A stretch of 64,000 bases of DNA from Caminibacter pacificus (GTDB lineage Bacteria; Campylobacterota; Campylobacteria; Campylobacterales; Nautiliaceae). This document shows, in pieces, positions 1 to 64,000 of this stretch; position 1 is the stretch's first letter; each line of letters begins with the position of its first letter. The stretch lies in assembly GCF_003752135.1 (NCBI RefSeq), contig NZ_RJVK01000001.1:372001-436000 (forward strand). Reading direction: 5' to 3'. Both the position numbers and the translations under genes were made by a program. Under the pieces are notes generated by a model. It did no database searches. It had not been told where the DNA came from and saw only the letters and a program-made list of their open reading frames with translations.

Positions 1-7
1 TGTAAAA

Positions 8-1699
8 ATGGGGGATACCGATTTTGTAGAGGCCGATAGCGAAACTTTAAAACTCATAGAGCATGAAAATTTTTTAATAGACGAGCACAACGAGATAAAA
101 CAGAGTTACGAAATAAAAGTAAAAAAGTACCGCTTTGAAGATGATTTCGAAATAATCGGAGAGATGAAAACGAATAAAAACCTTACAAAAGCGGAGTTTG
201 TCATTCTTAAGAGTTCAAAACTCAATATAAAAAATCTAAAAGAGAAATTAATAGACGAATTTAATAAAAAGAAACTCAAAAATTCCCTTCTTATTAATTT
301 ATGCGATAAAAATATGAAAGAAGATATAAACAAACTCGTATCTTTAGTGCTGATAGAAGAGGGGTTGTCTCAAGATTTTAAAATAGAACTTTGCAAGTGC
401 ATCGATCCGAAACCGACAATTCAAGGACGAGTCGAATATACGTATAAAAAACACAAAAAAGAGCATGAAAACTTATATATTTATCCGATAAAAAAAGGTG
501 AAACGATTATAGAAATAATAAAACCCAAACCCGGTACCAACGGTCGAAACTGCAAAGGCGAAATAATAAAAGCCGAGCCGCTTTTGGAATTTACTATTCC
601 CGATATCGCTTTTGATGAAAAAACGATAAAAAAAGAGGAAAATGAAGAGAGGATAGTTTTTGTGAGTCTAAAAGACGGATATGTCGTAAAAGAAGACGAT
701 AAATTCGAAATAAAAGACCAGTTGGAGCTACGACAGGTCAATATAAAAACCGGAAATATAAAAGGTGCCGACGAGTCGGACGTAAAAATGAAAATAAACG
801 AATCCGACGTTTTAAAAGAAGCGGTGGCGGACGGGATGGTCGTAGAAAGTAAAGAGCTTATTATAAAAGGAAACGTCGGCAATAAATCGAAAGTCAAAGC
901 AAAAACTCTAAAAATAGAAGGTCAAACACACCAAAACAGCAAAATTTTGGCTATTGAAGCGGAAATTAACGTACATAAAGGATATCTAAAAGCCAAAAAC
1001 GTTACTATTAATTCTCTTGAGAGCGGCAGAATTGTTGCTGATAAGGTGTATGTCAAAAGAGCTTTGGGCGGGGAGATAGTTGCAAAAGAGATAGAGATAG
1101 ATATGTTGCTCTCACACGTAAAAATGTATGCTCTTAAAAAGATAAAAGTTAATGTGTTAAAAGGAGAGGAAAATCTTTTTTGCATATCACCAAAAAAAGT
1201 TTTAAAGGATACCGATATAAAAAAACTCGAAACCGAGCTTGAAGAGGTTAGAAGAGATATTCGAAGAGTAAAAGAAGAAGCGCTAAAAATTAAAAAAATT
1301 TTGCTTGAAAACAAAAGAGGATATTTGGAGCTAAAAAAAACATACGAAGAAAATAAAAAAAGAGGCGTAAAAAACTCTCCCGCATTAATTACAAAGCTAA
1401 AAAAATATCAAGAAATAAATAAAAAATATTTAAAATTTAATGAAAAAATAATGAATTTAAAACTAAAAGAAGAAGAAATTCTCGAAACTATTGATAATAT
1501 TCAAAATGCTTTATATAATGCCAAAATAATAAATTGTTCGGCATGGACTCCATATAACCGAATCGAATTCGAACTTTTAGAACCGCCCGTAACTCTTAAA
1601 TACGATACGAAAGACGACGGATATTGCGGTTTTAAGCTTAGATTTTTCGAATTTCCGAAAATTGTAAAAATAAAGGTTGATAATGATTGCGGCTCTTAG
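8..1699 (+). CDS. DUF342 (FapA-like) family protein, possibly 5'-truncated
   Basis: The middle of this 563-residue protein (roughly residues 150-390) has the Gly- and Lys-rich beta-helical pattern of the DUF342/FapA family. A long charged coiled coil follows at about 400-510. The molecular role in Campylobacterota is unknown; polymer or surface functions have been suggested for relatives. The frame is open to the window edge upstream of the ATG at 8, so the true start may lie outside the window. It overlaps the start of ruvA, and the same gene-ruvA-ddl order is known in Campylobacter, which supports the call. Confidence 0.75.
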   Translation: MGDTDFVEADSETLKLIEHENFLIDEHNEIKQSYEIKVKKYRFEDDFEIIGEMKTNKNLTKAEFVILKSSKLNIKNLKEKLIDEFNKKKLKNSLLINLCDKNMKEDINKLVSLVLIEEGLSQDFKIELCKCIDPKPTIQGRVEYTYKKHKKEHENLYIYPIKKGETIIEIIKPKPGTNGRNCKGEIIKAEPLLEFTIPDIAFDEKTIKKEENEERIVFVSLKDGYVVKEDDKFEIKDQLELRQVNIKTGNIKGADESDVKMKINESDVLKEAVADGMVVESKELIIKGNVGNKSKVKAKTLKIEGQTHQNSKILAIEAEINVHKGYLKAKNVTINSLESGRIVADKVYVKRALGGEIVAKEIEIDMLLSHVKMYALKKIKVNVLKGEENLFCISPKKVLKDTDIKKLETELEEVRRDIRRVKEEALKIKKILLENKRGYLELKKTYEENKKRGVKNSPALITKLKKYQEINKKYLKFNEKIMNLKLKEEEILETIDNIQNALYNAKIINCSAWTPYNRIEFELLEPPVTLKYDTKDDGYCGFKLRFFEFPKIVKIKVDNDCGS

Positions 1700-2213
1700 A
1701 GGAAAGATTTTTGAAAAAGAAAATGGTAAAATTTTGCTTGATGTAAATGACGTAATATACGAACTAAACGTCTCTTTGATAACTTTTTCAAAAGCGAGTG
1801 ACGGCGTATATTACATAACCGAAATAATAAAAGAAAACGAGTATTCATTATATGCATTCGCCGATAAAGACGAAAAAAAGATGTTTGATTCGCTTATTAA
1901 GCTAAACGGAGTGGGGCCGAAAGTCGCTCTTGCGATATGTTCGACTTTTACGCCCTCGGAATTTGTGGAGGTCATAAATTCAAACGATATAAATTCTTTA
2001 AAAAAAGTACCGGGAATAGGGCCGAAATCTGCAAAAAGAATCCTTATGGAAATGGGTGATTTTGAAGTTGAAAGCGTAAATCCGGAAATAAATCAGGCTA
2101 TTATGGCTCTTGAAAATTTAGGCTTTAAAAAAGCCGATATCATAAAAGCTATCAGCGGTCTTAGCGGTAGTGTCGAAGAGATTATAAAAGAAGCGTTAAA
2201 AAGACTTCATTAA
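1683..2213 (+). CDS. ruvA: Holliday junction branch migration protein RuvA
   Basis: RuvA forms the tetramer that holds a Holliday junction and loads the RuvB motor in recombinational repair. The N-terminus (MIAALRGKIFEK) matches the OB-fold start of the family. Two helix-hairpin-helix motifs are visible: LNGVGPKVALAI near residue 75 and VPGIGPKSAKRI near residue 110. I chose the ATG at 1683 rather than the in-frame TTG at 1677 because RuvA proteins begin MI..LRG. At 176 aa it is slightly short for the family. The gene overlaps the upstream DUF342 frame and sits 9 bp before ddl, so all three are probably cotranscribed. Confidence 0.95.
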   Translation: MIAALRGKIFEKENGKILLDVNDVIYELNVSLITFSKASDGVYYITEIIKENEYSLYAFADKDEKKMFDSLIKLNGVGPKVALAICSTFTPSEFVEVINSNDINSLKKVPGIGPKSAKRILMEMGDFEVESVNPEINQAIMALENLGFKKADIIKAISGLSGSVEEIIKEALKRLH

Positions 2214-2222
2214 AGGAGATAA

Positions 2223-3257
2223 ATGAAATTTTTGGTAATTTTCGGAGGAAGCAGCTTCGAGCATGAAATATCTATAGTTAGTGCGATTACTTTAAAAGAC
2301 AAAATCAAAAAACACTCTCTTGAATTTTTGTATGTTTCTCCAAATAGAGAGTTTTATTTGATAGACAAAGAGAATATGAAAAGCAAATATTTTGCAAGCG
2401 GTGAATATAAAAAAGCTCAAAAAGCGGAAATAACAAAAGGCGGGTTTAAATATCAAAAAGGTTTGTTAAAGAAAGATTATTATGTTAACTTCGATGTAGC
2501 GATAAACCTCATCCATGGAAGAGACGGGGAAGACGGAAAAATCCCGGGAATGCTCGAATTTTTCGGTATCAAAGCCATAACACCTAATATCGAAGCGAGT
2601 GTGGTGAGTTATAATAAACTATACACAAAAATGTATGCAAAAGAAATGGGAGTCGATGTAATTGATTATGAAGTTATCGACTTTCCAAAGACAAAATTCG
2701 ATTTTCCTATAATCATCAAACCGGCACGACTTGGAAGCAGTATCGGGGTTAGTGTCGTTAGAAACCAAGAAGAGTTTGATTACGCTTTTGATGTGGCAAG
2801 GGAATTTGATGATTTGATTTTGGTAGAGCCGTTTATAGAGGGTATAAACGAATATAATCTTGCGGGATTTTTGAGTAGTGAAGGGTTTGTTTTTTCAAAA
2901 GTGGAAAAAGTAAATAAAAAAGAGTATTTGGATTTTGAGAAAAAATATATGGATTTTTCAAGAAAAGAGACTAAACTTGAAGAAGTTGATGCTGAAATAG
3001 AGCAAAAAATAAAAGAGGCTTTTGAAAAAATTTATAACACTACATTCAAAAACGCTCTTATAAGATGTGATTTTTTTGAAAAAGAGGGAGTTGTGTATCT
3101 AAACGAAATAAATCCGATTCCCGGCAGTCTTGCAAATTATCTTTTTGATGATTTCGATGAAAAACTCGAACTTCTTGCAAAAAACGTAACTCTCGAAAAA
3201 CCTATAAATATTGATTTTGCCTATATCAATAAAATTCAAATGGCAAAAGGAAAATAA
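2223..3257 (+). CDS. ddl: D-alanine--D-alanine ligase
   Basis: An ATP-grasp cytoplasmic ligase that makes the D-Ala-D-Ala dipeptide used by MurF. The N-terminus FGGSSFEHEISIVSA, the HGRDGEDGKIPGMLEF loop near residue 97 and the metal/ATP site EINPIPGSLA near the C-terminus are diagnostic. At 344 aa it has normal length for the Campylobacterota enzyme. A strong AAAGGAG site precedes the ATG. A murF-like gene lies 1 kb downstream, so the cluster covers two consecutive steps of peptidoglycan precursor synthesis. Confidence 0.96.
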   Translation: MKFLVIFGGSSFEHEISIVSAITLKDKIKKHSLEFLYVSPNREFYLIDKENMKSKYFASGEYKKAQKAEITKGGFKYQKGLLKKDYYVNFDVAINLIHGRDGEDGKIPGMLEFFGIKAITPNIEASVVSYNKLYTKMYAKEMGVDVIDYEVIDFPKTKFDFPIIIKPARLGSSIGVSVVRNQEEFDYAFDVAREFDDLILVEPFIEGINEYNLAGFLSSEGFVFSKVEKVNKKEYLDFEKKYMDFSRKETKLEEVDAEIEQKIKEAFEKIYNTTFKNALIRCDFFEKEGVVYLNEINPIPGSLANYLFDDFDEKLELLAKNVTLEKPINIDFAYINKIQMAKGK

Positions 3258-3290
3258 CCCCAAAATTTCCCCTTTTTTCTTTCAAAATGC

Positions 3291-3296
3291 TATAAT
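3291..3296 (+). promoter_or_regulatory. -10 box (TATAAT) upstream of acyP
   Basis: A perfect TATAAT lies 17 nt before the acylphosphatase ATG, behind a T-rich stretch. There is no clear -35, which is usual for Campylobacterota housekeeping promoters. It suggests that acyP and the genes after it form a transcription unit separate from ddl. Confidence 0.55.
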
Positions 3297-3313
3297 TATC
3301 AAAAAGGTTTTTT

Positions 3314-3583
3314 ATGACCTATAAATTTTTGATTTCCGGAAAAGTCCAAGGCGTTTGGTATCGAAAATTCGTAAGCGAAAATGCAAAAAAAGCCGGGTTT
3401 AAAGGGTATGTCAAAAATTTAGACGACGGCAGAGTCGAGGCTGTTGCGAATATCGAAAACGAAGAGAGATTCAAAGAATTTATCGATATCCTAAAAAAAG
3501 GTTCGCCTTATTCTCACGTCGAGCATATAGAATATCAAGAAATTCCGGAAATTGAATTTAGAGATTTTGAAATAAGGTATTAA
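3314..3583 (+). CDS. acyP: acylphosphatase
   Basis: A small cytoplasmic enzyme that hydrolyses carboxyl-phosphate bonds such as acetyl phosphate. The 89-residue length and the signature SGKVQGVWYRKF (residues 8-19) are characteristic; Arg17 and Asn35 (GYVKN) are the expected phosphate-binding and water-orienting catalytic residues. It starts after an AAAAAGG site. The next gene's GTG start follows its stop codon directly, so the two are likely translationally coupled. Confidence 0.93.
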   Translation: MTYKFLISGKVQGVWYRKFVSENAKKAGFKGYVKNLDDGRVEAVANIENEERFKEFIDILKKGSPYSHVEHIEYQEIPEIEFRDFEIRY

Positions 3584-4243
3584 GTGGCGAATTTTTCAAC
3601 TCATCTTAACGTTTCTGCATTTGTTAGCGGAGTAGGGGCTACGCTCGTTACATATAGCGGCGTAGCTTCGAAAGAAGACGGAATATTCTATTTTTTTGCC
3701 GGAATTGTAGGGGGATTATTGCCCGATATCGACCACGACAAATCCACTCCTCTTAAAATTATGCAATTTTTCTTTTCGAATTTAATAGCTTTTTTGGTTA
3801 CTTACAAATTCATAGGAAACGTCCCTATTTTAAATATTGCTTTGATGTGGGCGGGTGCTTATTTTTTGACGACAGTCTTTTTTTATTTTTTTAAAAAACT
3901 CACAACCCACAGAGGTATGATTCACTCCATTCCGGCTGCTTTTTTGGCTTGGTTTTTGATATCTTTAATAGCCTATAAATATTGGAATATGGATATTCAA
4001 AAAAGCTATCTTTTGGGGTTTTTCGTTTTTTTGGGGTATATTACTCATCTCGTTTTGGATGAAATATATAGTGTTGATTTGACAGGTAGAAAAATAAAAA
4101 AATCCTTCGGGAGTGCTTTAAAGTTTTGTTCAACCGATAAAACCACCAATCTTATTTTTATAAGTACGCTTTTGATTATGTTTTTGTTTTTGCCTCAAAA
4201 AGAGATGTTATTTTCGATAATTAAAGGATTGATTCATGTTTAG
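3584..4243 (+). CDS. membrane-bound metal-dependent hydrolase, YdjM/DUF457 type
   Basis: A 219-residue integral membrane protein with about five hydrophobic segments. It carries the family motifs LLPDIDHDKS near residue 45 and THRGMIHSIPA in the middle, plus a further TH..LDE motif, all likely metal ligands. E. coli YdjM belongs to this family; the substrate is unknown. The start is GTG at 3584, immediately after the acyP stop. The 3' end overlaps the following Mur ligase by 8 bp. The Campylobacter counterpart also sits just before murF, which hints at a cell-envelope role. Confidence 0.8.
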   Translation: MANFSTHLNVSAFVSGVGATLVTYSGVASKEDGIFYFFAGIVGGLLPDIDHDKSTPLKIMQFFFSNLIAFLVTYKFIGNVPILNIALMWAGAYFLTTVFFYFFKKLTTHRGMIHSIPAAFLAWFLISLIAYKYWNMDIQKSYLLGFFVFLGYITHLVLDEIYSVDLTGRKIKKSFGSALKFCSTDKTTNLIFISTLLIMFLFLPQKEMLFSIIKGLIHV

Positions 4244-5657
4244 TGTTTTTAATTTGGTTATTCATTTTTTGACTACTATGTTTATAGGGTACTATCTAAT
4301 TACCGTACTTCAATGGTACAACTACAAGGTAAATAGAATAATTTTTCATTTTCACAACTACAGATGGCATGTTTTTTACCTCATAATTCCTATAATTACG
4401 TATATTTTCGCTTATAAGTTTTTCTGGATATATTTTATTTTCGGCTATATTCCGGCGTTTTTCTTTTGGCTTCGAAAAGTCAAAAAACCTCTTAACGTTA
4501 CGGGAAGAGTTAAAAGATTTTTTCTGATTTTGGGATTTACGGAAACGTTTAATCTGGTATTGATGAATAAATTCGATAATAATCCGGGGCTTTCTTTAAT
4601 AGTTGTTTTATCGATTGCCGTTATATTATCCGAGCTTGTTGAAGCGTATATGTTTTATAAGTTTAAGAAAAAAGCAAAAGAAAAACTTGAAAAAATCAAT
4701 CCTAAAATTATCACGATTACGGGAAGTTACGGCAAAACTTCAATTAAAAACTTCACCTATCAACTTTTAGAAGAAAAATTCAAAGTCTATAAAACTCCAA
4801 GAAGTGTAAATACTCTAAAGGGAATTGTTCTTGATATTAATACCAAGCTACCCGAAAACACCGAAATATACGTAACTGAAGCCGGTGCGAGAGAAAGAGG
4901 GGATATCAGGGAGATTGTAAAATTTTTAGAAAATCATTATGCGATATTGGGCAAAATCGGACCGCAGCATATAGAGTATTTCAAAACTATCGAAAATATC
5001 GAAAAAACGAAATTGGAAGTTTTCGATTCTCCGCGTTTGATAAAAGGGTTTTCATACGAGCTTCCTTATAATGAAAAAGTGGAAATTATAAAAAGCAAAA
5101 TAAAAAACGTAAACGCAACACTCGAAAAAACAGAGTGGGATTTGGAGATTGAAAACAAAGATTATCATTTCGAAACGAAAATTTTGGGCGGTTTTAACGC
5201 TATAAATATTTCATTGGCGATTTATCAAGCGTATGAGTTTATAAAAGATATCTCTTATCTACAATCAAAAGTCGCAAAACTCGAACCTATTCCTCACAGA
5301 CTTCAAAAAATTCAAGCCGGCGGAAAAGTTATAATAGACGACAGTTTTAACGGAAATATCGAAGGAATGATAGAAAGCTTCAAACTTATAAGAACGTATC
5401 CAGGTAGAAAAATTATCGTAACTCCGGGACTTGTGGAAGCTAATGAAGAGATGAATAAAAAAATAGCGAAAGAGATAAATAAAACGTTTGATTTGGCAAT
5501 TATTACGGGAAATATAAATAAAAAAACGCTTTGTAATAATATAACGATTGAAAAAGTTTCTCTAAAAGACAAAGCAAGACTTGAAAAAGTACTTGCCGAG
5601 CTTACGGGACCCGGGGATTTGATAATTTTCAGCAACGACGCACCAGATTATTTATAG
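4236..5657 (+). CDS. murF: Mur ligase family protein, MurF-like (UDP-MurNAc-tripeptide:D-Ala-D-Ala ligase)
   Basis: Predicted to add D-Ala-D-Ala to the UDP-MurNAc-tripeptide, the last cytoplasmic precursor step. It has an unusual N-terminal membrane domain of about 140 residues with several hydrophobic helices, as in other Campylobacterota MurF proteins. A Mur ligase domain follows, with the P-loop ITGSYGKTS near residues 161-169, EAGARERGDI and a C-terminal ligand-binding domain. At 473 aa with TM helices it is longer than E. coli MurF only through this N-terminal extension. It overlaps the preceding hydrolase gene. Confidence 0.85.
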   Translation: MFSVFNLVIHFLTTMFIGYYLITVLQWYNYKVNRIIFHFHNYRWHVFYLIIPIITYIFAYKFFWIYFIFGYIPAFFFWLRKVKKPLNVTGRVKRFFLILGFTETFNLVLMNKFDNNPGLSLIVVLSIAVILSELVEAYMFYKFKKKAKEKLEKINPKIITITGSYGKTSIKNFTYQLLEEKFKVYKTPRSVNTLKGIVLDINTKLPENTEIYVTEAGARERGDIREIVKFLENHYAILGKIGPQHIEYFKTIENIEKTKLEVFDSPRLIKGFSYELPYNEKVEIIKSKIKNVNATLEKTEWDLEIENKDYHFETKILGGFNAINISLAIYQAYEFIKDISYLQSKVAKLEPIPHRLQKIQAGGKVIIDDSFNGNIEGMIESFKLIRTYPGRKIIVTPGLVEANEEMNKKIAKEINKTFDLAIITGNINKKTLCNNITIEKVSLKDKARLEKVLAELTGPGDLIIFSNDAPDYL

Positions 5658-5665
5658 GAGGGAAA

Positions 5666-6253
5666 ATGGATATTATCAATTACTTAAACGACCATTTGGA
5701 TTTGACGATTTTAGCGGCTATCGTGATTGCTTTTGTTTTGTCGCTAATACCAAAAATCGATTATCCTATTGAAAAACTTACCAATTTTTTTATGATAATT
5801 TCGGTTATCGCTCTTATTTCTTTGACTCTTCTTGTAAGTTATGACGTAATAGCAAGAAAGCTCTTTCACGGAGGAAGTATCGCTCTTCAAGAACTTGAGT
5901 GGCATTTGTTCGACATCGTATTTTTATTTGCTATTGCTTATACGCTTAGCAAGGATAAACACGTAAGAGTTGATATTTTTTATGACAAATTTCCTTTCAA
6001 ACTCAAAAAAACGATTAATTTAATTACGATTTTGTTTTTTGTTATACCTCTTAGCGTATTGATTATAGTTGAAGCGATTCCTTTTGTTCAGATGAGCTAC
6101 GCTCAGCACGAATCAAGCGGCGACCCTGGAGGGCTTTGTTGTAGGTGGATTATTAAAAGTGCGATGATTTGGGCGTTTGCGGTTGTTTATTTGCAATCAA
6201 TCGCAGAACTTAGAAAAATCTATTATCAACTAAAACATCATAAAGGCGAATAA
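5666..6253 (+). CDS. dctQ: TRAP transporter small permease, DctQ type
   Basis: The small membrane subunit of a tripartite ATP-independent periplasmic transporter, which works with the large permease to drive sodium-coupled uptake of organic acids. The 195 residues contain four hydrophobic segments and the family pattern DVIARKLFHGGS...LQELEWHLFDIVF. It starts after a GGAGG site. Its final codons overlap the dctM ATG, so the two are translationally coupled. No substrate-binding DctP gene is next to them. Confidence 0.88.
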   Translation: MDIINYLNDHLDLTILAAIVIAFVLSLIPKIDYPIEKLTNFFMIISVIALISLTLLVSYDVIARKLFHGGSIALQELEWHLFDIVFLFAIAYTLSKDKHVRVDIFYDKFPFKLKKTINLITILFFVIPLSVLIIVEAIPFVQMSYAQHESSGDPGGLCCRWIIKSAMIWAFAVVYLQSIAELRKIYYQLKHHKGE

Positions 6254-7545
6254 TGACGGGGATAATTTTATTTGTAGTTGCTTTTATACTTTTAATGCTC
6301 GGAATTCCGGTTGCTTTTGCATTTGGTGCGAGCGCTATTTTTGCGGCACTGCTTGACCCGAACTTGGGGCTTGAGGTTTTCGGACTTTTGCCGTATAGAA
6401 TTTACGGAATTATGCAAAACTTTACTTTAATGGCGGTCCCTCTTTTTATTTTTATGGGATTTATTCTTGAAAAAAGTAAAATAGCCGAAAATATGCTCGA
6501 AGCGATAGGAAAACTTTTCGGACCGGTTAGAGGAGGGCTTGCTATCGCTATTGTTATAGTTGGTGCGATTTTGGCCGCATCTACTGGGATAGTGGGTGCG
6601 AGTGTCGTTATGATGACGATAATTTCTTTGCCTGTAATGCTAAAATACGGATATTCTCCTCGTTTGGCAAGCGGTGTAATTGCGGCAAGCGGTACGTTAG
6701 GACAGCTTATTCCTCCGAGTATCGTGCTTATTATTCTTGGTGCGGTTATGCAAATAAGCGTTGGGGATTTATTTAAAGCCGCTATAATTCCGGGATTAAT
6801 CATAGTAGGGCTTTATATTATTTATATCTTGGTGATTGCATTTATAAAACCCGAAGTCGCTCCGGCGATAAAAACTGACGAGCCTTATTCTCAAATCCTT
6901 CTTCAAGCTCTAAAAAGCTTGGTTGCGCCTTTTATTTTGATCGCTTTGGTTTTAGGTAGTATTTTTGCAGGATTTGCGACTCCTACCGAATCTGCGGCGA
7001 TAGGTGCGCTCGGTGCTATAATCCTTACGTTTTTTTACGGAACGTTTAATTTGGAGCTTTTAAGATACGCAAGTGTCGAAACCGTAAAAATCACCGCTAT
7101 GATTTTTATGATTTTAATAGGAGCTACAGCATTTTCTTTGGTATTTAACGAAAGCGGGGCGGGGGATATCGTAACGGAATTCTTTACCGACTCTATTTCG
7201 AATCAATATATTTTTATTGCAATTACGATGATTTTGATTTTTATTTTGGGATTCTTTATCGATTTTATTGAAATTACTTTTATCGTTATTCCTATTTTAT
7301 TGCCTATCGTAGAAGAATTTAATATCGACCCGTTATGGTTTGCGCTATTAATCGCTATAAACTTACAAACTTCGTTTTTAACTCCGCCTTTTGGTTTTAG
7401 TCTCTTTTATTTAAAAGGAGCGGCCGGAGATATGATAAAAACAAGCGACCTTTATAAAGGAATAATTCCGTTTATTATCATTCAATTAATAGCGCTTCTT
7501 ATAGTGCTATTCGAGCCTAAACTCGTATATTTATTGGTAAAATGA
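6253..7545 (+). CDS. dctM: TRAP transporter large permease, DctM type
   Basis: The large permease (430 aa, about 12 membrane segments) that carries the substrate and sodium path of a TRAP transporter. Family features include VAFAFGASAIFAAL near the N-terminus, the conserved ASGTLGQLIPPSI in the first half and LTPPFGFSLFYLKG near the C-terminus. The ATG overlaps the dctQ stop, and the stop overlaps the next gene's ATG (ATGA). Substrate cannot be assigned without the binding protein; dicarboxylates or other carboxylates are the usual cargo. Confidence 0.92.
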   Translation: MTGIILFVVAFILLMLGIPVAFAFGASAIFAALLDPNLGLEVFGLLPYRIYGIMQNFTLMAVPLFIFMGFILEKSKIAENMLEAIGKLFGPVRGGLAIAIVIVGAILAASTGIVGASVVMMTIISLPVMLKYGYSPRLASGVIAASGTLGQLIPPSIVLIILGAVMQISVGDLFKAAIIPGLIIVGLYIIYILVIAFIKPEVAPAIKTDEPYSQILLQALKSLVAPFILIALVLGSIFAGFATPTESAAIGALGAIILTFFYGTFNLELLRYASVETVKITAMIFMILIGATAFSLVFNESGAGDIVTEFFTDSISNQYIFIAITMILIFILGFFIDFIEITFIVIPILLPIVEEFNIDPLWFALLIAINLQTSFLTPPFGFSLFYLKGAAGDMIKTSDLYKGIIPFIIIQLIALLIVLFEPKLVYLLVK

Positions 7546-8246
7546 GTATTTATATCGGAACTTCGGGATTTATTTATAAAAATTGGGTAGGGGAGTTTTA
7601 TCCTCCCGATTTGCCTAAGAGTAAATATTTCGATTATTACGCGACCTATTTTAACTCTTTGGAATTAAACTCCACCTTTTACAAAATCCCAAAACCCACA
7701 ACCTTTAAAAGCTGGAAATACAAAATAAGAAAACTAAACGACTTCAAATTATCAATCAAAGCGAATAGATACATAACTCACACGAAAAAACTCTTGCCAA
7801 CTCAAAAACTAAACGAGTTTGTCGAGCTTGTTAAGATTTTAGAAGATAATCTTGGTGCCCTTTTGTTTCAATTGCCGCCGTCATTGAAGTTTGATGATGA
7901 GAGATTGGAAAACTTTTGTATAAGCCTTGATAAAGATATAAGGTATGCAATAGAATTCAGAAACAAAACCTGGTATAACGACAAAACTTATGAAATATTA
8001 AAGCGTTATAACGTTGCTCTTGTGTGGCATGATTTTAATCAAGATATCGTATTTGAAAAAACGGCCGATTTCGAATATGTTAGATTGCATGGTTCAAATT
8101 CGAAATATAGTGGCTCGTATGATGATGAGTTTTTAAACTCTTTAGCTCAAAAACTAACTTACGCATTCGTTTATTTTAACAATACGGATGATAATAGCGC
8201 TTTTAAAGACGCATTAAGACTAAAAAAGCTTTTAGGGGAGAAATAA
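7542..8246 (+). CDS. DUF72 domain protein (YecE-like)
   Basis: A 234-residue soluble protein beginning IYIGTSGFIYKNWVGEFYP, the DUF72 signature. Internal motifs LELNSTFYKIP, AIEFRNKTWY and YVRLHGS are also typical of this TIM-barrel family. The function is unestablished; roles in nucleic-acid or Fe-S related chemistry have been proposed for relatives. It overlaps dctM by 4 bp, so it belongs to the same operon, though no functional link is obvious. Confidence 0.88.
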   Translation: MSIYIGTSGFIYKNWVGEFYPPDLPKSKYFDYYATYFNSLELNSTFYKIPKPTTFKSWKYKIRKLNDFKLSIKANRYITHTKKLLPTQKLNEFVELVKILEDNLGALLFQLPPSLKFDDERLENFCISLDKDIRYAIEFRNKTWYNDKTYEILKRYNVALVWHDFNQDIVFEKTADFEYVRLHGSNSKYSGSYDDEFLNSLAQKLTYAFVYFNNTDDNSAFKDALRLKKLLGEK

Positions 8247-8301
8247 ATATTTTTTAGAGAATATACATTATGTTAACTAAATACTAAAAAAAGGATTTTT
8301 A

Positions 8302-8775
8302 ATGATAAATGAATTCTTAAACTTTTGGTATCAATGGAAAACTTATATATATATTGGGATGTTTCTTTATGGTATGGTAAGTATTTATACTTTAATTACG
8401 GAAAAGTCATTCAAAATTGCGATATTGTTTGCAACGGTAGGTTTCTTTTTTGGTTGGATTTTAAATTTATTTTTGTTGTATGAAGAATATCATTATTTAG
8501 ATAAATATTTGCATGGACTATATTTTGTTATTGCAATGATTATTTTTTATATATTTGTTTTAATAACACTATTTTTAAGTGTTTTAAGTATCATTTTTCA
8601 TTTAGTTACTGTTCTGATTTTTTTATTATTTCATAAAGTATTTGGTTATGATATATTAATTTCTATGATATTTACACTTGGTACATATCTGATTATATAT
8701 TTCATTTTATATATATTTTTCGGACCTTATAGTGAAAATGATGTGGAAATATGGATAATAAAAAGAAATAGATAA
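8302..8775 (+). CDS. hypothetical integral membrane protein
   Basis: I do not recognise this 157-residue protein. It is almost entirely hydrophobic, with about four or five predicted membrane helices rich in Phe, Ile, Leu and Tyr, and a short basic C-terminus (IIKRNR). The ATG follows a good AAAAAAAGG site. Codon use is more AT-rich than its neighbours. A bidirectional terminator follows directly. No domain or catalytic motif is visible. Confidence 0.6.
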   Translation: MINEFLNFWYQWKTYIYIGMFLYGMVSIYTLITEKSFKIAILFATVGFFFGWILNLFLLYEEYHYLDKYLHGLYFVIAMIIFYIFVLITLFLSVLSIIFHLVTVLIFLLFHKVFGYDILISMIFTLGTYLIIYFILYIFFGPYSENDVEIWIIKRNR

Positions 8776-8790
8776 TTTAAAGAAGTATCA

Positions 8791-8812
8791 AAAAAAGCCC
8801 GTCAGGGCTTTT
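8791..8812. terminator. bidirectional intrinsic terminator
   Basis: A GC stem (AAAGCCC/GGGCTTT with a four-base loop) is flanked by six A on one side and T's on the other. It can end transcription of the membrane protein gene on the + strand and of the Met-rich protein gene on the - strand. The U-tract is better on the - strand. Confidence 0.8.
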
Positions 8813-8821
8813 GAGCGGTGG

Positions 8822-9334
8822 CTATTGAGCTTGTTGCATAAGTTGTTGCATTTGTCTGTAAGTTTGTTGCATTCTTTGCATTAATCTTTCCATTTTTCTA
8901 ACTCTTTGCATTTGTGCTTTTGTTTGGGCGGTTTGTTTCATCATTTGGATTCTTTGTTGCATTTTTTTCATGTCTTGTTTTAATTGTTGCATTTGTTTTT
9001 GTGCTTGCATCATTTGTTTTTGTTGCATTTTAGTTTGCATACGTTTTTGCATTCTGTTTTGGGCTCTATTTTGCATTTTATTTTGCTTTTGTTCCATTTT
9101 TTGCATGCCTTTATAACCTGCAGGCATTCCTCCGGTTATTGCACTTGGTGATAAAGTGTTTCCAGCAGCTCCCATGCTTCCCATTGCTCCACTCATTCCG
9201 CTCATTCCACCGGCGTCAGCACCGCCCATACCTCCTCCGCCGGCTCCACCGCCAGCTCCTCCGCCACCGCCCATAGCGAATGCTACAGAGCTTGCAAGAA
9301 GAACTGAACCGATTAGTTTTACTATTTTTTTCAT
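8822..9334 (-). CDS. exported Gly- and Met/Gln-rich low-complexity protein
   Basis: A 170-residue protein of unknown function. Residues 1-20 form a clear signal peptide with an AFA cleavage site. The mature N-terminus is a Gly/Met/Ala tract (about residues 21-58). From about residue 75 to the end it is a predicted long helix built from Met, Gln, Lys and Arg with hardly any hydrophobics other than Met; Met makes up roughly 27 of 170 residues. It has its own terminator and stands alone. Possible roles are metal binding, an oxidation sink or an envelope polymer, all inference. Homology searches will be confounded by composition. Confidence 0.75.
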   Translation of the reverse strand: MKKIVKLIGSVLLASSVAFAMGGGGGAGGGAGGGGMGGADAGGMSGMSGAMGSMGAAGNTLSPSAITGGMPAGYKGMQKMEQKQNKMQNRAQNRMQKRMQTKMQQKQMMQAQKQMQQLKQDMKKMQQRIQMMKQTAQTKAQMQRVRKMERLMQRMQQTYRQMQQLMQQAQ

Positions 9335-9498
9335 TTTTACCTCCTTAGGTTTTTCTTATATTAATTATATATTAAATATGTTAACGAAGTGTAAACTTAA
9401 ACTCAATTAAAAAAAATTATTAAAAAGAAAAAAGGAAAAAGGAGAAAGAGATGGGCGATAATCTAAGGGGGTTGTGATAAAGTCGCCTTCTTCTCGGT

Positions 9499-9516
9499 TG
9501 CAATCCAGGGATTGCA
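9499..9516. repeat. perfect 8-bp inverted repeat in an intergenic region
   Basis: TGCAATCC and GGATTGCA are separated by two bases, inside the 254-bp gap between the Met-rich protein gene and the small DNA-binding protein gene. It is too tight for a stable RNA loop and looks more like a dimeric protein-binding site or a remnant of a repeat. No second copy was found in the window. The rest of the gap (9335-9588) shows no other gene. Confidence 0.5.
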
Positions 9517-9588
9517 GACAAATTTTATCTTTTAAAAGTTAACAAAAGGTTAACGAGACTATTTCTTTACTAATTTATTAATTAAATA

Positions 9589-9750
9589 TTAAAACAATTT
9601 GTTTAATAAATCTTTGTTTTCTTCAAGGTATTTATCGATTAATTTTCTAAGCTCTTTGCTTGAATCCGAATGTTTTATTTTTGCTATTTTTTTAAAAGCT
9701 TCCCATTTGCTTTTTTCGATTTTAAAATTTGCGTTTTTCATCTCAGTCAT
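9589..9750 (-). CDS. small ribbon-helix-helix-like protein (53 aa)
   Basis: A short gene starting MTEMKNANFKIEKSKWEAFK and ending DLLNKLF. The pattern of a short beta-strand (NFKIEK), then a helix (WEAFKKIAK) and a second helix (SSKELRKLIDKYLEEN) fits the CopG/ribbon-helix-helix DNA-binding fold. It starts 2 nt after the suhB stop, and its GGA ribosome-binding site lies inside the end of suhB. It is therefore the last gene of an htpX-suhB-rhh unit. It may regulate its own operon or a target elsewhere; no antitoxin partner is visible. Confidence 0.65.
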   Translation of the reverse strand: MTEMKNANFKIEKSKWEAFKKIAKIKHSDSSKELRKLIDKYLEENKDLLNKLF

Positions 9751-9752
9751 TT

Positions 9753-10517
9753 TTATCCTTCAAGTAAACTTATTAGATTTTTATGAATTTTCATATTTGA
9801 TGCTACTATGCATCTATCTTCGAAAATATTATAACTCTCTCCGAAATTGTTACTAACCTCCCCTCCCGCTTCTTGTACTATTATTTTTCCGGCCGCTACA
9901 TCCCAAGGTTTTAGGTTTATTTCATAAAAACCTTCGTATCTTCCGCATGCCACATAGCACAAATCAAGTGCGGCACTTCCGAGCCTTCTTATATCTTGAC
10001 ATCTCGGAAGGACTTTATTTAGTTTTGATATGACCCATTTCAAATCGGCTTCGTTTTCGGCACTTGAATAGGGAAATCCTGTTGCGATAAGCGCTCTTTG
10101 GAAACATTCGTTTTTTGAGACTTCTATTTTTTTACCGTTTAGATAAGCGCCCTCCCCTTTTTTCGCGTAAAAAAGTTCGTTTAATATAGGATTGTAAACT
10201 ATACCGAAAACTTCTCTGTTGTTTTCGTAATATGCCACGGAAATAGCGCAGTGAAGTACTTGATGAGCGTAATTGGTAGTCCCGTCTATCGGGTCGATGA
10301 TGAACGTTTTGTGGATTTTTTCGTTGTAGATGGATTCTTCGGCTATGAAATTAGTGTTGAAGGGTTTTAGTTTTTCTTTTAAAAACTCTTCGACTTTGAT
10401 GTCATATTCGGTAACGAGGTCTTTTTTTCCTTTTAGGACTATCTCTTTGTCTTTATAATAGCCCTCTTTAAAAATCTCTCCGGCTTCTTTTACGATTTGT
10501 ATTGTTTTTTCAAACAT
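9753..10517 (-). CDS. suhB: inositol monophosphatase family protein (SuhB-like)
   Basis: A Mg-dependent phosphatase of the IMPase superfamily, 254 aa. The metal-site motifs are complete: IAEES, IDPIDGTTNYAHQ and the C-terminal KPWDVAAGKIIVQEAGG. The substrate may be inositol phosphates or related sugar phosphates; relatives also act in rRNA processing with Nus factors. The gene starts 31 bp after htpX. Its GGAGG ribosome-binding site lies in the 3' arm of a perfect hairpin (see 10521-10549). Confidence 0.9.
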   Translation of the reverse strand: MFEKTIQIVKEAGEIFKEGYYKDKEIVLKGKKDLVTEYDIKVEEFLKEKLKPFNTNFIAEESIYNEKIHKTFIIDPIDGTTNYAHQVLHCAISVAYYENNREVFGIVYNPILNELFYAKKGEGAYLNGKKIEVSKNECFQRALIATGFPYSSAENEADLKWVISKLNKVLPRCQDIRRLGSAALDLCYVACGRYEGFYEINLKPWDVAAGKIIVQEAGGEVSNNFGESYNIFEDRCIVASNMKIHKNLISLLEG

Positions 10518-10520
10518 GGC

Positions 10521-10549
10521 AATTCCTCCAAGAAAATTATGGAGGAATT
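10521..10549 (-). promoter_or_regulatory. hairpin sequestering the suhB ribosome-binding site
   Basis: On the coding strand AATTCCTCC is followed by an 11-nt loop and then GGAGGAATT, 3 nt before the suhB ATG. The 9-bp perfect stem buries the GGAGG Shine-Dalgarno sequence. The 5' arm starts at the htpX stop codon, so ribosomes finishing htpX would open the stem. This is the expected architecture for translational coupling; a thermosensor role is a second possibility. Confidence 0.65.
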
Positions 10550-11432
10550 ATACATTATATCCGAGCTCTCTTGCTACTTTTTTGATATTTTCAAGTCTTT
10601 TAGGTATTGGTGGGTGTGAGCTGAATAGTTCGCTGAAAAATCCCACTATTCCGAACGCTTTCATCTCTTGCGGAAGAGCTACTTGGTCTTTTGGAATTTG
10701 TCCGAGTTTCGCGAGAGCATAATAAATTCCGTAAGGTCCGTCGATTTTTACGGCACCTGCGTCGGCTTTGTATTCTCTGTATCTGCTAAACCACATAGCA
10801 ATCATAGAAGCAAAAACGCTTAATAATAACTCAAGTGCGAAACTTATCGCCATATATGCAAAAGGATTCGGATTTCCGTTGTCGTCTTTCGGTGCTAAAA
10901 TATTTGCGATTATTCTTGATACGAAAAATACGAGCGAGTTCAAAACACCTTGAACGAGTGTCATAGTAATCATATCGCCGTTTTTGATATGATTGATTTC
11001 GTGTGCGAGGACACCTTCTATCTCTTTTGTGTCCATTAAATCAAATAGTGAAGTAGATACCGCAACTAACGAATTGCTTTTGCTCGGCCCCGTTGCAAAT
11101 GCATTCGGAGGCCCGTCGAAAATTCCTACTTCGGGTCTTGGTATTCCGGCTGCGTCTGCGAGTTTGTGGGTAGTCTCCACAAGCCATCTTTCCGCTTCGC
11201 TTTGAGGAGTTTCGATAACTCTAACTCCCATTGACTTAATAGCCATCCATTTTGACATAAGCAAAGAAATAATACTTCCCGAAAACCCGATAATAACGGC
11301 AATTATAGCAAGTCCCGTTACACTTTGAGGGTCGATTCTAACTCCGAAAATCAATTCGATTAAAAATAGCGATAAATATATCGATGCCATTACGGCTATG
11401 TTCATAATTATAAGCATTAAAAAACTAAACAT
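10548..11432 (-). CDS. htpX: M48 zinc metalloprotease HtpX
   Basis: An inner-membrane zinc endoprotease for quality control of membrane proteins. The HEINH motif at residues 144-148 supplies two zinc ligands and the catalytic Glu; the downstream SRYREYKADAGA supplies the third. Two N-terminal and two central hydrophobic helices are present, with the usual length of 294 aa. An AAGGAG site precedes the ATG. A TTGATATAATA -10 region lies between it and the upstream transporter gene, so it likely has its own promoter. Confidence 0.94.
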   Translation of the reverse strand: MFSFLMLIIMNIAVMASIYLSLFLIELIFGVRIDPQSVTGLAIIAVIIGFSGSIISLLMSKWMAIKSMGVRVIETPQSEAERWLVETTHKLADAAGIPRPEVGIFDGPPNAFATGPSKSNSLVAVSTSLFDLMDTKEIEGVLAHEINHIKNGDMITMTLVQGVLNSLVFFVSRIIANILAPKDDNGNPNPFAYMAISFALELLLSVFASMIAMWFSRYREYKADAGAVKIDGPYGIYYALAKLGQIPKDQVALPQEMKAFGIVGFFSELFSSHPPIPKRLENIKKVARELGYNV

Positions 11433-11439
11433 ATGTCAT

Positions 11440-11462
11440 CTCCTTAACTTTTTTTAGTTATA
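11440..11462 (-). promoter_or_regulatory. htpX promoter (-10 TATAAT)
   Basis: Reading the - strand, CTTGATATAATATAAC lies just upstream of the htpX ribosome-binding site in the short gap after the MFS gene. TGATATAAT is an extended -10. It makes the htpX-suhB-rhh unit independent of the MFS gene. Confidence 0.5.
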
Positions 11463-11467
11463 TTATA

Positions 11468-12997
11468 TCAAGTTTTATTAATCTTGGATGAATTTCTCAT
11501 CATCAGAAAATAAATGGTTACAACAGGTATCGTAACGTTTAAAATAGTAACTATTATCATCAAAATTCCCAAATTAGAATAGTTTTCGGGAACTATTACT
11601 TTTCCGTTTTCTACAACTTTTCTGCTAACTACGAAAATTTCGTTTAAGTATTTGGTTAAAAGTCCTCCGGCAGTAAGAGCCAAATTCATCAAACTCGCCA
11701 TCAAAGCAAACCAAGTAGCTCTTTTGCCTTCAGGTGCGTAAATTGCTATTAAAGTCAAAAGAGGAATCATACTCAGTTGCGCAAAAGGCGACTCGAGTGC
11801 CGTATCGATAATTGCTACGGTTTTTGGTGAAAGCCCCAAACTTTGAGGAATTCCGTAATATAACCCGATAATCGGTAAAAATAAAATAGTAGTGATGAGA
11901 GTCAGCCAAAGGAGTGTATAGTGAGCCGGTTTTTTAGCGATAAAATCACTAAAAAGCCACATTCCCAAAATTGATAAAATCGCTCCTATTTGACTAAGTG
12001 TTCCGAAAAACGCCTTATCAAAGTGTAAAACGTCGATTTCCCACCATTGTAGTCCCGGACCGACGCTTGGCATCGCACGATATACGAATATAACTATTGC
12101 CGTTTTAATAATAAACGAGCGGGTTTTTGGGTCTATGTCATTTAGGATAAGTCCTATCATATAAACGATTACGCTAAGACTTACAATAAAAACAATCTCT
12201 TGAGAATATTTGAAAATAAAAGCTAAAACCTGATTTTGCCAATGCTGATATTGTCCGTATCCCATAAGGACTACAAAAACGGCAAAAGCAAGTCCTCCGC
12301 ACAAAATTTTGCAATTTATAGGACTTCTTTGTACGTTTTCGAGTTTGATAATCGTAACGCCTATTATCGAAATAATAGGAATTATAAGAGAAATTTTAAA
12401 AATCGTCTCGTAGCTGTATATTTGTGCAAGCCATCCGGAGAGTCCCGCTACCATAACACCTGCCAATGATATCGCAAGACGACCTAAAATTTGCACATAC
12501 GCAAGCTCTTCTTGAACTTTTTCTTCGGGTTGATTTCTATCTACAACCTCGGTACTCATCGCATCCGCAACCACGTCTTGAAGCACGAATCCTATTACGC
12601 TAAGAAGAGCCGAGATAATATAGACGTTTTCTTTGCTTGCGAATTTCGCCCAAGAATAATCTCCTGCAAGTCCTATTAATAAAATCGTCCCCGCCGCAAT
12701 TAAAGAGGCACCGATATAAACGTAAGCTCTTCTTTGAGAGCCGAAAATCGGGACACTATCGACAAGTTGTCCGAAAACCATTTTTATAGTCCACGGAATA
12801 CTAAGCCAAACACCAAGACTCACAAGAGCGGCCGCTGAAAGTTTGAGCTCTTCTTTTACCCAAAACGTTTCCGCTACTCCGCTTATACCGCTTGCTCCGT
12901 AGGCGAAATAAATCATTAAAAGAGGCAGGTATCTTAGCCTAAAATGTTTAATCGGATTGAGTAGTGAATTTTTAATAGCTTCTTTTACGTTTATCAT
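11468..12997 (-). CDS. major facilitator (BT1 folate/biopterin-like) transporter
   Basis: A 509-residue protein with about 12 predicted membrane helices. The segment FVLQDVVADAMSTEVV near residue 140 resembles the DVVVDA motif of the BT1 folate-biopterin carrier branch of the MFS. The substrate is not determinable; pterins or an unrelated small molecule are possible. It starts 35 bp after bioA on the same strand, so the two may be cotranscribed. A role in biotin-precursor transport is a guess from position only. Confidence 0.75.
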   Translation of the reverse strand: MINVKEAIKNSLLNPIKHFRLRYLPLLMIYFAYGASGISGVAETFWVKEELKLSAAALVSLGVWLSIPWTIKMVFGQLVDSVPIFGSQRRAYVYIGASLIAAGTILLIGLAGDYSWAKFASKENVYIISALLSVIGFVLQDVVADAMSTEVVDRNQPEEKVQEELAYVQILGRLAISLAGVMVAGLSGWLAQIYSYETIFKISLIIPIISIIGVTIIKLENVQRSPINCKILCGGLAFAVFVVLMGYGQYQHWQNQVLAFIFKYSQEIVFIVSLSVIVYMIGLILNDIDPKTRSFIIKTAIVIFVYRAMPSVGPGLQWWEIDVLHFDKAFFGTLSQIGAILSILGMWLFSDFIAKKPAHYTLLWLTLITTILFLPIIGLYYGIPQSLGLSPKTVAIIDTALESPFAQLSMIPLLTLIAIYAPEGKRATWFALMASLMNLALTAGGLLTKYLNEIFVVSRKVVENGKVIVPENYSNLGILMIIVTILNVTIPVVTIYFLMMRNSSKINKT

Positions 12998-13032
12998 AAT
13001 AATTTTACTCCTATTTTTAGAATGATTTCATA

Positions 13033-14328
13033 TTATTTTTCAATGTTTTTTATACCCTCATACGCAGTATTAATCATTTTGTCTATTTCTTCTTTATTAA
13101 TAATGTAAGGCGGCATAAAATATATTACATTTCCAAGAGGTCTTAGAAGTACTCCGTTTTTGAGTCCGTACTCATAAACTTTTAGTCCCATTCTTTTCTC
13201 CCACGGATAATCGATCATCTCAATTGCGCTTATCATACCCGTTTGACGTATCTCTTTTACATTCGGCAACTCTTTGAATTTTTGCATACTCTCCCAAATA
13301 TATTTCGATTTTTCTTTGTTTTTTTCGATTACGTTTTCTTTTTCGAAAATATCAAAAGTTGCGTTTGCTGCTGCAATACCTAAAGGATTAGCGGTATATG
13401 AGTGAGAGTGTAAAAACGCTTTTAGTTCCTTATAATCACAATAAAAAGCCATATAAATTTTATCTGTAGTAAGTACTACGCTAAGAGGCAGATATCCTCC
13501 CGTAAGTCCTTTACTCAAACACATAAAATCAGGCTTGATTCCCGCTTGCTCGCAAGCGAACATACTTCCCGTACGCCCGAATCCCACGGCGATTTCATCC
13601 GCAATCATATGAATATCGTATTTGTCGCAAAGCTCTCTTAATCCTTTTACGAAAGACGGCGAATGCATTTTCATATATCCCGCGCATTGCACGAGCGGCT
13701 CGATAATTAAAGAGCTCACTTTTTTATGATGTTTTTGGAAAATCTCTTCGGCTTTTTTCAGTGCTTTTTGAGCCTCATCTTCGCTTTGGTTTTTAGGAAT
13801 CGGAATTGTTATGTTTTTGATTAAAATCTCTTTATAAGTATCTTTGTATAATCCCACGTCTCCGACGCTTAAAGCTCCGATAGTCTCTCCGTGATAAGAG
13901 TTTTCAAGCGAAAAGAAAAGAGGTCTTGTTTCTCCTTTGTTTTTCCAATAATGAAAGCTCATCTTTATAGCAACTTCAACGGCGCTACTTCCGTTATCCG
14001 CATAAAAAACTTTATCAAACCCGGTAAGTTTACATAATCTCTCAGCAAGTTTTATCGCACCTTCGTGAGTAAATCCGGCAAAAATTACATGCTCCAAAGT
14101 ATTTAGTTGTTCGTTGATTTTTTGATTGATATATTCGTTTGAGTGACCGAAGAGATTAACCCACCAACTGCTGATTGCGTCGATGTAGCTATTGCCTTCA
14201 AAATCGTATAAGTAAACGCCTTTTCCTTTTTTGATAGGAATTATCGGCAAAAACTCGTGATCTTTCATTTGAGTGCACGGGTGCCAGTTGTATTTGAGGT
14301 CTTTTTTCATAATTTCTGAGTTTTTCAT
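13033..14328 (-). CDS. bioA: adenosylmethionine-8-amino-7-oxononanoate aminotransferase
   Basis: A PLP enzyme that converts KAPA to DAPA in biotin synthesis using S-adenosylmethionine. The start WHPCTQMKDHE, the middle ADEIAVGFGRTG and the Schiff-base lysine in CLSKGLTGGYLP identify it among class III aminotransferases. I chose the ATG at 14328 over the preceding in-frame TTG because AAAGGG then sits 6 nt away. It is divergent from the ppiD-like gene, with a TATAAT on the - strand in the gap. No other bio gene is nearby. Confidence 0.94.
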   Translation of the reverse strand: MKNSEIMKKDLKYNWHPCTQMKDHEFLPIIPIKKGKGVYLYDFEGNSYIDAISSWWVNLFGHSNEYINQKINEQLNTLEHVIFAGFTHEGAIKLAERLCKLTGFDKVFYADNGSSAVEVAIKMSFHYWKNKGETRPLFFSLENSYHGETIGALSVGDVGLYKDTYKEILIKNITIPIPKNQSEDEAQKALKKAEEIFQKHHKKVSSLIIEPLVQCAGYMKMHSPSFVKGLRELCDKYDIHMIADEIAVGFGRTGSMFACEQAGIKPDFMCLSKGLTGGYLPLSVVLTTDKIYMAFYCDYKELKAFLHSHSYTANPLGIAAANATFDIFEKENVIEKNKEKSKYIWESMQKFKELPNVKEIRQTGMISAIEMIDYPWEKRMGLKVYEYGLKNGVLLRPLGNVIYFMPPYIINKEEIDKMINTAYEGIKNIEK

Positions 14329-14446
14329 CAAAATCCCTTTATTTCGCCGTTTTTTTTTATTATAATATCAAAAATAGCTTAAAAAACACCTAAATTCAGG
14401 TATATGACACGAGTATGACAAAAAGTGAAAAATAAAGGTAAAATTG

Positions 14447-15886
14447 ATGATAGAATGGATGCAGACTCATAGAAAATGGCTTGTGATAACTATTTGGATT
14501 GCTACTATAGCTTTTATCGGAGCCGGATTTGTAGGATGGGGGCAATTTCAATTCGGAAAATCACAATCGGCAGTTGCAAAAGTCGGTGATACCGAAGTAA
14601 CTATTCAAGATTGGCAAGAAGCTTATCAAAACTTATTTCAAATCGAAAACCAAAAACTCGGCGGAAGACTTGATGACGCTACGGCTGAGAAAATGGGACT
14701 AAAAGTAAAAGCGCTACAACAAGCGATTAATACCGCAGCTTTAAGACAATACGCAAAAGATTTGGGGCTTGTAGTTACGGACCAAGATGTAGCGAGAAAA
14801 ATCTTATCAACTTTCGGCAACGAAAAAACATATAAAACTTATCTAAGAAATATAGGTGAAAAACCGGCAAATTTCGAAGCTAAACTTAGAAAACTTATTT
14901 TAGTTGAAAAACTTCTTGATTATCTACACCTAAAACCAACAAAAACTGAACTATTATCTATCGCAAGCGCACTATATAATGCTGACAAACTTCAAATAAA
15001 AATCTTAAATAAAGAAAACGTAAAAGTAAGTTTGACCGAAGAAGAGATAAAAGCTTATTGGGAAAAACATAAAAATGAATTCCTAACTCCTGAAAAATAC
15101 AAAATCGCTCTTGTTACAATTCCTCTAAAAGGTGATGTAAGCGAACAAGAACTAAAAGATTATTACAATAACAATATCCAAAACTACAAAAACGCAAAAG
15201 GTGAGATTATTCCTTTTGAAAAAGCAAAAAATCAAGTAAAAGCGGACGTTTTAGCGCATAAATTAAAAAAAGAAGCCGTAATAGCATATAAAAAACTGAA
15301 AAACAACGAACTTAAAAATTACGTTTTAGCGGAAGTTACAAAAGAAAACAGCACTATTCCTTCTGATAAAATGGCTGAATTGATTAAAAACGGCTATTTG
15401 AAGCCATTCGTTTATAATAACGAATATGTTATAGCGAAACTTATCGAAGAAATCAAACCGCAACCTAAACCTTTCGAAAAAGCAAAAGCTGAGGTTACTC
15501 AAATCCTTCTTGACAAAAAAGCGACTCAAGAACTTATAAAACAAGCAAAAGAAGAACTAAATAACTTTAAAGGTAAAGATATCGGATTCGTGACAAAATA
15601 CGATACTAATAAAATTCAAGGACTTAATCCTTTATACGCAGCGGAATTTTTATTTAAAGTATTTACTTCTCAAAATAAAAAAGATTTTGTGCTTTTACCT
15701 CAAAACGACCCTAAATACGCGGTTTTATATAACATTTCGGCACAAAAATTGCTTGATGAAAAAAAATATGAAAAAAACAAACAAAACGTATATCTTTTAA
15801 CTGAAGCGATGTTAAATAGTGAATTACTAAACGACTTGATTAACGAACTTTTACAAAAATATAAAGTCGTAAGATATGTTAAATAA
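14447..15886 (+). CDS. SurA/PpiD-like periplasmic peptidyl-prolyl isomerase or chaperone
   Basis: A 479-residue protein with one N-terminal membrane anchor (about residues 12-33), then a SurA_N-like helical chaperone region and a lysine-rich middle. This is the layout of PpiD-like foldases anchored in the inner membrane and facing the periplasm. The PPIase core is not obvious and may be degenerate. The ATG at 14447 is preferred to the TTG at 14444, since AAAGG lies 8 nt upstream. The same protein precedes ftsA-ftsZ in Campylobacter, supporting the assignment. Confidence 0.8.
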   Translation: MIEWMQTHRKWLVITIWIATIAFIGAGFVGWGQFQFGKSQSAVAKVGDTEVTIQDWQEAYQNLFQIENQKLGGRLDDATAEKMGLKVKALQQAINTAALRQYAKDLGLVVTDQDVARKILSTFGNEKTYKTYLRNIGEKPANFEAKLRKLILVEKLLDYLHLKPTKTELLSIASALYNADKLQIKILNKENVKVSLTEEEIKAYWEKHKNEFLTPEKYKIALVTIPLKGDVSEQELKDYYNNNIQNYKNAKGEIIPFEKAKNQVKADVLAHKLKKEAVIAYKKLKNNELKNYVLAEVTKENSTIPSDKMAELIKNGYLKPFVYNNEYVIAKLIEEIKPQPKPFEKAKAEVTQILLDKKATQELIKQAKEELNNFKGKDIGFVTKYDTNKIQGLNPLYAAEFLFKVFTSQNKKDFVLLPQNDPKYAVLYNISAQKLLDEKKYEKNKQNVYLLTEAMLNSELLNDLINELLQKYKVVRYVK

Positions 15887-15896
15887 AGGATAGAAA

Positions 15897-17237
15897 TTGA
15901 AAAATATACTTGCTGTAGATATAGGGAGTTATAAAACCACAGCGATAATTGCGAATTACGATAACGAAGAACTAACGATAAGCGGTGTCGGTATTGCAAA
16001 ATCAAAAGGAATTAAAAAAGGTGCGATAATCAATATCGACCACGCTTCTCGTTCTATAAAACAAGCTTTGAGCGATGCGGTAAGAATTGCCGGAGTCGAA
16101 GGAATAAACAAAGCTATCGTTTCAATTTCTTCTACATATACTAAAAGTATTACTAGTTACGGGATAGTTAACGTACCAGGAAACGAAATTACAATAAAAG
16201 AAATTAATAGAGCTATCCAAACCGCTCTTTATAATGCAAATATACCTAATGATTATCAAGTATTACAGGCAATTCCTTATGACTTTAAAGTCGACGAACT
16301 TAACGAAATCGACGATCCTGCCGGAATGAGCGGTAGTAGACTTGAGGTTTCTTTACATATTATCGTCGCACAAAAAAGTGGTATTGAAAATCTTAAAAAA
16401 ACAATGAGACAAGCCGGGCTTGAAATTGAAAATATCGTCGCCGCAGGATATGCAAGCGGACTTTCTACGTTAAAAGAAGACGAAAAAGAACTCGGAGTTG
16501 CAGTTATCGATATCGGGGCTACAACTTCCGATTTAGCGATTTTTATCAACAAATCTCTAAGACACACCGACTTTTTAGGTGTAGGAAGCTATCATATTAC
16601 AAATGACTTATCAATGGCTTTACATACTCCTCTTGCTGATGCGGAGGCGATTAAAATAAATTTTGAAGAGCTTGTAAAAAGCGGAGAAGATTTAATAGAA
16701 ATTTCTGTAATAGGAAGCGAAGACGAAAAACAAACCGCTTCATTGACTACAATCACTCAAGTAATTAGTGCAAGAATTGAAGAGACTTTTTTACTTTTAA
16801 ATAAAGAAATCGAAGATTCTGGGCTTAGAAATAAAATTGGGGCCGGAATCGTATTAACCGGTGGGTTTACTAATTTTTATAATATTAAGGAAATAGCGTC
16901 TCAATTTTTCGGAGGATTACCGGTAAGAGTCGGATATCCTAAAGAAATAGGAGGGCTTTTTGATAATCTAAAAGCTCCTGAATATTCGTGTGTTATAGGA
17001 CTATTACTTTACGGAATCAAAGACGGACTCAATTATGAAATCGATTCAAATAGAAATTTCAGAACCAAATACTCTTTTGAAGAAACAAAAACGACTTCAA
17101 TTCCTATGGAACTTGATATTGAAACCGAGGAGAAAAAAACAAAAGAGAAAGAAGAGATTACAACAATAATCTCAGATAATAAAAAAGAATCTAACATAAT
17201 ACAAAAAATAAAAACTTGGCTTGGAAACTTATTTTAA
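15897..17237 (+). CDS. ftsA: cell division protein FtsA
   Basis: An actin-like ATPase that tethers FtsZ to the membrane. The phosphate loop VDIGSYKTTAII at the N-terminus, VIDIGATTSDLAIF in the second subdomain and TGGFTNFYNI near residue 322 are the actin-fold ATP motifs. A C-terminal amphipathic helix (KIKTWLGNLF) is the expected membrane anchor. It starts with TTG at 15897 behind AAAGGA, an unusual start for an essential gene. ftsZ follows 13 bp later. Confidence 0.95.
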   Translation: MKNILAVDIGSYKTTAIIANYDNEELTISGVGIAKSKGIKKGAIINIDHASRSIKQALSDAVRIAGVEGINKAIVSISSTYTKSITSYGIVNVPGNEITIKEINRAIQTALYNANIPNDYQVLQAIPYDFKVDELNEIDDPAGMSGSRLEVSLHIIVAQKSGIENLKKTMRQAGLEIENIVAAGYASGLSTLKEDEKELGVAVIDIGATTSDLAIFINKSLRHTDFLGVGSYHITNDLSMALHTPLADAEAIKINFEELVKSGEDLIEISVIGSEDEKQTASLTTITQVISARIEETFLLLNKEIEDSGLRNKIGAGIVLTGGFTNFYNIKEIASQFFGGLPVRVGYPKEIGGLFDNLKAPEYSCVIGLLLYGIKDGLNYEIDSNRNFRTKYSFEETKTTSIPMELDIETEEKKTKEKEEITTIISDNKKESNIIQKIKTWLGNLF

Positions 17238-17250
17238 GAAAGGATGAAAA

Positions 17251-18363
17251 ATGGAAGAGCTTTTTGTAATAAATGATACAGTTATCGGACCAAAAATCAA
17301 AGTTATCGGAGTTGGCGGCGGTGGAAATAATATGATAAATTATATGGCTGCAAGAGGTATTAAAGACGTAGAACTAATTGCTGCTAATACCGATATTCAA
17401 GCGTTAAAAACAAGTAAAGCGCATAAAAAACTTCAACTTGGAAAATCTCTTACAAAAGGTCTCGGTGCCGGAATGAGGCCAGATATCGGAGCAAAAGCCG
17501 CAGAAGAGAGCTATGAAGAGATAAAAAAAGAACTTGAAGGTGCCGATTTGGTATTTATTTCCGCAGGAATGGGTGGAGGTACTGGTACTGGTGCTGCACC
17601 TATTATCGCAAAAGCGGCAAAAGAAGTCGGAGCTTTGACTGTCGGGGTTGTTACCAAACCTTTTACATTCGAAGGTCCTAAAAGAAGAAAACTTGCAGAA
17701 ATCGGTACTAACGAACTAAAAAACGAAACAAATTCTATCGTTGTAATTCCTAACGATAAAATATTAACTATCATCGATAGAAAAGTCGGAAGAAGAGAAG
17801 CTTTTAGTTTGGTTGACGATGTATTGTATAAAGCAGTAAGCGGTATCTCAAATATGGTAATCAGCTACGGAGAAAACGATATTAACGTCGACTTTAACGA
17901 CCTTAAAACAGTTATGTCTCATCAAGGTCTCGCACTTATGGGTGTCGGTGAAGAACAAGGCGAAAATGCTGCGTTTAACGCAATCAAAAAAGCTATCGAA
18001 TCACCTCTTCTTGATAATATTTCAATTGATGGCGCAATGGGTGTGCTCGTACACTTTACGCTTCATGAAGATTATCCTCTTGTCGATATGGAAGAAAGTA
18101 TGAATCTTATCTATGAAAAAGCGGACGAAGACGCTGATATTATTTTCGGTACGACAACTGATAACTCTCTTGCACCGGATGAAATTAAAGTTACAATCGT
18201 TGCAACAGGTTTTGAAAAAGAAAAAATCGCAAACAAAACTGAACCTACAGAAATCAAATCAAATATTGAAGAGATTTTACTTAAAAGAAAAGTTTCAGGT
18301 GGTCTTGAGCTCGATAGCGACGCACTTGATATCCCTACTTGGGTTAGAAAAGCAAAAGACTAA
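17251..18363 (+). CDS. ftsZ: cell division GTPase FtsZ
   Basis: The tubulin-like GTPase of the division ring. The nucleotide motifs GVGGGGNNMINYM near residue 20 and GMGGGTGTGAAP near residue 106 are intact. The C-terminal peptide LDIPTWVRKAKD is the conserved tail that contacts FtsA. At 370 aa it is typical. It is the last gene of the ppiD-like-ftsA-ftsZ unit and converges on the mlaE-like gene with a 33-bp gap. Confidence 0.98.
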   Translation: MEELFVINDTVIGPKIKVIGVGGGGNNMINYMAARGIKDVELIAANTDIQALKTSKAHKKLQLGKSLTKGLGAGMRPDIGAKAAEESYEEIKKELEGADLVFISAGMGGGTGTGAAPIIAKAAKEVGALTVGVVTKPFTFEGPKRRKLAEIGTNELKNETNSIVVIPNDKILTIIDRKVGRREAFSLVDDVLYKAVSGISNMVISYGENDINVDFNDLKTVMSHQGLALMGVGEEQGENAAFNAIKKAIESPLLDNISIDGAMGVLVHFTLHEDYPLVDMEESMNLIYEKADEDADIIFGTTTDNSLAPDEIKVTIVATGFEKEKIANKTEPTEIKSNIEEILLKRKVSGGLELDSDALDIPTWVRKAKD

Positions 18364-18396
18364 AAGCTACTCTCTTTTGCCTTCTAACTTTTAATT

Positions 18397-19176
18397 TTAA
18401 AATACCAAGAAAAACGCAGATAATACGTAATCCGCAATAAAAACTGAAATAGAAGCGAAAACAACAGCTTTTGTAGTACTTTGCCCTACTCCTTTAGCTC
18501 CGCCTCTTGTATAATATCCGATATAAGTACCTATCGCACTAATTATATATCCGAATACTATTCCTTTGATTATCCCCTCGTTTATATCTCTGAATTCCGC
18601 AAGCTGTCTTAAATTTTCAAGATAAGCATATCCGTTTACATCCAAAGAATATACCGAAATCAAATATGCCCCGATATTTGCAACCGCGTCGAAAAACAAA
18701 ATCAAAAGAGGAAGAGAAATAATAGTAGCGAGAATTCTCGGAATTACAAGATAGTGTTTTGAATTAACAGCCATAACTTCAAGTGCGTCGATTTGCTCTG
18801 TTACTCTCATACTTCCAAGTTCTGCTGCGTATGCACTAATCCCGCGGCTTATTACCATAAGTGAAGCAAAAACGGGACCTAATTCTTTTACGATTGAAAT
18901 AAATATCGTATATCCCATAAAATCTTCAACTCCGAATTTATGAAATCCGTTATAAAGCTGTACCGCTTCGACAAGTCCGGTAAAAAACGATGTCAAAAAT
19001 ATAACTCCTAAACTTCCATATCCCATAAAAGTTAATTGATTAAACAACTCTTTTATTCGAAAGGGAGGTTTAAACATCAATTTTATTACTTCAAGCTGAA
19101 AAAGCGTGAATTTTCCAAGTCCCGAGATTAAATCAAGCGTAATTTTGCCGATATAATATAAAAGTTTGTTAATCAA
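18397..19176 (-). CDS. MlaE-family ABC transporter permease
   Basis: A 259-residue inner-membrane permease with about five membrane helices and the MlaE/YrbE signature ELGPVFASLMVISRGISAYAAELG. Relatives move phospholipids or related lipids between membranes. The start is TTG at 19176 behind AAAAGG. No ATPase (MlaF) or MCE protein gene is adjacent, so partners must be encoded elsewhere. It is divergent from fliL. Confidence 0.88.
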   Translation of the reverse strand: MINKLLYYIGKITLDLISGLGKFTLFQLEVIKLMFKPPFRIKELFNQLTFMGYGSLGVIFLTSFFTGLVEAVQLYNGFHKFGVEDFMGYTIFISIVKELGPVFASLMVISRGISAYAAELGSMRVTEQIDALEVMAVNSKHYLVIPRILATIISLPLLILFFDAVANIGAYLISVYSLDVNGYAYLENLRQLAEFRDINEGIIKGIVFGYIISAIGTYIGYYTRGGAKGVGQSTTKAVVFASISVFIADYVLSAFFLVF

Positions 19177-19220
19177 CTCAAACCTTTTTTGTTAAAATTA
19201 TATCACACAAAAGGACGAAA

Positions 19221-19745
19221 ATGGCGGAAGAAAAAGAAAACAAAGAAGTAGAAGAAAAAGAAGAAAAATCAGGAAGCGGTAACAAACTGCTTTTGATTGT
19301 AATTATTGTCTTATTGTTACTTCTTTTAATAATAGGCGGTTTAGTCGCATATTTTTTACTAAGCGGCAATGACGAACAAGCCGACCAACCACAACAGCAA
19401 CAAAAAATCGAGAAAAAGAAAAAAGTTTCCGATATGACGGAAATCGGTCCTATTTACCCTCTTGATAAATTCGTAGTGAATTTAGTAAGCACCAATGCCG
19501 ATAGATATCTGAAATGTAAAATCGATCTTGAACTTGATTCTCCGGAGTTACAACAAGAAATAGATAAAAAATTACCTGCAATAAGAGATTTGATTATTAG
19601 AATCTTATCAAGCAAAACCGTAGAAGAAATTCAAACCTCAAAAGGTAAAGAAAAATTAAAAGAAGAAATCAAAAGAAAAATAAATGAAATTTTAACAACC
19701 GGAGAAGTTAGAAACGTTTACTTTACGGAGTTTGTAATTCAATGA
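19221..19745 (+). CDS. fliL: flagellar basal body-associated protein FliL
   Basis: A single-pass inner-membrane protein near the flagellar motor that supports stator function. A highly charged N-terminus, one membrane helix (about residues 30-50), a linker and a C-terminal FliL domain (PLDKFVVNL, then EEIQTSKGKEKLKEEI and VYFTEFVIQ) are all present. At 174 aa it is normal. The stop overlaps the acpS ATG, a pairing also seen in Campylobacter. Confidence 0.92.
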   Translation: MAEEKENKEVEEKEEKSGSGNKLLLIVIIVLLLLLLIIGGLVAYFLLSGNDEQADQPQQQQKIEKKKKVSDMTEIGPIYPLDKFVVNLVSTNADRYLKCKIDLELDSPELQQEIDKKLPAIRDLIIRILSSKTVEEIQTSKGKEKLKEEIKRKINEILTTGEVRNVYFTEFVIQ

Positions 19746-20095
19746 TAGGAATTGATATCGTAGAAATTAAAAGAATTGAAAATATGATCGAAAAATTCGG
19801 TCAAAAGGCACTTGAGCGATTTTTAACACCAAAAGAAATCTCCCTGCTCTCTTCTTCCGCATCTATTGCAGGATATTGGGCTGCAAAAGAGGCTTTTAGC
19901 AAAGCACTTGGTAGCGGTATCGGGGAAGAATGCTCATTTTTAGATATAGAAATACTAAAAACTCCCAAAAATAAACCCTATTTTTCAGAAAAAACCCTTC
20001 AAAAATTCAACATCAAAGCCGCCGATTTATCTATCTCTCACGACGGGGGGTTTGCTATAGCAGCCGTTATAATTTTAAAAGAAAATATGATATAA
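19742..20095 (+). CDS. acpS: holo-[acyl-carrier-protein] synthase
   Basis: Transfers the 4'-phosphopantetheine arm from CoA to acyl carrier protein. The N-terminal GIDIVEIKRIE and WAAKEAFSKALGSGI contain the conserved metal-binding Asp and Glu, and LSISHDGGFAIAAV closes the protein. At 117 aa it is standard for the AcpS type. It overlaps fliL by 4 bp, and its stop codon overlaps the -10 box of the tRNA-Arg promoter. Confidence 0.95.
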   Translation: MIGIDIVEIKRIENMIEKFGQKALERFLTPKEISLLSSSASIAGYWAAKEAFSKALGSGIGEECSFLDIEILKTPKNKPYFSEKTLQKFNIKAADLSISHDGGFAIAAVIILKENMI

Positions 20096-20096
20096 T
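20091..20096 (+). promoter_or_regulatory. -10 box of the tRNA-Arg gene
   Basis: TATAAT lies 12 nt upstream of the tRNA 5' end and overlaps the acpS stop codon. The surrounding 15-mer ATGATATAATTTCAT recurs on the - strand at 35088-35102. Confidence 0.65.
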
Positions 20097-20108
20097 TTCA
20101 TCTCAAAT

Positions 20109-20185
20109 GTCCCCGTAGCTCAGCTGGATAGAGCACCACCCTGCGGAGGTGGGGGTCGTGCGTTCGAATCGCGCCGGGGACGCCA
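20109..20185 (+). tRNA. tRNA-Arg (anticodon GCG), CCA encoded
   Basis: A full cloverleaf can be drawn. The acceptor stem is GTCCCCG/CGGGGAC, the D stem GCTC/GAGC, the anticodon stem CCACC/GGTGG around loop CTGCGGA, and the T loop TTCGAAT. The discriminator G and CCA are encoded. The anticodon GCG reads CGC and CGU without the usual A34-to-inosine editing. Its 3' end is the attachment site of the element at 20186-26110. Confidence 0.95.
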
Positions 20186-20190
20186 AGTAT
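20169..20190. repeat. attL: 3' end of tRNA-Arg, direct repeat with 26094-26115
   Basis: The 14-bp core CGCCGGGGACGCCA (20172-20185) is repeated exactly at 26097-26110. Counting flanks, 20 of 22 positions match (TCGCGCC against TCACGCC, and AGTAT against TGTAT). This is the classic left junction of an element integrated in a tRNA 3' end that restores the tRNA. Confidence 0.85.
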
Positions 20191-20232
20191 CTTTCTCAGT
20201 AATCCCCGAAATTTCGGACTTTCAAAGCATTT

Positions 20233-20451
20233 TTAACAATTTTGTGTAACCTGCTTGTGTAACCCCTGAACCATTTTAAGTTCGCTTTTTAATGCTTCCA
20301 GCGTTTCTTCTAATATCTCAGTTTCCGCCATAATATATCTTGCGAACTTAATGTCATCCGTTTTGTTATATAGCTCTTCGTTATGCTTTATTCTTTCTTC
20401 ATAGAACTCAATCGTTTTTTTTAATTTTTGTAAGTCTTTATTATCACTCAT
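20233..20451 (-). CDS. hypothetical coiled-coil protein of the element
   Basis: A 72-residue protein, highly charged and predicted to be one or two long helices (residues 5-65) with heptad spacing. No known domain is recognised. Its 3' end overlaps two copies of the TTGTGTAACC motif, which encode part of its VTQNC tail. It lies last in the - strand gene series of the element. A directionality or accessory role is conceivable from size and position, but that is inference. Confidence 0.55.
   Translation of the reverse strand: MSDNKDLQKLKKTIEFYEERIKHNEELYNKTDDIKFARYIMAETEILEETLEALKSELKMVQGLHKQVTQNC
20242..20264. repeat. two TTGTGTAACC motifs at the left end of the element
   Basis: Copies at 20242-20251 and 20255-20264, spaced 13 bp apart, lie 57 bp inside attL. 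Three further copies in the same orientation lie near the right end (25911-25944). Iterated short sites at both ends suggest arm-type integrase binding sites. Confidence 0.6.
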
Positions 20452-20461
20452 TTTTAACCCT

Positions 20462-21088
20462 TTAAAAAGGAATCTCTTCTTCTTCTTTTACGCTTCTTTC
20501 GGCTTGCTTTGTAGCAATATCTAATGCGATATCTTTAACAAGCATATGTTTTATACGTTCATCACTCGTAATATCATATATATTCTTTTTGACATAATCT
20601 ACGAGACTGCTTACGGCAAAAAATTCGCCAAAATTTGCGAATTTTAACTCTATCTTCTTATTATAACCTTTGATATTTTTAATATTATCATAGTAAAGCT
20701 CGATGTTAAAATAAAACTTAGCTCCCGTAACATATACTTTTATTAAAAAATACAGCTCATCAGTAATATTAACTATTATATCAGCACCACGCATTACATT
20801 ATTTTTTTCCTTAATTTCAACTCTTAATCCCATTTCTTTTTCGACATTTTCAAAAAATATTTTAATTTCACCATATAAACAATTTAGCCACAAAGAGTTC
20901 TTATACATACTATTGTATTTATTCCGAACAAGCTTGTTAAATAAAAATAAATTACTTAAAAAGTTACTATACCTCCGATGAACTTTTCTTTTTACAAAAT
21001 ATACAAGAAGATAAAAAACATCAGCACTTTTCATATGTTTTCCATCATTAAAACTTTCAAGTTTTTCAAAAAATTTTTCTCTATTCAT
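20462..21088 (-). CDS. hypothetical element protein with SSB-like acidic tail
   Basis: A protein of about 208 residues that I do not recognise as a family. It ends VKEEEEIPF, which closely resembles the acidic DDDIPF tip by which single-stranded DNA-binding proteins recruit replication and repair enzymes. The body is basic with mixed helix and strand (a beta-rich centre near 115-165). I place the start at the second ATG (21088), 5 nt after AAAGGAG. A ssDNA-binding or replisome-recruiting role next to rep is plausible inference. Confidence 0.6.
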   Translation of the reverse strand: MNREKFFEKLESFNDGKHMKSADVFYLLVYFVKRKVHRRYSNFLSNLFLFNKLVRNKYNSMYKNSLWLNCLYGEIKIFFENVEKEMGLRVEIKEKNNVMRGADIIVNITDELYFLIKVYVTGAKFYFNIELYYDNIKNIKGYNKKIELKFANFGEFFAVSSLVDYVKKNIYDITSDERIKHMLVKDIALDIATKQAERSVKEEEEIPF

Positions 21089-21120
21089 AAATACTCCTTT
21101 CATTACTTTTTCATTATTTT

Positions 21121-21936
21121 TTAAAGATTTAATAATTCTTCTTTCACTTCGGAATCCGGGACGTAAACTACCTCTACATAATCCTTATCATACACCTTTT
21201 CAACATTTCCGTCATTATCAACATAAAAAATTTTATGTTTTTTAGTCACAGTAATGTTATAGCTTAAATAGATAAGCTTACTTTCTAACTGCTTCAATGT
21301 CTTATAAACGATTTTTTTCAAACGTTTATAACTGATGTCTTTTTTCTTTTCTTCTTCCATAAACGCCTTAAACGCTTCCCAATCCTTGCTCTTACGGATG
21401 TCAAAATTAATCCAATAATCCGCTTTCGGTAGTTTTACGTTTTCCATAATTTCCACTACAATTTCCGTCATCTCATCTAATATTTTGGTATAATTATTAA
21501 AAGCTTCTCTGTAAGCTTTTTTCCCTACTTTATTTAATTGAACTTCGTTTTCCGACAAAAACTCTTTTATTAATCGTATTTTTAATTCCTGCGTTTCCAA
21601 AAATTTAATAAAAGCCTCTTTCATTTGATTAAGCTTATAATCACGTCCTAAAAATTTATTCTTTTCTAACTCGTAGAACTTCGCCCACATTTTGTTTATT
21701 TCCAATTTTAAGAATTCGTTATACATACTTGTCATCTCAAATTCTTTTTCAAAAGACCATACCTCTTTCACAACCACATAGTTGTGAATTTTACGCATAC
21801 CTTTTAACCCGACAAGCCCCGGAATTAAACTTTTCAAAAAGGATTCCGACGGCATCTCCCTATCCTTATAAACCATATTAACACTTAGATTAAGGATATT
21901 TTCGTATCGGTTAAACCACTCATCATCGCCGTATTT
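21121..21936 (-). CDS. downstream open frame, probable C-terminal part of a frameshifted Rep
   Basis: This frame is open from just before the rep stop to 21121. From ATG 21876 it would give 251 aa, but that ATG has no Shine-Dalgarno sequence, and the next ATG (21858) has AGGGAG abutting it. The 20 codons upstream of 21876 (KYGDDEWFNRYENILNL...) read like real protein. A +1 slip on CTT at 21938-21940 in rep would enter this frame exactly, giving Rep plus about 271 residues. The sequence is mostly helical and charged with a beta-rich C-terminus; no domain is recognised. Alternatives are independent initiation or a frameshift mutation. Confidence 0.55.
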   Translation of the reverse strand, partial: KYGDDEWFNRYENILNLSVNMVYKDREMPSESFLKSLIPGLVGLKGMRKIHNYVVVKEVWSFEKEFEMTSMYNEFLKLEINKMWAKFYELEKNKFLGRDYKLNQMKEAFIKFLETQELKIRLIKEFLSENEVQLNKVGKKAYREAFNNYTKILDEMTEIVVEIMENVKLPKADYWINFDIRKSKDWEAFKAFMEEEKKKDISYKRLKKIVYKTLKQLESKLIYLSYNITVTKKHKIFYVDNDGNVEKVYDKDYVEVVYVPDSEVKEELLNL

Positions 21937-21950
21937 AAAGATAATCCTTT
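21935..21950 (-). promoter_or_regulatory. candidate programmed +1 ribosomal frameshift site
   Basis: On the - strand AAAGGA (21950-21945) is followed by TTAT, then CTT (21940-21938) and the stop TAA. Slipping CTT by +1 to TTT puts the ribosome in frame AAA TAC GGC, which stays open to 21121. The prfB window is AGGGGG TAT CTT TGA. SD-like run, spacing (4 nt against 3), slippery CTT and following stop all correspond. Confidence 0.55.
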
Positions 21951-22777
21951 AATTCTTCTTCCAGCTCATCTGTAAAATGAGGAAGGATTTTTTCAAAATC
22001 CCGTCTCTTTAAATAAGCTTGCGAATGCGTAAAAATTCTTATCCTGTTTTCTTTTCTCCACCCGTCCAATACATATAGGTTTTCTTCATTATTATCCAAA
22101 AGCGTTTTTCGTAAATATTTAAGTAAATAACCGCTCCCCTTATCTACATCTTTTAGAACTTCAATTTTATATTTTCTTCCAAGGCTAAAAAGCTTAATCT
22201 TGCTTTTAACTATTCTTATAAAATCATCCACAAGCCATTCCGGAAGCCAAGCGACGAAATGCTCGTGTGCCGTGCCGTCCTTGTGTGCTTCGACAGCTTT
22301 TATGTAAGGAATATTATAACCTTTTCTGTATTTTCCATAACTTTTAAAATGTCTTAAAATTTCTCTTGAAGCCTTTTGTAGCAACTTATATCCCTCTTTT
22401 ATCGTATAGCCCTTATACCTTGGATTAAATACGTGCTTTCCAGTCCTTTTGTTTATACGGAATCTGTGATATTTTGACGGGAGCGTAAGCGTTACAAAAA
22501 TAGGCACTAACCCCTTTTCCACAGCTTCTCTGCTTATATAGTCAGCCACCCCTTTGTAATAGTGATAATCAAGCTCAAACTTCTTTTTAAGTGAATATCT
22601 CATTCCAACAAACTCATCCAGATGTAACAAATGTAAAATATGCTTATCCAGATAATTAATCGTCTTCCGTTCTTTTTCTTTTGCTATTTTTATCCAATTT
22701 TCTCTCATTTTCTTAATGACTTTATCTGCCGACACTTTTTTATTAATAGTCAAGTTGTTTTGAGATTTCGCACTCAT
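21935..22777 (-). CDS. HUH-type replication initiator (Rep) protein
   Basis: A rolling-circle-type replication endonuclease candidate of 280 aa. FVTLTLPSKYH (near residue 97) is the conserved strand before the active site, AHKDGTAHEHFVAWLP contains the paired histidines of an HUH motif, and GSGYLLKYLRKT supplies a candidate nucleophilic Tyr. It would nick one strand at an origin. The second ATG (22777) is chosen because AAGGAG then lies 5 nt away. The gene ends with AAG GAT TAT CTT TAA, strikingly like the prfB frameshift window. Confidence 0.75.
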   Translation of the reverse strand: MSAKSQNNLTINKKVSADKVIKKMRENWIKIAKEKERKTINYLDKHILHLLHLDEFVGMRYSLKKKFELDYHYYKGVADYISREAVEKGLVPIFVTLTLPSKYHRFRINKRTGKHVFNPRYKGYTIKEGYKLLQKASREILRHFKSYGKYRKGYNIPYIKAVEAHKDGTAHEHFVAWLPEWLVDDFIRIVKSKIKLFSLGRKYKIEVLKDVDKGSGYLLKYLRKTLLDNNEENLYVLDGWRKENRIRIFTHSQAYLKRRDFEKILPHFTDELEEELKDYL

Positions 22778-22797
22778 CATAGCTCCTTACGTTTTAT

Positions 22798-22813
22798 TCT
22801 ATTTATATCTTTT
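22798..22813 (-). promoter_or_regulatory. repeated promoter-like 16-mer upstream of rep
   Basis: On the - strand AAAAGATATAAATAGA occurs 21-36 nt before the rep ATG. The identical 16-mer lies upstream of the relaxase gene (24202-24217). It contains a -10-like GATATAAAT. Sharing between the two genes suggests common control. Confidence 0.5.
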
Positions 22814-22866
22814 GTGATTAATTCTAATAAAAAATCTCTCAAAAAATTGAAAAGAGAAAAAATTTC

Positions 22867-24072
22867 TCAAATTTCTATTGTATGTCCTCTTTTTTCCACT
22901 TTGTTTTTAAACTTAACGAACTCTTCATAAATCTCTTTTAATGTATCCTTTCTCGCTTCTTTTTTTAATTTGCTAAGGTAATGGAAGTCCTCTTTATTAA
23001 ATATCTTTTCTTGCTCTTTTTCTTGGAGTTTTTTATTAATATTAATCATCTGTTTTCTTAGCGAACTTATTTCCGCTTGTAAGTCTTTTATCGTAAGCCT
23101 TAATTCTTTGTTCTCTTCCGCCAGCTTCACGGAATCCAATTGTTTAACCTTTTTAATCGTTTCTCTCGCTTTCAAGTTCTCATCAATAAGTCGCTTATTT
23201 TCTTCTTTTAATTTAAGGTTCTCAGCTTTGAGTTCTGAATTCTCAAAATTTTTCTCTCCAACCTTTTGCTTTAATTGAAGGTTCTCTTCTTTCAATTTTT
23301 CGTTTTCTTTTTCCAAAACACCGATTTCAGTTTTTAAATAATTTAAAAACTTCCCGAAAAGCGTTATAACGTCCTCACGTTTAGCACGTCCAAAGCTTAA
23401 AAATTTTTCAAGTGCCTTATCAAATTTATTGATATATTTCTCAATTTTCTCATCATCAAGTTTAATGTTTTGTTTTAATTCCCGTAAAGCTTCATTCTCT
23501 TTCTTTTTCATTTCCTTGTAAGTGTGGATGTCAACGTGTTTTCTCTTTTTTCCCCTTTCGCCCCTTTCCATTCCCAAAATGTTTGCGACATCCGTTTGAA
23601 GCTCTCTTAATACGTGGATGTTTAGCTTGTTACGCTTAACGGCTCTTCCTTCGGAATCCAAGCCACTAAACAAAATATGTCCGTGTTTGTTTATATGTTT
23701 TTTCCCTTCGTCATCAATATACCCCTCATCGTTGTGAACCGCCACTTGATAAACTTTTACGTCCAATTTCTTTTCCAGCATCCTTGCCACTTTTTTTAAG
23801 TCCTGTAAGGTATGATGTTCGTCTAAATTCACAACGGCGTTCATAAGTGTAGTTGCTCTTTTTTGTAGTTTTTGTCCCGTCCGTTCCGTGTATTTTTTGC
23901 TTTTTTCTTCCAAGTCCTTTTTGTATATCGAAATGGCTTCCCGCGCGGTTCTGTCAAACTCATTTTTACTTTTGTCGAATATACTATTAACGGTATCTTT
24001 TTCTCTTGTGTTATGCCAAAATTCTCCTACGTGGGCTTTTTGTATGTTTATGCTCGCTATTCTCTTTGCCAT
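22867..24072 (-). CDS. MobV/Pre-like mobilization relaxase with coiled coil
   Basis: A 401-residue protein. The N-terminal 180 residues resemble plasmid mobilization/recombination relaxases: HNDEG at residues 103-107, then HINKHGHILF with the HxH metal motif near 120-122, then LGMERGERGKKRKHVDIHTYK near 157, the place of the family's GL.RG segment. Residues 240-370 form a long coiled coil. It should nick an origin of transfer, and the palindromic region just upstream (24091-24188) is the natural candidate. The ATG follows AAAGGAGAG. It needs a conjugation system supplied in trans. Confidence 0.75.
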   Translation of the reverse strand: MAKRIASINIQKAHVGEFWHNTREKDTVNSIFDKSKNEFDRTAREAISIYKKDLEEKSKKYTERTGQKLQKRATTLMNAVVNLDEHHTLQDLKKVARMLEKKLDVKVYQVAVHNDEGYIDDEGKKHINKHGHILFSGLDSEGRAVKRNKLNIHVLRELQTDVANILGMERGERGKKRKHVDIHTYKEMKKKENEALRELKQNIKLDDEKIEKYINKFDKALEKFLSFGRAKREDVITLFGKFLNYLKTEIGVLEKENEKLKEENLQLKQKVGEKNFENSELKAENLKLKEENKRLIDENLKARETIKKVKQLDSVKLAEENKELRLTIKDLQAEISSLRKQMININKKLQEKEQEKIFNKEDFHYLSKLKKEARKDTLKEIYEEFVKFKNKVEKRGHTIEI

Positions 24073-24090
24073 ATTCTCTCCTTTACATCC

Positions 24091-24188
24091 CGAGCTTGCG
24101 AGGGCTCACGCAACGCCGTAAGGCGTGGAGTGAGGCCTCACTCCGCATCCTAACGGGTTGCTTCGTTCGGCAAACGCTCGCAAGCTCG
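24091..24188. promoter_or_regulatory. candidate oriT/nick region with nested inverted repeats
   Basis: A GC-rich island in AT-rich DNA directly upstream of the relaxase gene. CGAGCTTGCGAG (24091-24102) is repeated inverted at 24177-24188. Inside are an 18-bp perfect palindrome, GGAGTGAGGCCTCACTCC (24127-24144), and a hairpin CGCC-GTAA-GGCG (24114-24125). Relaxase target sites typically sit here. It could also serve as a replication origin for the HUH Rep. Confidence 0.6.
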
Positions 24189-24201
24189 CATTTGCTTTTA
24201 A

Positions 24202-24217
24202 TCTATTTATATCTTTT
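24202..24217 (-). promoter_or_regulatory. repeated promoter-like 16-mer upstream of mob
   Basis: The - strand 16-mer AAAAGATATAAATAGA is identical to the one before rep. It lies on the far side of the palindromic island, so the island would be in the relaxase mRNA leader. Confidence 0.5.
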
Positions 24218-24267
24218 AGAGTTTAAAAAAATACGACCCGGGAAAAGGGCAAGAGGGAAAGAAAGAA

Positions 24268-24459
24268 TTAAGCGTTGTAAGTTGAGAATGAGTTTGTTTG
24301 TTCGCTGTTAGTTGCATTCAGTAACGTTGTAAGTTCAGACTGGATGTCTTGAACTTCGTTTTCAAGCTTAGCAACTTTTGCTTTGTAACTTGCTAATTCT
24401 TTTTCTTTTTTCTCTAATTTGGTAATCAAATTTTTGATTTGTTTAAAATTCGTTTTCAT
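24268..24459 (-). CDS. hypothetical leucine-zipper peptide of the element
   Basis: A 63-residue peptide with a heptad-patterned helix (about residues 8-50, with Leu and Ile at a/d positions) and a Ser/Thr/Asn-rich tail. No known domain. The ATG follows AAAGGAG. It sits between the integrase and relaxase genes, where many mobilizable plasmids carry a small relaxosome accessory protein; that role is inferred from place and size only. Confidence 0.55.
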   Translation of the reverse strand: MKTNFKQIKNLITKLEKKEKELASYKAKVAKLENEVQDIQSELTTLLNATNSEQTNSFSTYNA

Positions 24460-24559
24460 AATAACTCCTTTCGTGTTTTGATTAATTATAATAAAGAATT
24501 AAAGAGAGAAAAAATTTGTTTATTTTTCGGAAAGATTTTTGTAGTTTTCGGAGTTTTGT

Positions 24560-25909
24560 TTAAAAGGGAAATTCTTCGCCGTCCGTTATTTTCGGCATAT
24601 TTTTTAGCATTTCTTTTTCTTTCTCTTTTTCTAAGTAACTATCAACTTTTGCGGTAACAAAAAAAGCCCACGTCTTCAATAAGTGTCTTCGTTGCTCCAA
24701 GTAATCCGTGCGGGTATAAGCTTGCCCGACTTTATTTTCTACCACGTGCATCAATTGTTCCTCAATGTAAAGAGGATTTTCCCCTCGTTCCTTTAATATT
24801 GTGGAAAATGTGCTTCGGATTCCGTGGGCGGTTGTCTTACCATCCGATAGTTTTTTTATTTTAGCGTTAAGTGTATTTTCACTCATCACTTCGCCATTTT
24901 TACCTTTAAATATAAGTCCCTTTGGATGTTTTTCAATCTGCTTTAAATCTTCCAAAATTTTACGCATTGTATTGCTTAACGGAAGTCGGAAGTCCTTTTT
25001 TGTTTTCGTTATTTCTCCCGGTATTTCAATCACTTCCTTTTTCCAATTAACCATATCCCACGTAAGCCGTCTAAGTGTCCCGTTTCGCAAGGCACTCAAT
25101 ATCAAAAACATCAGAGCATATTTGGTGTATATGCTTGTGGCTTTGTGTTTATTACTCTTAACGTCATAATCTGTTTTTAGTTGCCAGATGTTAAAATAAA
25201 GTTCCTGTATGTCAGTAATGTTTGTAGTCGCTTTAAAGTGCGTAACCTGATATTTTTCCCCCAGTAAGCGTTCAATGTCTTTCATCGTAAGGTTCGCTAT
25301 CGGATTATGTTCCACGTCATACTTCAAGTAAAGGTATTTATAAAAAAGATTAAGGTTGTTTTTTAAGCGTTTTATTGTAGCCATCTTGTTTGACTGATAT
25401 GTAGTTTGCTTAGGATTAACGTTCAGCGTTTTAACTTTTTGAAAGAAGTCGATAATATCTCTCTTTGTTATTTCTCGGACATCCTTATCCCCTAATAGCC
25501 TAATGATGTAATTTTGAATCCTGTTTTGTTCCTGCCTCGTTCTCGTTACTAAAAATTCCTGTATGATGTTTTTTAGTAAGAATTTCTCACGTTCCTTTGC
25601 TTTTTTTGTTTTTAAAACTTTGTCTCTTTTACTTTCACGGATTCCGAGCTCTTTCCTAATAAGTTCCGTTGTCTCATTATAGTCCATATCCCTAATAGAA
25701 AGAAGAATTTTGTCTTTAAGCTTTTTGACATCAGTAAGGCTCATCTCATCGAAATCGCATAAGGTCGCTTTAATTTGTTTGCCATTCTTTTTTGTAAGAA
25801 GCCTGTAAACTTTTTTATTTTTAAGGACTTCCACGTAAAGTCCCTGTTCTACTCTGTAAAGTTCACGTTTGCCATTCCACTTTAATGCTTTTATTTCACG
25901 TAAAGTCAT
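24560..25909 (-). CDS. int: tyrosine recombinase/integrase
   Basis: Site-specific integrase of about 449 residues with an N-terminal arm-binding region (DUF4102-like, MTLREIKALKW), a core-binding domain and a catalytic domain. The catalytic residues are visible in order: Arg in SALRNGTLRRLTW, Lys in TKTKKDFRLPLS, HxxR in TAHGIRSTFS, His in EEQLMHVVENK and Tyr in QAYTRTDYLEQ. I start at ATG 25909 behind a G-run; the longer frame to 25954 merely translates the GTGTAACCC repeats. The C-terminus ITDGEEFPF also resembles an SSB tail. It lies at the attR side, as usual for tRNA-targeting elements. Confidence 0.93.
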   Translation of the reverse strand: MTLREIKALKWNGKRELYRVEQGLYVEVLKNKKVYRLLTKKNGKQIKATLCDFDEMSLTDVKKLKDKILLSIRDMDYNETTELIRKELGIRESKRDKVLKTKKAKEREKFLLKNIIQEFLVTRTRQEQNRIQNYIIRLLGDKDVREITKRDIIDFFQKVKTLNVNPKQTTYQSNKMATIKRLKNNLNLFYKYLYLKYDVEHNPIANLTMKDIERLLGEKYQVTHFKATTNITDIQELYFNIWQLKTDYDVKSNKHKATSIYTKYALMFLILSALRNGTLRRLTWDMVNWKKEVIEIPGEITKTKKDFRLPLSNTMRKILEDLKQIEKHPKGLIFKGKNGEVMSENTLNAKIKKLSDGKTTAHGIRSTFSTILKERGENPLYIEEQLMHVVENKVGQAYTRTDYLEQRRHLLKTWAFFVTAKVDSYLEKEKEKEMLKNMPKITDGEEFPF

Positions 25910-25910
25910 C

Positions 25911-25944
25911 GTGTAACCCCCTTGTGTAACCCGTTGTGTAACCC
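25911..25944. repeat. three GTGTAACCC motifs at the right end of the element
   Basis: Copies at 25911-25919, 25922-25932 and 25934-25944 (the last two TTGTGTAACCC), spaced 12 bp, lie directly before the integrase ATG. They match the pair near the left end. As well as arm sites, they could let integrase repress its own gene. Confidence 0.65.
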
Positions 25945-25994
25945 GTGGCACCATTGTATCAAAAAAGCCCGTAAAAACACAAATCGTCTTTCAT

Positions 25995-26015
25995 TTTGTC
26001 AAATTATTTGACAAA
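25995..26015. promoter_or_regulatory. palindromic operator-like site upstream of int
   Basis: TTTGTCAAA and TTTGACAAA are separated by TTA, a perfect 9-bp inverted repeat about 90 bp before the integrase start. On the - strand it includes a TTGACA. A dimeric regulator site is likely. Confidence 0.5.
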
Positions 26016-26093
26016 TGCGTATTTTCGGGACTTTTGAGAGTTTTTCGTTTTACAAAAATAATGAAGTTTCGGGAAGTTCGGAGAGCTTTCGGG

Positions 26094-26115
26094 TCACGCC
26101 GGGGACGCCATGTAT
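26094..26115. repeat. attR: partial copy of the tRNA-Arg 3' end
   Basis: The core CGCCGGGGACGCCA at 26097-26110 duplicates 20172-20185. Only the 3' end of the tRNA is present here, as expected at the distal junction. The remaining intergenic DNA to 26234 shows no gene. Confidence 0.85.
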
Positions 26116-26234
26116 TTTTTCAAAAAAACTCTAAAACTCGGCTTTCTAAATAATACACAAAACAAAAAGTAACTTTAATTAAATAATTTAGAATTGTAAA
26201 AAGGGAAAAAGAAGAAAAGTTTTATCTATGAAGA

Positions 26235-27140
26235 TTATTTAAAGCTTTTCAATATCTCACAGGCTTTTTCAAGTCCTAAATTACACGATTTTTGAAAATA
26301 ATTAACTATTTCTGAAGGTACTGAAACATTATTAGTGTTTTTGTTTTGTGATACTATATCATCCAGTTTTATCATCGCATATATAAAACATGTTTTTGGG
26401 TTGTTGAATTCATCACATGTTCTTTTTGCAATTGATAATACTCTTTGTTCATTTTGTTTAATTTGTTTATTTTCCGCATACATTTTAATTTCAAAAACAC
26501 ATGCTCTTTCGTATCCAAGGTCACACGCTTTTTTTATATATTTTTTCGCTTTTTCATCATCTTTTGGCAGAGTTGATAAACCTTTATAATATAAAATCCC
26601 TAAAACATAACATGAAGGTTGGTGTTTTAGAAAACACGCTCTTTTTAAATAATTTAATCCTTGTTGGGTTTTGCCTTTCGTTTCTAAATATTTTTTTGCC
26701 AGCATAAAACATCCATATCCAGCCATATCCGGTTGATTTCCAATTTTGCATAATTTATCTAATAACTCTTTATTATTGTAATTTTTTTCATATTTTTCTT
26801 TTAGTTGAAGTAACTTAGCACAACCCACTTCATTATTTAAGTCACATGATTTTTTAATATAGCTTTCTCCTAATTGTTTAATTCCTTTTTTTTCAAAAAG
26901 ATATTCACCGTATACTGCACAAGCGACGGCATTATTATTTTTATTACATTCTTCTTTTAAAAATTTGTATTTAGAATCAGGATTTTCATTAGATGAATTG
27001 TTTAAAATTTTTTTTACTTTTATATACTCATTGATTTGTTTGTAAATGTTAGCAGTATTTACTTTAAAAATATCATCTTTGTTTAACTCACCTTTTAATA
27101 AGCTGATGGTGATAAAAATAAATAAAACTACCTTTTTCAT
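26235..27140 (-). CDS. exported Sel1/Hcp-like repeat protein
   Basis: A 301-residue protein with a short signal peptide (residues 1-17) and several Sel1-type helical repeats, with paired cysteines in the pattern CDLNNEVGC, CFLKHQPSC and CDLGYERAC. This is the architecture of Helicobacter cysteine-rich proteins, in which each repeat holds a disulfide. Such proteins are periplasmic or secreted and bind partners; the target is unknown. It is a paralogue of the gene just upstream and probably cotranscribed with it (16-bp gap). Composition is AT-rich. Confidence 0.8.
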   Translation of the reverse strand: MKKVVLFIFITISLLKGELNKDDIFKVNTANIYKQINEYIKVKKILNNSSNENPDSKYKFLKEECNKNNNAVACAVYGEYLFEKKGIKQLGESYIKKSCDLNNEVGCAKLLQLKEKYEKNYNNKELLDKLCKIGNQPDMAGYGCFMLAKKYLETKGKTQQGLNYLKRACFLKHQPSCYVLGILYYKGLSTLPKDDEKAKKYIKKACDLGYERACVFEIKMYAENKQIKQNEQRVLSIAKRTCDEFNNPKTCFIYAMIKLDDIVSQNKNTNNVSVPSEIVNYFQKSCNLGLEKACEILKSFK

Positions 27141-27156
27141 TGTTTTCCTTTTTTAA

Positions 27157-28047
27157 TTATTTAGAGAATTTTTCTAAAAAGTCACAAGCTTTTTTATTTC
27201 CTAATATACATGATTTTTTTATGTAATGTACTATTTCTTTTGGTAAAACTACTTTTTTCTTTTTGGTTTTTTCAAAAATATCATCCATTCTAATTATTGC
27301 ATATTGAAAACAGATTTCAGCGTCATTAAAATCATCGCATAGTTTTTTTATAATAGTTCTCATTCTCTTATTGTGACGTATTTTTTGTCCTTCGTCCAAA
27401 TAAATTTTTAATTCCATATAACAAGCTCTTTTTTCTCCTAAATCACAAGCTCTCTTTAAATAATTTTTTGCGATATTTTCGTCTTTTTTTACATTATAAT
27501 CTCCTTTATTATACAACAGTCCCAAAATATAACAAGCTTTTGGATTTTTTAAATAACAAGCTTTTTTTATATATGGTAAACCTTTTTTAGTTTCATTGTT
27601 TTTTAAATATAAAACTCCGCTGTGTAAACATGCATTACCAGCATATTTTGCTCTGTATCCAATGTTACATGTTTTTAATGCTAAATCTTTAAGCTCGCTA
27701 TCTTTTTTTTGTTTATAATGCATTTCAAAAAAAATTAGATTATAACAACCTATTTCGCTGTTGAGGTCACAAGATTTTTTTAAATATTTTTCACCCAATG
27801 ATAAATTTTTTTCGTCACTTGATACATAATATTCTCCCAAAACATTGCAAATAAATGCATTATTTTTATTGCATTCTTCTTTTAATAATTTTAATCTTTT
27901 GATTTTGTCGTCAGTTTTTTCTATTATGCTGAGAAATTTGTTTTTTTCTAAGATTTCTCTTTGTTTGTTTTTTTCATCAATTTTGAAATTTTCACCGAAT
28001 ACTAAACTAAAAATAAAAACAATTAACAATAATTTTTTTATTTTCAC
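27157..28047 (-). CDS. exported Sel1/Hcp-like repeat protein, paralogue
   Basis: A 296-residue protein of the same plan: signal peptide KKLLLIVFIFSLVFG, then Sel1 repeats with cysteine pairs such as CDLNSEIGC, CYLKNPKAC and CDLGEKRAC. It aligns with its downstream neighbour along its length, so the two arose by tandem duplication. I start at the GTG (28047), which follows AAAGGAGAAAGG and puts the signal peptide at the N-terminus; the longer ATG frame to 28110 would bury it. Confidence 0.8.
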   Translation of the reverse strand: MKIKKLLLIVFIFSLVFGENFKIDEKNKQREILEKNKFLSIIEKTDDKIKRLKLLKEECNKNNAFICNVLGEYYVSSDEKNLSLGEKYLKKSCDLNSEIGCYNLIFFEMHYKQKKDSELKDLALKTCNIGYRAKYAGNACLHSGVLYLKNNETKKGLPYIKKACYLKNPKACYILGLLYNKGDYNVKKDENIAKNYLKRACDLGEKRACYMELKIYLDEGQKIRHNKRMRTIIKKLCDDFNDAEICFQYAIIRMDDIFEKTKKKKVVLPKEIVHYIKKSCILGNKKACDFLEKFSK

Positions 28048-28209
28048 CCTTTCTCCTTTTTTAAGCTTAATTAGTCTATAATTATAAAGTTTTTTAAATA
28101 AATAAGCCAAATCATACTTAAAAGAATTAATGAAAGTCTTGTTTTTTGTTAATAATAGTAACTATTTATAAATTTTGTATTTAAAGAAAAAAGAAGAAAA
28201 AGTTAGATT

Positions 28210-28821
28210 TTAATCAATACATTTGACGGTTTTTAGCCAAATACTGTCTTTAAATCTCGTTTTCGAGGTTTGAGAAGCCAAATAGTTCAAAAACTCTTTG
28301 TAAAATTCCCATTTTGCGTTTTGTGTGAGTCTTTGTTTGCTACCTAAAATATTGAAATATTTATCAATAAATTTTAAATACCAAAGCTCTTGGGTTATTT
28401 TCTCTTCATTTGCTTTTAAGTATTTGTATTCTTTTTCGCTTCCGCCAATAGTCGTAGCTTGTTTTACCAAATCTAAAATTTTATTTATAACTTCTTCTTC
28501 GTTTCCTAAGATTTCTTCTAATTGATAATTGTAGTATTTTTGAAATATTTCGGAAATATGCAATTTTAATTTATTGTCACTAATTGTTGTATCTTCCAAT
28601 ACGTCATGAAATAATAAAGTACTTGCAATTAGAAATCTGTCTTTAATGTTTATATTATTGTCATCTTCCATAACCATTCCGGCACATGTGACAGGATGTA
28701 GATAAAACGGCGTAAATTTGTCGTGTTTTCTAACTAAGTTGTTTTCGTTTTTTGCAAATTCGGTATGAAAATAGATTGACAAATTGATTAGTTCCTTAAA
28801 TAACAGTAATTGACTATTCAT
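28210..28821 (-). CDS. stand-alone HD-domain hydrolase, SpoT/MESH1-like
   Basis: A 203-residue soluble protein with the HD pattern of RelA/SpoT hydrolase domains: FYLHPVTCAGMV near residue 40, LLFHDVLEDTTI near residue 70 and a later Asp in LKFIDKYFN. No synthetase, TGS or ACT domain is present. It may hydrolyse (p)ppGpp or another nucleotide as a small alarmone hydrolase. The motif match is clear for an HD fold, less so for the substrate. It stands alone after the Sel1 pair. Confidence 0.65.
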   Translation of the reverse strand: MNSQLLLFKELINLSIYFHTEFAKNENNLVRKHDKFTPFYLHPVTCAGMVMEDDNNINIKDRFLIASTLLFHDVLEDTTISDNKLKLHISEIFQKYYNYQLEEILGNEEEVINKILDLVKQATTIGGSEKEYKYLKANEEKITQELWYLKFIDKYFNILGSKQRLTQNAKWEFYKEFLNYLASQTSKTRFKDSIWLKTVKCID

Positions 28822-28886
28822 TTTAAATCCTTAATGTCAAATTTATGTAATACTAACACAAAAGTATTACTTTTTTGTAAAACTTT

Positions 28887-29570
28887 TTATTTTGTTATTT
28901 TTTTAAGTTCCCCTACTCTTTTTTTCGTTTCATTATAGAGACATTTGTATATATTGCTGTTTTTTTGAGGCTTTATAGGGTATTTGCATTTTAAAGTGAT
29001 GTATTTTAACCACGCTCTTTGGATGTTTTTTAGTCTTGTTTTTTCTTTTGGAGTTAATATTTTCATTTTTCGTATATATGTCTTATTTAAGTTTTTATCT
29101 TCCTGGAGATAAAGCTTTTTGTATGTTGTGGGTGTGATTGTAATTTTGCAGTTTTTTGTACTGAGAAAGTAAAGCTTTTCGTTTTGCAGTACTCTTTTGC
29201 CTTTTGTAGGGAAGTTTATCCACTCGGTAGTGTAATGCTTTTGTGTTATTAAAAGGTTTTTGCGAGATATATAAGAAAAATTTCTCGTAATTAAATTTTC
29301 ATTATTTCCTATTGAAAATCTAATTATAAAAGCGGTTTTATTCGAGTCGTAAATATATGAAAAATTATCGGTATCGAATATTTTTATGTTACATTTGGGA
29401 TTTATTGTGTAGATATTCGTAGGATTTATTGAGGAGTTGTTATCTTCGTATCTAAATATGAATTCGTTATCTAAGCTGTTAATTTTATGATTAACAATCA
29501 TAAACGCTAATTCCTGATAAGTAAGAGCAAAAGAGAGTTTTATAAGAAGTAAGAAAATTATTTTTTTCAT
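28887..29570 (-). CDS. exported protein with LprI-like (DUF1311) C-terminus
   Basis: A 227-residue protein with a signal peptide (KKIIFLLLIKLSFA). The N-terminal 150 residues are beta-rich and unrecognised. The C-terminus, KNIQRAWLKYITLKCKY followed by YKCLYNETKKRVGEL, fits the lysozyme-inhibitor LprI family (DUF1311) with its paired Cys. It might protect against lysozyme-like attack, but the long N-terminal region makes this tentative. ATG 29570 is chosen over the upstream TTG by spacing from AAAGG. Confidence 0.6.
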   Translation of the reverse strand: MKKIIFLLLIKLSFALTYQELAFMIVNHKINSLDNEFIFRYEDNNSSINPTNIYTINPKCNIKIFDTDNFSYIYDSNKTAFIIRFSIGNNENLITRNFSYISRKNLLITQKHYTTEWINFPTKGKRVLQNEKLYFLSTKNCKITITPTTYKKLYLQEDKNLNKTYIRKMKILTPKEKTRLKNIQRAWLKYITLKCKYPIKPQKNSNIYKCLYNETKKRVGELKKITK

Positions 29571-29627
29571 CAATTGCCTTTTTAGACAATTATATTTGAA
29601 TAAAATGTATCGAAAATGACAAAAAGG

Positions 29628-30422
29628 CTATTGGGTTTTTAGCCATTTTTGCATTATTTTGTCTCTTAAACCGCTTTTGTCAAGTTTATCGATTTCATTA
29701 TTGAGTTTTTTTACTAATTCTTTTGCATGAGGATAACTTTTCGGAATAAATAGTAAAAATTTTGAAACTTTCAGTTTGTCATAAGGTACATATGAAATAT
29801 CTTTTGGTATTTTACATTTTCCAATCATTTGATACCCAAGAATTGCTTCTTTAGAAGCGATCATAATATCACATCTTCCGGCCGAAATTTTTTTAAGTAC
29901 CGCACATTGACTTGTGGCTTCTTGGTTTATTTTTTTGTTTTTATTAAGATTTAAAACTTTATAATAAAAGTAAATATTGTACCCGTTTACGTCACATATT
30001 TTTAGTTTGTTCGGGTCTGTTTTTAAAATATGAAGAAGTTTTTCTTTTGTAAATTTCTTTTTTGAATACCAAACTACTTGATGAGTATAATAGATTGGTT
30101 TGGTGTAATAAAGCACTTTTGCTCTTTTTTCAGAATAAATACCCGGAAAAATAACATATTTCTTTGCTTTGTCGTATCTACTTACAAGATATGTACATCT
30201 TTTCCAAGGTATCAAATCAAGCTTATAACTCATATTTAAATCTTTAAAAATAACATCGTACATATCTTTTAATGCACCTACGATATGTTTTTTATCTACT
30301 TTTCCGTTTACTCTTTTATAAAAAACAAACGGCGGCCATTCGGCAGCATCATCGCATATTCGAATCGTGTTTTCTTTCGCAAATAGACTCAGAGCTATTA
30401 GTAATCCCAAAATTATTCTCAT
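29628..30422 (-). CDS. periplasmic solute-binding protein, family 3
   Basis: A 264-residue protein with a signal peptide (residues 1-15) and the bilobal SBP_bac_3 pattern: IRICDDAAEWPPFVFY at the start of the mature protein, YTKPIYYTHQVVWYS in the middle and SAGRCDIMIASKEA in the second lobe. It lies 10 bp after the SpoIIE phosphatase gene with no ABC permease nearby. It may therefore act as a ligand sensor for that membrane protein rather than in transport; this is inference from position. Confidence 0.75.
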   Translation of the reverse strand: MRIILGLLIALSLFAKENTIRICDDAAEWPPFVFYKRVNGKVDKKHIVGALKDMYDVIFKDLNMSYKLDLIPWKRCTYLVSRYDKAKKYVIFPGIYSEKRAKVLYYTKPIYYTHQVVWYSKKKFTKEKLLHILKTDPNKLKICDVNGYNIYFYYKVLNLNKNKKINQEATSQCAVLKKISAGRCDIMIASKEAILGYQMIGKCKIPKDISYVPYDKLKVSKFLLFIPKSYPHAKELVKKLNNEIDKLDKSGLRDKIMQKWLKTQ

Positions 30423-30432
30423 CCTCTCTCCT

Positions 30433-32457
30433 TTATAGTTTTAGTCCTATTACGGCGATATCATCTGTTCTCGGATTATCTTTTTGATATTTTTTTAATT
30501 CTTCCAAAAACATCTCTTTTTGCATTATAAAATCTAAATTTTGATATTTAAGAATTAATTTTTTAAACCTTTCTTTTCCGAAAGGAAGTTCTTTTTCTCC
30601 TCCTATCTGGTCTAAAAATCCGTCTGTAGTTAAATAAAGTTTTAATTCATCATGAATTTTCATTTCAAATTCTTTAAATTTATAATCAATAGGAGTAAAC
30701 ACGTCACCGACAGAGCTCTTGTCGCCTCTTATAACATCAACATTGTTATCTTTTATAAAAAATAGAGGAAGGTTTGCGCTTGAGAATTTAATAATGTTTT
30801 TGTTTTTGTCATAATAAATTATAGCTCCGTCAAAACCGGCGTTTGAATTAGAATCTTTATCATATTGTTTTAAAATTTCTTTAATAGACTTATTGAATTT
30901 AGAAAGAATTTTTGATGTTGATATTTCTTTGTTTGTATGGGATAGTTCGTTTATTATCTGAATTTGGATAGCTTTTACGAGCATTGTCATTAGTGCTCCG
31001 TGAACTCCGTGTCCCGTACAATCGGCCAACATTAAAATATATTCTCCGTCTCTAACTTCATCAAGAAAATAGATATCTCCGCCAAGAACGTCTTTTGGTT
31101 CCCAAATTATTAGATAATCTTTAAAAGCTTTTTTGAATATTCCATGAGAAGGCAAGATTGCTTTTTGAATTAACGAAGCATATCTTATGCTCTCTTTTGT
31201 CATATTTAGAAGTTGTTTGATTTTACTTGTTTTGATTTCAACAAGTTCTTCAAGATGATTTTTAAGCTTTTCAAGTTCTTTTTTATCTGTCACGTTAAAT
31301 AAAATATTAATATATCTACAGCTATTATTTTCATAAGAGCATTTTTTCGTTATATTAGATTTTAGCCAAAGTTCTTTTCCGTATTTAGTTTTACATTTAA
31401 CTTCACCGTTCCAATTACCCTCTTTTTCTACGGTTTTTATTATTTTTTTCAAATCGACATTACACAAAACCTCTTTTCTTTTATTGTTAATTTCATCTTT
31501 AGAGTAACCGCAAACTTTCATAAATGCCGTTGTTACTTCTATAACGTTTCCGTTTTCATCAAATTCGCAAATCATAATGTTTTTATCGATTACGTCAACA
31601 AGTTCGGCGAGTTCTCTGTGAAGTTTAGAACTTACAGATATTCCTTGGTTTGTAAATTTTGCTATTTCTCCGAATTCGTCATTTGTGTCTATATCAATAG
31701 GCTCGATTTTTTGTTTAGGATCGGATAGAAAATTAAAGAATCTCTCAAGCCCAGCTTTTATTTTCATAAGTGGTATGTTTATAAATTTAATTAGAATAAA
31801 TAAAAGGAAAAGTAATGTAAAAATAGCCGCAATAATAAAATAAACGAATAATTTTTTTTCTTTTTTTTGAGTTTCTTTGTATATTTTTTCAAATTTTAAA
31901 TTTACGAGCTCTAGTTCTTTTTGTTGAATTTCTTCTAAGTGTTTTAATATCGGGCTTAAATCGTAATAAATTTTTACAAATCCTATAGGTTCGGAATTAT
32001 AAATAAGTTCGGTTTTTATATATTTATATTTTTCAAAATTTTTGGGAAGTTTGTTTTTTGTAAATATTTTTTTTCCGTCTTTTTTATATGCACTGATAAA
32101 GATTGATTTTCCTACGGTATCATAAACTTCTACCGCTTTTATACTTTTTTCTTCAAGTAAAACGTCCGATATAATTTTTTTTGCGCTGCCTTCTTCGTAG
32201 TTGAATAAAGAGTAACTTAAAGCGGCTTGTGAATATTTGATTAGTTTTTTTAAGCTTTCAAGTGTTTTTTTAATTGTTTTTTGTTTTTGCTCTTCAATAA
32301 ACTTTATAACGAATTCTTTTTGTTGAGTGTTTAAGGAGTTTAGGATTTCTCTTTGAGCGTCTTTTATGGATGTAATTAGCCAAAACCAAATTATTAATTG
32401 TGAGACAACTATAATTGAAATTACTTTGAAAATAATACTGTTTCTAAATTTTACCAT
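30433..32457 (-). CDS. siaA: SiaA-like membrane PP2C/SpoIIE phosphatase with PAS domain
   Basis: A 674-residue sensor phosphatase. Two membrane helices (about 10-28 and 203-225) enclose a periplasmic sensor, followed by a HAMP-like region, a PAS domain (VIDKNIMICEFDENGN, with PAC around 370-390), a coiled coil and a C-terminal SpoIIE domain with GGDIYFLDE and LADCTGHGVHGALMT as metal motifs. By analogy with Pseudomonas SiaA, it should dephosphorylate SiaC in response to an external signal. siaB lies 29 bp upstream and the binding-protein gene 10 bp downstream. Confidence 0.85.
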   Translation of the reverse strand: MVKFRNSIIFKVISIIVVSQLIIWFWLITSIKDAQREILNSLNTQQKEFVIKFIEEQKQKTIKKTLESLKKLIKYSQAALSYSLFNYEEGSAKKIISDVLLEEKSIKAVEVYDTVGKSIFISAYKKDGKKIFTKNKLPKNFEKYKYIKTELIYNSEPIGFVKIYYDLSPILKHLEEIQQKELELVNLKFEKIYKETQKKEKKLFVYFIIAAIFTLLFLLFILIKFINIPLMKIKAGLERFFNFLSDPKQKIEPIDIDTNDEFGEIAKFTNQGISVSSKLHRELAELVDVIDKNIMICEFDENGNVIEVTTAFMKVCGYSKDEINNKRKEVLCNVDLKKIIKTVEKEGNWNGEVKCKTKYGKELWLKSNITKKCSYENNSCRYINILFNVTDKKELEKLKNHLEELVEIKTSKIKQLLNMTKESIRYASLIQKAILPSHGIFKKAFKDYLIIWEPKDVLGGDIYFLDEVRDGEYILMLADCTGHGVHGALMTMLVKAIQIQIINELSHTNKEISTSKILSKFNKSIKEILKQYDKDSNSNAGFDGAIIYYDKNKNIIKFSSANLPLFFIKDNNVDVIRGDKSSVGDVFTPIDYKFKEFEMKIHDELKLYLTTDGFLDQIGGEKELPFGKERFKKLILKYQNLDFIMQKEMFLEELKKYQKDNPRTDDIAVIGLKL

Positions 32458-32486
32458 TTATTTCCTCAATTCTTTTTCCGGTTTTT

Positions 32487-33026
32487 TTAATCTTTTCCTA
32501 CTATCGCTTTAAATCTGAAAATCATTTTGTCATTACCGATGTCTTCAAAACTATATTCGATTTTTTTTGATTTTTTCGCAATTTCATAAAACCCTATTCC
32601 ACCGCCTTTTTGATGAGAATCTCTTTTTGCTCTTCTTAGCTCTCTATAGATTTTTTTTATTTCATCTTTTGATAAACTTAAGATATGTTCTAATATTTTC
32701 TTTATTTTATCGGCATCTTCTTTTCTTACGACATTTTGAGAATATACGAAATAGCCGTCATTTTCGTTTTTTCCCACTAAAATAAGTCCTTTGGTGTCGA
32801 ATTCTTTTTCGACTTTTTTCGTATAGTTCATTAAATTTTGAGAAAGCTCGATAAAAACTACAAAAATGTTATTTGCAAGAGTCATTGATAAAAGCGACTT
32901 TTCAGCTTCTTTTTCTAATGCTTCAGTCATTGCAACGATAAGCGATTGAGTAAAATACCCGCCGTATGTCAAAAATACTATTCCGTCTTTTTGCAAAAGT
33001 TTTTCAAGTTCCGAAGCGTTATACAT
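32487..33026 (-). CDS. siaB: SiaB-family protein kinase (GHKL-like)
   Basis: A 179-residue protein matching the SiaB family: VFLTYGGYFTQSLIV near the start, VFIELSQNLMNYTKK as the N-box-like helix, and KGGGIGFYEIAKKS as the glycine-rich ATP-lid region. In Pseudomonas, SiaB phosphorylates SiaC and opposes SiaA. It lies 3 bp after siaC and 29 bp before siaA, so partner switching is encoded as a unit. Confidence 0.88.
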   Translation of the reverse strand: MYNASELEKLLQKDGIVFLTYGGYFTQSLIVAMTEALEKEAEKSLLSMTLANNIFVVFIELSQNLMNYTKKVEKEFDTKGLILVGKNENDGYFVYSQNVVRKEDADKIKKILEHILSLSKDEIKKIYRELRRAKRDSHQKGGGIGFYEIAKKSKKIEYSFEDIGNDKMIFRFKAIVGKD

Positions 33027-33029
33027 TTA

Positions 33030-33407
33030 TTAGTCCTTTTCGACGAGTCTGAAATCTATGTCAGGAAAGTCTTCGATAAAATCTTCTCCTGCTTCTTTTG
33101 CAGTATCGTTTTCTTTGTCATAAATCCAATTTATTGTAATTTTTGATTTATCTTTATTTTCGTATAAAATATCAAAAAGATTAAAAAAAAGTTTTGACGT
33201 ACTTGAGTTGAAATATACTATTTCCATATTTACTGTCGTAGTGTCGTTTGGGTTTTTAATATATTCTTTGACCCAATCAATAATCGGTTTATAAAATTCA
33301 AAGGTGTTTTCGGGATATGATTTTCCTTTCATTTCAATGAGACCCTTTTGAGGGTCCAAAGTAATTTCCGGAGTGTATCTGGTAGCGGGAATATAGACTT
33401 TTTCCAT
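33030..33407 (-). CDS. siaC: SiaC-family (DUF1987) partner-switching protein
   Basis: A 125-residue cytoplasmic protein with the DUF1987 features IPATRYTPEITLDPQKG and SYPENTFEFYKPIIDW, plus YFNSSTSKLFF (residues 65-75), where the phosphorylatable Ser/Thr should lie. In the known system, unphosphorylated SiaC activates the diguanylate cyclase SiaD. Here the ATG overlaps the stop of an HD-GYP gene instead (TAATG), so SiaC may control that protein. Confidence 0.9.
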   Translation of the reverse strand: MEKVYIPATRYTPEITLDPQKGLIEMKGKSYPENTFEFYKPIIDWVKEYIKNPNDTTTVNMEIVYFNSSTSKLFFNLFDILYENKDKSKITINWIYDKENDTAKEAGEDFIEDFPDIDFRLVEKD

Positions 33408-34771
33408 TAATTTTCCTTTTCTAATTTTTTTATGTACTCTTCTATATTTACTTCATCGATTTGATCTTTTGATAAGTAAATATCGGCATATTTTTTATAT
33501 AATCCAGATTTTAAAAAGACTTTTAATATTTTTTTATCAAGTTCCCCGTTTAGAGCTTTGGATACCAAAATTTCAATGGCTTCGGAAAGTTTTTTCTTTA
33601 ATTTGTATGGTCTGTCGTGTGCCGTTAAAGCTTCGAAAATATCGGCAATTGCCATGATTCTTGAAGGAATAGGAATTTCGTCGCCTTTTAATTTTCTCGG
33701 ATATCCTTTTCCGTTTAATGTTTCGTGATGTGCTCCTGCATATAAAGGTACGTTTTTGAATTTTTCGGGAAACGGAAGAGATTCGAGCATAAGGATTGTG
33801 TTGATTACGTGTTCTTGTATTTTAAAGTACTCTTCTTTTGTTAAAGTACCTCTTGGAATAGAAAGATTGTATATTTCTCCAAGATTATATAGGTTTTCAG
33901 GAATTTCTATTTTAAAACCTTTATTTTTAAATTTTTCTATATCTTTTTTAGAACGTTTAATAATATGATGTTTTTTATCGGAAAGAAGGTATTCTTTTGC
34001 TGGAGGTTTGACAATACAACCGTTTTCTTTCATTCTTTTTTTCTCTTCTCTTGAAATTCCAAGAGTATTATCAAAATATCTTGTCCATGTTCGATTTGCG
34101 ATTTGTTTTAATTTTTTAAGATCTTCTTCATCTAAAGATTCCGTACCGTAATTTAATTTCGCTATAAATTCAAACTCTTTTTGAAGCTTTTCTTGTTCTT
34201 TTTTTAACCACTCATCCACTTCTTTTTCATCTTCACCGTTTAATTTTCTTTTTAGTGCTTCAATTATTAAATCTCTGTATAATACTTCAAATCTTGTTCT
34301 TATTTCATGAATTCTATTATAAACCGTCTCTAATTTTACGGCTTTATCCATAACAAAATCGGGAGTTGCAATTTTACCGGCGTCATGTAGCCATGCCGCA
34401 GTAGAAATCTCTTTTTCCTGATCCTCGTTTTCTATTTTAAAATCCACTTCATCGGATTCACTGACGGCTTTTGCAATCCAATTGGTTAAAATAGGAACTC
34501 TTTCACAATGAGCACCCGTATATTCGCTTTTCATATCGATTGCCGTAGCAATTACTTTTATAAAAGCGTCTATTAGTTCTTGTTGATTTTTTTGTAATTT
34601 TTTTACTTCTTCATATTTTCTTTGAAGTTCGTCATATTCTTTTCTTTGTCTTTTATCGGATAATAAAAGAATTTTTTCTTCTCTTTTTAGGTTTTTTATT
34701 AATTTCTCTATCAGTTTATCTAAATTATCTTTGGTTTTTTCAATCTCTTCTAACAACTCGTAATTAAGCAT
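33407..34771 (-). CDS. HD-GYP domain protein, putative c-di-GMP phosphodiesterase
   Basis: A 454-residue cytoplasmic protein. An N-terminal coiled coil (1-70) precedes an HD-GYP domain: AAWLHDAGKIATP near residue 130, HHETLNGKGYPRKL near residue 350 and IMAIADIFEALTAHDRPYK. An insertion of about 150 residues rich in charged helices separates the HD and HHE parts. If active it would cleave c-di-GMP. It is the first gene of the operon and overlaps siaC, so SiaC phosphorylation state may tune it. No GGDEF protein is nearby. Confidence 0.85.
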   Translation of the reverse strand: MLNYELLEEIEKTKDNLDKLIEKLIKNLKREEKILLLSDKRQRKEYDELQRKYEEVKKLQKNQQELIDAFIKVIATAIDMKSEYTGAHCERVPILTNWIAKAVSESDEVDFKIENEDQEKEISTAAWLHDAGKIATPDFVMDKAVKLETVYNRIHEIRTRFEVLYRDLIIEALKRKLNGEDEKEVDEWLKKEQEKLQKEFEFIAKLNYGTESLDEEDLKKLKQIANRTWTRYFDNTLGISREEKKRMKENGCIVKPPAKEYLLSDKKHHIIKRSKKDIEKFKNKGFKIEIPENLYNLGEIYNLSIPRGTLTKEEYFKIQEHVINTILMLESLPFPEKFKNVPLYAGAHHETLNGKGYPRKLKGDEIPIPSRIMAIADIFEALTAHDRPYKLKKKLSEAIEILVSKALNGELDKKILKVFLKSGLYKKYADIYLSKDQIDEVNIEEYIKKLEKEN

Positions 34772-34897
34772 TCTTCATCCCTTTATTATTGTATAGAAAT
34801 TATACAAAAAATATCTTTATTATCTGAAATTTTATAAGAGGATTTTGTCTCAGAGAGATAAAATAACTCAATTGCAAATGTAGTGTCTGGCAATAAA

Positions 34898-34904
34898 TAT
34901 TAAT
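34898..34904 (+). promoter_or_regulatory. possible -10 of the 6S-like RNA
   Basis: TATTAAT lies 7-10 nt before the GC-rich RNA begins. TTGCAA at 34873-34878 could be a -35, but the spacing of 19 is long. Weak support. Confidence 0.3.
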
Positions 34905-34910
34905 TAATTT

Positions 34911-35085
34911 AAAACCCAGGAGGGCGTTCACGCAGTGACTTTGGGCTCCCGCGAGCCACAAAGTGGGGATAGGAGGGCCGGTTTAGGGGCAGGCAAAGCC
35001 CGCCGCACACCCCGGCCACTACCGTCTCCCCAAAAAAATTTCTTGTAGGGCCCCAAAATGTGCGGGTAGCGCTCCTCCCAGGCTC
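34911..35085 (+). ncRNA. ssrS: structured RNA, probable 6S RNA
   Basis: About 175 nt of GC-rich sequence in an otherwise AT-rich 400-bp gap. The ends pair: GGAGGGCG (34919-34926) with CGC-T-CCTCC (35070-35078). Inside, CGCA pairs with TGCG, and TTTGGG (34940-34945) with CCCAAA (35052-35057), giving a rod with internal loops. The arrangement GCGTTC...GCA on the 5' side and TGCGG...GCGCTC on the 3' side resembles E. coli 6S (GATGTTCGCA and TGCGGCGGCATCTC). SRP, RNase P and tmRNA signatures are absent. Strand is inferred; an alternative hairpin and a - strand promoter exist. Confidence 0.5.
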
Positions 35086-35091
35086 TTATGA

Positions 35092-35097
35092 AATTAT
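35092..35097 (-). promoter_or_regulatory. -10 box on the - strand facing the HD-GYP operon
   Basis: TATAAT in the context ATGATATAATTTCAT, identical over 15 nt to the tRNA-Arg promoter. It would start an RNA that crosses the structured region antisense to the proposed 6S RNA and could lead into the HD-GYP-sia operon at 34771. Confidence 0.5.
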
Positions 35098-35174
35098 ATC
35101 ATAACTTTGAGCTAATTTCAATCAAGATTTTTAAAGAACTCTTCGAAAGCTTCTGAAGTATTTCTATTGATATT

Positions 35175-35822
35175 TTACTTAAATTTTACGTTTTTTGCAA
35201 GCTCTATACACTCTTTTATTCCCGGTTTTTTAGGCATAAGATAGTTATTGATTTTATGAGCTAAAAGAGCGTCTCTTGTTTTTTTTCCGATGGCGATAGG
35301 AATAATATTTTCGATGTTTTCTATTTTCAAGAAACATTCAACCGTTGAAGGTGAAGAAAAAATAACGAATGCCGGTCTTTTAATATAGCCTTTTGGTCTA
35401 TTGCATACCGTTTCATAAACTATTTTTTCGATTAAAGTGTTTGTAGAAGAGTCAAAAATAGATTTTATATCGCTTAGTATTTTTTTTGCTCTTAGAAAGA
35501 GAAAGGTTTTATTATTATATTTTGAGACTATCTCTTTTGCAAAATCTTCGCCGTATGAACTTTTAGCGGTATATTCCAAAATACCGCCTCTTTGTTTTAT
35601 TTCGTTTACCGTAGCTTTTCCTATTGCAAGAGAAGGAATTTTTTTCCATTCGGAAGTAAGGTTATCAATAGCCCTAACTCCGTTTTTAGAAGTAAAAATA
35701 AGAAAATCAACCCCCTCAAAAGAGACTTGAGGAGAGAGAAAGTTTATTTTGATTACCGGATAGTTTAAAATACCCTCTTTTTTTTCATCAGTTAAGAGAT
35801 ATATTGGTAAATTTTTTATCAA
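35175..35822 (-). CDS. hemD: uroporphyrinogen-III synthase
   Basis: Closes and isomerises hydroxymethylbilane to uroporphyrinogen III in haem and sirohaem synthesis. The family is weakly conserved; support comes from FLIFTSKNGVRAI near residue 40, a central VYETVCNRP and FVIFSSPSTVECFL followed by IPIAIGKKTRDAL. At 215 aa it is normal. The start is TTG at 35822, with GGAG 9 nt upstream, so the exact start is uncertain. It follows guaA on the same strand. Confidence 0.82.
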   Translation of the reverse strand: MIKNLPIYLLTDEKKEGILNYPVIKINFLSPQVSFEGVDFLIFTSKNGVRAIDNLTSEWKKIPSLAIGKATVNEIKQRGGILEYTAKSSYGEDFAKEIVSKYNNKTFLFLRAKKILSDIKSIFDSSTNTLIEKIVYETVCNRPKGYIKRPAFVIFSSPSTVECFLKIENIENIIPIAIGKKTRDALLAHKINNYLMPKKPGIKECIELAKNVKFK

Positions 35823-35856
35823 TTTTCAATTCTCCATTTTCCATTCTCAATTAATA

Positions 35857-37392
35857 TTACTCCCATTCAATTGTTGCAGGAGGTTTGCTTGAAATATCAT
35901 AAACCACTCTATTAATTCCGTCTACTTCGTTAATAATTCTCGTACTTACTCTCTCAAGAAATTCATGAGGTAAATGACTAAATGTCGCAGTCATTCCGTC
36001 CGTAGAGCTTACACATCTAATTGCTACGGTGTTGTCATACGTTCTGTTATCACCCATAACACCTACGCTTCTTACATTTAAAAGTACCGCAAACGCTTGC
36101 CATACTTTGTCGTATAATCCCCAAGCTTTAAGCTCTTGAATCAAAATCGCATCGGCTTCTCTTAAAATTTCAAGGTCTCTTTCATTTACTTCGCCCATAA
36201 TTCTAATAGCAAGTCCTGGTCCCGGGAATGGATGTCTGTATACCAAGTCTTTCGGAAGACCGAGTTCAAGTCCAAGTTTTCTAACTTCATCTTTAAAAAG
36301 CTCTCTTAAAGGTTCAATTAATTCGAATTTCATCCAATCAGGAAGTCCGCCTACGTTGTGGTGAGATTTGATAGTTTTACTCGGACCTTTTACACTAACA
36401 CTTTCAATTACGTCAGGATATAACGTACCTTGAGCTAAAAATTTTGCGTCTTTGTGTTTTTTTGCTTCTTCATCGAATACTTCGATAAAAGTATGCCCGA
36501 TGATTTTTCTTTTCTCTTCAGGGTCCGTTACGCCTTTTAGTCTGCTTAGGAATTTTTCTCTCGCGTCAACCGTAATAAGCGGTACGTGAAGTACGTTTTT
36601 AAATGCATGCTCCACTTCTTCTCTTTCGTTTTTTCTAAGAAGTCCGGTATCAACGAAAATCGGAATCAGTTTATCGCCGATAGCTTCGTGTAAAAGTGCA
36701 GCGGTTACAGAGCTGTCAACACCACCGCTTAGAGCACAGATAACTTTATTGTCTCCGACTTGCTCTCTAATTTTTTTAATTTGTTCTTTTGCGAAATGCG
36801 CCATATCCCATTTGCTTGTAACACCACAAACTTCTCTTGCGAAGTTTCTAAGGATTTTTTGACCTTCTACGCTGTGAGTAACTTCCGGGTGGAATTGGAT
36901 AGCGTAGATGTTTTTTTCGTCGTTTACTATTGCAGCATACGGTGCGTTTGAAGTATGTGCTATTCTATGAAATCCTTGAGGTAGTTTTTCCACTCTGTCG
37001 CTATGGCTCATCCATACGATCGTAGGGTTGCTAACATCTTTGAATAACAAATGAGGATCATCTATAAAAAGCTCTGCTTTTCCGTATTCGTGGTGGTCCG
37101 CTCTTACTACTTCTCCGCCGAAATCGACAGTGATTAATTGCATACCGTAGCAGATACCGAGAATCGGAAGTCCTAAATCATAAATCTCTTTATCAACTCT
37201 ATAAGCGTCTTTGTCATATACGCTTGCAGGTCCGCCTGAGAATATGATACCTTTTGGTTTTTTCTCTTTTGCAGCTTTTAATCCGTCGAAATAAGGAACT
37301 ATCTCACTATAAATACCCTCTTCTCTTAATCTTCTGGCGATAAGCTGGGTATATTGGCTACCGAAATCAAGTATTAAAATTTCTACTTGCAT
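35857..37392 (-). CDS. guaA: GMP synthase (glutamine-hydrolysing)
   Basis: Converts XMP to GMP with ATP and glutamine. It has an N-terminal class I amidotransferase with nucleophile Cys in GICYGMQLI and an HPE triad segment (FHPEVTHS), then the ATP-pyrophosphatase loop [15 protein letters not shown], and a C-terminal dimerisation domain ending PPATIEWE. Length 511 aa is standard. It has its own promoter space behind nhaD. Confidence 0.98.
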
Positions 37393-37464
37393 AAACTTCC
37401 TTTTTATTGAAATTGTAACAAAAAAGCTTAAAAGTATAAAGTAAAGGAGAGTAAAAAGGGAGGA

Positions 37465-38772
37465 TTAATAAATCCCCATAATTTCGAACTGAACGTACCA
37501 AATCAGACAGCTGACAATATATCCCGCAAGTACGGTCCAAGCGAATTTCATATGGCTTCCGAAAGTGTAGATACCTTTCATTCTACCCATAACACCTACA
37601 CCTGCAGCACTACCGAAACTAATAAGACTACCACCGATACCGGCCGTAAGCGTTACAAGCATCCATTGATCGATTCCCATAGGTGGGTTTGCTTTTAAAA
37701 TCGCAGCCATTACAGGTACGTTATCGATAATAGCACTAATAAACCCTACTCCGACATTCGCCCATGTAGAACCGATATGTTCGTAGAGTTTTGTAATATA
37801 AAATAGCCATCCTAAGAAATATAGCGCTCCTACGGCCGAGAGGATACCGAAGAAGAATAGAAGCGTATCGTTTTCCACTTTTGCCATATTTACAAAAACG
37901 TTAAAGTGTTCTTTGTGTTTGATTTTGTGATAAAAGCTGTATAGTTGCAACAGCGAAAGACCGAACATCATTCCCCACATTGCCGGGAAATGGAAAAAGA
38001 TATGACCTAAAACTGCGATTGTAATAGTTAAGATACCCAAGGAAATTACGACTTTCCCGCCTTTTTTAATAGAAACTTTAGGTGTCGTGTATACATCGAA
38101 ATGAGGTTCGCCTTTAGGAACGAAAAGACTTAATAAAAACGCCGTTACCAGCCAACCTATTAACGAAGCCGGGAATAACATCAAGAAGTCTTTAAATTCA
38201 CCTTTTCCCGCCGTCCAAGCCATAAGAGTCGTAATATCACCAAAAGGCGACCAAGCACCACCGGCATTTGCCGCAACCACGATATTAATAGCTCCCGGTA
38301 CTAAAAATTCGGGTTTGTTTTTATCTATTGTTAAAAGTACGGTTGATAAAATAAGAGCGGTTGTTAAGTTGTCCGCTACAGGCGAAATCCAAAACGCCAA
38401 AATCCCGGTAATCCAAAATAGTTTTTTATAGCTGTATCCGCGAGATACGAGTCTGAATCTTAGAGCTTCGAAAACTCCTCTTTCGATAAGCGTTTCGATA
38501 TACGTCATTGCAACGAATAAGAAAAAGAAAATTTCGGCAATCTCTTCGATCAAGTTTTTCATTTCGTGATGAAGAGGTCCCGGATTTAGTCCCTCGATAG
38601 CAAAATAAATACCGATAAGCATAAAAGAAAAAGTACCGATAAATAAAGCAGGCTTAGCTTTATTCATATGGAATTTTTCTTCGGCGGCTATCATTACATA
38701 GCCGATAACGAATACGAGCAGTACCGCTATCCCTACCCATGTATGGGTAAAATCGTGAATCATCTCATGCAT
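37465..38772 (-). CDS. nhaD: Na+/H+ antiporter NhaD
   Basis: A membrane antiporter (about 435 aa, 12 or so helices) that expels sodium in exchange for protons. The family motifs are SPVADNLTTALI, NIVVAANAGGAWSPFGDITT and IIDNVPVMAAIL. I set the start at ATG 38772 because AAAGGA lies 5 nt upstream; two longer in-frame starts have no such site. The start overlaps the nadB end by 8 bp, so it is coupled to nadB translation. It suits a marine or vent habitat. Confidence 0.92.
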   Translation of the reverse strand: MHEMIHDFTHTWVGIAVLLVFVIGYVMIAAEEKFHMNKAKPALFIGTFSFMLIGIYFAIEGLNPGPLHHEMKNLIEEIAEIFFFLFVAMTYIETLIERGVFEALRFRLVSRGYSYKKLFWITGILAFWISPVADNLTTALILSTVLLTIDKNKPEFLVPGAINIVVAANAGGAWSPFGDITTLMAWTAGKGEFKDFLMLFPASLIGWLVTAFLLSLFVPKGEPHFDVYTTPKVSIKKGGKVVISLGILTITIAVLGHIFFHFPAMWGMMFGLSLLQLYSFYHKIKHKEHFNVFVNMAKVENDTLLFFFGILSAVGALYFLGWLFYITKLYEHIGSTWANVGVGFISAIIDNVPVMAAILKANPPMGIDQWMLVTLTAGIGGSLISFGSAAGVGVMGRMKGIYTFGSHMKFAWTVLAGYIVSCLIWYVQFEIMGIY

Positions 38773-40192
38773 TTTCATCCTTTCTATAATGAGCTCCAAG
38801 CGACTCTTTTCTATTTAGTGCCGCTTTTACGATTTCTTTTGCCGTTAAAAATCTAAGTTTTGCTAACCTTCCAAGTTTCGGAATCGTCTCGTCAATAAAA
38901 CTTAAGGCTTCTTTTAAGCCTTTTTCATCTCTGATAATTCCTACGTTTCTCCACATCTGTTCTCTTAGAAGGTTCTTATAGTGTTTATCGTCATTTTTGA
39001 AAAGTTCTTCACTATTTATCTCAAAATTTTTCTCTTTTGTGCTAAATTTTTTTTCAATTATTTCTTTTGCGGCTTTTTTTGCGAATATAAAACATTCGAG
39101 TAAAGAGTTGCTTGCAAGTCTGTTTGCTCCGTGTACTCCCGTATATGCCACCTCTCCTACGGCATATAAATTTTCAAAACCTTTTACTTTGGAATTCAAA
39201 TCCACTTCAATTCCACCCATCATATAATGAAAAGCCGGCGAAATTGGAATAGGCTCATAAGGGACGTTGATGTCGTAATCTCTAAGTTTAGTGTAAATTG
39301 TAGGAAATCTTTTTTTAAAAAACTCTTCATCAAACATACTCACGTCAAGAAAGACTTTGTGTCCTTTTTGCTGATGCATAAAAATCGCCCTGCTTACGAT
39401 ATCGCGTCCTGCAAGTTCTCCTCTTTCGTCATAATCGAAAAGAAATCTTCTTCCATTTTCGTCGATTACGTGTGCGCCCTCTCCTCTTAAGGCTTCGGTT
39501 AATAGAAGTTTTTGAGAAAATTTCATTTCGATAAATACGGTCGGATGAAATTGAGTCATTTCCATATCTTTGAGTGCGATGCCTTTTTCAACGGCGAGTC
39601 CTTGCATATCGCCACTTATCGTTCTTGCGTTCGTGTCGTATTTATACAAAGCTCCCACTCCGCCGCTGGCGATTATTACGTTGTTTGCGTAAATATTGTA
39701 TTTTTTTCCTTTATGCAGTACGCTTACGCCATACGCTACTCCGTTTTCGATCAAAATATCAAAAACTATCGCCTCATCAAGCAGGTAGCTTTTATCTTTT
39801 TGTAATAAAAATTTATGAATTTCCCTACCCGTTGCGTCTCCGCCTTTGTGATAGACTCTACTAACACTATGAGCTCCCTCTCTTGTTACTCCCGGGTCGA
39901 ATCTAAATCCGTATTCCAAAAGTTCTTGTTTTAATTTTACGGAAGCTTTGCTTAAAATTTCCACGGCTTCTTTTTTATTATGAAAACTTCCGGCTTTTAG
40001 AGTATCTTCGATATGCAAAGGTACGTCGTTTTCATCATTTGCCATAGTAACGCCGCCTTGGGCGTAGAAGCTATTGCAATCCCAAACTTGATTTTTCGTT
40101 ATCATCAATGTAGTAAATCCTGCGTCGTTTAAAAATTTAGCACTCCATATCGCTGCGAGTCCGCTTCCTATAATTATGCAATCCGGTTTCAT
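38765..40192 (-). CDS. nadB: L-aspartate oxidase
   Basis: An FAD enzyme that converts aspartate to iminoaspartate for NAD synthesis. The Rossmann start IIGSGLAAIWSAKFL, the substrate loop FYAQGGVTMA and the C-terminal HGANRLASNSLLECF are diagnostic for NadB in the succinate dehydrogenase flavoprotein family. Length 475 aa is a little short of E. coli NadB. It starts after AGGAG. NadA and NadC are not in the window. Confidence 0.95.
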   Translation of the reverse strand: MKPDCIIIGSGLAAIWSAKFLNDAGFTTLMITKNQVWDCNSFYAQGGVTMANDENDVPLHIEDTLKAGSFHNKKEAVEILSKASVKLKQELLEYGFRFDPGVTREGAHSVSRVYHKGGDATGREIHKFLLQKDKSYLLDEAIVFDILIENGVAYGVSVLHKGKKYNIYANNVIIASGGVGALYKYDTNARTISGDMQGLAVEKGIALKDMEMTQFHPTVFIEMKFSQKLLLTEALRGEGAHVIDENGRRFLFDYDERGELAGRDIVSRAIFMHQQKGHKVFLDVSMFDEEFFKKRFPTIYTKLRDYDINVPYEPIPISPAFHYMMGGIEVDLNSKVKGFENLYAVGEVAYTGVHGANRLASNSLLECFIFAKKAAKEIIEKKFSTKEKNFEINSEELFKNDDKHYKNLLREQMWRNVGIIRDEKGLKEALSFIDETIPKLGRLAKLRFLTAKEIVKAALNRKESLGAHYRKDENA

Positions 40193-40317
40193 TTTACTCC
40201 TATCTTTACTTTTAAAGTTGAGTTTAAATCAATAATTTGCAAGTCTTTTTCCTGGACTTTTTGTTTGCTTTTATTCCATGTCGGCGGTGCTTTATAACCG
40301 CACCCCAAAAAAGTCGC

Positions 40318-40323
40318 TATAAT
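40318..40323 (+). promoter_or_regulatory. -10 box 6 nt before the dciA-like ATG (leaderless transcript)
   Basis: TATAAT ends at 40323 and the ATG is at 40330. A start point 6-7 nt downstream of the -10 falls on the A of the ATG, and no Shine-Dalgarno sequence is present. Confidence 0.55.
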
Positions 40324-40329
40324 AACAAT

Positions 40330-40758
40330 ATGAAAACAGCAAAAGAGATACTTAGCCATATACTTGCACCTTATGAAAGTAAGTTGTCATTACATCGTTG
40401 TTTGAGGAAAATTATAGCACTTATGCCCCAAAATTACAAAAAATACATAACCCAAATGAGCTATAAAGGAGACGTATTATACATAAAAGTCTCTCATCCG
40501 GCTTTAAGACAAGAGATTTTTTATAAAAGAAATTTGATTTTTTCTCTCATAAAAACAATGCATAGCGCCGGGATTTGCAAACAGATAAATCCAAAAAAAA
40601 TAATTACGGATTATAAATACTCCCCTCCTCCAAAACCTCCAAAAGAGATTAAATTTTACATAAGAAAAGTGGAAGATTTCGACATAAAAGCCAAAAATCC
40701 GGAAATAAAAAAGAAATTTGAAGAAATAAAAGAAGCTCTTAAGGCCTCTTGTCGATAA
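40330..40758 (+). CDS. DUF721/DciA-like protein
   Basis: A 142-residue protein beginning MKTAKEILSHILAPYESKL. The segment with a hydrophobic strand GDVLYIKVSHPALRQEIFYKRNLIFSLI matches the DUF721 pattern found in DciA, the loader of replicative helicase in bacteria without DnaC. The C-terminus is Lys-rich and disordered-looking. The upstream in-frame ATG at 40237 is rejected because a TATAAT lies directly before 40330. Its 3' end overlaps the convergent paaK gene by 20 bp. Confidence 0.7.
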   Translation: MKTAKEILSHILAPYESKLSLHRCLRKIIALMPQNYKKYITQMSYKGDVLYIKVSHPALRQEIFYKRNLIFSLIKTMHSAGICKQINPKKIITDYKYSPPPKPPKEIKFYIRKVEDFDIKAKNPEIKKKFEEIKEALKASCR

Positions 40759-42025
40759 TTCTTTTAGCTTTACCCATACTTCTTTCTATTTTGCCGGGTT
40801 CTACCAATATAACGTTTGCGTTGATGTAAAGGTTATTTAAAAAGTCGTGTTGAAGGCGTTTTTTGATTGAGTCGTATTCGCTTTGCATTACGTTTTCATC
40901 CACTTCTACGATAATTTCGAGTTTATCAAGATATCCTTTTTTATCGGCAACTATTTGATAGTTAAGAGTTACTCCTTCATTTTCGGCTATTACGTGTTCT
41001 ATTTGAGACGGAAAGACGTTTACTCCGTTTATTATTAACATATCATCGGCTCTTCCGCTGACACTTTCCATTCTCACAAACGTTCTGCCGCAGGCACACG
41101 GCTCTTTGTAGAGTCTTGTAATATCTCCCGTTCTGTATCTGATTATAGGAAGAGCTTGTTTTGTTAGAGTGGTAATAACAAGTTCGCCCTCTTCACCGTC
41201 CGGCAAAACTTCTCCGGTTTTAGGGTCGATAATTTCAGGGTAAAAATGGTCTTCGTTTATATGAAGACCTCTGCCTTTATTACAGCTACAGCTAACTCCC
41301 GGTCCAATTATTTCGCTAAGTCCGTAAACTTCGTAGTATTCGATATCCCAAACTTTAGCGACTTCTTTTCTCATTCCCTCACTCGTTGGTTCAGCTCCGA
41401 AAAAACCTGCTCTAAGTTTATAGTCTCTTCTAAACTCCGGCCCCTCTTTTCTGGCAACTTCCGCCAAATGCAAAGCGAAACTCGGCGTACAGCATAGAAT
41501 CGTAGCTCCGAAATCTCTCATTAGCATAAGCTGCCTATCGGTAAAACCTCCGCTTGCCGGTACGATTGTCGCTCCCATTTTTTGTGCCGCTTCGTGAAAT
41601 CCAAGCCCTCCGGTAAATAGTCCGTAGCCGTATGCGTTATGGACTACATCTTTACTTGTCACGTCAGCCATGGCGTATGTTCTCATCATCACCTCATTCC
41701 AAACGTCCATATCGTGCTTGGTATATCCTACGACCGTCGGTTTTCCGGTAGTCCCCGAAGAGCTGTGAATTCTAACGACTTCGCTCATAGGTACCGTAAA
41801 AAGCCCGAAAGGATAATTATCCCTCAAATCCTGTTTTTTTGTAAAAGGTAATTTTTGAATGTCTTTTAGAGTTTTGATATCGTCGGGCGTAATTCCTAAT
41901 TTTTCAAATTTTTCTCTATAAAAGGGACTTAAATGATAAACTCTGCTTACTACTTCTTTTAATCTTTTTAGTTGAATTTTTTCGATATCTTCTCTTTTTG
42001 CGCTTTCAATCTCATTCCAAATCAT
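40739..42025 (-). CDS. paaK: phenylacetate--CoA ligase
   Basis: An adenylate-forming ligase (428 aa) that activates aryl acetates to CoA thioesters. The P-loop IHSSSGTTGKPTVVGYT, the VYGLSEIIGPGVS motif and RYRTGDITRLY are in the PaaK pattern. With iorA, iorB and a thioesterase upstream on the same strand, it probably works either in aromatic amino acid breakdown or, reversed by IOR, in making aromatic amino acids from aryl acetates. No ring-oxidation paa genes are present. Confidence 0.93.
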   Translation of the reverse strand: MIWNEIESAKREDIEKIQLKRLKEVVSRVYHLSPFYREKFEKLGITPDDIKTLKDIQKLPFTKKQDLRDNYPFGLFTVPMSEVVRIHSSSGTTGKPTVVGYTKHDMDVWNEVMMRTYAMADVTSKDVVHNAYGYGLFTGGLGFHEAAQKMGATIVPASGGFTDRQLMLMRDFGATILCCTPSFALHLAEVARKEGPEFRRDYKLRAGFFGAEPTSEGMRKEVAKVWDIEYYEVYGLSEIIGPGVSCSCNKGRGLHINEDHFYPEIIDPKTGEVLPDGEEGELVITTLTKQALPIIRYRTGDITRLYKEPCACGRTFVRMESVSGRADDMLIINGVNVFPSQIEHVIAENEGVTLNYQIVADKKGYLDKLEIIVEVDENVMQSEYDSIKKRLQHDFLNNLYINANVILVEPGKIERSMGKAKRIIDKRP

Positions 42026-42161
42026 TTTCTCTCCTTTTTTATTTTTTCCTTTTTGTGTTGTGTTAAATTAAACTTACTCACTCACAATTTCACCTCTTTC
42101 ATGATTTCACTATTTCACCATTTTCACTTTCTCTTTTCCTTGTCTTTTCCTCCTTTTTCCC

Positions 42162-42563
42162 TCACTCAAACACATCCTTTTTCGTTTTATAAACGGTGCC
42201 CGTAAAAAATGCGATTTTTTTATCTTCGGTTTTTACTATCACTTCATAAGTGGCAAGTCTGTTGCTTTCGTCCACAAGATTCGCTTCGGCTATTAATATA
42301 TCCCCAAGTTTTGCAGCGTGCATAAAAGAGATGGAAGTGTTAATAGCAAGAGAAACTTTTCCAAAAGAGTTGCTAGCTACCGCAAAAGCAAAATCGGCAA
42401 GCGTAAATATAGCTCCTCCGTGTGCCACACCAGCTTGATTTAGGTGAAATTCTTTTATTTGCATTTTAGCTTTTGCATATCCGTAATGAACTTCAAGTAA
42501 TTTTATTCCGATATTCGAAGCGAAATCACCTCCTTTATTAAAAAAATTAAATATTTTTTGCAT
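42162..42563 (-). CDS. PaaI-like hotdog-fold thioesterase
   Basis: A 133-residue acyl-CoA thioesterase with the PaaI signature NQAGVAHGGAIFTLADFAFAVAS, which holds the catalytic Asp. It would hydrolyse phenylacetyl- or related CoA esters and rescue CoA. It overlaps the end of iorB by 17 bp, so it is translated with iorA-iorB. A 136-bp gap, purine-rich on the coding strand, separates it from paaK. Confidence 0.88.
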   Translation of the reverse strand: MQKIFNFFNKGGDFASNIGIKLLEVHYGYAKAKMQIKEFHLNQAGVAHGGAIFTLADFAFAVASNSFGKVSLAINTSISFMHAAKLGDILIAEANLVDESNRLATYEVIVKTEDKKIAFFTGTVYKTKKDVFE

Positions 42564-43074
42564 ACTCTATCGCTTTATCCAAAATTTCAAAATTTTTAGC
42601 TGCGAATTTAGGATTAATCTCTTTTATAGCTTCTTTTACTTCTTGCGTGCTAAACGGAAAATCTTTTATTTTTGCCAAAGTAATTCCAAGCATAAAAACG
42701 TTAAGCCCTTTTGCGTCAAATATGCCTTTTTCGGCTAGTGCGTTTGCGTCAACCGCAAATACTTCCGCGTCGATTTTAGGGAAACTTTCTGCATTTACTA
42801 CGACTTTCCCGTCTTTTTTTAAATAAGGAAGATTTAAAAGAGCTTCGTCTTTGTCAAGCCCGATTAATAAATCCGCCTGAGAAAAATCGATAAGAGGATT
42901 GTGAAAATCACCTATTTTTATATGAGAGCTCACACTTCCGCCTCTTTGACTCATTCCGTGATTTTCCGTACCTAAGAACTTATATCCCCTTTTTGAAGCG
43001 CAAATACTCAAAACTTTCACCAAAAAGACAACCCCTTGTCCTCCGAATCCCGCTATTACGATTTGATATCTCAT
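42547..43074 (-). CDS. iorB: indolepyruvate:ferredoxin oxidoreductase, beta subunit
   Basis: The gamma-type domain subunit of the 2-oxoacid:ferredoxin oxidoreductase family (175 aa), starting MRYQIVIAGFGGQGVVFL, with TENHGMSQRGGSVSSHIK. It pairs with IorA to interconvert aryl pyruvates and aryl-acetyl-CoA using ferredoxin. The ATG at 43074 overlaps the iorA stop (ATGA) and follows AAGGAG; the longer frame is rejected. Confidence 0.92.
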   Translation of the reverse strand: MRYQIVIAGFGGQGVVFLVKVLSICASKRGYKFLGTENHGMSQRGGSVSSHIKIGDFHNPLIDFSQADLLIGLDKDEALLNLPYLKKDGKVVVNAESFPKIDAEVFAVDANALAEKGIFDAKGLNVFMLGITLAKIKDFPFSTQEVKEAIKEINPKFAAKNFEILDKAIEYAKNI

Positions 43075-44876
43075 TTTTCTCTCCTTGGGATAAACGCGTC
43101 TGTCGGACATATTCCGCTAATACACACTCCGCAACCTATACACAACAGCGGGTCTATTTCTATTTTTCCTCTTTCGTTGTAATGCATAGGAGGACAAACG
43201 AATTGAGTGGTACATACGTCACAAGCGACACATTTTTCTTCATCGACAGTTGCAAAAATCCCCGGCAGAAAATCTTTTGCCCTCTCTTTATCCAAAACGC
43301 AGTATTGTCTGCTTATTACCACAAGAGGTTTGTCTATTTCTTGGTATCTTTTTTTTACTTTTTTAAAAAATTCGATTGTTTCGTTTATATCAGGCTTGTA
43401 AAAATATTCCATAACTTCCGCACCGCAACCTTCGGCCACTTTTTTCAAATCTACCTGAGGATTTTCTCTCTCGGGCGTTGTTTGACGTCCCGTCATTGCT
43501 ACAGTGGAGTTATCCAAAATCACCAATATAAATTTAGCTTTTTGATAAACGGCGTTTATCAAAGGAGGAATTCCCCCGTGAAAAAAGGTAGAATCCCCGA
43601 TAGTTGCAATTACTGTTTTTTCTTTATCCGCAATAGATAAGCCGTGAGCCATGGAAACGCTCGCACCCATACAAAGTACCGTATCGATTGCTTCAAGGTT
43701 TATGCCAAGCGTATAACATCCGATATCCGAAGGATATATCGATTTTTTCGGTCTGAAAACTTTTTTAATAGCAAAAAAGACGTCTCTATGAGGACACCCG
43801 GGACAAAGGTTCGGTTTTCTTTGATTGACGTCTTCTACCTTAAAATAAGGCTTATAGATATTTTCTCCTTCATAAAAACCAATTTTTTTATATGCTTCAA
43901 GCACTCTTTCTTTATTCATTTCATCCACCAAATGTATATGCCCAGACATTCTTCCAAATACGTTCTCACTTCTTAGCTCTTCTTCGATTACTGGATAAGT
44001 CTCTTCCACTACGAGTACTTTTTCATAATTTTTAACCAACTCTTTTAATTCGTCAGGCAGAGGGTATGGCATATCAATTTTTAGTATATCAACATCCAAA
44101 TTAAGCTCGTCCACCACTTCTTTAGCGTATCCGTATGCCGCTCCGCTTGATATGATAAGGTTTTTAGTGCCTTTTAGTTTATCTATTTTAGACTTAATAA
44201 GGTTTTCGTAGTTGTATTTTTTAATCGCCTCGATTCTTTCAAGCTGCTCGTATGCCTGTTTTAATCTCCCCTCTCTTGGGACTGCGGCCCATCTTGGGAT
44301 ATCTCTTTGGAAGTTGCCTTTTTGTTCTTTAAATTCGAAATTATCGTCAATTTCAACGATTTCCCTTGAATGAGATACTCTCATAACGCTTCTAAGCATT
44401 ACCGGAATTTCGAATTTTTTTGATATTTCGCTTGCAAGTTTTGTAAATTCATATGCTTCGGCAGGGGTTGCCGGGTCAAGGACAGGTATTCTTGCAAACC
44501 TTGCAAATTCTCGGCTGTCTTGTTCAGTTTGTGATGAGTTAAATCCCGGGTCGTCAGCCACTATCAATACAAACGCACCTTTGTTTCCTATAAAACTCGC
44601 ACTCATAAGCGCATCGCTTGCCACATTAAGCCCCACTTGTTTCATAGTCGCTGCTGCATTTACTCCGGCTATCGCTCCTGCATAAGCGACTTCAAAACCA
44701 ACTTTTTCGTTCGTAGCCCACTGGGCGTAAACGGGCAAATTTTTCGAATCTTTTATTTTTTGTACGGTTGTTAATATTTCGCTCGAAGGAGTACCGGGAT
44801 ATCCGCTTACCATTTGCGTATTGCTATGAATAAGCCCCCAGGCAATCGCTTCGTTTCCCATTAAAGTCAGCTTCAT
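43071..44876 (-). CDS. iorA: indolepyruvate:ferredoxin oxidoreductase, alpha subunit
   Basis: The large thiamine-diphosphate subunit, 601 aa. The N-terminal pyrimidine domain has GYPGTPSSEI; the TPP-binding part has SDIGCYTLGI and ATIGDSTFFHGG; the C-terminus has two ferredoxin motifs (CVACDVCTTQFVCP and CIGCGVCISGICP) for [4Fe-4S] clusters. The reaction is reversible and oxygen-sensitive, in line with an anaerobic or microaerobic life. It is first in the iorA-iorB-thioesterase-paaK series and divergent from the symporter genes. Confidence 0.96.
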   Translation of the reverse strand: MKLTLMGNEAIAWGLIHSNTQMVSGYPGTPSSEILTTVQKIKDSKNLPVYAQWATNEKVGFEVAYAGAIAGVNAAATMKQVGLNVASDALMSASFIGNKGAFVLIVADDPGFNSSQTEQDSREFARFARIPVLDPATPAEAYEFTKLASEISKKFEIPVMLRSVMRVSHSREIVEIDDNFEFKEQKGNFQRDIPRWAAVPREGRLKQAYEQLERIEAIKKYNYENLIKSKIDKLKGTKNLIISSGAAYGYAKEVVDELNLDVDILKIDMPYPLPDELKELVKNYEKVLVVEETYPVIEEELRSENVFGRMSGHIHLVDEMNKERVLEAYKKIGFYEGENIYKPYFKVEDVNQRKPNLCPGCPHRDVFFAIKKVFRPKKSIYPSDIGCYTLGINLEAIDTVLCMGASVSMAHGLSIADKEKTVIATIGDSTFFHGGIPPLINAVYQKAKFILVILDNSTVAMTGRQTTPERENPQVDLKKVAEGCGAEVMEYFYKPDINETIEFFKKVKKRYQEIDKPLVVISRQYCVLDKERAKDFLPGIFATVDEEKCVACDVCTTQFVCPPMHYNERGKIEIDPLLCIGCGVCISGICPTDAFIPRREK

Positions 44877-44990
44877 TCATATCCTTTTGTGTAAAATTTA
44901 ATAAATCATAACAAAAGTTTTTTTAATTTTTGCTTAATAATTGTCAAATTTGTTAAAATTTATTGATATAACAACAATTAAGGAGAAAAA

Positions 44991-45164
44991 ATGTCTCATT
45001 TTGACCTCGGCGTGTCGCTTGCTTTTTGGCTGACAATTTTAAGTGCACTGCTTTGTGTAGTTTACGGAATTATTAATTGGAACAAAGGAGATGAAGAGAG
45101 CAATGAAGCTCTTCTTGCCAAATGGGCCGAAGAAGAAAAAGAAATTGAGGAGGAATTGTTATGA
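44991..45164 (+). CDS. symporter small accessory protein (57 aa)
   Basis: A short gene with start MSHFDLGVSLAFWLTILSAL, one membrane helix (about residues 8-29) and an acidic tail ending EEEKEIEEELL. The ATG follows AAGGAG, and its stop overlaps the ATG of the sodium/solute symporter (TTATGA). Small single-helix proteins of this kind accompany SSS symporters in many bacteria and are thought to stabilise them. Confidence 0.75.
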   Translation: MSHFDLGVSLAFWLTILSALLCVVYGIINWNKGDEESNEALLAKWAEEEKEIEEELL

Positions 45165-46804
45165 GTTTTTTTGAAATTGCCGTAATAATTTTATATTTAG
45201 TAGCTATTGGTTGGTTAGGTTGGATGGGATATTCCAAAACAAAAACTTCTACGGATTATCTTTTGGCAGGACGAGATACTCACCCTTTCGTAATGGCTTT
45301 GAGTTACGGAGCCACTTTTATCTCAACGGCTGCAATAGTGGGATTTGGTGGAGTTGCCGCTTGGCTTGGTAATTCTTTATTATGGCTGACTTTTTTGAAT
45401 ATTTTTGTCGGAGTTTTTATCGCATTTGTATTTATAGGAAATCCCACAAGAAAAATGGGACTAAGACTTGACGCTCACACTTTTCCGGAATTTTTAGGTA
45501 AAAGATACGATTCTAAATTTATTCAAGTTTTTGCCGCGCTTATAATTTTAGCGTTTATGCCTTTGTACGCAACGGCTGTATTAATCGGAGGAGTTCAGTT
45601 TTTAAGCGTCTATTTCGGAGTCGATTATCATATTGCGCTTTTAATTTTTTCATTGATTATTACGGCTTACGTTTTAGCCGGAGGACTAAAAGGAGTTATG
45701 TACACAGACGCGCTTCAAGGTGCCATAATGTTTTTTGCGATGGTGTTTTTAATATTTATGGTTATAAATTCTCTTGGGGGAATTGACGCGGCGTTTGCAA
45801 AATTAGATAAAGTTTGGCAAATTACCGTAGTGGATAGATTAAGCGGAGTTTCTTTAAAAGATTTGGTACCGGGAAGCGGTGATTTTATGATGAAACTCTC
45901 TCAAATTTGGGGATTTGAAGGCTGGAACAAGATGCCTGTGTTTATGTCGCCTGGATGGCTTTTTGTAATTACTACTATTACTTTGGGAGTCGGTATCGGT
46001 GTTTTGGCTCAGCCTCAATTGATTGTTAGATTTATGACGGTTAAAAGTAAAAAAGAACTTAATCGCGCGGTTTTAGTAGGAGGTATTTTTATTTTAGCTA
46101 TGACAGGAGTAATTTTTATCGTAGGAAGTCTTACAAATGCATGGTATTTTGAAAATATGGGAGGTAAAAACGCTTTGGAAGCTGCCGGAGCCATCGGTAA
46201 AGTGATTCCTCATTTCATAAATATCGCAATGCCGCATTGGTTTAGTTTTATATTTTTATTCGCTTTGATTTCAGCCGCTATGTCTACCCTATCAAGTCAA
46301 TTTCATACGATGGGTACGGCTGTGGGACGAGATATTTTAGAAACATTCGGTGCAAACAAAGAAAAAACCACTCTTTGGACTAAAATAGGAATTGTTGCGG
46401 TTATTTTATTTTCGGTATTTTTGGCTTACAAATTTCAAAAAGCACCTGCAATTATCGCAAGAAGTACGGCTATTTTCTTTGCATTATGCGCTTCTATTTT
46501 TCTACCGGCTTTTATTTTCGGACTTTTTAGCAAAAGAATTACAAAGCCGGCTGCCATTGCAAGTATGATTGTGGGATTTTTAGTGTCTTCTTTTTGGCTT
46601 CTATTTTGCCATTTCAAAGAAGCGAAAGCCTTAGGGGTTGCAAAAGCTCTTTTTGGTGTTAATTCTCTTTTAGGACATAGTAAATGGGCTTTTGTAGACG
46701 CTCTTGTAATAGCTCTTCCTCTTTCTACTCTTACTCTTTTAATAATTACAGCCCTAACTAAACCGGATGAAAAAATAATCAAAAGGGCTTTTGGAAGAGA
46801 TTAA
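45161..46804 (+). CDS. sodium:solute symporter (SSS family)
   Basis: A 547-residue carrier with about 13 membrane helices. SSS features include STDYLLAGRDTHPFVMALS at the N-terminus, the conserved AGGLKGVMYTDALQGAIM in the middle and ALISAAMSTLSSQFHTMGTA. It imports an organic solute with Na+; the family includes proline, pantothenate, acetate and sugar carriers, and the substrate is not readable here. Neighbouring acyl-CoA enzymes make a carboxylate attractive. Confidence 0.9.
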   Translation: MSFFEIAVIILYLVAIGWLGWMGYSKTKTSTDYLLAGRDTHPFVMALSYGATFISTAAIVGFGGVAAWLGNSLLWLTFLNIFVGVFIAFVFIGNPTRKMGLRLDAHTFPEFLGKRYDSKFIQVFAALIILAFMPLYATAVLIGGVQFLSVYFGVDYHIALLIFSLIITAYVLAGGLKGVMYTDALQGAIMFFAMVFLIFMVINSLGGIDAAFAKLDKVWQITVVDRLSGVSLKDLVPGSGDFMMKLSQIWGFEGWNKMPVFMSPGWLFVITTITLGVGIGVLAQPQLIVRFMTVKSKKELNRAVLVGGIFILAMTGVIFIVGSLTNAWYFENMGGKNALEAAGAIGKVIPHFINIAMPHWFSFIFLFALISAAMSTLSSQFHTMGTAVGRDILETFGANKEKTTLWTKIGIVAVILFSVFLAYKFQKAPAIIARSTAIFFALCASIFLPAFIFGLFSKRITKPAAIASMIVGFLVSSFWLLFCHFKEAKALGVAKALFGVNSLLGHSKWAFVDALVIALPLSTLTLLIITALTKPDEKIIKRAFGRD

Positions 46805-46846
46805 TTTCTCTTCTTTTTATATAATTCCACAAAAAAAGGATATTTT

Positions 46847-48670
46847 TTGCTGCTTGAAAAAGTGCGCTCACTGCCCGATAAACCAGGAATTTATCAATAT
46901 TTCGACGAAAACGGCAAACTTCTATACATCGGAAAAGCGAAAAGTCTAAAAAAAAGGGTAAAAAGTTATTTTAGATTCAATCCTTTCAGACCCGCCGATA
47001 ATCTGAGCCCGAGAATTTATAAAATGATTAGCGAAGCAAAAGATTTAAACTATATAGTCGTAGAAAACGAAAACGACGCGCTTATTCTTGAAAATTCACT
47101 CATAAAACAGCTAAAACCCAAATACAACATATTACTTCGCGACGACAAAACGTATCCTTATATTTATATAGATTTGGACGAAGAGTTTCCAAGACTCGAA
47201 ATCACGAGAAAAGTCGTAAAAGGCAAAAACATCAAATATTTCGGACCTTTTAGCAGCGGAGCGAGCGCAATACTTAAAACCGTATATGAAGAAATACCTC
47301 TGGTGCAGTCAAAAAGCTGCCTTAGAGGAAAAAAGGCGTGTTTGTATCATCAAATAGGCAAATGTTTAGCACCGTGTGAGGGGAAAATAACAAGCAAAGA
47401 GTATATGAAGTATGTGGATAAAGCGATAAAATTGGTGCACGATAAAGAAAAGATATTGGAAATACTTTATAAAAAAATGGAAAAATACGCCGAAAATCTT
47501 CAATTCGAAGAAGCGGCGGAAATCAGAGACAGAATAAAATCAATCGAAAGTGCCGAAATATACTCTCATGTAGATTTGGCAAAACTTGAAGATTTGGATA
47601 TTTTTGTCGTTGAGGTATTCGGAAATAAAGCCGTTGTAATTAGAATTTTCGTTCGCGAAGGAAAAGTGGTCGCAAGTTCTCATAATATAATCAACTCCCA
47701 AACTATCCCTGAAAAAAGCGAAATTTACACACGGGCGATTTTGGAGTTTTATTCGACTCAAACTCCTTTTACGTCAAGCAAAATATTGGTGGGGGACGAT
47801 TTTGAAGAAAGAGAATGGCTAAGTAAAGTTCTCAGCGAAAAATTTAATAAAAAAATCACCATTATCACCCCGACTACAAACGAAAGAAAAAGCCTTGTCA
47901 AACTTGCAAAACTAAACGCCGCGGAAGTTGTGAAAAATCAAAAAGAAAACACTATTTTACTTGAAATCAAAACACTCTTTAATCTCCAAAACGTTCCTTA
48001 TAAAATCGAAGTTTTCGATACTTCTCATATGCAAGGAGAAGCGACTGTGGGAGCTATGGTGGTATGGGAAGACGGAAAATTTAAAAAGAGCGATTACAGG
48101 CATTATCATCTGGAAGGAAAAGACGAATATTCTCAAATGAGAGAGCTTTTAACAAGACGCGCTCAAAGTTTTGAAAAAAACCCGCCGCCCGAGCTTTGGC
48201 TGATTGACGGAGGGGCGGCTCAATTGAAAATTGCAAAAGAAGTTATTGACTCAACCGGTGCGAATGTCGATATATTAGCGATATCTAAAGAAAAAATCGA
48301 CGCAAAAGCCCATAGAGCAAAAGGTGCGGCAAAAGATAAAATCTATTTTCCTTGGAAAATGGAAGAAGGAGAGTTAAAAATTGAAAAAATAGACCTAAGC
48401 GAAAAAGATAAAAGGCTTCAGTTTTTACAAATGCTTAGAGATGAAGCTCACAGATTCGCAATAGAGTTTCACAGAAAAACAAAAAGAAAAAAAGATACTC
48501 AAATAGACCTTTTAAAAATCAAAGGTATAGGAAAAGCCAAAATGACGAAGCTTTTAAACTATTTCGGTACGTTTGAAAATATTAAAAAAGCCTCTTTTAA
48601 CGAACTAAAAAGCGTCCTAAACGAAAAAGACGCAAAAGCGATAATTGAATTTTTTCAAGAAAGAAAGTAA
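46847..48670 (+). CDS. uvrC: excinuclease ABC subunit C
   Basis: The incision subunit of nucleotide excision repair. The N-terminal GIY-YIG nuclease (KPGIYQYFDENGKLLYIGKA), the UVR motif (LQFEEAAEIRDRI near residue 216), the RNase H-like C-terminal nuclease (VFDTSHMQGE) and a C-terminal helix-hairpin-helix (LKIKGIGKAKMTKLL) are all present. It starts with TTG at 46847 behind AAAAGGA. Confidence 0.97.
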   Translation: MLLEKVRSLPDKPGIYQYFDENGKLLYIGKAKSLKKRVKSYFRFNPFRPADNLSPRIYKMISEAKDLNYIVVENENDALILENSLIKQLKPKYNILLRDDKTYPYIYIDLDEEFPRLEITRKVVKGKNIKYFGPFSSGASAILKTVYEEIPLVQSKSCLRGKKACLYHQIGKCLAPCEGKITSKEYMKYVDKAIKLVHDKEKILEILYKKMEKYAENLQFEEAAEIRDRIKSIESAEIYSHVDLAKLEDLDIFVVEVFGNKAVVIRIFVREGKVVASSHNIINSQTIPEKSEIYTRAILEFYSTQTPFTSSKILVGDDFEEREWLSKVLSEKFNKKITIITPTTNERKSLVKLAKLNAAEVVKNQKENTILLEIKTLFNLQNVPYKIEVFDTSHMQGEATVGAMVVWEDGKFKKSDYRHYHLEGKDEYSQMRELLTRRAQSFEKNPPPELWLIDGGAAQLKIAKEVIDSTGANVDILAISKEKIDAKAHRAKGAAKDKIYFPWKMEEGELKIEKIDLSEKDKRLQFLQMLRDEAHRFAIEFHRKTKRKKDTQIDLLKIKGIGKAKMTKLLNYFGTFENIKKASFNELKSVLNEKDAKAIIEFFQERK

Positions 48671-48693
48671 AATTAAGAAAAAAAGGAGCGTAA

Positions 48694-49146
48694 TTGATAG
48701 GGTCCGTTACGAATAATTTTAATATTTATTCAAATAACTATCAAAAAAAAGATATTTTAAAAGACCCTAAAATTATGCAAGAAATTTCAAAACTTCAATC
48801 AATCGACTCAAAAGTCAGAGCCCACGAAATGGCTCATCAAGCAGCCGGTGGCGGACTTGCCGGAGCGCCAACCTACTCTACCGTAAAAGGACCCGACGGA
48901 AAAGAGTACGCGGTAGCCGGGGAAGTGCCTATTAAAATCCAAAAAGGAAAAACACCTGAGGAGACAATAAAACTTATGAATCAGGTAAAAGCAGCCGCTT
49001 TAGCCCCTGCAGACCCGAGCCCTCAGGATTTAAAAGTCGCCCAAACGGCGGATATGATAGCCGCAAAAGCTATGCAAGAGATGAATAATAACTCTAACGA
49101 CCAAAACTCCCGAAATCCAAAAATGAAAATAGACCTCTATGCATAA
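48694..49146 (+). CDS. SprA-related putative metalloprotease (CJM1_0395 type)
   Basis: A 150-residue protein with VRAHEMAHQAAGG (residues 41-53), an HExxH zinc motif, followed by PTYSTVKGPDGKEYAVAGEVPI and NQVKAAALAPADPSPQD, all typical of the SprA-related family. The role is unknown and there is no signal peptide. It starts with TTG at 48694 behind AAAGGAG. Its 3' end overlaps ribF by 8 bp. Confidence 0.82.
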   Translation: MIGSVTNNFNIYSNNYQKKDILKDPKIMQEISKLQSIDSKVRAHEMAHQAAGGGLAGAPTYSTVKGPDGKEYAVAGEVPIKIQKGKTPEETIKLMNQVKAAALAPADPSPQDLKVAQTADMIAAKAMQEMNNNSNDQNSRNPKMKIDLYA

Positions 49147-49930
49147 GATTGCTATCGGCGGATTTGACGGAGTGCATATCGCTCACAAAGAGCTGATTAA
49201 TAGAGCGGATAAAGTTGTTATTATCGAAAAAGGAAGCTCCCTAACTCCCGGATTTGACAGACTCGAATACATAAATAAACCTTTTGATTTTCTATTTTTA
49301 GATGATATTAAACATCTATCTCCTTACGAATTTATCGAATATCTCAAAAAACTAAACGCAAAAGAGATAATTGTCGGAGAAGATTTTAGGTTCGGACATA
49401 ATAGAAGCGGAGATATTTCGCTTTTGAAAGAGCACTTCAAAGTTGAAGTGATAAAAGAGATAAAAATCCAAGGCACGGGAGTACACGCTAAAACCATAAG
49501 AGAGCTCATACGAAAAGGTGAAATATCAAAAGCTAACGATTTTTTGGGTAGGTTTTACAAAATAAAAGGTACGAAAATAAAAGGCCAAGGTTTAGGCAAA
49601 AAAGAGCTTGTAGCGACAATCAATATCGAACTTTTCAAACCTTACACCCAGCCAAAATCCGGAGTCTATGCTACAAAAACAAACGGGTTTGATTCGATTA
49701 CGTTTCTTGGGATAAGAAGTACCGATAACAATTTTTCGATTGAAACTCATATTTTGGATATTGAGGTTGATTTTAGCGGTTTGATTGAGATTGAATTTGT
49801 CGAATTTTTGAGAGAAAATCGTAAGTTTGAGAGTTTAAGCGCTTTGAAAGAAGCTATTAAGCAGGATATTCAAAACTGCAAGTCAGTTTTAAATTCCCGA
49901 AAAAATAGCTATGCTAAACAATACGCTTAA
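49139..49930 (+). CDS. ribF: bifunctional riboflavin kinase/FAD synthetase
   Basis: Makes FMN and FAD from riboflavin. The N-terminal nucleotidyltransferase shows AIGGFDGVHIAHKELI and GEDFRFGHNRSGD; the C-terminal kinase has the substrate region QPKSGVYAT. At 263 aa it is shorter than the usual 300 or more, through trimmed loops. It starts inside the preceding gene. The last 42 bp overlap the antisense 26-residue gene at 49889-49969. Confidence 0.9.
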   Translation: MHKIAIGGFDGVHIAHKELINRADKVVIIEKGSSLTPGFDRLEYINKPFDFLFLDDIKHLSPYEFIEYLKKLNAKEIIVGEDFRFGHNRSGDISLLKEHFKVEVIKEIKIQGTGVHAKTIRELIRKGEISKANDFLGRFYKIKGTKIKGQGLGKKELVATINIELFKPYTQPKSGVYATKTNGFDSITFLGIRSTDNNFSIETHILDIEVDFSGLIEIEFVEFLRENRKFESLSALKEAIKQDIQNCKSVLNSRKNSYAKQYA

Positions 49931-49969
49931 TACTGCTGCGATATTTAATTTGTCAAATTTTGTTTTCAT
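49889..49969 (-). CDS. 26-residue hydrophobic peptide
   Basis: The gene encodes MKTKFDKLNIAAVLSVLFSI followed by AIFSGI: a charged N-terminus and a single membrane helix. AAGGAG lies 6 nt before the ATG. A TTGACA-16-TATAAT promoter lies just upstream. It resembles in size the small subunits of membrane complexes (CydX or KdpF class), but I cannot assign a partner. Its last 42 bp overlap ribF antisense. Confidence 0.6.
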   Translation of the reverse strand: MKTKFDKLNIAAVLSVLFSIAIFSGI

Positions 49970-49996
49970 ATTTATCTCCTTGTTTTTGAAGCCGAA

Positions 49997-50024
49997 ATTA
50001 TAGCATGTAAAAATGATATGTCAA
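49997..50024 (-). promoter_or_regulatory. consensus promoter of the 26-residue peptide gene
   Basis: TTGACA (50024-50019) and TATAAT (50002-49997) on the - strand are separated by 16 bp, matching the sigma-70 consensus at every position of both boxes. The ATG lies 27 nt downstream of the -10. Confidence 0.75.
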
Positions 50025-50140
50025 GGAAAAAACGAAAAAAACTTTAAAGATGTGTAAAAATTACACGCTTTTTCAGTTTTACAAATCAAAACATTCCAAT
50101 TTGATATCATTTCGAAAAACTTTTTTATATAAGGAATAAA

Positions 50141-52081
50141 ATGGCGCTAATAGACCTTTTGGACGTCAGTAAAAAATTCGAAGCTCAAAAAATTTTATGT
50201 AATGTGGAATTTCATCTTGATGAGGGTGAAAGAGTCGCACTTATCGGAAAAAACGGAAGCGGAAAATCCACTCTTATGAAAATAATAGACGGCACGATTG
50301 AGCCCGATAGCGGAGAAGTTATTACAAAAAACGGAATAAAAATCAAAAGACTTCTTCAACAGCCAAAATTCAATGCAGGAGTGAGTGTTAGAGAAGCTAT
50401 CGAAAACGAACTGACGGAGTTTAAAGAAGCGTATGAAAAATATCTCAAATTAACACAAGAATTCAGTGAAAACCCCGATAACAAAGCAATCCAAAACGAA
50501 CTTGACAAAATTACCAAGTTTTTGGATTTTCATAACGCCTGGAATTTGGATGATAGAATCGAGAGGGTTTTGCAGGAGTTCGATTTAAAAAAATATGAAA
50601 ACAAAGATATCTCACTGCTTAGCGGAGGCGAGCAAAGAAGAGTCGCTCTTGCTTCTCTTTTATTGCAAAAACCCGACGTCTTACTACTTGACGAGCCGAC
50701 AAACCACCTTGATGTTTATATGACCGAGTTTTTGGAAGATATGCTCTTAAAAGAAAAATATACCTTTATCGTCGTCAGCCACGACAGATATTTTATCGAC
50801 AGAATCGCAACAAGGGTCGTAGAGCTTGAAAATTGTAAGCTTAGAAGCTTCAAAGGAGGATATGCCGATTATATCCGCCAAAAAGAGGAGCTTTTAAAAA
50901 TAAAAGAAAAAGAGTACGAAAATGAGCTAAGACTTCTAAAAAGAGAAGAAGAGTGGCTAAGACGAGGGGTAAAAGCGAGACTAAAAAGAAACGAAGGACG
51001 AAAAAAAAGAGTCCTTGAACTACGCGAAAAAGTAAAACAAGACAGAAGCGAAATAAGAAAAATAGAAATGCAGCTAAAAAGAGAGCTTTTAGCTAAAGAA
51101 GATGAAAAAATCAACAAAAAAAAGGTAATGTTCGAAATAGAAAACCTAACGAAATCAATAGGAAACAAACTTTTAATCAAAGATTTTACAACAAGAATCT
51201 TACAAAAAGATAAAATTGCGATTGTAGGTAAAAACGGTGCCGGAAAATCCACACTTCTTAAGCTTTTAATAGGCGAAGAAAAACCCGATAGCGGGATTAT
51301 AAAGGTTGGAGAAAACCTGAAAATAGGATATTTGGACCAAAGAAAATCGATGCTTGACGATAACAAAGACCTAATAGAAACTTTCTGTCCTCAAGGAGGC
51401 GACCACGTAAACGTCAGAGGTCGCAATATGCACGTTTACGGATATTTGAGGGAGTTTTTGTTTCCGCCTGAGTATCTTACTAAAAAAATAGGCGTTTTAA
51501 GCGGCGGTGAAAAGACAAGAGTGGCGCTTGCCCTACTCTTTACGAAAGATTTCGATATTTTGATTTTGGACGAGCCGACAAACGACCTCGATATCCCGAC
51601 GATTAATATTTTGGAAGAGTATCTGATTGATTTTGAGGGAAGCGTAATATTTGTCAGCCACGACAGATATTTTGTCGATAAAGTGGCTAAAAAGTTATTT
51701 ATTTTTAAAGGCGACGGAATTGTAGAAGAGAGTCATATTCCGTATACCGAATACCTTGAAATAGAAAAAGAACTCAAACTTCTTGAAAAAGAGGTGACAA
51801 AAATAGAAAATACGAAAAAAGAAAAACCAAAACCTAAAAAACAAAAAAAACTAAGCTACAAAGAACAAAAAGAGCTTGAAGAGTTGCCAAAACTTATAGA
51901 AGAGCTCGAAAACACAATAGCCGAGATTGAAGAATGTCTGGCAAATCCTGAGTGTTATCAAGAAAAAGGACTTGTAAGTTTAAGTGAAGAGCTTGAAGAA
52001 ATTAAAAAAATATATGACGAAAAGGTTGAGAGATACCTCGAACTTGAAGAAAAAAAAGAGGAACTTGAAAATTTAGGGTGA
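50141..52081 (+). CDS. ABC-F family ATP-binding protein (Uup/EttA-like)
   Basis: A soluble 646-residue protein with two ATPase domains: Walker A GKNGSGKSTL and GKNGAGKSTL, signatures LSGGEQRR and LSGGEKTR, and an interdomain linker rich in Lys/Arg/Glu (about 245-325). The long C-terminal coiled coil (from about 540) is the Uup type. ABC-F proteins act on ribosomes or DNA structures. It has its own ribosome-binding site and a terminator at 52086-52120. Confidence 0.93.
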   Translation: MALIDLLDVSKKFEAQKILCNVEFHLDEGERVALIGKNGSGKSTLMKIIDGTIEPDSGEVITKNGIKIKRLLQQPKFNAGVSVREAIENELTEFKEAYEKYLKLTQEFSENPDNKAIQNELDKITKFLDFHNAWNLDDRIERVLQEFDLKKYENKDISLLSGGEQRRVALASLLLQKPDVLLLDEPTNHLDVYMTEFLEDMLLKEKYTFIVVSHDRYFIDRIATRVVELENCKLRSFKGGYADYIRQKEELLKIKEKEYENELRLLKREEEWLRRGVKARLKRNEGRKKRVLELREKVKQDRSEIRKIEMQLKRELLAKEDEKINKKKVMFEIENLTKSIGNKLLIKDFTTRILQKDKIAIVGKNGAGKSTLLKLLIGEEKPDSGIIKVGENLKIGYLDQRKSMLDDNKDLIETFCPQGGDHVNVRGRNMHVYGYLREFLFPPEYLTKKIGVLSGGEKTRVALALLFTKDFDILILDEPTNDLDIPTINILEEYLIDFEGSVIFVSHDRYFVDKVAKKLFIFKGDGIVEESHIPYTEYLEIEKELKLLEKEVTKIENTKKEKPKPKKQKKLSYKEQKELEELPKLIEELENTIAEIEECLANPECYQEKGLVSLSEELEEIKKIYDEKVERYLELEEKKEELENLG

Positions 52082-52085
52082 TTTT

Positions 52086-52120
52086 ATAAAGAAAAAATAA
52101 TGAAATTTTCTTTATTTTTT
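52086..52120 (+). terminator. intrinsic terminator after the ABC-F gene
   Basis: ATAAAGAAAA (52086-52095) and TTTTCTTTAT (52106-52115) form a perfect 10-bp stem with a 10-nt loop, followed by five T. AT-rich but well formed. Confidence 0.65.
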
Positions 52121-52207
52121 AAATATCTTTTTGTTTGTACTTTGGAAAAAAACTGAATATAATTATTGTCAAGTTTGCGTTTTTTGCGTGTCTGAAAAGG
52201 AGCGAAA

Positions 52208-53032
52208 ATTTTAGAGAAATTGAAGAATTTTTTGAAAAAATTAGATATTAAAGAGATTCAAAACACGATAAACGATATTACGCTTTATTCGGCGGCACTT
52301 AGTTTTTATACCGTTTTTTCGCTTGTGCCGATAATTTTGATAGTGTTAAGTATTTTTTCAAATTCACCGTTTTTTAGTGAATTTTATACAAAACTCGAGC
52401 ATTTTATCGCTTCGAATATTTTGCCGACCAACCAAGATATGATTTCGACGTATTTAAAAGACTTTTTGAGCAATTCTTCGAAAATGGGGCTTTTAGGCGG
52501 TGCTTACGTTCTTATTACTTCCATACTCTTTTTTGACAACTACGAAACGATAATTTCTCAAATTTTCTCTCAAGAAAAGCGTAATTTATGGGAAAAAATA
52601 AAACTCTATTGGACGATGCTTACACTATTTCCCATGATGTTTGCCGCAGCTATATTTTTGTCCGTAAAGTTTCAATTTTTTCTCAATCAATCCGAATACA
52701 CTTCATGGATAAACGTCGTTAAACTCGCTCCGTTTTTTATTATCTGGATGACGTTTTTTTTGGCGTATAAATTTACGCTTATCGGTGAGAGTACCCGCTC
52801 TACTTTCGTAGTTTCGTTTTTTGTTTCGGTCGCATTTTTCATATCAAAAAACGTTTTTATCTATTACGTACTCATCAATAAAACATATACCACAATTTAC
52901 GGCTCGATTTCGCTTTTGATGTTTTTGTTTTTATGGATATATATCAACTGGATTATTTATATCGGCGGTATTTACGCTATTAAATATTTAGATATAATTA
53001 CACAAAAAAGGAGAGATAATGGATATCACTAA
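52208..53032 (+). CDS. YihY/virulence factor BrkB family membrane protein
   Basis: About 274 residues with six membrane helices and the YihY pattern: TLYSAALSFYTVFSLVPIIL near the start and YGSISLLMFLFLWIYINW near the end. The function is unknown. The only well-placed ribosome-binding site (GGAG at 52199-52202) lies 5 nt before an ATT at 52208, which may be the start; the TTG at 52220 is 17 nt away. Its 3' end overlaps ppa by 14 bp. Confidence 0.82.
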   Translation: MLEKLKNFLKKLDIKEIQNTINDITLYSAALSFYTVFSLVPIILIVLSIFSNSPFFSEFYTKLEHFIASNILPTNQDMISTYLKDFLSNSSKMGLLGGAYVLITSILFFDNYETIISQIFSQEKRNLWEKIKLYWTMLTLFPMMFAAAIFLSVKFQFFLNQSEYTSWINVVKLAPFFIIWMTFFLAYKFTLIGESTRSTFVVSFFVSVAFFISKNVFIYYVLINKTYTTIYGSISLLMFLFLWIYINWIIYIGGIYAIKYLDIITQKRRDNGYH

Positions 53033-53537
53033 AATCAAACCGGGAGACCCGAAAGAAGCGGTAAACGCAGTTATCGAAATTCCAAAAGGGAGCAATATCA
53101 AATACGAACTTGACAAAGAAAGCGGAGCTATTTTCCTTGATAGAATTTTATACGGAAGCCAATTTTATCCTGCAAATTACGGATTCGTACCGAATACATT
53201 GGCAGATGACGGAGACCCTATCGATATTTTAGTACTTTCAAGCGAAAGCGTAGTACCAGGTACTGTAATTAAAAGTAGAGTTATCGGTGTTTTAATTATG
53301 GAAGACGAGAGCGGAAAAGACGAAAAAGTAGTGGCGGTACCTGTTACAAAACTCGACCCTAAAATGGCGAATATCAATACTCTTGAAGATTTACCAGAAA
53401 TCGAACTTAACCAAATCAAACATTTCTTCGAAACATACAAAGACCTTGAGCCTGGTAAATGGGTAAAAGTTACGGGATATGCCGGAAGAGAAAAAGCTAT
53501 CGAGCTTATTCAAAAAGCGATTGACAACTACAAATAA
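53019..53537 (+). CDS. ppa: inorganic pyrophosphatase
   Basis: Hydrolyses pyrophosphate and drives biosynthesis forward. The family I signature DDGDPIDILV, with its metal-binding aspartates, and the substrate residues in IPKGSNIKYELDKESG are present. Length 172 aa is standard. It starts inside the YihY gene behind AAAAGGAG and ends at a strong terminator. Confidence 0.97.
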   Translation: MDITKIKPGDPKEAVNAVIEIPKGSNIKYELDKESGAIFLDRILYGSQFYPANYGFVPNTLADDGDPIDILVLSSESVVPGTVIKSRVIGVLIMEDESGKDEKVVAVPVTKLDPKMANINTLEDLPEIELNQIKHFFETYKDLEPGKWVKVTGYAGREKAIELIQKAIDNYK

Positions 53538-53548
53538 AAAAACATAAA

Positions 53549-53579
53549 CGAAAAGTTTTTTATAACTTTTCGCTTTTTT
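53549..53579 (+). terminator. intrinsic terminator after ppa
   Basis: CGAAAAGTT (53549-53557) and AACTTTTCG (53564-53572) form a 9-bp stem with a six-base loop, then C and six T. Confidence 0.85.
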
Positions 53580-53674
53580 GTTACTTATCTACACATTTTC
53601 TATTTAAAGCATTTAAAACCTATCTCAAAACTCTTGATTTTGTTTATTATAGATAAAAAACCTAAGGAGAAAAT

Positions 53675-55627
53675 ATGTTAAACGAAGTATATTATCCGCA
53701 CAAAGAGCTATTTAAAAATCCGGCTTTTAAAAATATGTGCGAGTATCATGACAAGGTAAGAGAATTCGAAAAAGATTACGAAGGCACTTGGGGAAAACTT
53801 GCAAGAGAAAAAATCACATGGTTTAGACTTTACGATAAAGTGCTCGATGAAAGTAACGCTCCTTTTTATAAATGGTTTACGGGTGGAAAATTAAACGTTT
53901 CGTATCAATGTATAGACAGACATCTTGATAAAAAGAAAAACAAAGCCGCTATTATTTGGGAAGGTGATAACGGAGAAAAAAGAGTAATCACTTATCTTGA
54001 GCTTTATAAAGAAGTTAATAAATTCGCAAATCTTCTAAAAGAAATGGGCGTTAAAAAAGGAGATAGAGTCGTAATTTATATGCCGATGATTCCCGAAGCG
54101 GCGTTTGCGATGCTTGCGTGTGCGAGAATCGGGGCGATTCACAGCGTAGTTTTCGGAGGATTTAGTGCGGAAGCTTTGAAAGACAGAATTTTAGACGCTC
54201 AGGCAAAAGTAGTTATTACTGCTGACGGAGCTTTTAGAAAAGGCAAACCTTATATGCTAAAACCCGTAGTTGATAAAGCTCTTGAGGGCGTTGATATTGT
54301 TGAAAAAGTGATTGTGGTTGAGAGAAACAACGAAGATATCGAGTGGGTTGAGGGAAGAGACGTAAGTTATAACGAGCTTATCCAAAACCAATCAACCGAA
54401 TGTGAGCCGGAGGTTATGGATAGCGAAGACCCTCTATTTTTATTATACACGTCAGGAAGTACAGGAAAACCAAAAGGCGTACAGCACTCTCAAGCCGGAT
54501 ATATTCTTTGGGCGCAACTTACAATGGAATGGGTATTTGACATAAAAGACAACGATACTTATTGGTGTACGGCGGATATCGGTTGGATTACGGGGCATAC
54601 TTATATCGTTTACGGACCGCTTGCGGCAGGTGCGACTACCGTTATGTTTGAGGGAGTATTAACATATCCTGATAGCGGAAGAGCTTGGAAAATGATAGAA
54701 GATTACAGAATCAACCAATTCTACACGGCACCGACCGCTATTAGATTGTTAAACAAAATCGGAGCGGACGAGCCTAAAAAATACGACCTAAGCTCATTGA
54801 GAATTTTAGGTACTGTGGGTGAGCCTATCGACCCTGCGGCTTGGAAATGGTATTATGATGTCGTAGGTGGCGGAAGATGTTCTATTGTGGATACTTGGTG
54901 GCAAACAGAAACGGGAGGTCATATGATTTCTCCTCTGCCAGCGGCTACACCTATCAAACCTGCAAGTGCGACCTTCCCTCTTCCGGGAATTTTCGCAGAA
55001 ATTATCGATGAAGAAGGCAATAGAGTAAAACCAGGAGAAAAAGGTCTTTTATGTATCACAAAACCTTGGCCGAGTATGATTAGAACGATTTGGGGAGACC
55101 CTGAAAGATTTGTAAAAAGCTACTTTTCTACCGCTAAGAAAAACGGAAAACCTGTCTATTTCTCAGGTGACGGGGCAATGTACGACGAAGACGGATACAT
55201 TTGGATAACGGGAAGAGTTGATGACGTTATCAACGTTTCAGGTCATAGACTCGGAACCGCCGAAATCGAAGCGGCAATCAAAAAACACCCTCACGTAGCC
55301 GAAGTAGCGGTAGTAGGTAAACCTGACGAAATTACGGGTGAGAGTATTTTTGCTTATGTGGTATTGAAATCGACTGACGATTTGGGTGAAGAAGTCGAAC
55401 TTATTAAAGAAATAAACGAAATCATCTCAAAAGAAATAGGTAACATTGCAAAAGTAAAAGATATTGCGTTCGTACCAGGACTTCCGAAAACAAGAAGCGG
55501 TAAGATTATGAGAAGAATCCTAAGAGCCATCGCAAAAGGTGAAGAAATCAAACAAGACACTTCAACTCTTGAAGACCCGAGCGTTGTAGAAGCAATTATA
55601 GCCGTAGTAAATAGCTGCGAATTATAA
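53675..55627 (+). CDS. acs: acetyl-CoA synthetase
   Basis: Activates acetate to acetyl-CoA with ATP. The adenylation motifs [25 protein letters not shown] and [13 protein letters not shown], and the C-terminal lysine region [17 protein letters not shown] (acetylation-regulated in relatives), are intact. Length 650 aa is standard. It starts behind AAGGAG and is a single-gene unit converging on the FAD reductase gene. Confidence 0.97.
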
Positions 55628-55629
55628 GC

Positions 55630-55648
55630 GCCCTAAACCAGGGCTTTT
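55630..55648. terminator. terminator between acs and the FAD reductase gene
   Basis: GCCCT-AAACC-AGGGC followed by four T, immediately after the acs stop and overlapping the last codons of the convergent gene. Confidence 0.65.
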
Positions 55649-56919
55649 CCTGCGGCTACCGCTATTGGATAGAGAGTCGGTGGCGGTGTTAAAAGCGGAT
55701 GAGTGCCTATTTGCATAGTGTATAAATCCGAAGCCGTCGCGTTTTTTTGTATTGCAAGGCCTAAAATGTTTATCATCTCTCCAGTGCTTATTCCTCCGAC
55801 AATCTGAGCACCGAGTAAATAGAGGTCTTTTTTTGAAAAAATAAGTTTTACCTCTACATCGGTCGAGTGTGAGAATTTCGGCGGATGAGTGTTGTAAGAT
55901 TTTGCTTTTGTAACTATGACTTCAAATCCTTCTTTTTTAGCCATATTTTCTGTTATTCCCACCGCTGCAAAAACTTTATCTCCGATAACTGTAGAATAAA
56001 TATTTAATGAGTCTTTGTTGTGACGAATGATTTGTAGGCTATATAAATTCGCCGCAGCCACTCTTGCATCAAAAGCAGCGGTTGAAGCTAACATAAGAGG
56101 TGTTGGGTTTGCTGTAAAAAACTCCTTGTGTTCCACACAATCCCCTACTGCGAAAATATCTTTTTTTACTCTTAAATATTCGTCCGTTTTTATAAAACCA
56201 AATTCGTTTTTTTCTACATCCAAAAACTCGGTATTAGGTGAAAATCCAGTCGTTACAATCGTCAAATCCGAAGCTATTTTTTCATCATCTACCAATACGT
56301 AATTTTCCCCTATCTCTTCTACGCGAGCGTTAAGTTTTAGAGTGATGTTTTTGTGGAGTGATTCTTGGGCTTTTTTTGAAAAGTCTTCGTCAAAGGAGTT
56401 CGGAAGAATATTTTTCATCATTTCAATTAACATAATATTCTTACCATTCTTTGCAAGCTCATCGGCAACCTCAAGCCCTATAAACCCTCCGCCTATTATC
56501 GTAATATTCTTTGCATTTTTTGTTTTTTCGAGCAGATTTTTTAAATAATCGTACTCTTTTTTTATAAAATAAGCGTTTTTTATTCCCTGAATCGGAGGAA
56601 TTTTCGGTTTTGACCCAGTAGCAATTATCAGTTTGTCGAATTTGTATTTTTCATTAGCGATAGCTTCTTTGTTTTGAAAATCAATTTCTTTTATTTCATC
56701 TTCAATAAGCTCTACTCCGTGTTTTTTAAGCTTTTTTTCAAGATTCATCAAATCATCGTCAATCGAAAAAGTGTTAAAAATATAAGGAATACCGCAAGGC
56801 ACCAACTTTTTAGGATTTTTTTCTATTAAGACCACTCTTTTTTGAGGATAAAACTGCTTTGCGTTTATTGCGCTGACAAATCCCGCAACCCCTCCTCCTA
56901 TAACCAATACGTCAATCAT
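55633..56919 (-). CDS. FAD/NAD-dependent disulfide reductase, CoA-disulfide/persulfide reductase type
   Basis: A 428-residue flavoprotein: FAD motif VIGGGVAGFVSAI, a redox-active Cys42 in LVPCGIPYIF, NAD motif IIGGGFIGLEVADEL and a FAD-closing FAVGDCVEH. The single active-site Cys places it with CoA-disulfide reductases, NADH oxidases and persulfide reductases. A sulfur-respiring role (CoA-dependent polysulfide reduction) is attractive for this phylum but not proven. The outer-membrane protein gene lies 9 bp upstream. Confidence 0.85.
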   Translation of the reverse strand: MIDVLVIGGGVAGFVSAINAKQFYPQKRVVLIEKNPKKLVPCGIPYIFNTFSIDDDLMNLEKKLKKHGVELIEDEIKEIDFQNKEAIANEKYKFDKLIIATGSKPKIPPIQGIKNAYFIKKEYDYLKNLLEKTKNAKNITIIGGGFIGLEVADELAKNGKNIMLIEMMKNILPNSFDEDFSKKAQESLHKNITLKLNARVEEIGENYVLVDDEKIASDLTIVTTGFSPNTEFLDVEKNEFGFIKTDEYLRVKKDIFAVGDCVEHKEFFTANPTPLMLASTAAFDARVAAANLYSLQIIRHNKDSLNIYSTVIGDKVFAAVGITENMAKKEGFEVIVTKAKSYNTHPPKFSHSTDVEVKLIFSKKDLYLLGAQIVGGISTGEMINILGLAIQKNATASDLYTMQIGTHPLLTPPPTLYPIAVAAGKALV

Positions 56920-56928
56920 TTTCCCTCC

Positions 56929-57672
56929 TTAAAATCTAAAAACAAACCCGGCACCCAAATATTGATTTCTCGTAATACTTTTCGGTTCGTAAATAAGTGT
57001 CCTATTTGTACTTGTCTGAAGTACGGCATAATCCGATTTTGAAATATGCCAATATTGGTATTTATAAAAAATATACCAAACCGTATTTCCCGTTTTGAAA
57101 TATAGAGGCAAGTCTATATAAGCTCCGTCTGTATAGCCTAAATTTAGTACCGGCTCATTTCCTAAATAGACTTTTAGTTTCGGAGAAATTGCTGCTTGGT
57201 ATGAAATTTTGGGATTAAAAGCGAAATTATTAAAAAAGAAATGGTAATCGTATCTTATACCGAAATACGGCCAATAATATTTTTCGTCGTAATCTCCCGA
57301 ATAATTACTTTTTCCCCTATTCCACTCTCTATATCCTAAAGTTAAAAAGAAATAATTAACCCCAACTCCACTTTCAAAATTAAATATATAAACGCCGCTT
57401 TGTCTGTTTTTTAGTGGAGTGCCATCCCACGTGGAGCCTTCGTAAGTACTCTCACCTCCTGCAAATTCGGCTCTTAAAGTAAATTTGAGAGGTTTTGTTT
57501 TGCTTTTATAAAAAATCCCTATCCCGTTTAAATCCCCGAAATTCGTATAATCTTTATCTATTACGCTTCCGTTTTCATATTCTCTGTAATCCATAAACAC
57601 CGTATAAGTGTAAATTTCGGTTTGGGCGAAAAGATAAGTGGAAGCAAGTGCGGTTAAAAAAAGCTTATTCAT
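56929..57672 (-). CDS. outer-membrane beta-barrel protein
   Basis: A 247-residue protein with a signal peptide (MNKLFLTALASTYLFA) and many alternating Tyr/Phe-rich beta strands, ending in YLGAGFVFRF with a C-terminal aromatic as for BAM-inserted barrels. No family is recognised. ATG 57672 is chosen over the TTG before it by spacing from AAAGG. It starts inside the end of the double-HD gene. Confidence 0.72.
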   Translation of the reverse strand: MNKLFLTALASTYLFAQTEIYTYTVFMDYREYENGSVIDKDYTNFGDLNGIGIFYKSKTKPLKFTLRAEFAGGESTYEGSTWDGTPLKNRQSGVYIFNFESGVGVNYFFLTLGYREWNRGKSNYSGDYDEKYYWPYFGIRYDYHFFFNNFAFNPKISYQAAISPKLKVYLGNEPVLNLGYTDGAYIDLPLYFKTGNTVWYIFYKYQYWHISKSDYAVLQTSTNRTLIYEPKSITRNQYLGAGFVFRF

Positions 57673-58813
57673 CAAAAAACCTTTCGTTAAAATAGTTTTT
57701 TAGTTCGATTGAAAAAATTTTTTTGTTTTTATATCTGTTTTTGAGATATTCTACGGCGTTTATAAGCTCGGGGGATTTTATGCCGTGTTTTATACTCATA
57801 AGCGCTTCGACAAACGCGGCGAAATGATCGGCCGCTTTTACCAAACTGCCGTCAATTCCTTTCGTACCGAGCAAATCCTCGGCAATATCAACTTTTTTAT
57901 ATCCGTTTTCAGTAATTAATTTATTGGCAAACTCATCGGTAATTAAGATTTTTAGCTCTTTTTGGATAGGTAAAGGTGCAAGAGGCAATATTTTCTCTTC
58001 TATTAGCATATTTTCATAATCTTTTAGTATCTCATCAAGACCGGCGACCCCCTGTTTTACGGGGGCTATGATATCTCTTGTTAGGGCTTCTGGTAAATCG
58101 TGAAAAAGTCCCGTAAAAAAGTTATAATAAAGCTTGTGAGGATTTCCTCCGTACTCTTTTGTAAACAAAAAACTCATAACCGCCACAAAAAGCATATGCC
58201 CAAGCACAGAAGTTTCAGGAACTCTTGGAGTATTGGCCCACCTTTTTTGAAATCTCAAATTCCCGCAAAGCGATATAAAATCATAAGCTTTTCTTTTTAA
58301 AGCGAGTATTCTCACACCTTCCAAGTCATAATAATCCTCAAGCTCGTCTTCGAGGGATTTTTTTATCTCTTCTATGCCGTAAGAATCTTTTGCGAAGTTG
58401 TATATAAAATCAAATTCCCATTTGCTTGCAAGATAACTTGCGGCTTTTAGGATTCTTCTTTCTTTGCAGTTTGTGTTGTTGTATATTTCGATATATTCCA
58501 AAAGCTCGTCGTCTACTATCGATTTGAGGTTATTAATCACGAATTCGTCAAGCTCTTTTCCTTTGTGTTTCCTTAAATATTTATAAACGGGCGATTTCAA
58601 ATCCGTCAGCACCGCTCTATACAAAAGCCCGGCAATTGCAAGGTTAATTAACTTTATAAAATCGATCTTCTTTTCGTAATGCCCTAAAATATATGCGATT
58701 ATCATCTCGTGAGCTTGCTTATCAAGCTCCATAAACCGAAGAGGTCTTGGAATATCGTTCCACCTCTCGATAGAAGCGGTGGTAAATATTAATTTTACAA
58801 GTTTTGCGTTCAT
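57665..58813 (-). CDS. tandem HD-domain protein (YfbR-like duplication)
   Basis: A 382-residue protein with two related HD domains: ERWNDIPRPLRFMELDKQAHEM near residue 16 and QKRWANTPRVPETSVLGHML near residue 200. Only the second shows a full metal set (GLFHDLPEALTRD and later KAADHFAAFVE); the first seems degenerate. YfbR-type proteins are 5'-deoxynucleotidases. It overlaps the flagellar-like gene by 4 bp (ATGA) and the outer-membrane gene. Confidence 0.75.
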   Translation of the reverse strand: MNAKLVKLIFTTASIERWNDIPRPLRFMELDKQAHEMIIAYILGHYEKKIDFIKLINLAIAGLLYRAVLTDLKSPVYKYLRKHKGKELDEFVINNLKSIVDDELLEYIEIYNNTNCKERRILKAASYLASKWEFDFIYNFAKDSYGIEEIKKSLEDELEDYYDLEGVRILALKRKAYDFISLCGNLRFQKRWANTPRVPETSVLGHMLFVAVMSFLFTKEYGGNPHKLYYNFFTGLFHDLPEALTRDIIAPVKQGVAGLDEILKDYENMLIEEKILPLAPLPIQKELKILITDEFANKLITENGYKKVDIAEDLLGTKGIDGSLVKAADHFAAFVEALMSIKHGIKSPELINAVEYLKNRYKNKKIFSIELKNYFNERFFDE

Positions 58814-59088
58814 GCTTTTATATCCAAAAGTGTTTTTGTCATCTCGTCTTGGGTTTTTATTGCCGGAATTTGAGCTTTAAACCCCTCTTCAATCACGATT
58901 TGGTCGGTAAGCTCTTTTGTCAAGTCTGTAGGTTTTTGAGTATCTCTTGAAGAAATTTCAAGTTTATCGACTATTTTTGCATCCGTTGCGTTGAAATTTT
59001 CGGTATTAACGTTTGCAACGTTGTTTGCGTTTATATCCATAAGGGTTTGGTGAGCTATTAGAGAATTTACATTATTTGAGATATTCAT
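58810..59088 (-). CDS. flagellar rod/hook-like small protein
   Basis: A 92-residue protein whose N-terminus (NVNSLIAHQTLMDINANNVANVNT) follows the flagellar rod/hook N-terminal pattern, in which the conserved ANNVAN segment forms the D0 helix. The C-terminus (QDEMTKTLLDIKA) resembles the matching closing helix. It lacks any central domain, so it may be a short rod-like or export-related protein. ATG follows AAGG. Divergent from argH. Confidence 0.65.
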   Translation of the reverse strand: MNISNNVNSLIAHQTLMDINANNVANVNTENFNATDAKIVDKLEISSRDTQKPTDLTKELTDQIVIEEGFKAQIPAIKTQDEMTKTLLDIKA

Positions 59089-59133
59089 AGCAAGCCTTTT
59101 TATTTTAAATCGACCAAACTTTGCAGTCTTTGA

Positions 59134-59139
59134 TATAAT
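59134..59139 (+). promoter_or_regulatory. extended -10 box of argH
   Basis: TGATATAAT, an extended -10, lies 20 nt before the argH ATG in the short divergent gap. No clear -35. Confidence 0.55.
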
Positions 59140-59159
59140 TCTACCAAAAAAGGCATATA

Positions 59160-60533
59160 ATGAAACTTTGGGGCGGAAGATTTAGTACGGGGACTGCTAA
59201 AATTCTTGACGAATTCAATGCATCCATTCCTTTTGACAAAGAACTTTATATAGAAGATATCGAAGGAAGTATCGCGCATTCTCAAATGCTTGCAAATCAA
59301 GGTATTTTAAGCGAAGAAGAGGCACAAAAGATTAAAGAAGGTCTTTTACAAATAAAAAAAGAGATTGAAAACGGGGAATTTACCTGGGATATAGCGGATG
59401 AAGACATCCATATGGCTATTGAAAAAAGACTTATCGAGCTTATCGGAGATACAGGAAAAAAACTTCATACCGCAAGAAGTAGAAACGACCAGGTAGCAGT
59501 AGATTTCAGACGCTGGGTATTAAAAAGAAACCTCGATTTGGCAAAAAAAATCAAAGAGCTTATCGAAGTGTTCGTAAATATCGCAAAAGAGCACAAAAAC
59601 ACCCTGCTTCCCGGAATGACGCACCTCCAACACGCGCAACCGATAAGTTTTGCTTATCATATGTTGGCATATGCGAGTATGTTCAAAAGAGATTATGAAA
59701 GATTCATCGAAAGTTATAAAAGAAACAATAAAAACCCGTTAGGATGTGCCGCACTTGCCGGAACTCCTCATAATATCGACAGATTTCAAACGACAAAAGC
59801 GCTTGGATTCGACGAGCCTACCATAAACTGCCTCGATACCGTGAGTGACAGGGATTTTGCGCTTGAGATTTTGTTTAACATATCGATGCTTATGATGCAC
59901 GCAAGCAGAATCAGCGAAGAGCTTATCATATGGTCTACAAGCGAATTCGGATTTATTACTTTGAGCGACGAATATTCTACCGGAAGTTCAATCATGCCGC
60001 AAAAGAAAAATCCTGACGTTCCGGAACTTATCAGAGGTAAAACCGGAAGAGTTTACGGGAATTTGGTTGCGCTTTTGACCGTTATGAAAGGTCTACCTCT
60101 TGCGTACAACAAAGACACCCAAGAAGATAAAGAACCGGTATTCGACAGCGTAAAAAACGCCCTTATATCTATCGAAATTTTAAAAGAAACTCTTAAAACA
60201 ATGAGCGTAAACGCTGATAAAATGTATGAAGCTTGCAAAAAAGGACATTTAACGGCAACCGATTTGGCAGATTATTTGGTAAATAAAGGCGTGCCGTTTA
60301 GAGAGGCTCATCATATTACGGGACGTGCTGTTGCGTTGGCTGAGAGTAAAGGTGTGGATTTGAGCGATTTGAGCTTAGAGGAGCTTAAGAAAATAGATAA
60401 TAGAATCGGAGACGATTTGGATTTAAGCCTTGAAAACTCTATGAATTCGAGAAAAAGCTACGGAGCTACGGCACCTCAGAGGGTTCAAGAACAAATTGAG
60501 TATTTTGAGAAGTTTTTAAAGGAGAGCGAATGA
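59160..60533 (+). CDS. argH: argininosuccinate lyase
   Basis: Cleaves argininosuccinate to arginine and fumarate. The fumarase-superfamily signature [12 protein letters not shown], the start [10 protein letters not shown] and [14 protein letters not shown] identify it. Length 457 aa is normal. The last codons overlap the ATG of the OsmC-like gene. Confidence 0.97.
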
Positions 60534-61018
60534 TAAAAATAAGACATATTGACGGAAAAAAATACGAAGCGACAAACGGAAAAGATATTTTGGTAATCGA
60601 TACTCAAAAATATTCGCCGGTGGAGCTTTTTATTACGGGTATGGGTAACTGCTCGCTTTTTGACGTAGTGGAAATGGCGAAAAACAAAGGTTTTGAAATA
60701 AAAAACGCTTCTATGGAGATAGAATTTAAAAGAAGAGACACTTTCCCGAAAATCTTTACCGAATTTCATTTTATTTACAAATTCGATTCAAACGCCGATA
60801 ACGTAACGGCTAAAAGATGGGTGTTAAGCTCGCTTGAGACTTATTGTTCGACTATTAATACCGTAAGGGCAACAAGCAAGATTTTTTATACTATAATATT
60901 AAACGGAGAAACTATCGCGTTTAAAGAATCCATAATCTCAGGAAACGGTGGAGATTTGGGACTTGAGAGTTTTCATGATGACGATGACGGATTCGGATGC
61001 GCTTGTTGTAATTCATAA
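60530..61018 (+). CDS. OsmC/Ohr family protein with cysteine tail
   Basis: A 162-residue thiol peroxidase-fold protein. The two redox cysteines of the family are present ([11 protein letters not shown] and [11 protein letters not shown]). The C-terminus carries an unusual extension, [14 protein letters not shown], with three clustered Cys after four Asp, which could bind metal. It overlaps argH by 4 bp (ATGA). It would detoxify hydroperoxides if active. Confidence 0.82.
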
Positions 61019-61028
61019 GGAGTGAAAA

Positions 61029-61421
61029 ATGAAAAAATTACTGATAACTTTGGCTTTTGGCGGTTTGTTGTTTGCGATGAATCACGGACAAACAAACGAC
61101 CCCGATTTGCAATTGGCACTAAACGGAAAATTCAAACAAGCATTTTCAGGGTTTGAAAAAAGATGTATGAACAAAAACGACGGATACGCCTGCGGTATGG
61201 TGGGATATATGCTTGATAAAGGTATCGGCGGTATCGAAAAAAACCACAAAGAAGCTATTAAATACTACAAAAAAGGGTGCGAATTAAAAGACGCCGATAG
61301 TTGTACGCTACTTGGGTATTACGAATACAAACAAGGAAACACCAAAAAAGCAAAAGAACTTCTAAACAAAGCCTGTAAACTCGGAAATAAAGACGCTTGC
61401 AAATACCTAAACAAATTCTAA
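61029..61421 (+). CDS. exported Sel1-repeat protein
   Basis: A 130-residue protein with a signal peptide (residues 1-16) and two to three Sel1 helical repeats containing Cys pairs (CMNKNDGYACG, CELKDADSC, CKLGNKDAC). It is related in plan to the pair at 26.2-28.0 kb but much shorter. It follows the OsmC-like gene by 10 bp. Probably periplasmic and disulfide-bonded. Confidence 0.82.
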   Translation: MKKLLITLAFGGLLFAMNHGQTNDPDLQLALNGKFKQAFSGFEKRCMNKNDGYACGMVGYMLDKGIGGIEKNHKEAIKYYKKGCELKDADSCTLLGYYEYKQGNTKKAKELLNKACKLGNKDACKYLNKF

Positions 61422-62042
61422 TTTCGGGAGATAAATAAAACTATTCTTAAACTCCCACTCCTCTTTTACAAACCCGTATTTTAAAACCAAAAAAACACTT
61501 AAAGCACAAAAACAAGCATCGATTAAGTCTTTGTCTTTAAATCTATTCAAATCATCTTCAAAATATTCTTGAATATCTTTTTTCAAAATCTTTTTCAAAG
61601 CGCTCGGATAAACTTCAATAGCTTTTAAGCCGTTGATTTCAATGTTTTCGGGTGTTTTTACGAATTCGATATGTTTGCAATTATCTTGAATTTCTTGCAT
61701 ATAGGCAGTCAAATACCCTATATACGTCGCACAAGGCGCTAAGGGAATAATTTTAGTGTATTTATAAATAAGCCTTGCCGAGTTGTCATAAAGATAAGGA
61801 TTATTTATCGAATGAGATTCGTTGCCGACTATTTCTATTTTTTCTTCGTTTGTTTTTATCAGTTTTGCGGGCACTGAAAAAGGAGCGTCAATTCCTATAA
61901 CCGCCGGAGAATTTATATTTTGTAGATAATTAATCGCGTTTTTATGAATAGAATTGATTTTTAATTTATCGTTTATTATTTCGCACTCGACTATTCTTGT
62001 TTTATCTCCCCTTTTTCCTCCCAAATCGATACCGACAATCAA
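61407..62042 (-). CDS. DUF429 family protein
   Basis: A 211-residue protein starting IVGIDLGGKRGDKTR, with AVIGIDAPFSVP and a C-terminal KDLIDACFCALSVFL that fit the DUF429 RNase H-like fold. The function is unknown. It starts with TTG at 62042, overlapping the LysE-type gene by 4 bp, so they are cotranscribed. Its end overlaps the Sel1 gene. Confidence 0.8.
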   Translation of the reverse strand: MIVGIDLGGKRGDKTRIVECEIINDKLKINSIHKNAINYLQNINSPAVIGIDAPFSVPAKLIKTNEEKIEIVGNESHSINNPYLYDNSARLIYKYTKIIPLAPCATYIGYLTAYMQEIQDNCKHIEFVKTPENIEINGLKAIEVYPSALKKILKKDIQEYFEDDLNRFKDKDLIDACFCALSVFLVLKYGFVKEEWEFKNSFIYLPKLEFV

Positions 62043-62626
62043 AAAATTTCCTTAAAAGCTTCGAATGCAATTATTAATAATTTAATTGCAAAAAAGACAA
62101 AAACGACGCTTGCTATTTTGTTTATTAGATTTAGGAGTTTTTCTTCAAGGTTGATTTTCGAGCTTATTACAGCCCCTGTAAGAAAAGCAAGTGCAATTCC
62201 TGTAAAAAGCGCTACAAAACTTAACATAATATTCTTACTCAAAAAAGGTGTAACAACTACCGCGAAGAAAATCATAGCTTTAGGATTACTCAAATTTAAA
62301 AAAAGCGCTTCTTTATATATGTTTTTTGTAATATCGCACTCTTTTTTTATACTGACTTTTTCGTTAAAAATTATAACGGCTATCCTAAAAAGATAAATCG
62401 CACCTAAAATTCCCACAATAAGCTGAAAATAAGGATTTTTCCCTATCGTCCCAAGCCCTAAATAAACAAGAGATAAATAGACGATATTTCCACTCAAAAT
62501 TCCGGCAACGGCTATGAGGGAGTTTTTAATTCCGTTGCATAAACCTTGTCTTATTACGTAAAAAATATCGGGTCCAGGAGTCAAAGCGGCTACAAATCCA
62601 ACAAATGCCAAAATCAGATAGTCCAT
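62039..62626 (-). CDS. LysE/RhtB family exporter
   Basis: A 195-residue inner-membrane protein with six helices and the family pattern ALTPGPDIFYVIRQGLCNG near the start and LFLNLSNPKAMIFF in the middle. It exports amino acids or related compounds. Divergent from cutA across 40 bp. Confidence 0.9.
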   Translation of the reverse strand: MDYLILAFVGFVAALTPGPDIFYVIRQGLCNGIKNSLIAVAGILSGNIVYLSLVYLGLGTIGKNPYFQLIVGILGAIYLFRIAVIIFNEKVSIKKECDITKNIYKEALFLNLSNPKAMIFFAVVVTPFLSKNIMLSFVALFTGIALAFLTGAVISSKINLEEKLLNLINKIASVVFVFFAIKLLIIAFEAFKEIF

Positions 62627-62666
62627 TCTCCCCTCTTTTTGATAAAATTATACAAAAAGGCAAAAA

Positions 62667-62978
62667 ATGTTTATAGTCGTGTATTGTACTATCCCAAAAG
62701 ATGATGCAAAGACTCTCGCAAATCTTTTGGTAAAGAACTCTCTTGCCGCTTGTGTAAATATTATCGATGAAGTAAATTCGGTATTTTTATGGCAGGGCGA
62801 AATAAAAGAAGAAAAAGAATCTTTGCTTATAATAAAAACAAAACAGGACGTTTTCAAACAACTTGAAATCTTCATCACAAAAAACCACCCGTACGACGTA
62901 CCCGAAATTATAGCTTTGCCGATAGTCAATGCAAATCTTGATTATTTAAATTGGCTTGATGATAGCGTAAAGGAGTAA
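62667..62978 (+). CDS. cutA: divalent-cation tolerance protein CutA
   Basis: A 103-residue trimeric ferredoxin-fold protein with NSLAACVNIIDEVNSVFLWQ and KNHPYDVPEIIALPI, the CutA1 signatures. Its role is linked to copper tolerance in E. coli but is unclear in general. Its stop lies 1 nt before the ATG of the aminotransferase. Confidence 0.93.
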   Translation: MFIVVYCTIPKDDAKTLANLLVKNSLAACVNIIDEVNSVFLWQGEIKEEKESLLIIKTKQDVFKQLEIFITKNHPYDVPEIIALPIVNANLDYLNWLDDSVKE

Positions 62979-62979
62979 A

Positions 62980-64000
62980 ATGAAACCTTTTATTGTAATG
63001 GACGTGCTTAAAAAAGCAAGAGAAATGAAAGATGTGATTCATCTGGAAATCGGAGAGCCGGACCTACTCCCAAGTCCGAAAGTAAAAACGGCTCTTTTAG
63101 AAGCCGTTAAAAACGACAAATTCTTCTATACCGAAGCAAAAGGTTTAAGAAAACTAAGAGAAAAAATATCAAAACACTATAAAAATTTTTACGACGTAGA
63201 AGTAGACCCTGAAAATATTATCATCACTACCGGCACTTCGACCGGATTTTTAATCGCTTTTCATTTTGCAAAAAAAATAGCAACCCCGACTCCAGGATAT
63301 CCGTGTTATGAAAATTTTGCCGAACTTGAAAACAAAGAGTTTATAAAAATCCCGACAAAATTCCCGGAATATAACTTAAAAACAGAAGATTTAGAAAGTA
63401 TCGATTTCGATACTCTTATGATTTCTTCGCCGAACAACCCCACAGGCACTATCTATTCAAAAGAAGAGCTAAAAGAAATATGCGAATTTACAAAAAACAA
63501 TTCAAAACTCCTAATAAGCGACGAACTATACCACGGGCTTGTTTATACGGACAATTATACGACGGCTCTAAAATATAATAAAAACGCAATAATAATAAAC
63601 GGATTTAGCAAATTCTTTTGTATGCCCGGTCTTAGAATCGGCTGGATGATTGTACCTGAGAATTTAAAAAGAGAAGCGGAAATAATTGCCCAAAATATCC
63701 TTATTTCAGCCCCTACCCTATCACAATACGCAGTACTTGAAGCATTTGACTACGAGCATTTGCAAAAAACAAAAGAGGAGTTTCAAAAAAGAAGAGACTT
63801 TTTATATGAAGAACTAAAAGATATTTTTCCTATCGCAAAACCGGAGGGAGCTTTTTATCTTTGGTGTGATATAAGCAAATATTCAAACGACTCTTTAAAA
63901 TTTGCAAACGAAATGCTTGAAAAAGCAAAAGTAGCGACAACGCCCGGGATTGATTTTGGAGAATATAACAATTTCATAAGAATTGCATATACTAAAAACA
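62980..64000 (+). CDS. class I/II aminotransferase, 3'-truncated by the window
   Basis: A PLP fold-type I enzyme; 340 residues are visible and the frame runs off the edge. Features: VIHLEIGEPDLLPSP, SSPNNPTGTIYS, SDELYHGLVY and the Schiff-base Lys in INGFSKFFCMPGLRIGW. The substrate could be aspartate, alanine or an aromatic amino acid; the last would fit the IOR genes. It is coupled to cutA. Confidence 0.88.
   Translation, partial: MKPFIVMDVLKKAREMKDVIHLEIGEPDLLPSPKVKTALLEAVKNDKFFYTEAKGLRKLREKISKHYKNFYDVEVDPENIIITTGTSTGFLIAFHFAKKIATPTPGYPCYENFAELENKEFIKIPTKFPEYNLKTEDLESIDFDTLMISSPNNPTGTIYSKEELKEICEFTKNNSKLLISDELYHGLVYTDNYTTALKYNKNAIIINGFSKFFCMPGLRIGWMIVPENLKREAEIIAQNILISAPTLSQYAVLEAFDYEHLQKTKEEFQKRRDFLYEELKDIFPIAKPEGAFYLWCDISKYSNDSLKFANEMLEKAKVATTPGIDFGEYNNFIRIAYTKN

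Follow-up and report, generated by a model that had tools for sequence, protein, structure and literature searches.

A SiaABC-type partner switch of Caminibacter pacificus with a predicted HD-GYP phosphodiesterase as its likely output

The SiaABCD system of Pseudomonas aeruginosa, treated reportedly in an EMBO J paper of 2020 as well as in the two studies cited below, has as its effector the GGDEF diguanylate cyclase SiaD. A locus of Caminibacter pacificus, lying in a 64,000-nt stretch of DNA (hereafter the window), raises the question of whether SiaC can instead control an HD-GYP protein, and in which direction. As in P. aeruginosa (eLife 2021, PMC8457831; PLoS One 2020, PMC7647112), a single operon here combines a PP2C phosphatase, a SiaB-family kinase, a SiaC phosphoprotein and a predicted c-di-GMP enzyme whose stalk carries a motif for SiaC docking; however, this enzyme is an HD-GYP and not a GGDEF protein, and the system is thus not SiaABCD sensu stricto. 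In the list of open reading frames the genes form a tight minus-strand operon, running from the HD-GYP gene (34771-33407) through siaC and siaB to the end of siaA at 30433. The preliminary description had reported all three Sia proteins, which the significant family matches of these frames bear out, and an HD-GYP gene overlapping siaC; the overlap amounts to one base, common to the stop and start codons in TAATG. The gene order requires correction, in that the HD-GYP gene is the first of the operon and not the last, whereas siaD follows siaC in Pseudomonas. A gene for an SBP_bac_3 solute-binding protein (29628..30422, minus strand) starts 10 nt downstream of siaA on the same strand, and the operon probably extends to it. 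Given that an SBP_bac_3 domain is fused into 22 of 30 SiaA homologues, this protein is the probable periplasmic sensor of the operon, encoded here, unlike in P. aeruginosa, by a separate gene.

The switch proteins themselves retain the residues expected of their families, although SiaA, SiaB and SiaC, in distinction to those of P. aeruginosa, all score below the NCBIfam equivalog cut-offs. SiaC (33030..33407, minus strand; 125 aa; PF09345, E 8e-43) has P. aeruginosa SiaC as its best match among solved structures (6kko/6k4f, E 1e-20). Its S68, within a conserved Y65-x-N67-S68-S69 stretch, occupies the position of the T68 phosphosite, so that a hydroxyl residue is kept with serine in place of threonine; Y65, N67, S69 and D79 are conserved. 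SiaB (32487..33026, minus strand; 179 aa; DUF6272, E 8e-33) likewise matches P. aeruginosa SiaB best (6kko_A, E 6e-16), scores 137 bits against the cut-off of 85 for NF038262 (SiaB_fam_kinase), and carries E60, within an ELSQN motif, at the position of the predicted catalytic E61. SiaA (30433..32457, minus strand; 674 aa) consists of an N-terminal region, a PAS domain and a SpoIIE/PP2C domain (E 1e-16), in which the metal-binding aspartates D461, D479, D612 and D665-D666 are invariant among 30 homologues.

The HD-GYP protein (33407..34771, minus strand; 454 aa; HD_5, E 1e-44) possesses both the HD and the GYP signature with their metal ligands: the invariant residues H88, H129-D130, K133, H321, H348-H349, G356-Y357-P358 and D377 are all present. 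Foldseek retrieved the HD-GYP domains of PA4781, DvhD and PmGH as its top matches. We predict c-di-GMP as its substrate. Two alternatives, in either of which SiaC would control the corresponding role, appear unlikely to us: that the substrate is a different cyclic dinucleotide (3'3'-cGAMP), or that the protein serves as a c-di-GMP receptor devoid of catalysis. Several features nevertheless point that way: by sequence its best single-protein match in the PDB is V-cGAP3, a 3'3'-cGAMP phosphodiesterase; Y84, at what we take to be the third metal site, replaces the normal glutamate, which the standard docked clade has; and DvhD was solved with c-di-GMP bound. On the other side, the remaining catalytic residues are intact and c-di-GMP signalling is rich in this genome, which yields 30 GGDEF and 15 EAL matches. 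Separating the HD half from the GYP half is an insertion of roughly 163 residues (about 148-310; 33842..34330, minus strand), which had been described as an unusual one of 150 residues but turns out to be a regular hallmark of one HD-GYP subfamily. Proteins of about 790 aa such as those at L201, L213, L214 and L217 share the HD-GYP core and the insertion (L201 is 56% identical to the window protein across 396 residues), and differ in having another N-terminal region that lacks the docking helix described below; the insertion can therefore be ruled out as a specificity element.

Examination of the N-terminus of the HD-GYP protein reveals a predicted helix of 78 residues (4-81), of which residues 20-47, LIEKLIKNLKREEKILLLSDKRQRKEYD (34631..34714, minus strand), match residues 65-92 of SiaD. 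R74, K77, V78, S82, D83, Q86 and D91 of SiaD, the residues published as contacts for SiaC binding in P. aeruginosa, correspond at equal spacing to R30, K33, I34, S38, D39, Q42 and D47. When SiaD 65-92 was compared with 202 open reading frames of the genome, the window HD-GYP ranked first (score 47 against 37; 3 of 20,000 shuffles). Moreover, a profile of the docking helix searched against the whole PDB placed SiaD of the SiaC-SiaD complex (7e6g) at the top, with an E-value of 0.009 and at the SiaC-binding motif. A profile made from HD-GYP helices only did not retrieve SiaD at E-values up to 10, which leaves the mixed profile and the direct comparison as the basis for the link to SiaD; a PDB search with the HD-GYP N-terminus as a single sequence returned nothing beyond coiled-coil noise, for example syntaxin. 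The correspondence has its gaps: SiaD R80 is L36 here; T102 stands in place of SiaC R103, one of the residues touching D91 of SiaD and the arginines around it; and the HD-GYP has one docking motif whereas SiaD has two. Judged by these comparisons, the HD-GYP looks to be wired to the SiaC switch through the same docking helix as SiaD.

A survey of gene order showed that the arrangement is widespread and not a local oddity: of 80 genome loci sampled, 50 have an HD-GYP with the docking motif in the neighbourhood of SiaC, and these come from Campylobacterota, Gammaproteobacteria and other groups, with Vibrio, Colwellia, Marinobacterium, Methylococcaceae and SAR324 represented. Sulfurospirillum cavolei (L073) is one relative that has this pair. 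Among 397 Campylobacterota genomes, 179 of which encode HD-GYPs, the motif is present in 16 of the 20 with SiaC (it was not detected in the other four) and in one of the 377 without (Fisher p 6e-24); as the docking profile was built partly from genomes that it then recovered, the informative part of this test is the absence elsewhere. The single match in a SiaC-less genome is marginal and has an internal stop, and none of 20 control HD-GYPs carries the motif, which together disfavour a generic coiled coil. Gene linkage by itself does not prove contact, and the HD-GYP could in principle be merely co-transcribed while SiaC acts on a target elsewhere in the cell. We regard this as very improbable, given that the motif is confined to SiaC-bearing genomes, that the linkage recurs across phyla and in two separate HD-GYP clades carrying the motif, and that the window protein is the only carrier found in its genome. 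It is also the sole HD-GYP of that genome and the one match of the docking profile there; no SiaD-like cyclase was seen, and no recovered frame among the 30 GGDEF matches has the motif. The situation that the preliminary description had considered fatal to its proposal, an inactive HD-GYP core together with a SiaD homologue elsewhere, was accordingly not encountered. Together, the operon, the recurrence across phyla, the docking motif of the SiaD type and the confinement of this motif to genomes with SiaC make the HD-GYP a well-supported candidate for the SiaC-controlled output.

We consider it highly likely that the locus encodes a partner switch of the SiaA/SiaB/SiaC type that has an HD-GYP phosphodiesterase, in place of SiaD, as its effector. 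A periplasmic ligand, presumably sensed by the SBP_bac_3 protein and the N-terminal region of SiaA, would set the activity of the PP2C domain; by homology, SiaB would phosphorylate S68 of SiaC and SiaA would remove the phosphate. Unphosphorylated SiaC would then dock on the HD-GYP dimer at its N-terminal helix via R30-x2-K33-I34-x3-S38-D39-x2-Q42-x4-D47, and the match of this motif suggests that a phosphate on S68 would block docking, as at T68 in Pseudomonas. Docking would order the coiled-coil stalk and, on a modest preference, most likely activate the enzyme, in which case SiaA signalling would lower c-di-GMP. Alternatively, SiaC could dock on the same helix and keep the HD-GYP inactive until SiaB-dependent phosphorylation frees it, so that SiaA signalling would raise c-di-GMP, the direction seen in Pseudomonas. 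The docking motif and its conservation are compatible with either sign, and the binding partner of a classical partner switch frequently acts as an inhibitor. We nevertheless hold inhibition to be the less probable sign, a possibility to be entertained tentatively: in the one measured case with the motif, that of P. aeruginosa, SiaC binding activates SiaD by ordering the stalk dimer (PMC8457831). While the swap of output proposed in the preliminary description thus stands as well supported, its claim that the logic of the Pseudomonas system is reversed went too far, since both the sign and the substrate are predictions.

For Campylobacterota, control of "a c-di-GMP turnover enzyme" by a switch of the SiaA/B/C type was proposed in 2022, as a predicted PP2C / stas_STYK / STAS / c-di-GMP-enzyme pathway exemplified by Nautilia profundicola (mBio 2022, PMC9239204). 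The gene set, the bacterial group and the general proposal agree with ours, but that text offers a prediction only and names neither an HD-GYP output nor a docking motif. N. profundicola itself has two HD-GYPs. HsbR/HsbA/HsbD of P. aeruginosa and BgrSTUWV/BgrR of Sinorhizobium meliloti, as cited in PMC8457831, are likewise STAS-fold partner switches on c-di-GMP enzymes, but with STAS-domain partners other than SiaC and with diguanylate cyclase outputs. Beyond the general 2022 proposal, the literature searched yielded no description of SiaC or partner switching with an HD-GYP, of the docking motif with output swapping, or of an experiment on any SiaC/HD-GYP pair; the single solved SiaC effector complex found is that with the cyclase.

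The presence of a same-looking helix on an enzyme predicted to destroy c-di-GMP suggests a portable module with a swappable output. Consistent with this, docking helices near SiaC also occur on histidine kinases, GGDEF proteins, HATPase-CheX proteins and a class III nucleotide cyclase, and some loci encode two docked enzymes, namely an HD-GYP with a GGDEF protein (L075) or with a histidine kinase (L115 and L038). We are thus inclined to view the helix as a plug that places these diverse enzymes, sometimes two together, under one SiaC switch. S38 and Q42 are predicted to decide the coupling of the HD-GYP to SiaC, just as S82 and Q86 weaken the coupling in SiaD. If the docking helix defines the clients of SiaC, these would be recognisable by sequence, and SiaC would be a general output switch and not a biofilm-specific cyclase activator; in C. 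pacificus it would govern the only HD-GYP of the genome amid the many GGDEF matches.

Examination of the minus strand bears out the four ORFs of the preliminary description, in the order HD-GYP (33407-34771), siaC (33030-33407), siaB (32487-33026) and siaA (30433-32457); the HD-GYP gene overlaps siaC by one base (TAATG) and the remaining intergenic gaps are short. SiaC belongs to PF09345 (Pfam, E 8e-43; PDB 6kko/6k4f, E 1e-20), SiaB is a SiaB-family kinase (NF038262 above cut-off in NCBIfam; PDB 6kko_A, E 6e-16), SiaA is a PAS-PP2C, SiaA-like phosphatase by Pfam, NCBIfam and PDB searches, and the fourth protein contains an HD_5 domain (E 1e-44). In comparison with Pseudomonas SiaA, SiaB and SiaC, all three window proteins score below the NCBIfam equivalog cut-offs, and they are thus family members rather than strict equivalents. 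SiaB retains E60 at the position of the predicted catalytic E61 of P. aeruginosa, S68 of SiaC occupies the position of T68 in P. aeruginosa, and the aspartates of SiaA and the metal and GYP residues of the HD-GYP protein are intact.

In the crystal structure of the SiaC-SiaD complex, the SiaD stalk helix is bound via R74, K77, V78, R80, I81, S82, D83, R84, Y85, Q86, M88, R90 and D91; T68 of SiaC hydrogen-bonds S82 and Q86, its phosphorylation prevents SiaD binding, and SiaD S82A-Q86A weakens the complex and does not restore biofilm (PMC8457831). Residues 20-47 of the window HD-GYP (LIEKLIKNLKREEKILLLSDKRQRKEYD) align without gaps to their SiaD counterpart, residues 65-92 (LSERYHKQLRRLEKVARISDRYQQMMRD), with 12 of 28 positions identical, including K77/K33, S82/S38, D83/D39, Q86/Q42 and D91/D47 (SiaD/window), and with R74 aligned to R30. 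When SiaD 65-92 was compared with 202 ORFs of the window genome this site ranked first (score 47; runner-up 37), and 3 of 20,000 shuffles of HD-GYP residues 1-80 reached that score. A mixed profile of 14 such docking helices from HD-GYP, kinase and GGDEF proteins, with P. aeruginosa SiaD left out, recovered SiaD of 7e6g as its top match among all PDB sequences (residues 65-99, E 0.009), followed by a weak match to the other motif of SiaD; a profile of the HD-GYP helices alone did not retrieve SiaD from the PDB, which limits the profile link to SiaD.

A tree of HD-GYP cores reveals two deep clades, insert-bearing and standard. Six residues (R30, I34, D39, Q42, E45 and L49) do not vary across the SiaC-adjacent HD-GYPs of both, and four more (K33, R41, Y46 and D47) are almost invariant. 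The presence of docked members in both clades, and of one undocked control in the insert clade, suggests that the docking helix has been transferred from one HD-GYP to another. The insertion, approximately 163 residues between the HD and GYP halves, had been described as unusual; it recurs in 785-804 aa HD-GYP proteins that lack the docking helix (sampled loci L201, L213, L214 and L217 of other genomes; L201 is 56% identical to the window protein over 396 residues) and is, judged from these sequences, a subfamily hallmark. An AlphaFold model (mean pLDDT 75, pTM 0.65) places the motif on a predicted helix, residues 4-81, with a core matching PA4781, DvhD and PmGH and an insertion modelled as helical at low confidence.

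Among 397 Campylobacterota genomes, of which 20 have SiaC above cut-off and 179 encode HD-GYPs, the mixed profile matched 17: 16 of the 20 with SiaC and 1 of the 377 without it, the latter marginal and with an internal stop. Fisher's test gives p 6e-24 for this co-occurrence, a value that overstates independence as the genomes are related; some profile rows come from the tested genomes, making the positive half partly circular but not the absence elsewhere. The motif was found in none of 20 control HD-GYPs from Campylobacterota genomes. A scan of GTDB genome contigs added 80 SiaC loci whose source organisms are named (Vibrio, Colwellia, Marinobacterium, Methylococcaceae, Nitrospirota and SAR324 among them), and 50 of these 80 have a docking-motif HD-GYP near SiaC, a fraction that is not unbiased as the loci are those nearest to a Campylobacterota-weighted query. 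The linkage therefore recurs and the arrangement is not a local oddity, but the window's gene order is not the usual one: siaA-siaB-siaC-HD-GYP, with the HD-GYP last, is commonest among the sampled loci. The two closest SiaC-bearing genomes, of the same family (one being G039), each have two SiaC-linked HD-GYPs. Nautilia profundicola, with two copies, was reported to be the sole HD-GYP bearer of four vent Epsilonproteobacteria compared, and Caminibacter mediatlanticus has none (PMC2628731). The window HD-GYP is the only one of its genome, against 30 GGDEF and 15 EAL matches, and both SiaC and HD-GYP are absent from three sampled congeners.

In congener locus L231 the 6S RNA and the homologue of the 19742-20095 gene are separated by about 340 bp, versus about 14.7 kb in the window. 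This stretch (20100-34905, tRNA-Arg to 6S RNA) is unmatched at the equivalent position of four congener loci that do keep its flanking genes; it contains the tRNA-Arg with an integrated element, then the Sia operon, which by this comparison is part of an accessory region. The element at tRNA-Arg(gcg) (20109-26119), delimited by partial repetition of the tRNA 3' end at 26085-26119, encodes a tyrosine integrase (24560-25954) and a GPA/G2P-type replication initiator (21935-22780), and is similar to small elements of the rolling-circle or filamentous-phage kind. The 6S (SsrS) RNA is a GC-rich intergenic block (34909-35087, minus strand) scoring 45.7 bits, just under the Rfam gathering threshold of 46.4 (E 3.5e-8), with a fold z-score of -4.4; it is single-copy, conserved in most genomes of the host's family and preceded by an extended -10 promoter (11/12) at 35121-35093.

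An SBP_bac_3 gene (29628-30422, minus strand) lies 10 nt downstream of siaA. Since SBP_bac_3 is fused to the phosphatase in 22 of 30 SiaA homologues (Phosphonate-bd in 7 of 30), we infer that the separate protein is best read as the sensor of the operon. Beyond it, on the same strand, come genes for two proteins with Sel1 repeats and one with an LprI domain (26235-28110 and 28887-29573). The genes, their motifs and the conservation and co-occurrence of these are directly observed. By homology, SiaC would be phosphorylated by SiaB and dephosphorylated by SiaA. In the mechanism proposed here, unphosphorylated SiaC would then dock on the HD-GYP helix and stabilise the HD-GYP dimer, most likely activating it, such that SiaA input would lower c-di-GMP. 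The sign of control could instead be the opposite. The substrate too could differ from c-di-GMP, because the nearest single-protein sequence match in the PDB is to an enzyme for 3'3'-cGAMP, and because Y replaces, at residue 84, the E of the standard docked clade.

A Campylobacterota survey (mBio 2022), citing SiaABCD and giving N. profundicola examples, proposed from gene neighbourhoods a PP2C phosphatase/STAS kinase pathway in which a STAS protein relays control to 'a c-di-GMP turnover enzyme' (PMC9239204); hence the general idea of such a switch acting on a c-di-GMP enzyme is already known. In the literature searched, which covers the text of that survey, we found no identification of the enzyme as an HD-GYP that carries a SiaD-type docking helix, and no description of the helix's confinement to SiaC-bearing genomes or of its spread over other enzyme classes. 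Neighbours of a divergent SiaC group (L049, L050 and the SiaC of genome G307) have no docking motif; the SiaCs of L049 and L050 contain a YFNSAST motif.

The most interesting extension of the finding is the helix on other enzyme classes. Near SiaC it occurs on HATPase histidine kinases (L051, L112, L068, L030, L115), HATPase-CheX proteins (L032, L055) and GGDEF proteins (L075, L105). A class III nucleotide cyclase (PF00211) is a SiaC neighbour in L128 (6467-7495). Another adjoins SiaC in L035 (682-1683) and itself carries a docking-like motif (QLSKIVKISDRQQ), which suggests that cAMP or cGMP might be under SiaC control. In L075 (2710-5719) a single SiaC cluster combines a docked HD-GYP with a docked 223-aa GGDEF protein, a pairing that could place c-di-GMP synthesis and breakdown under one switch.
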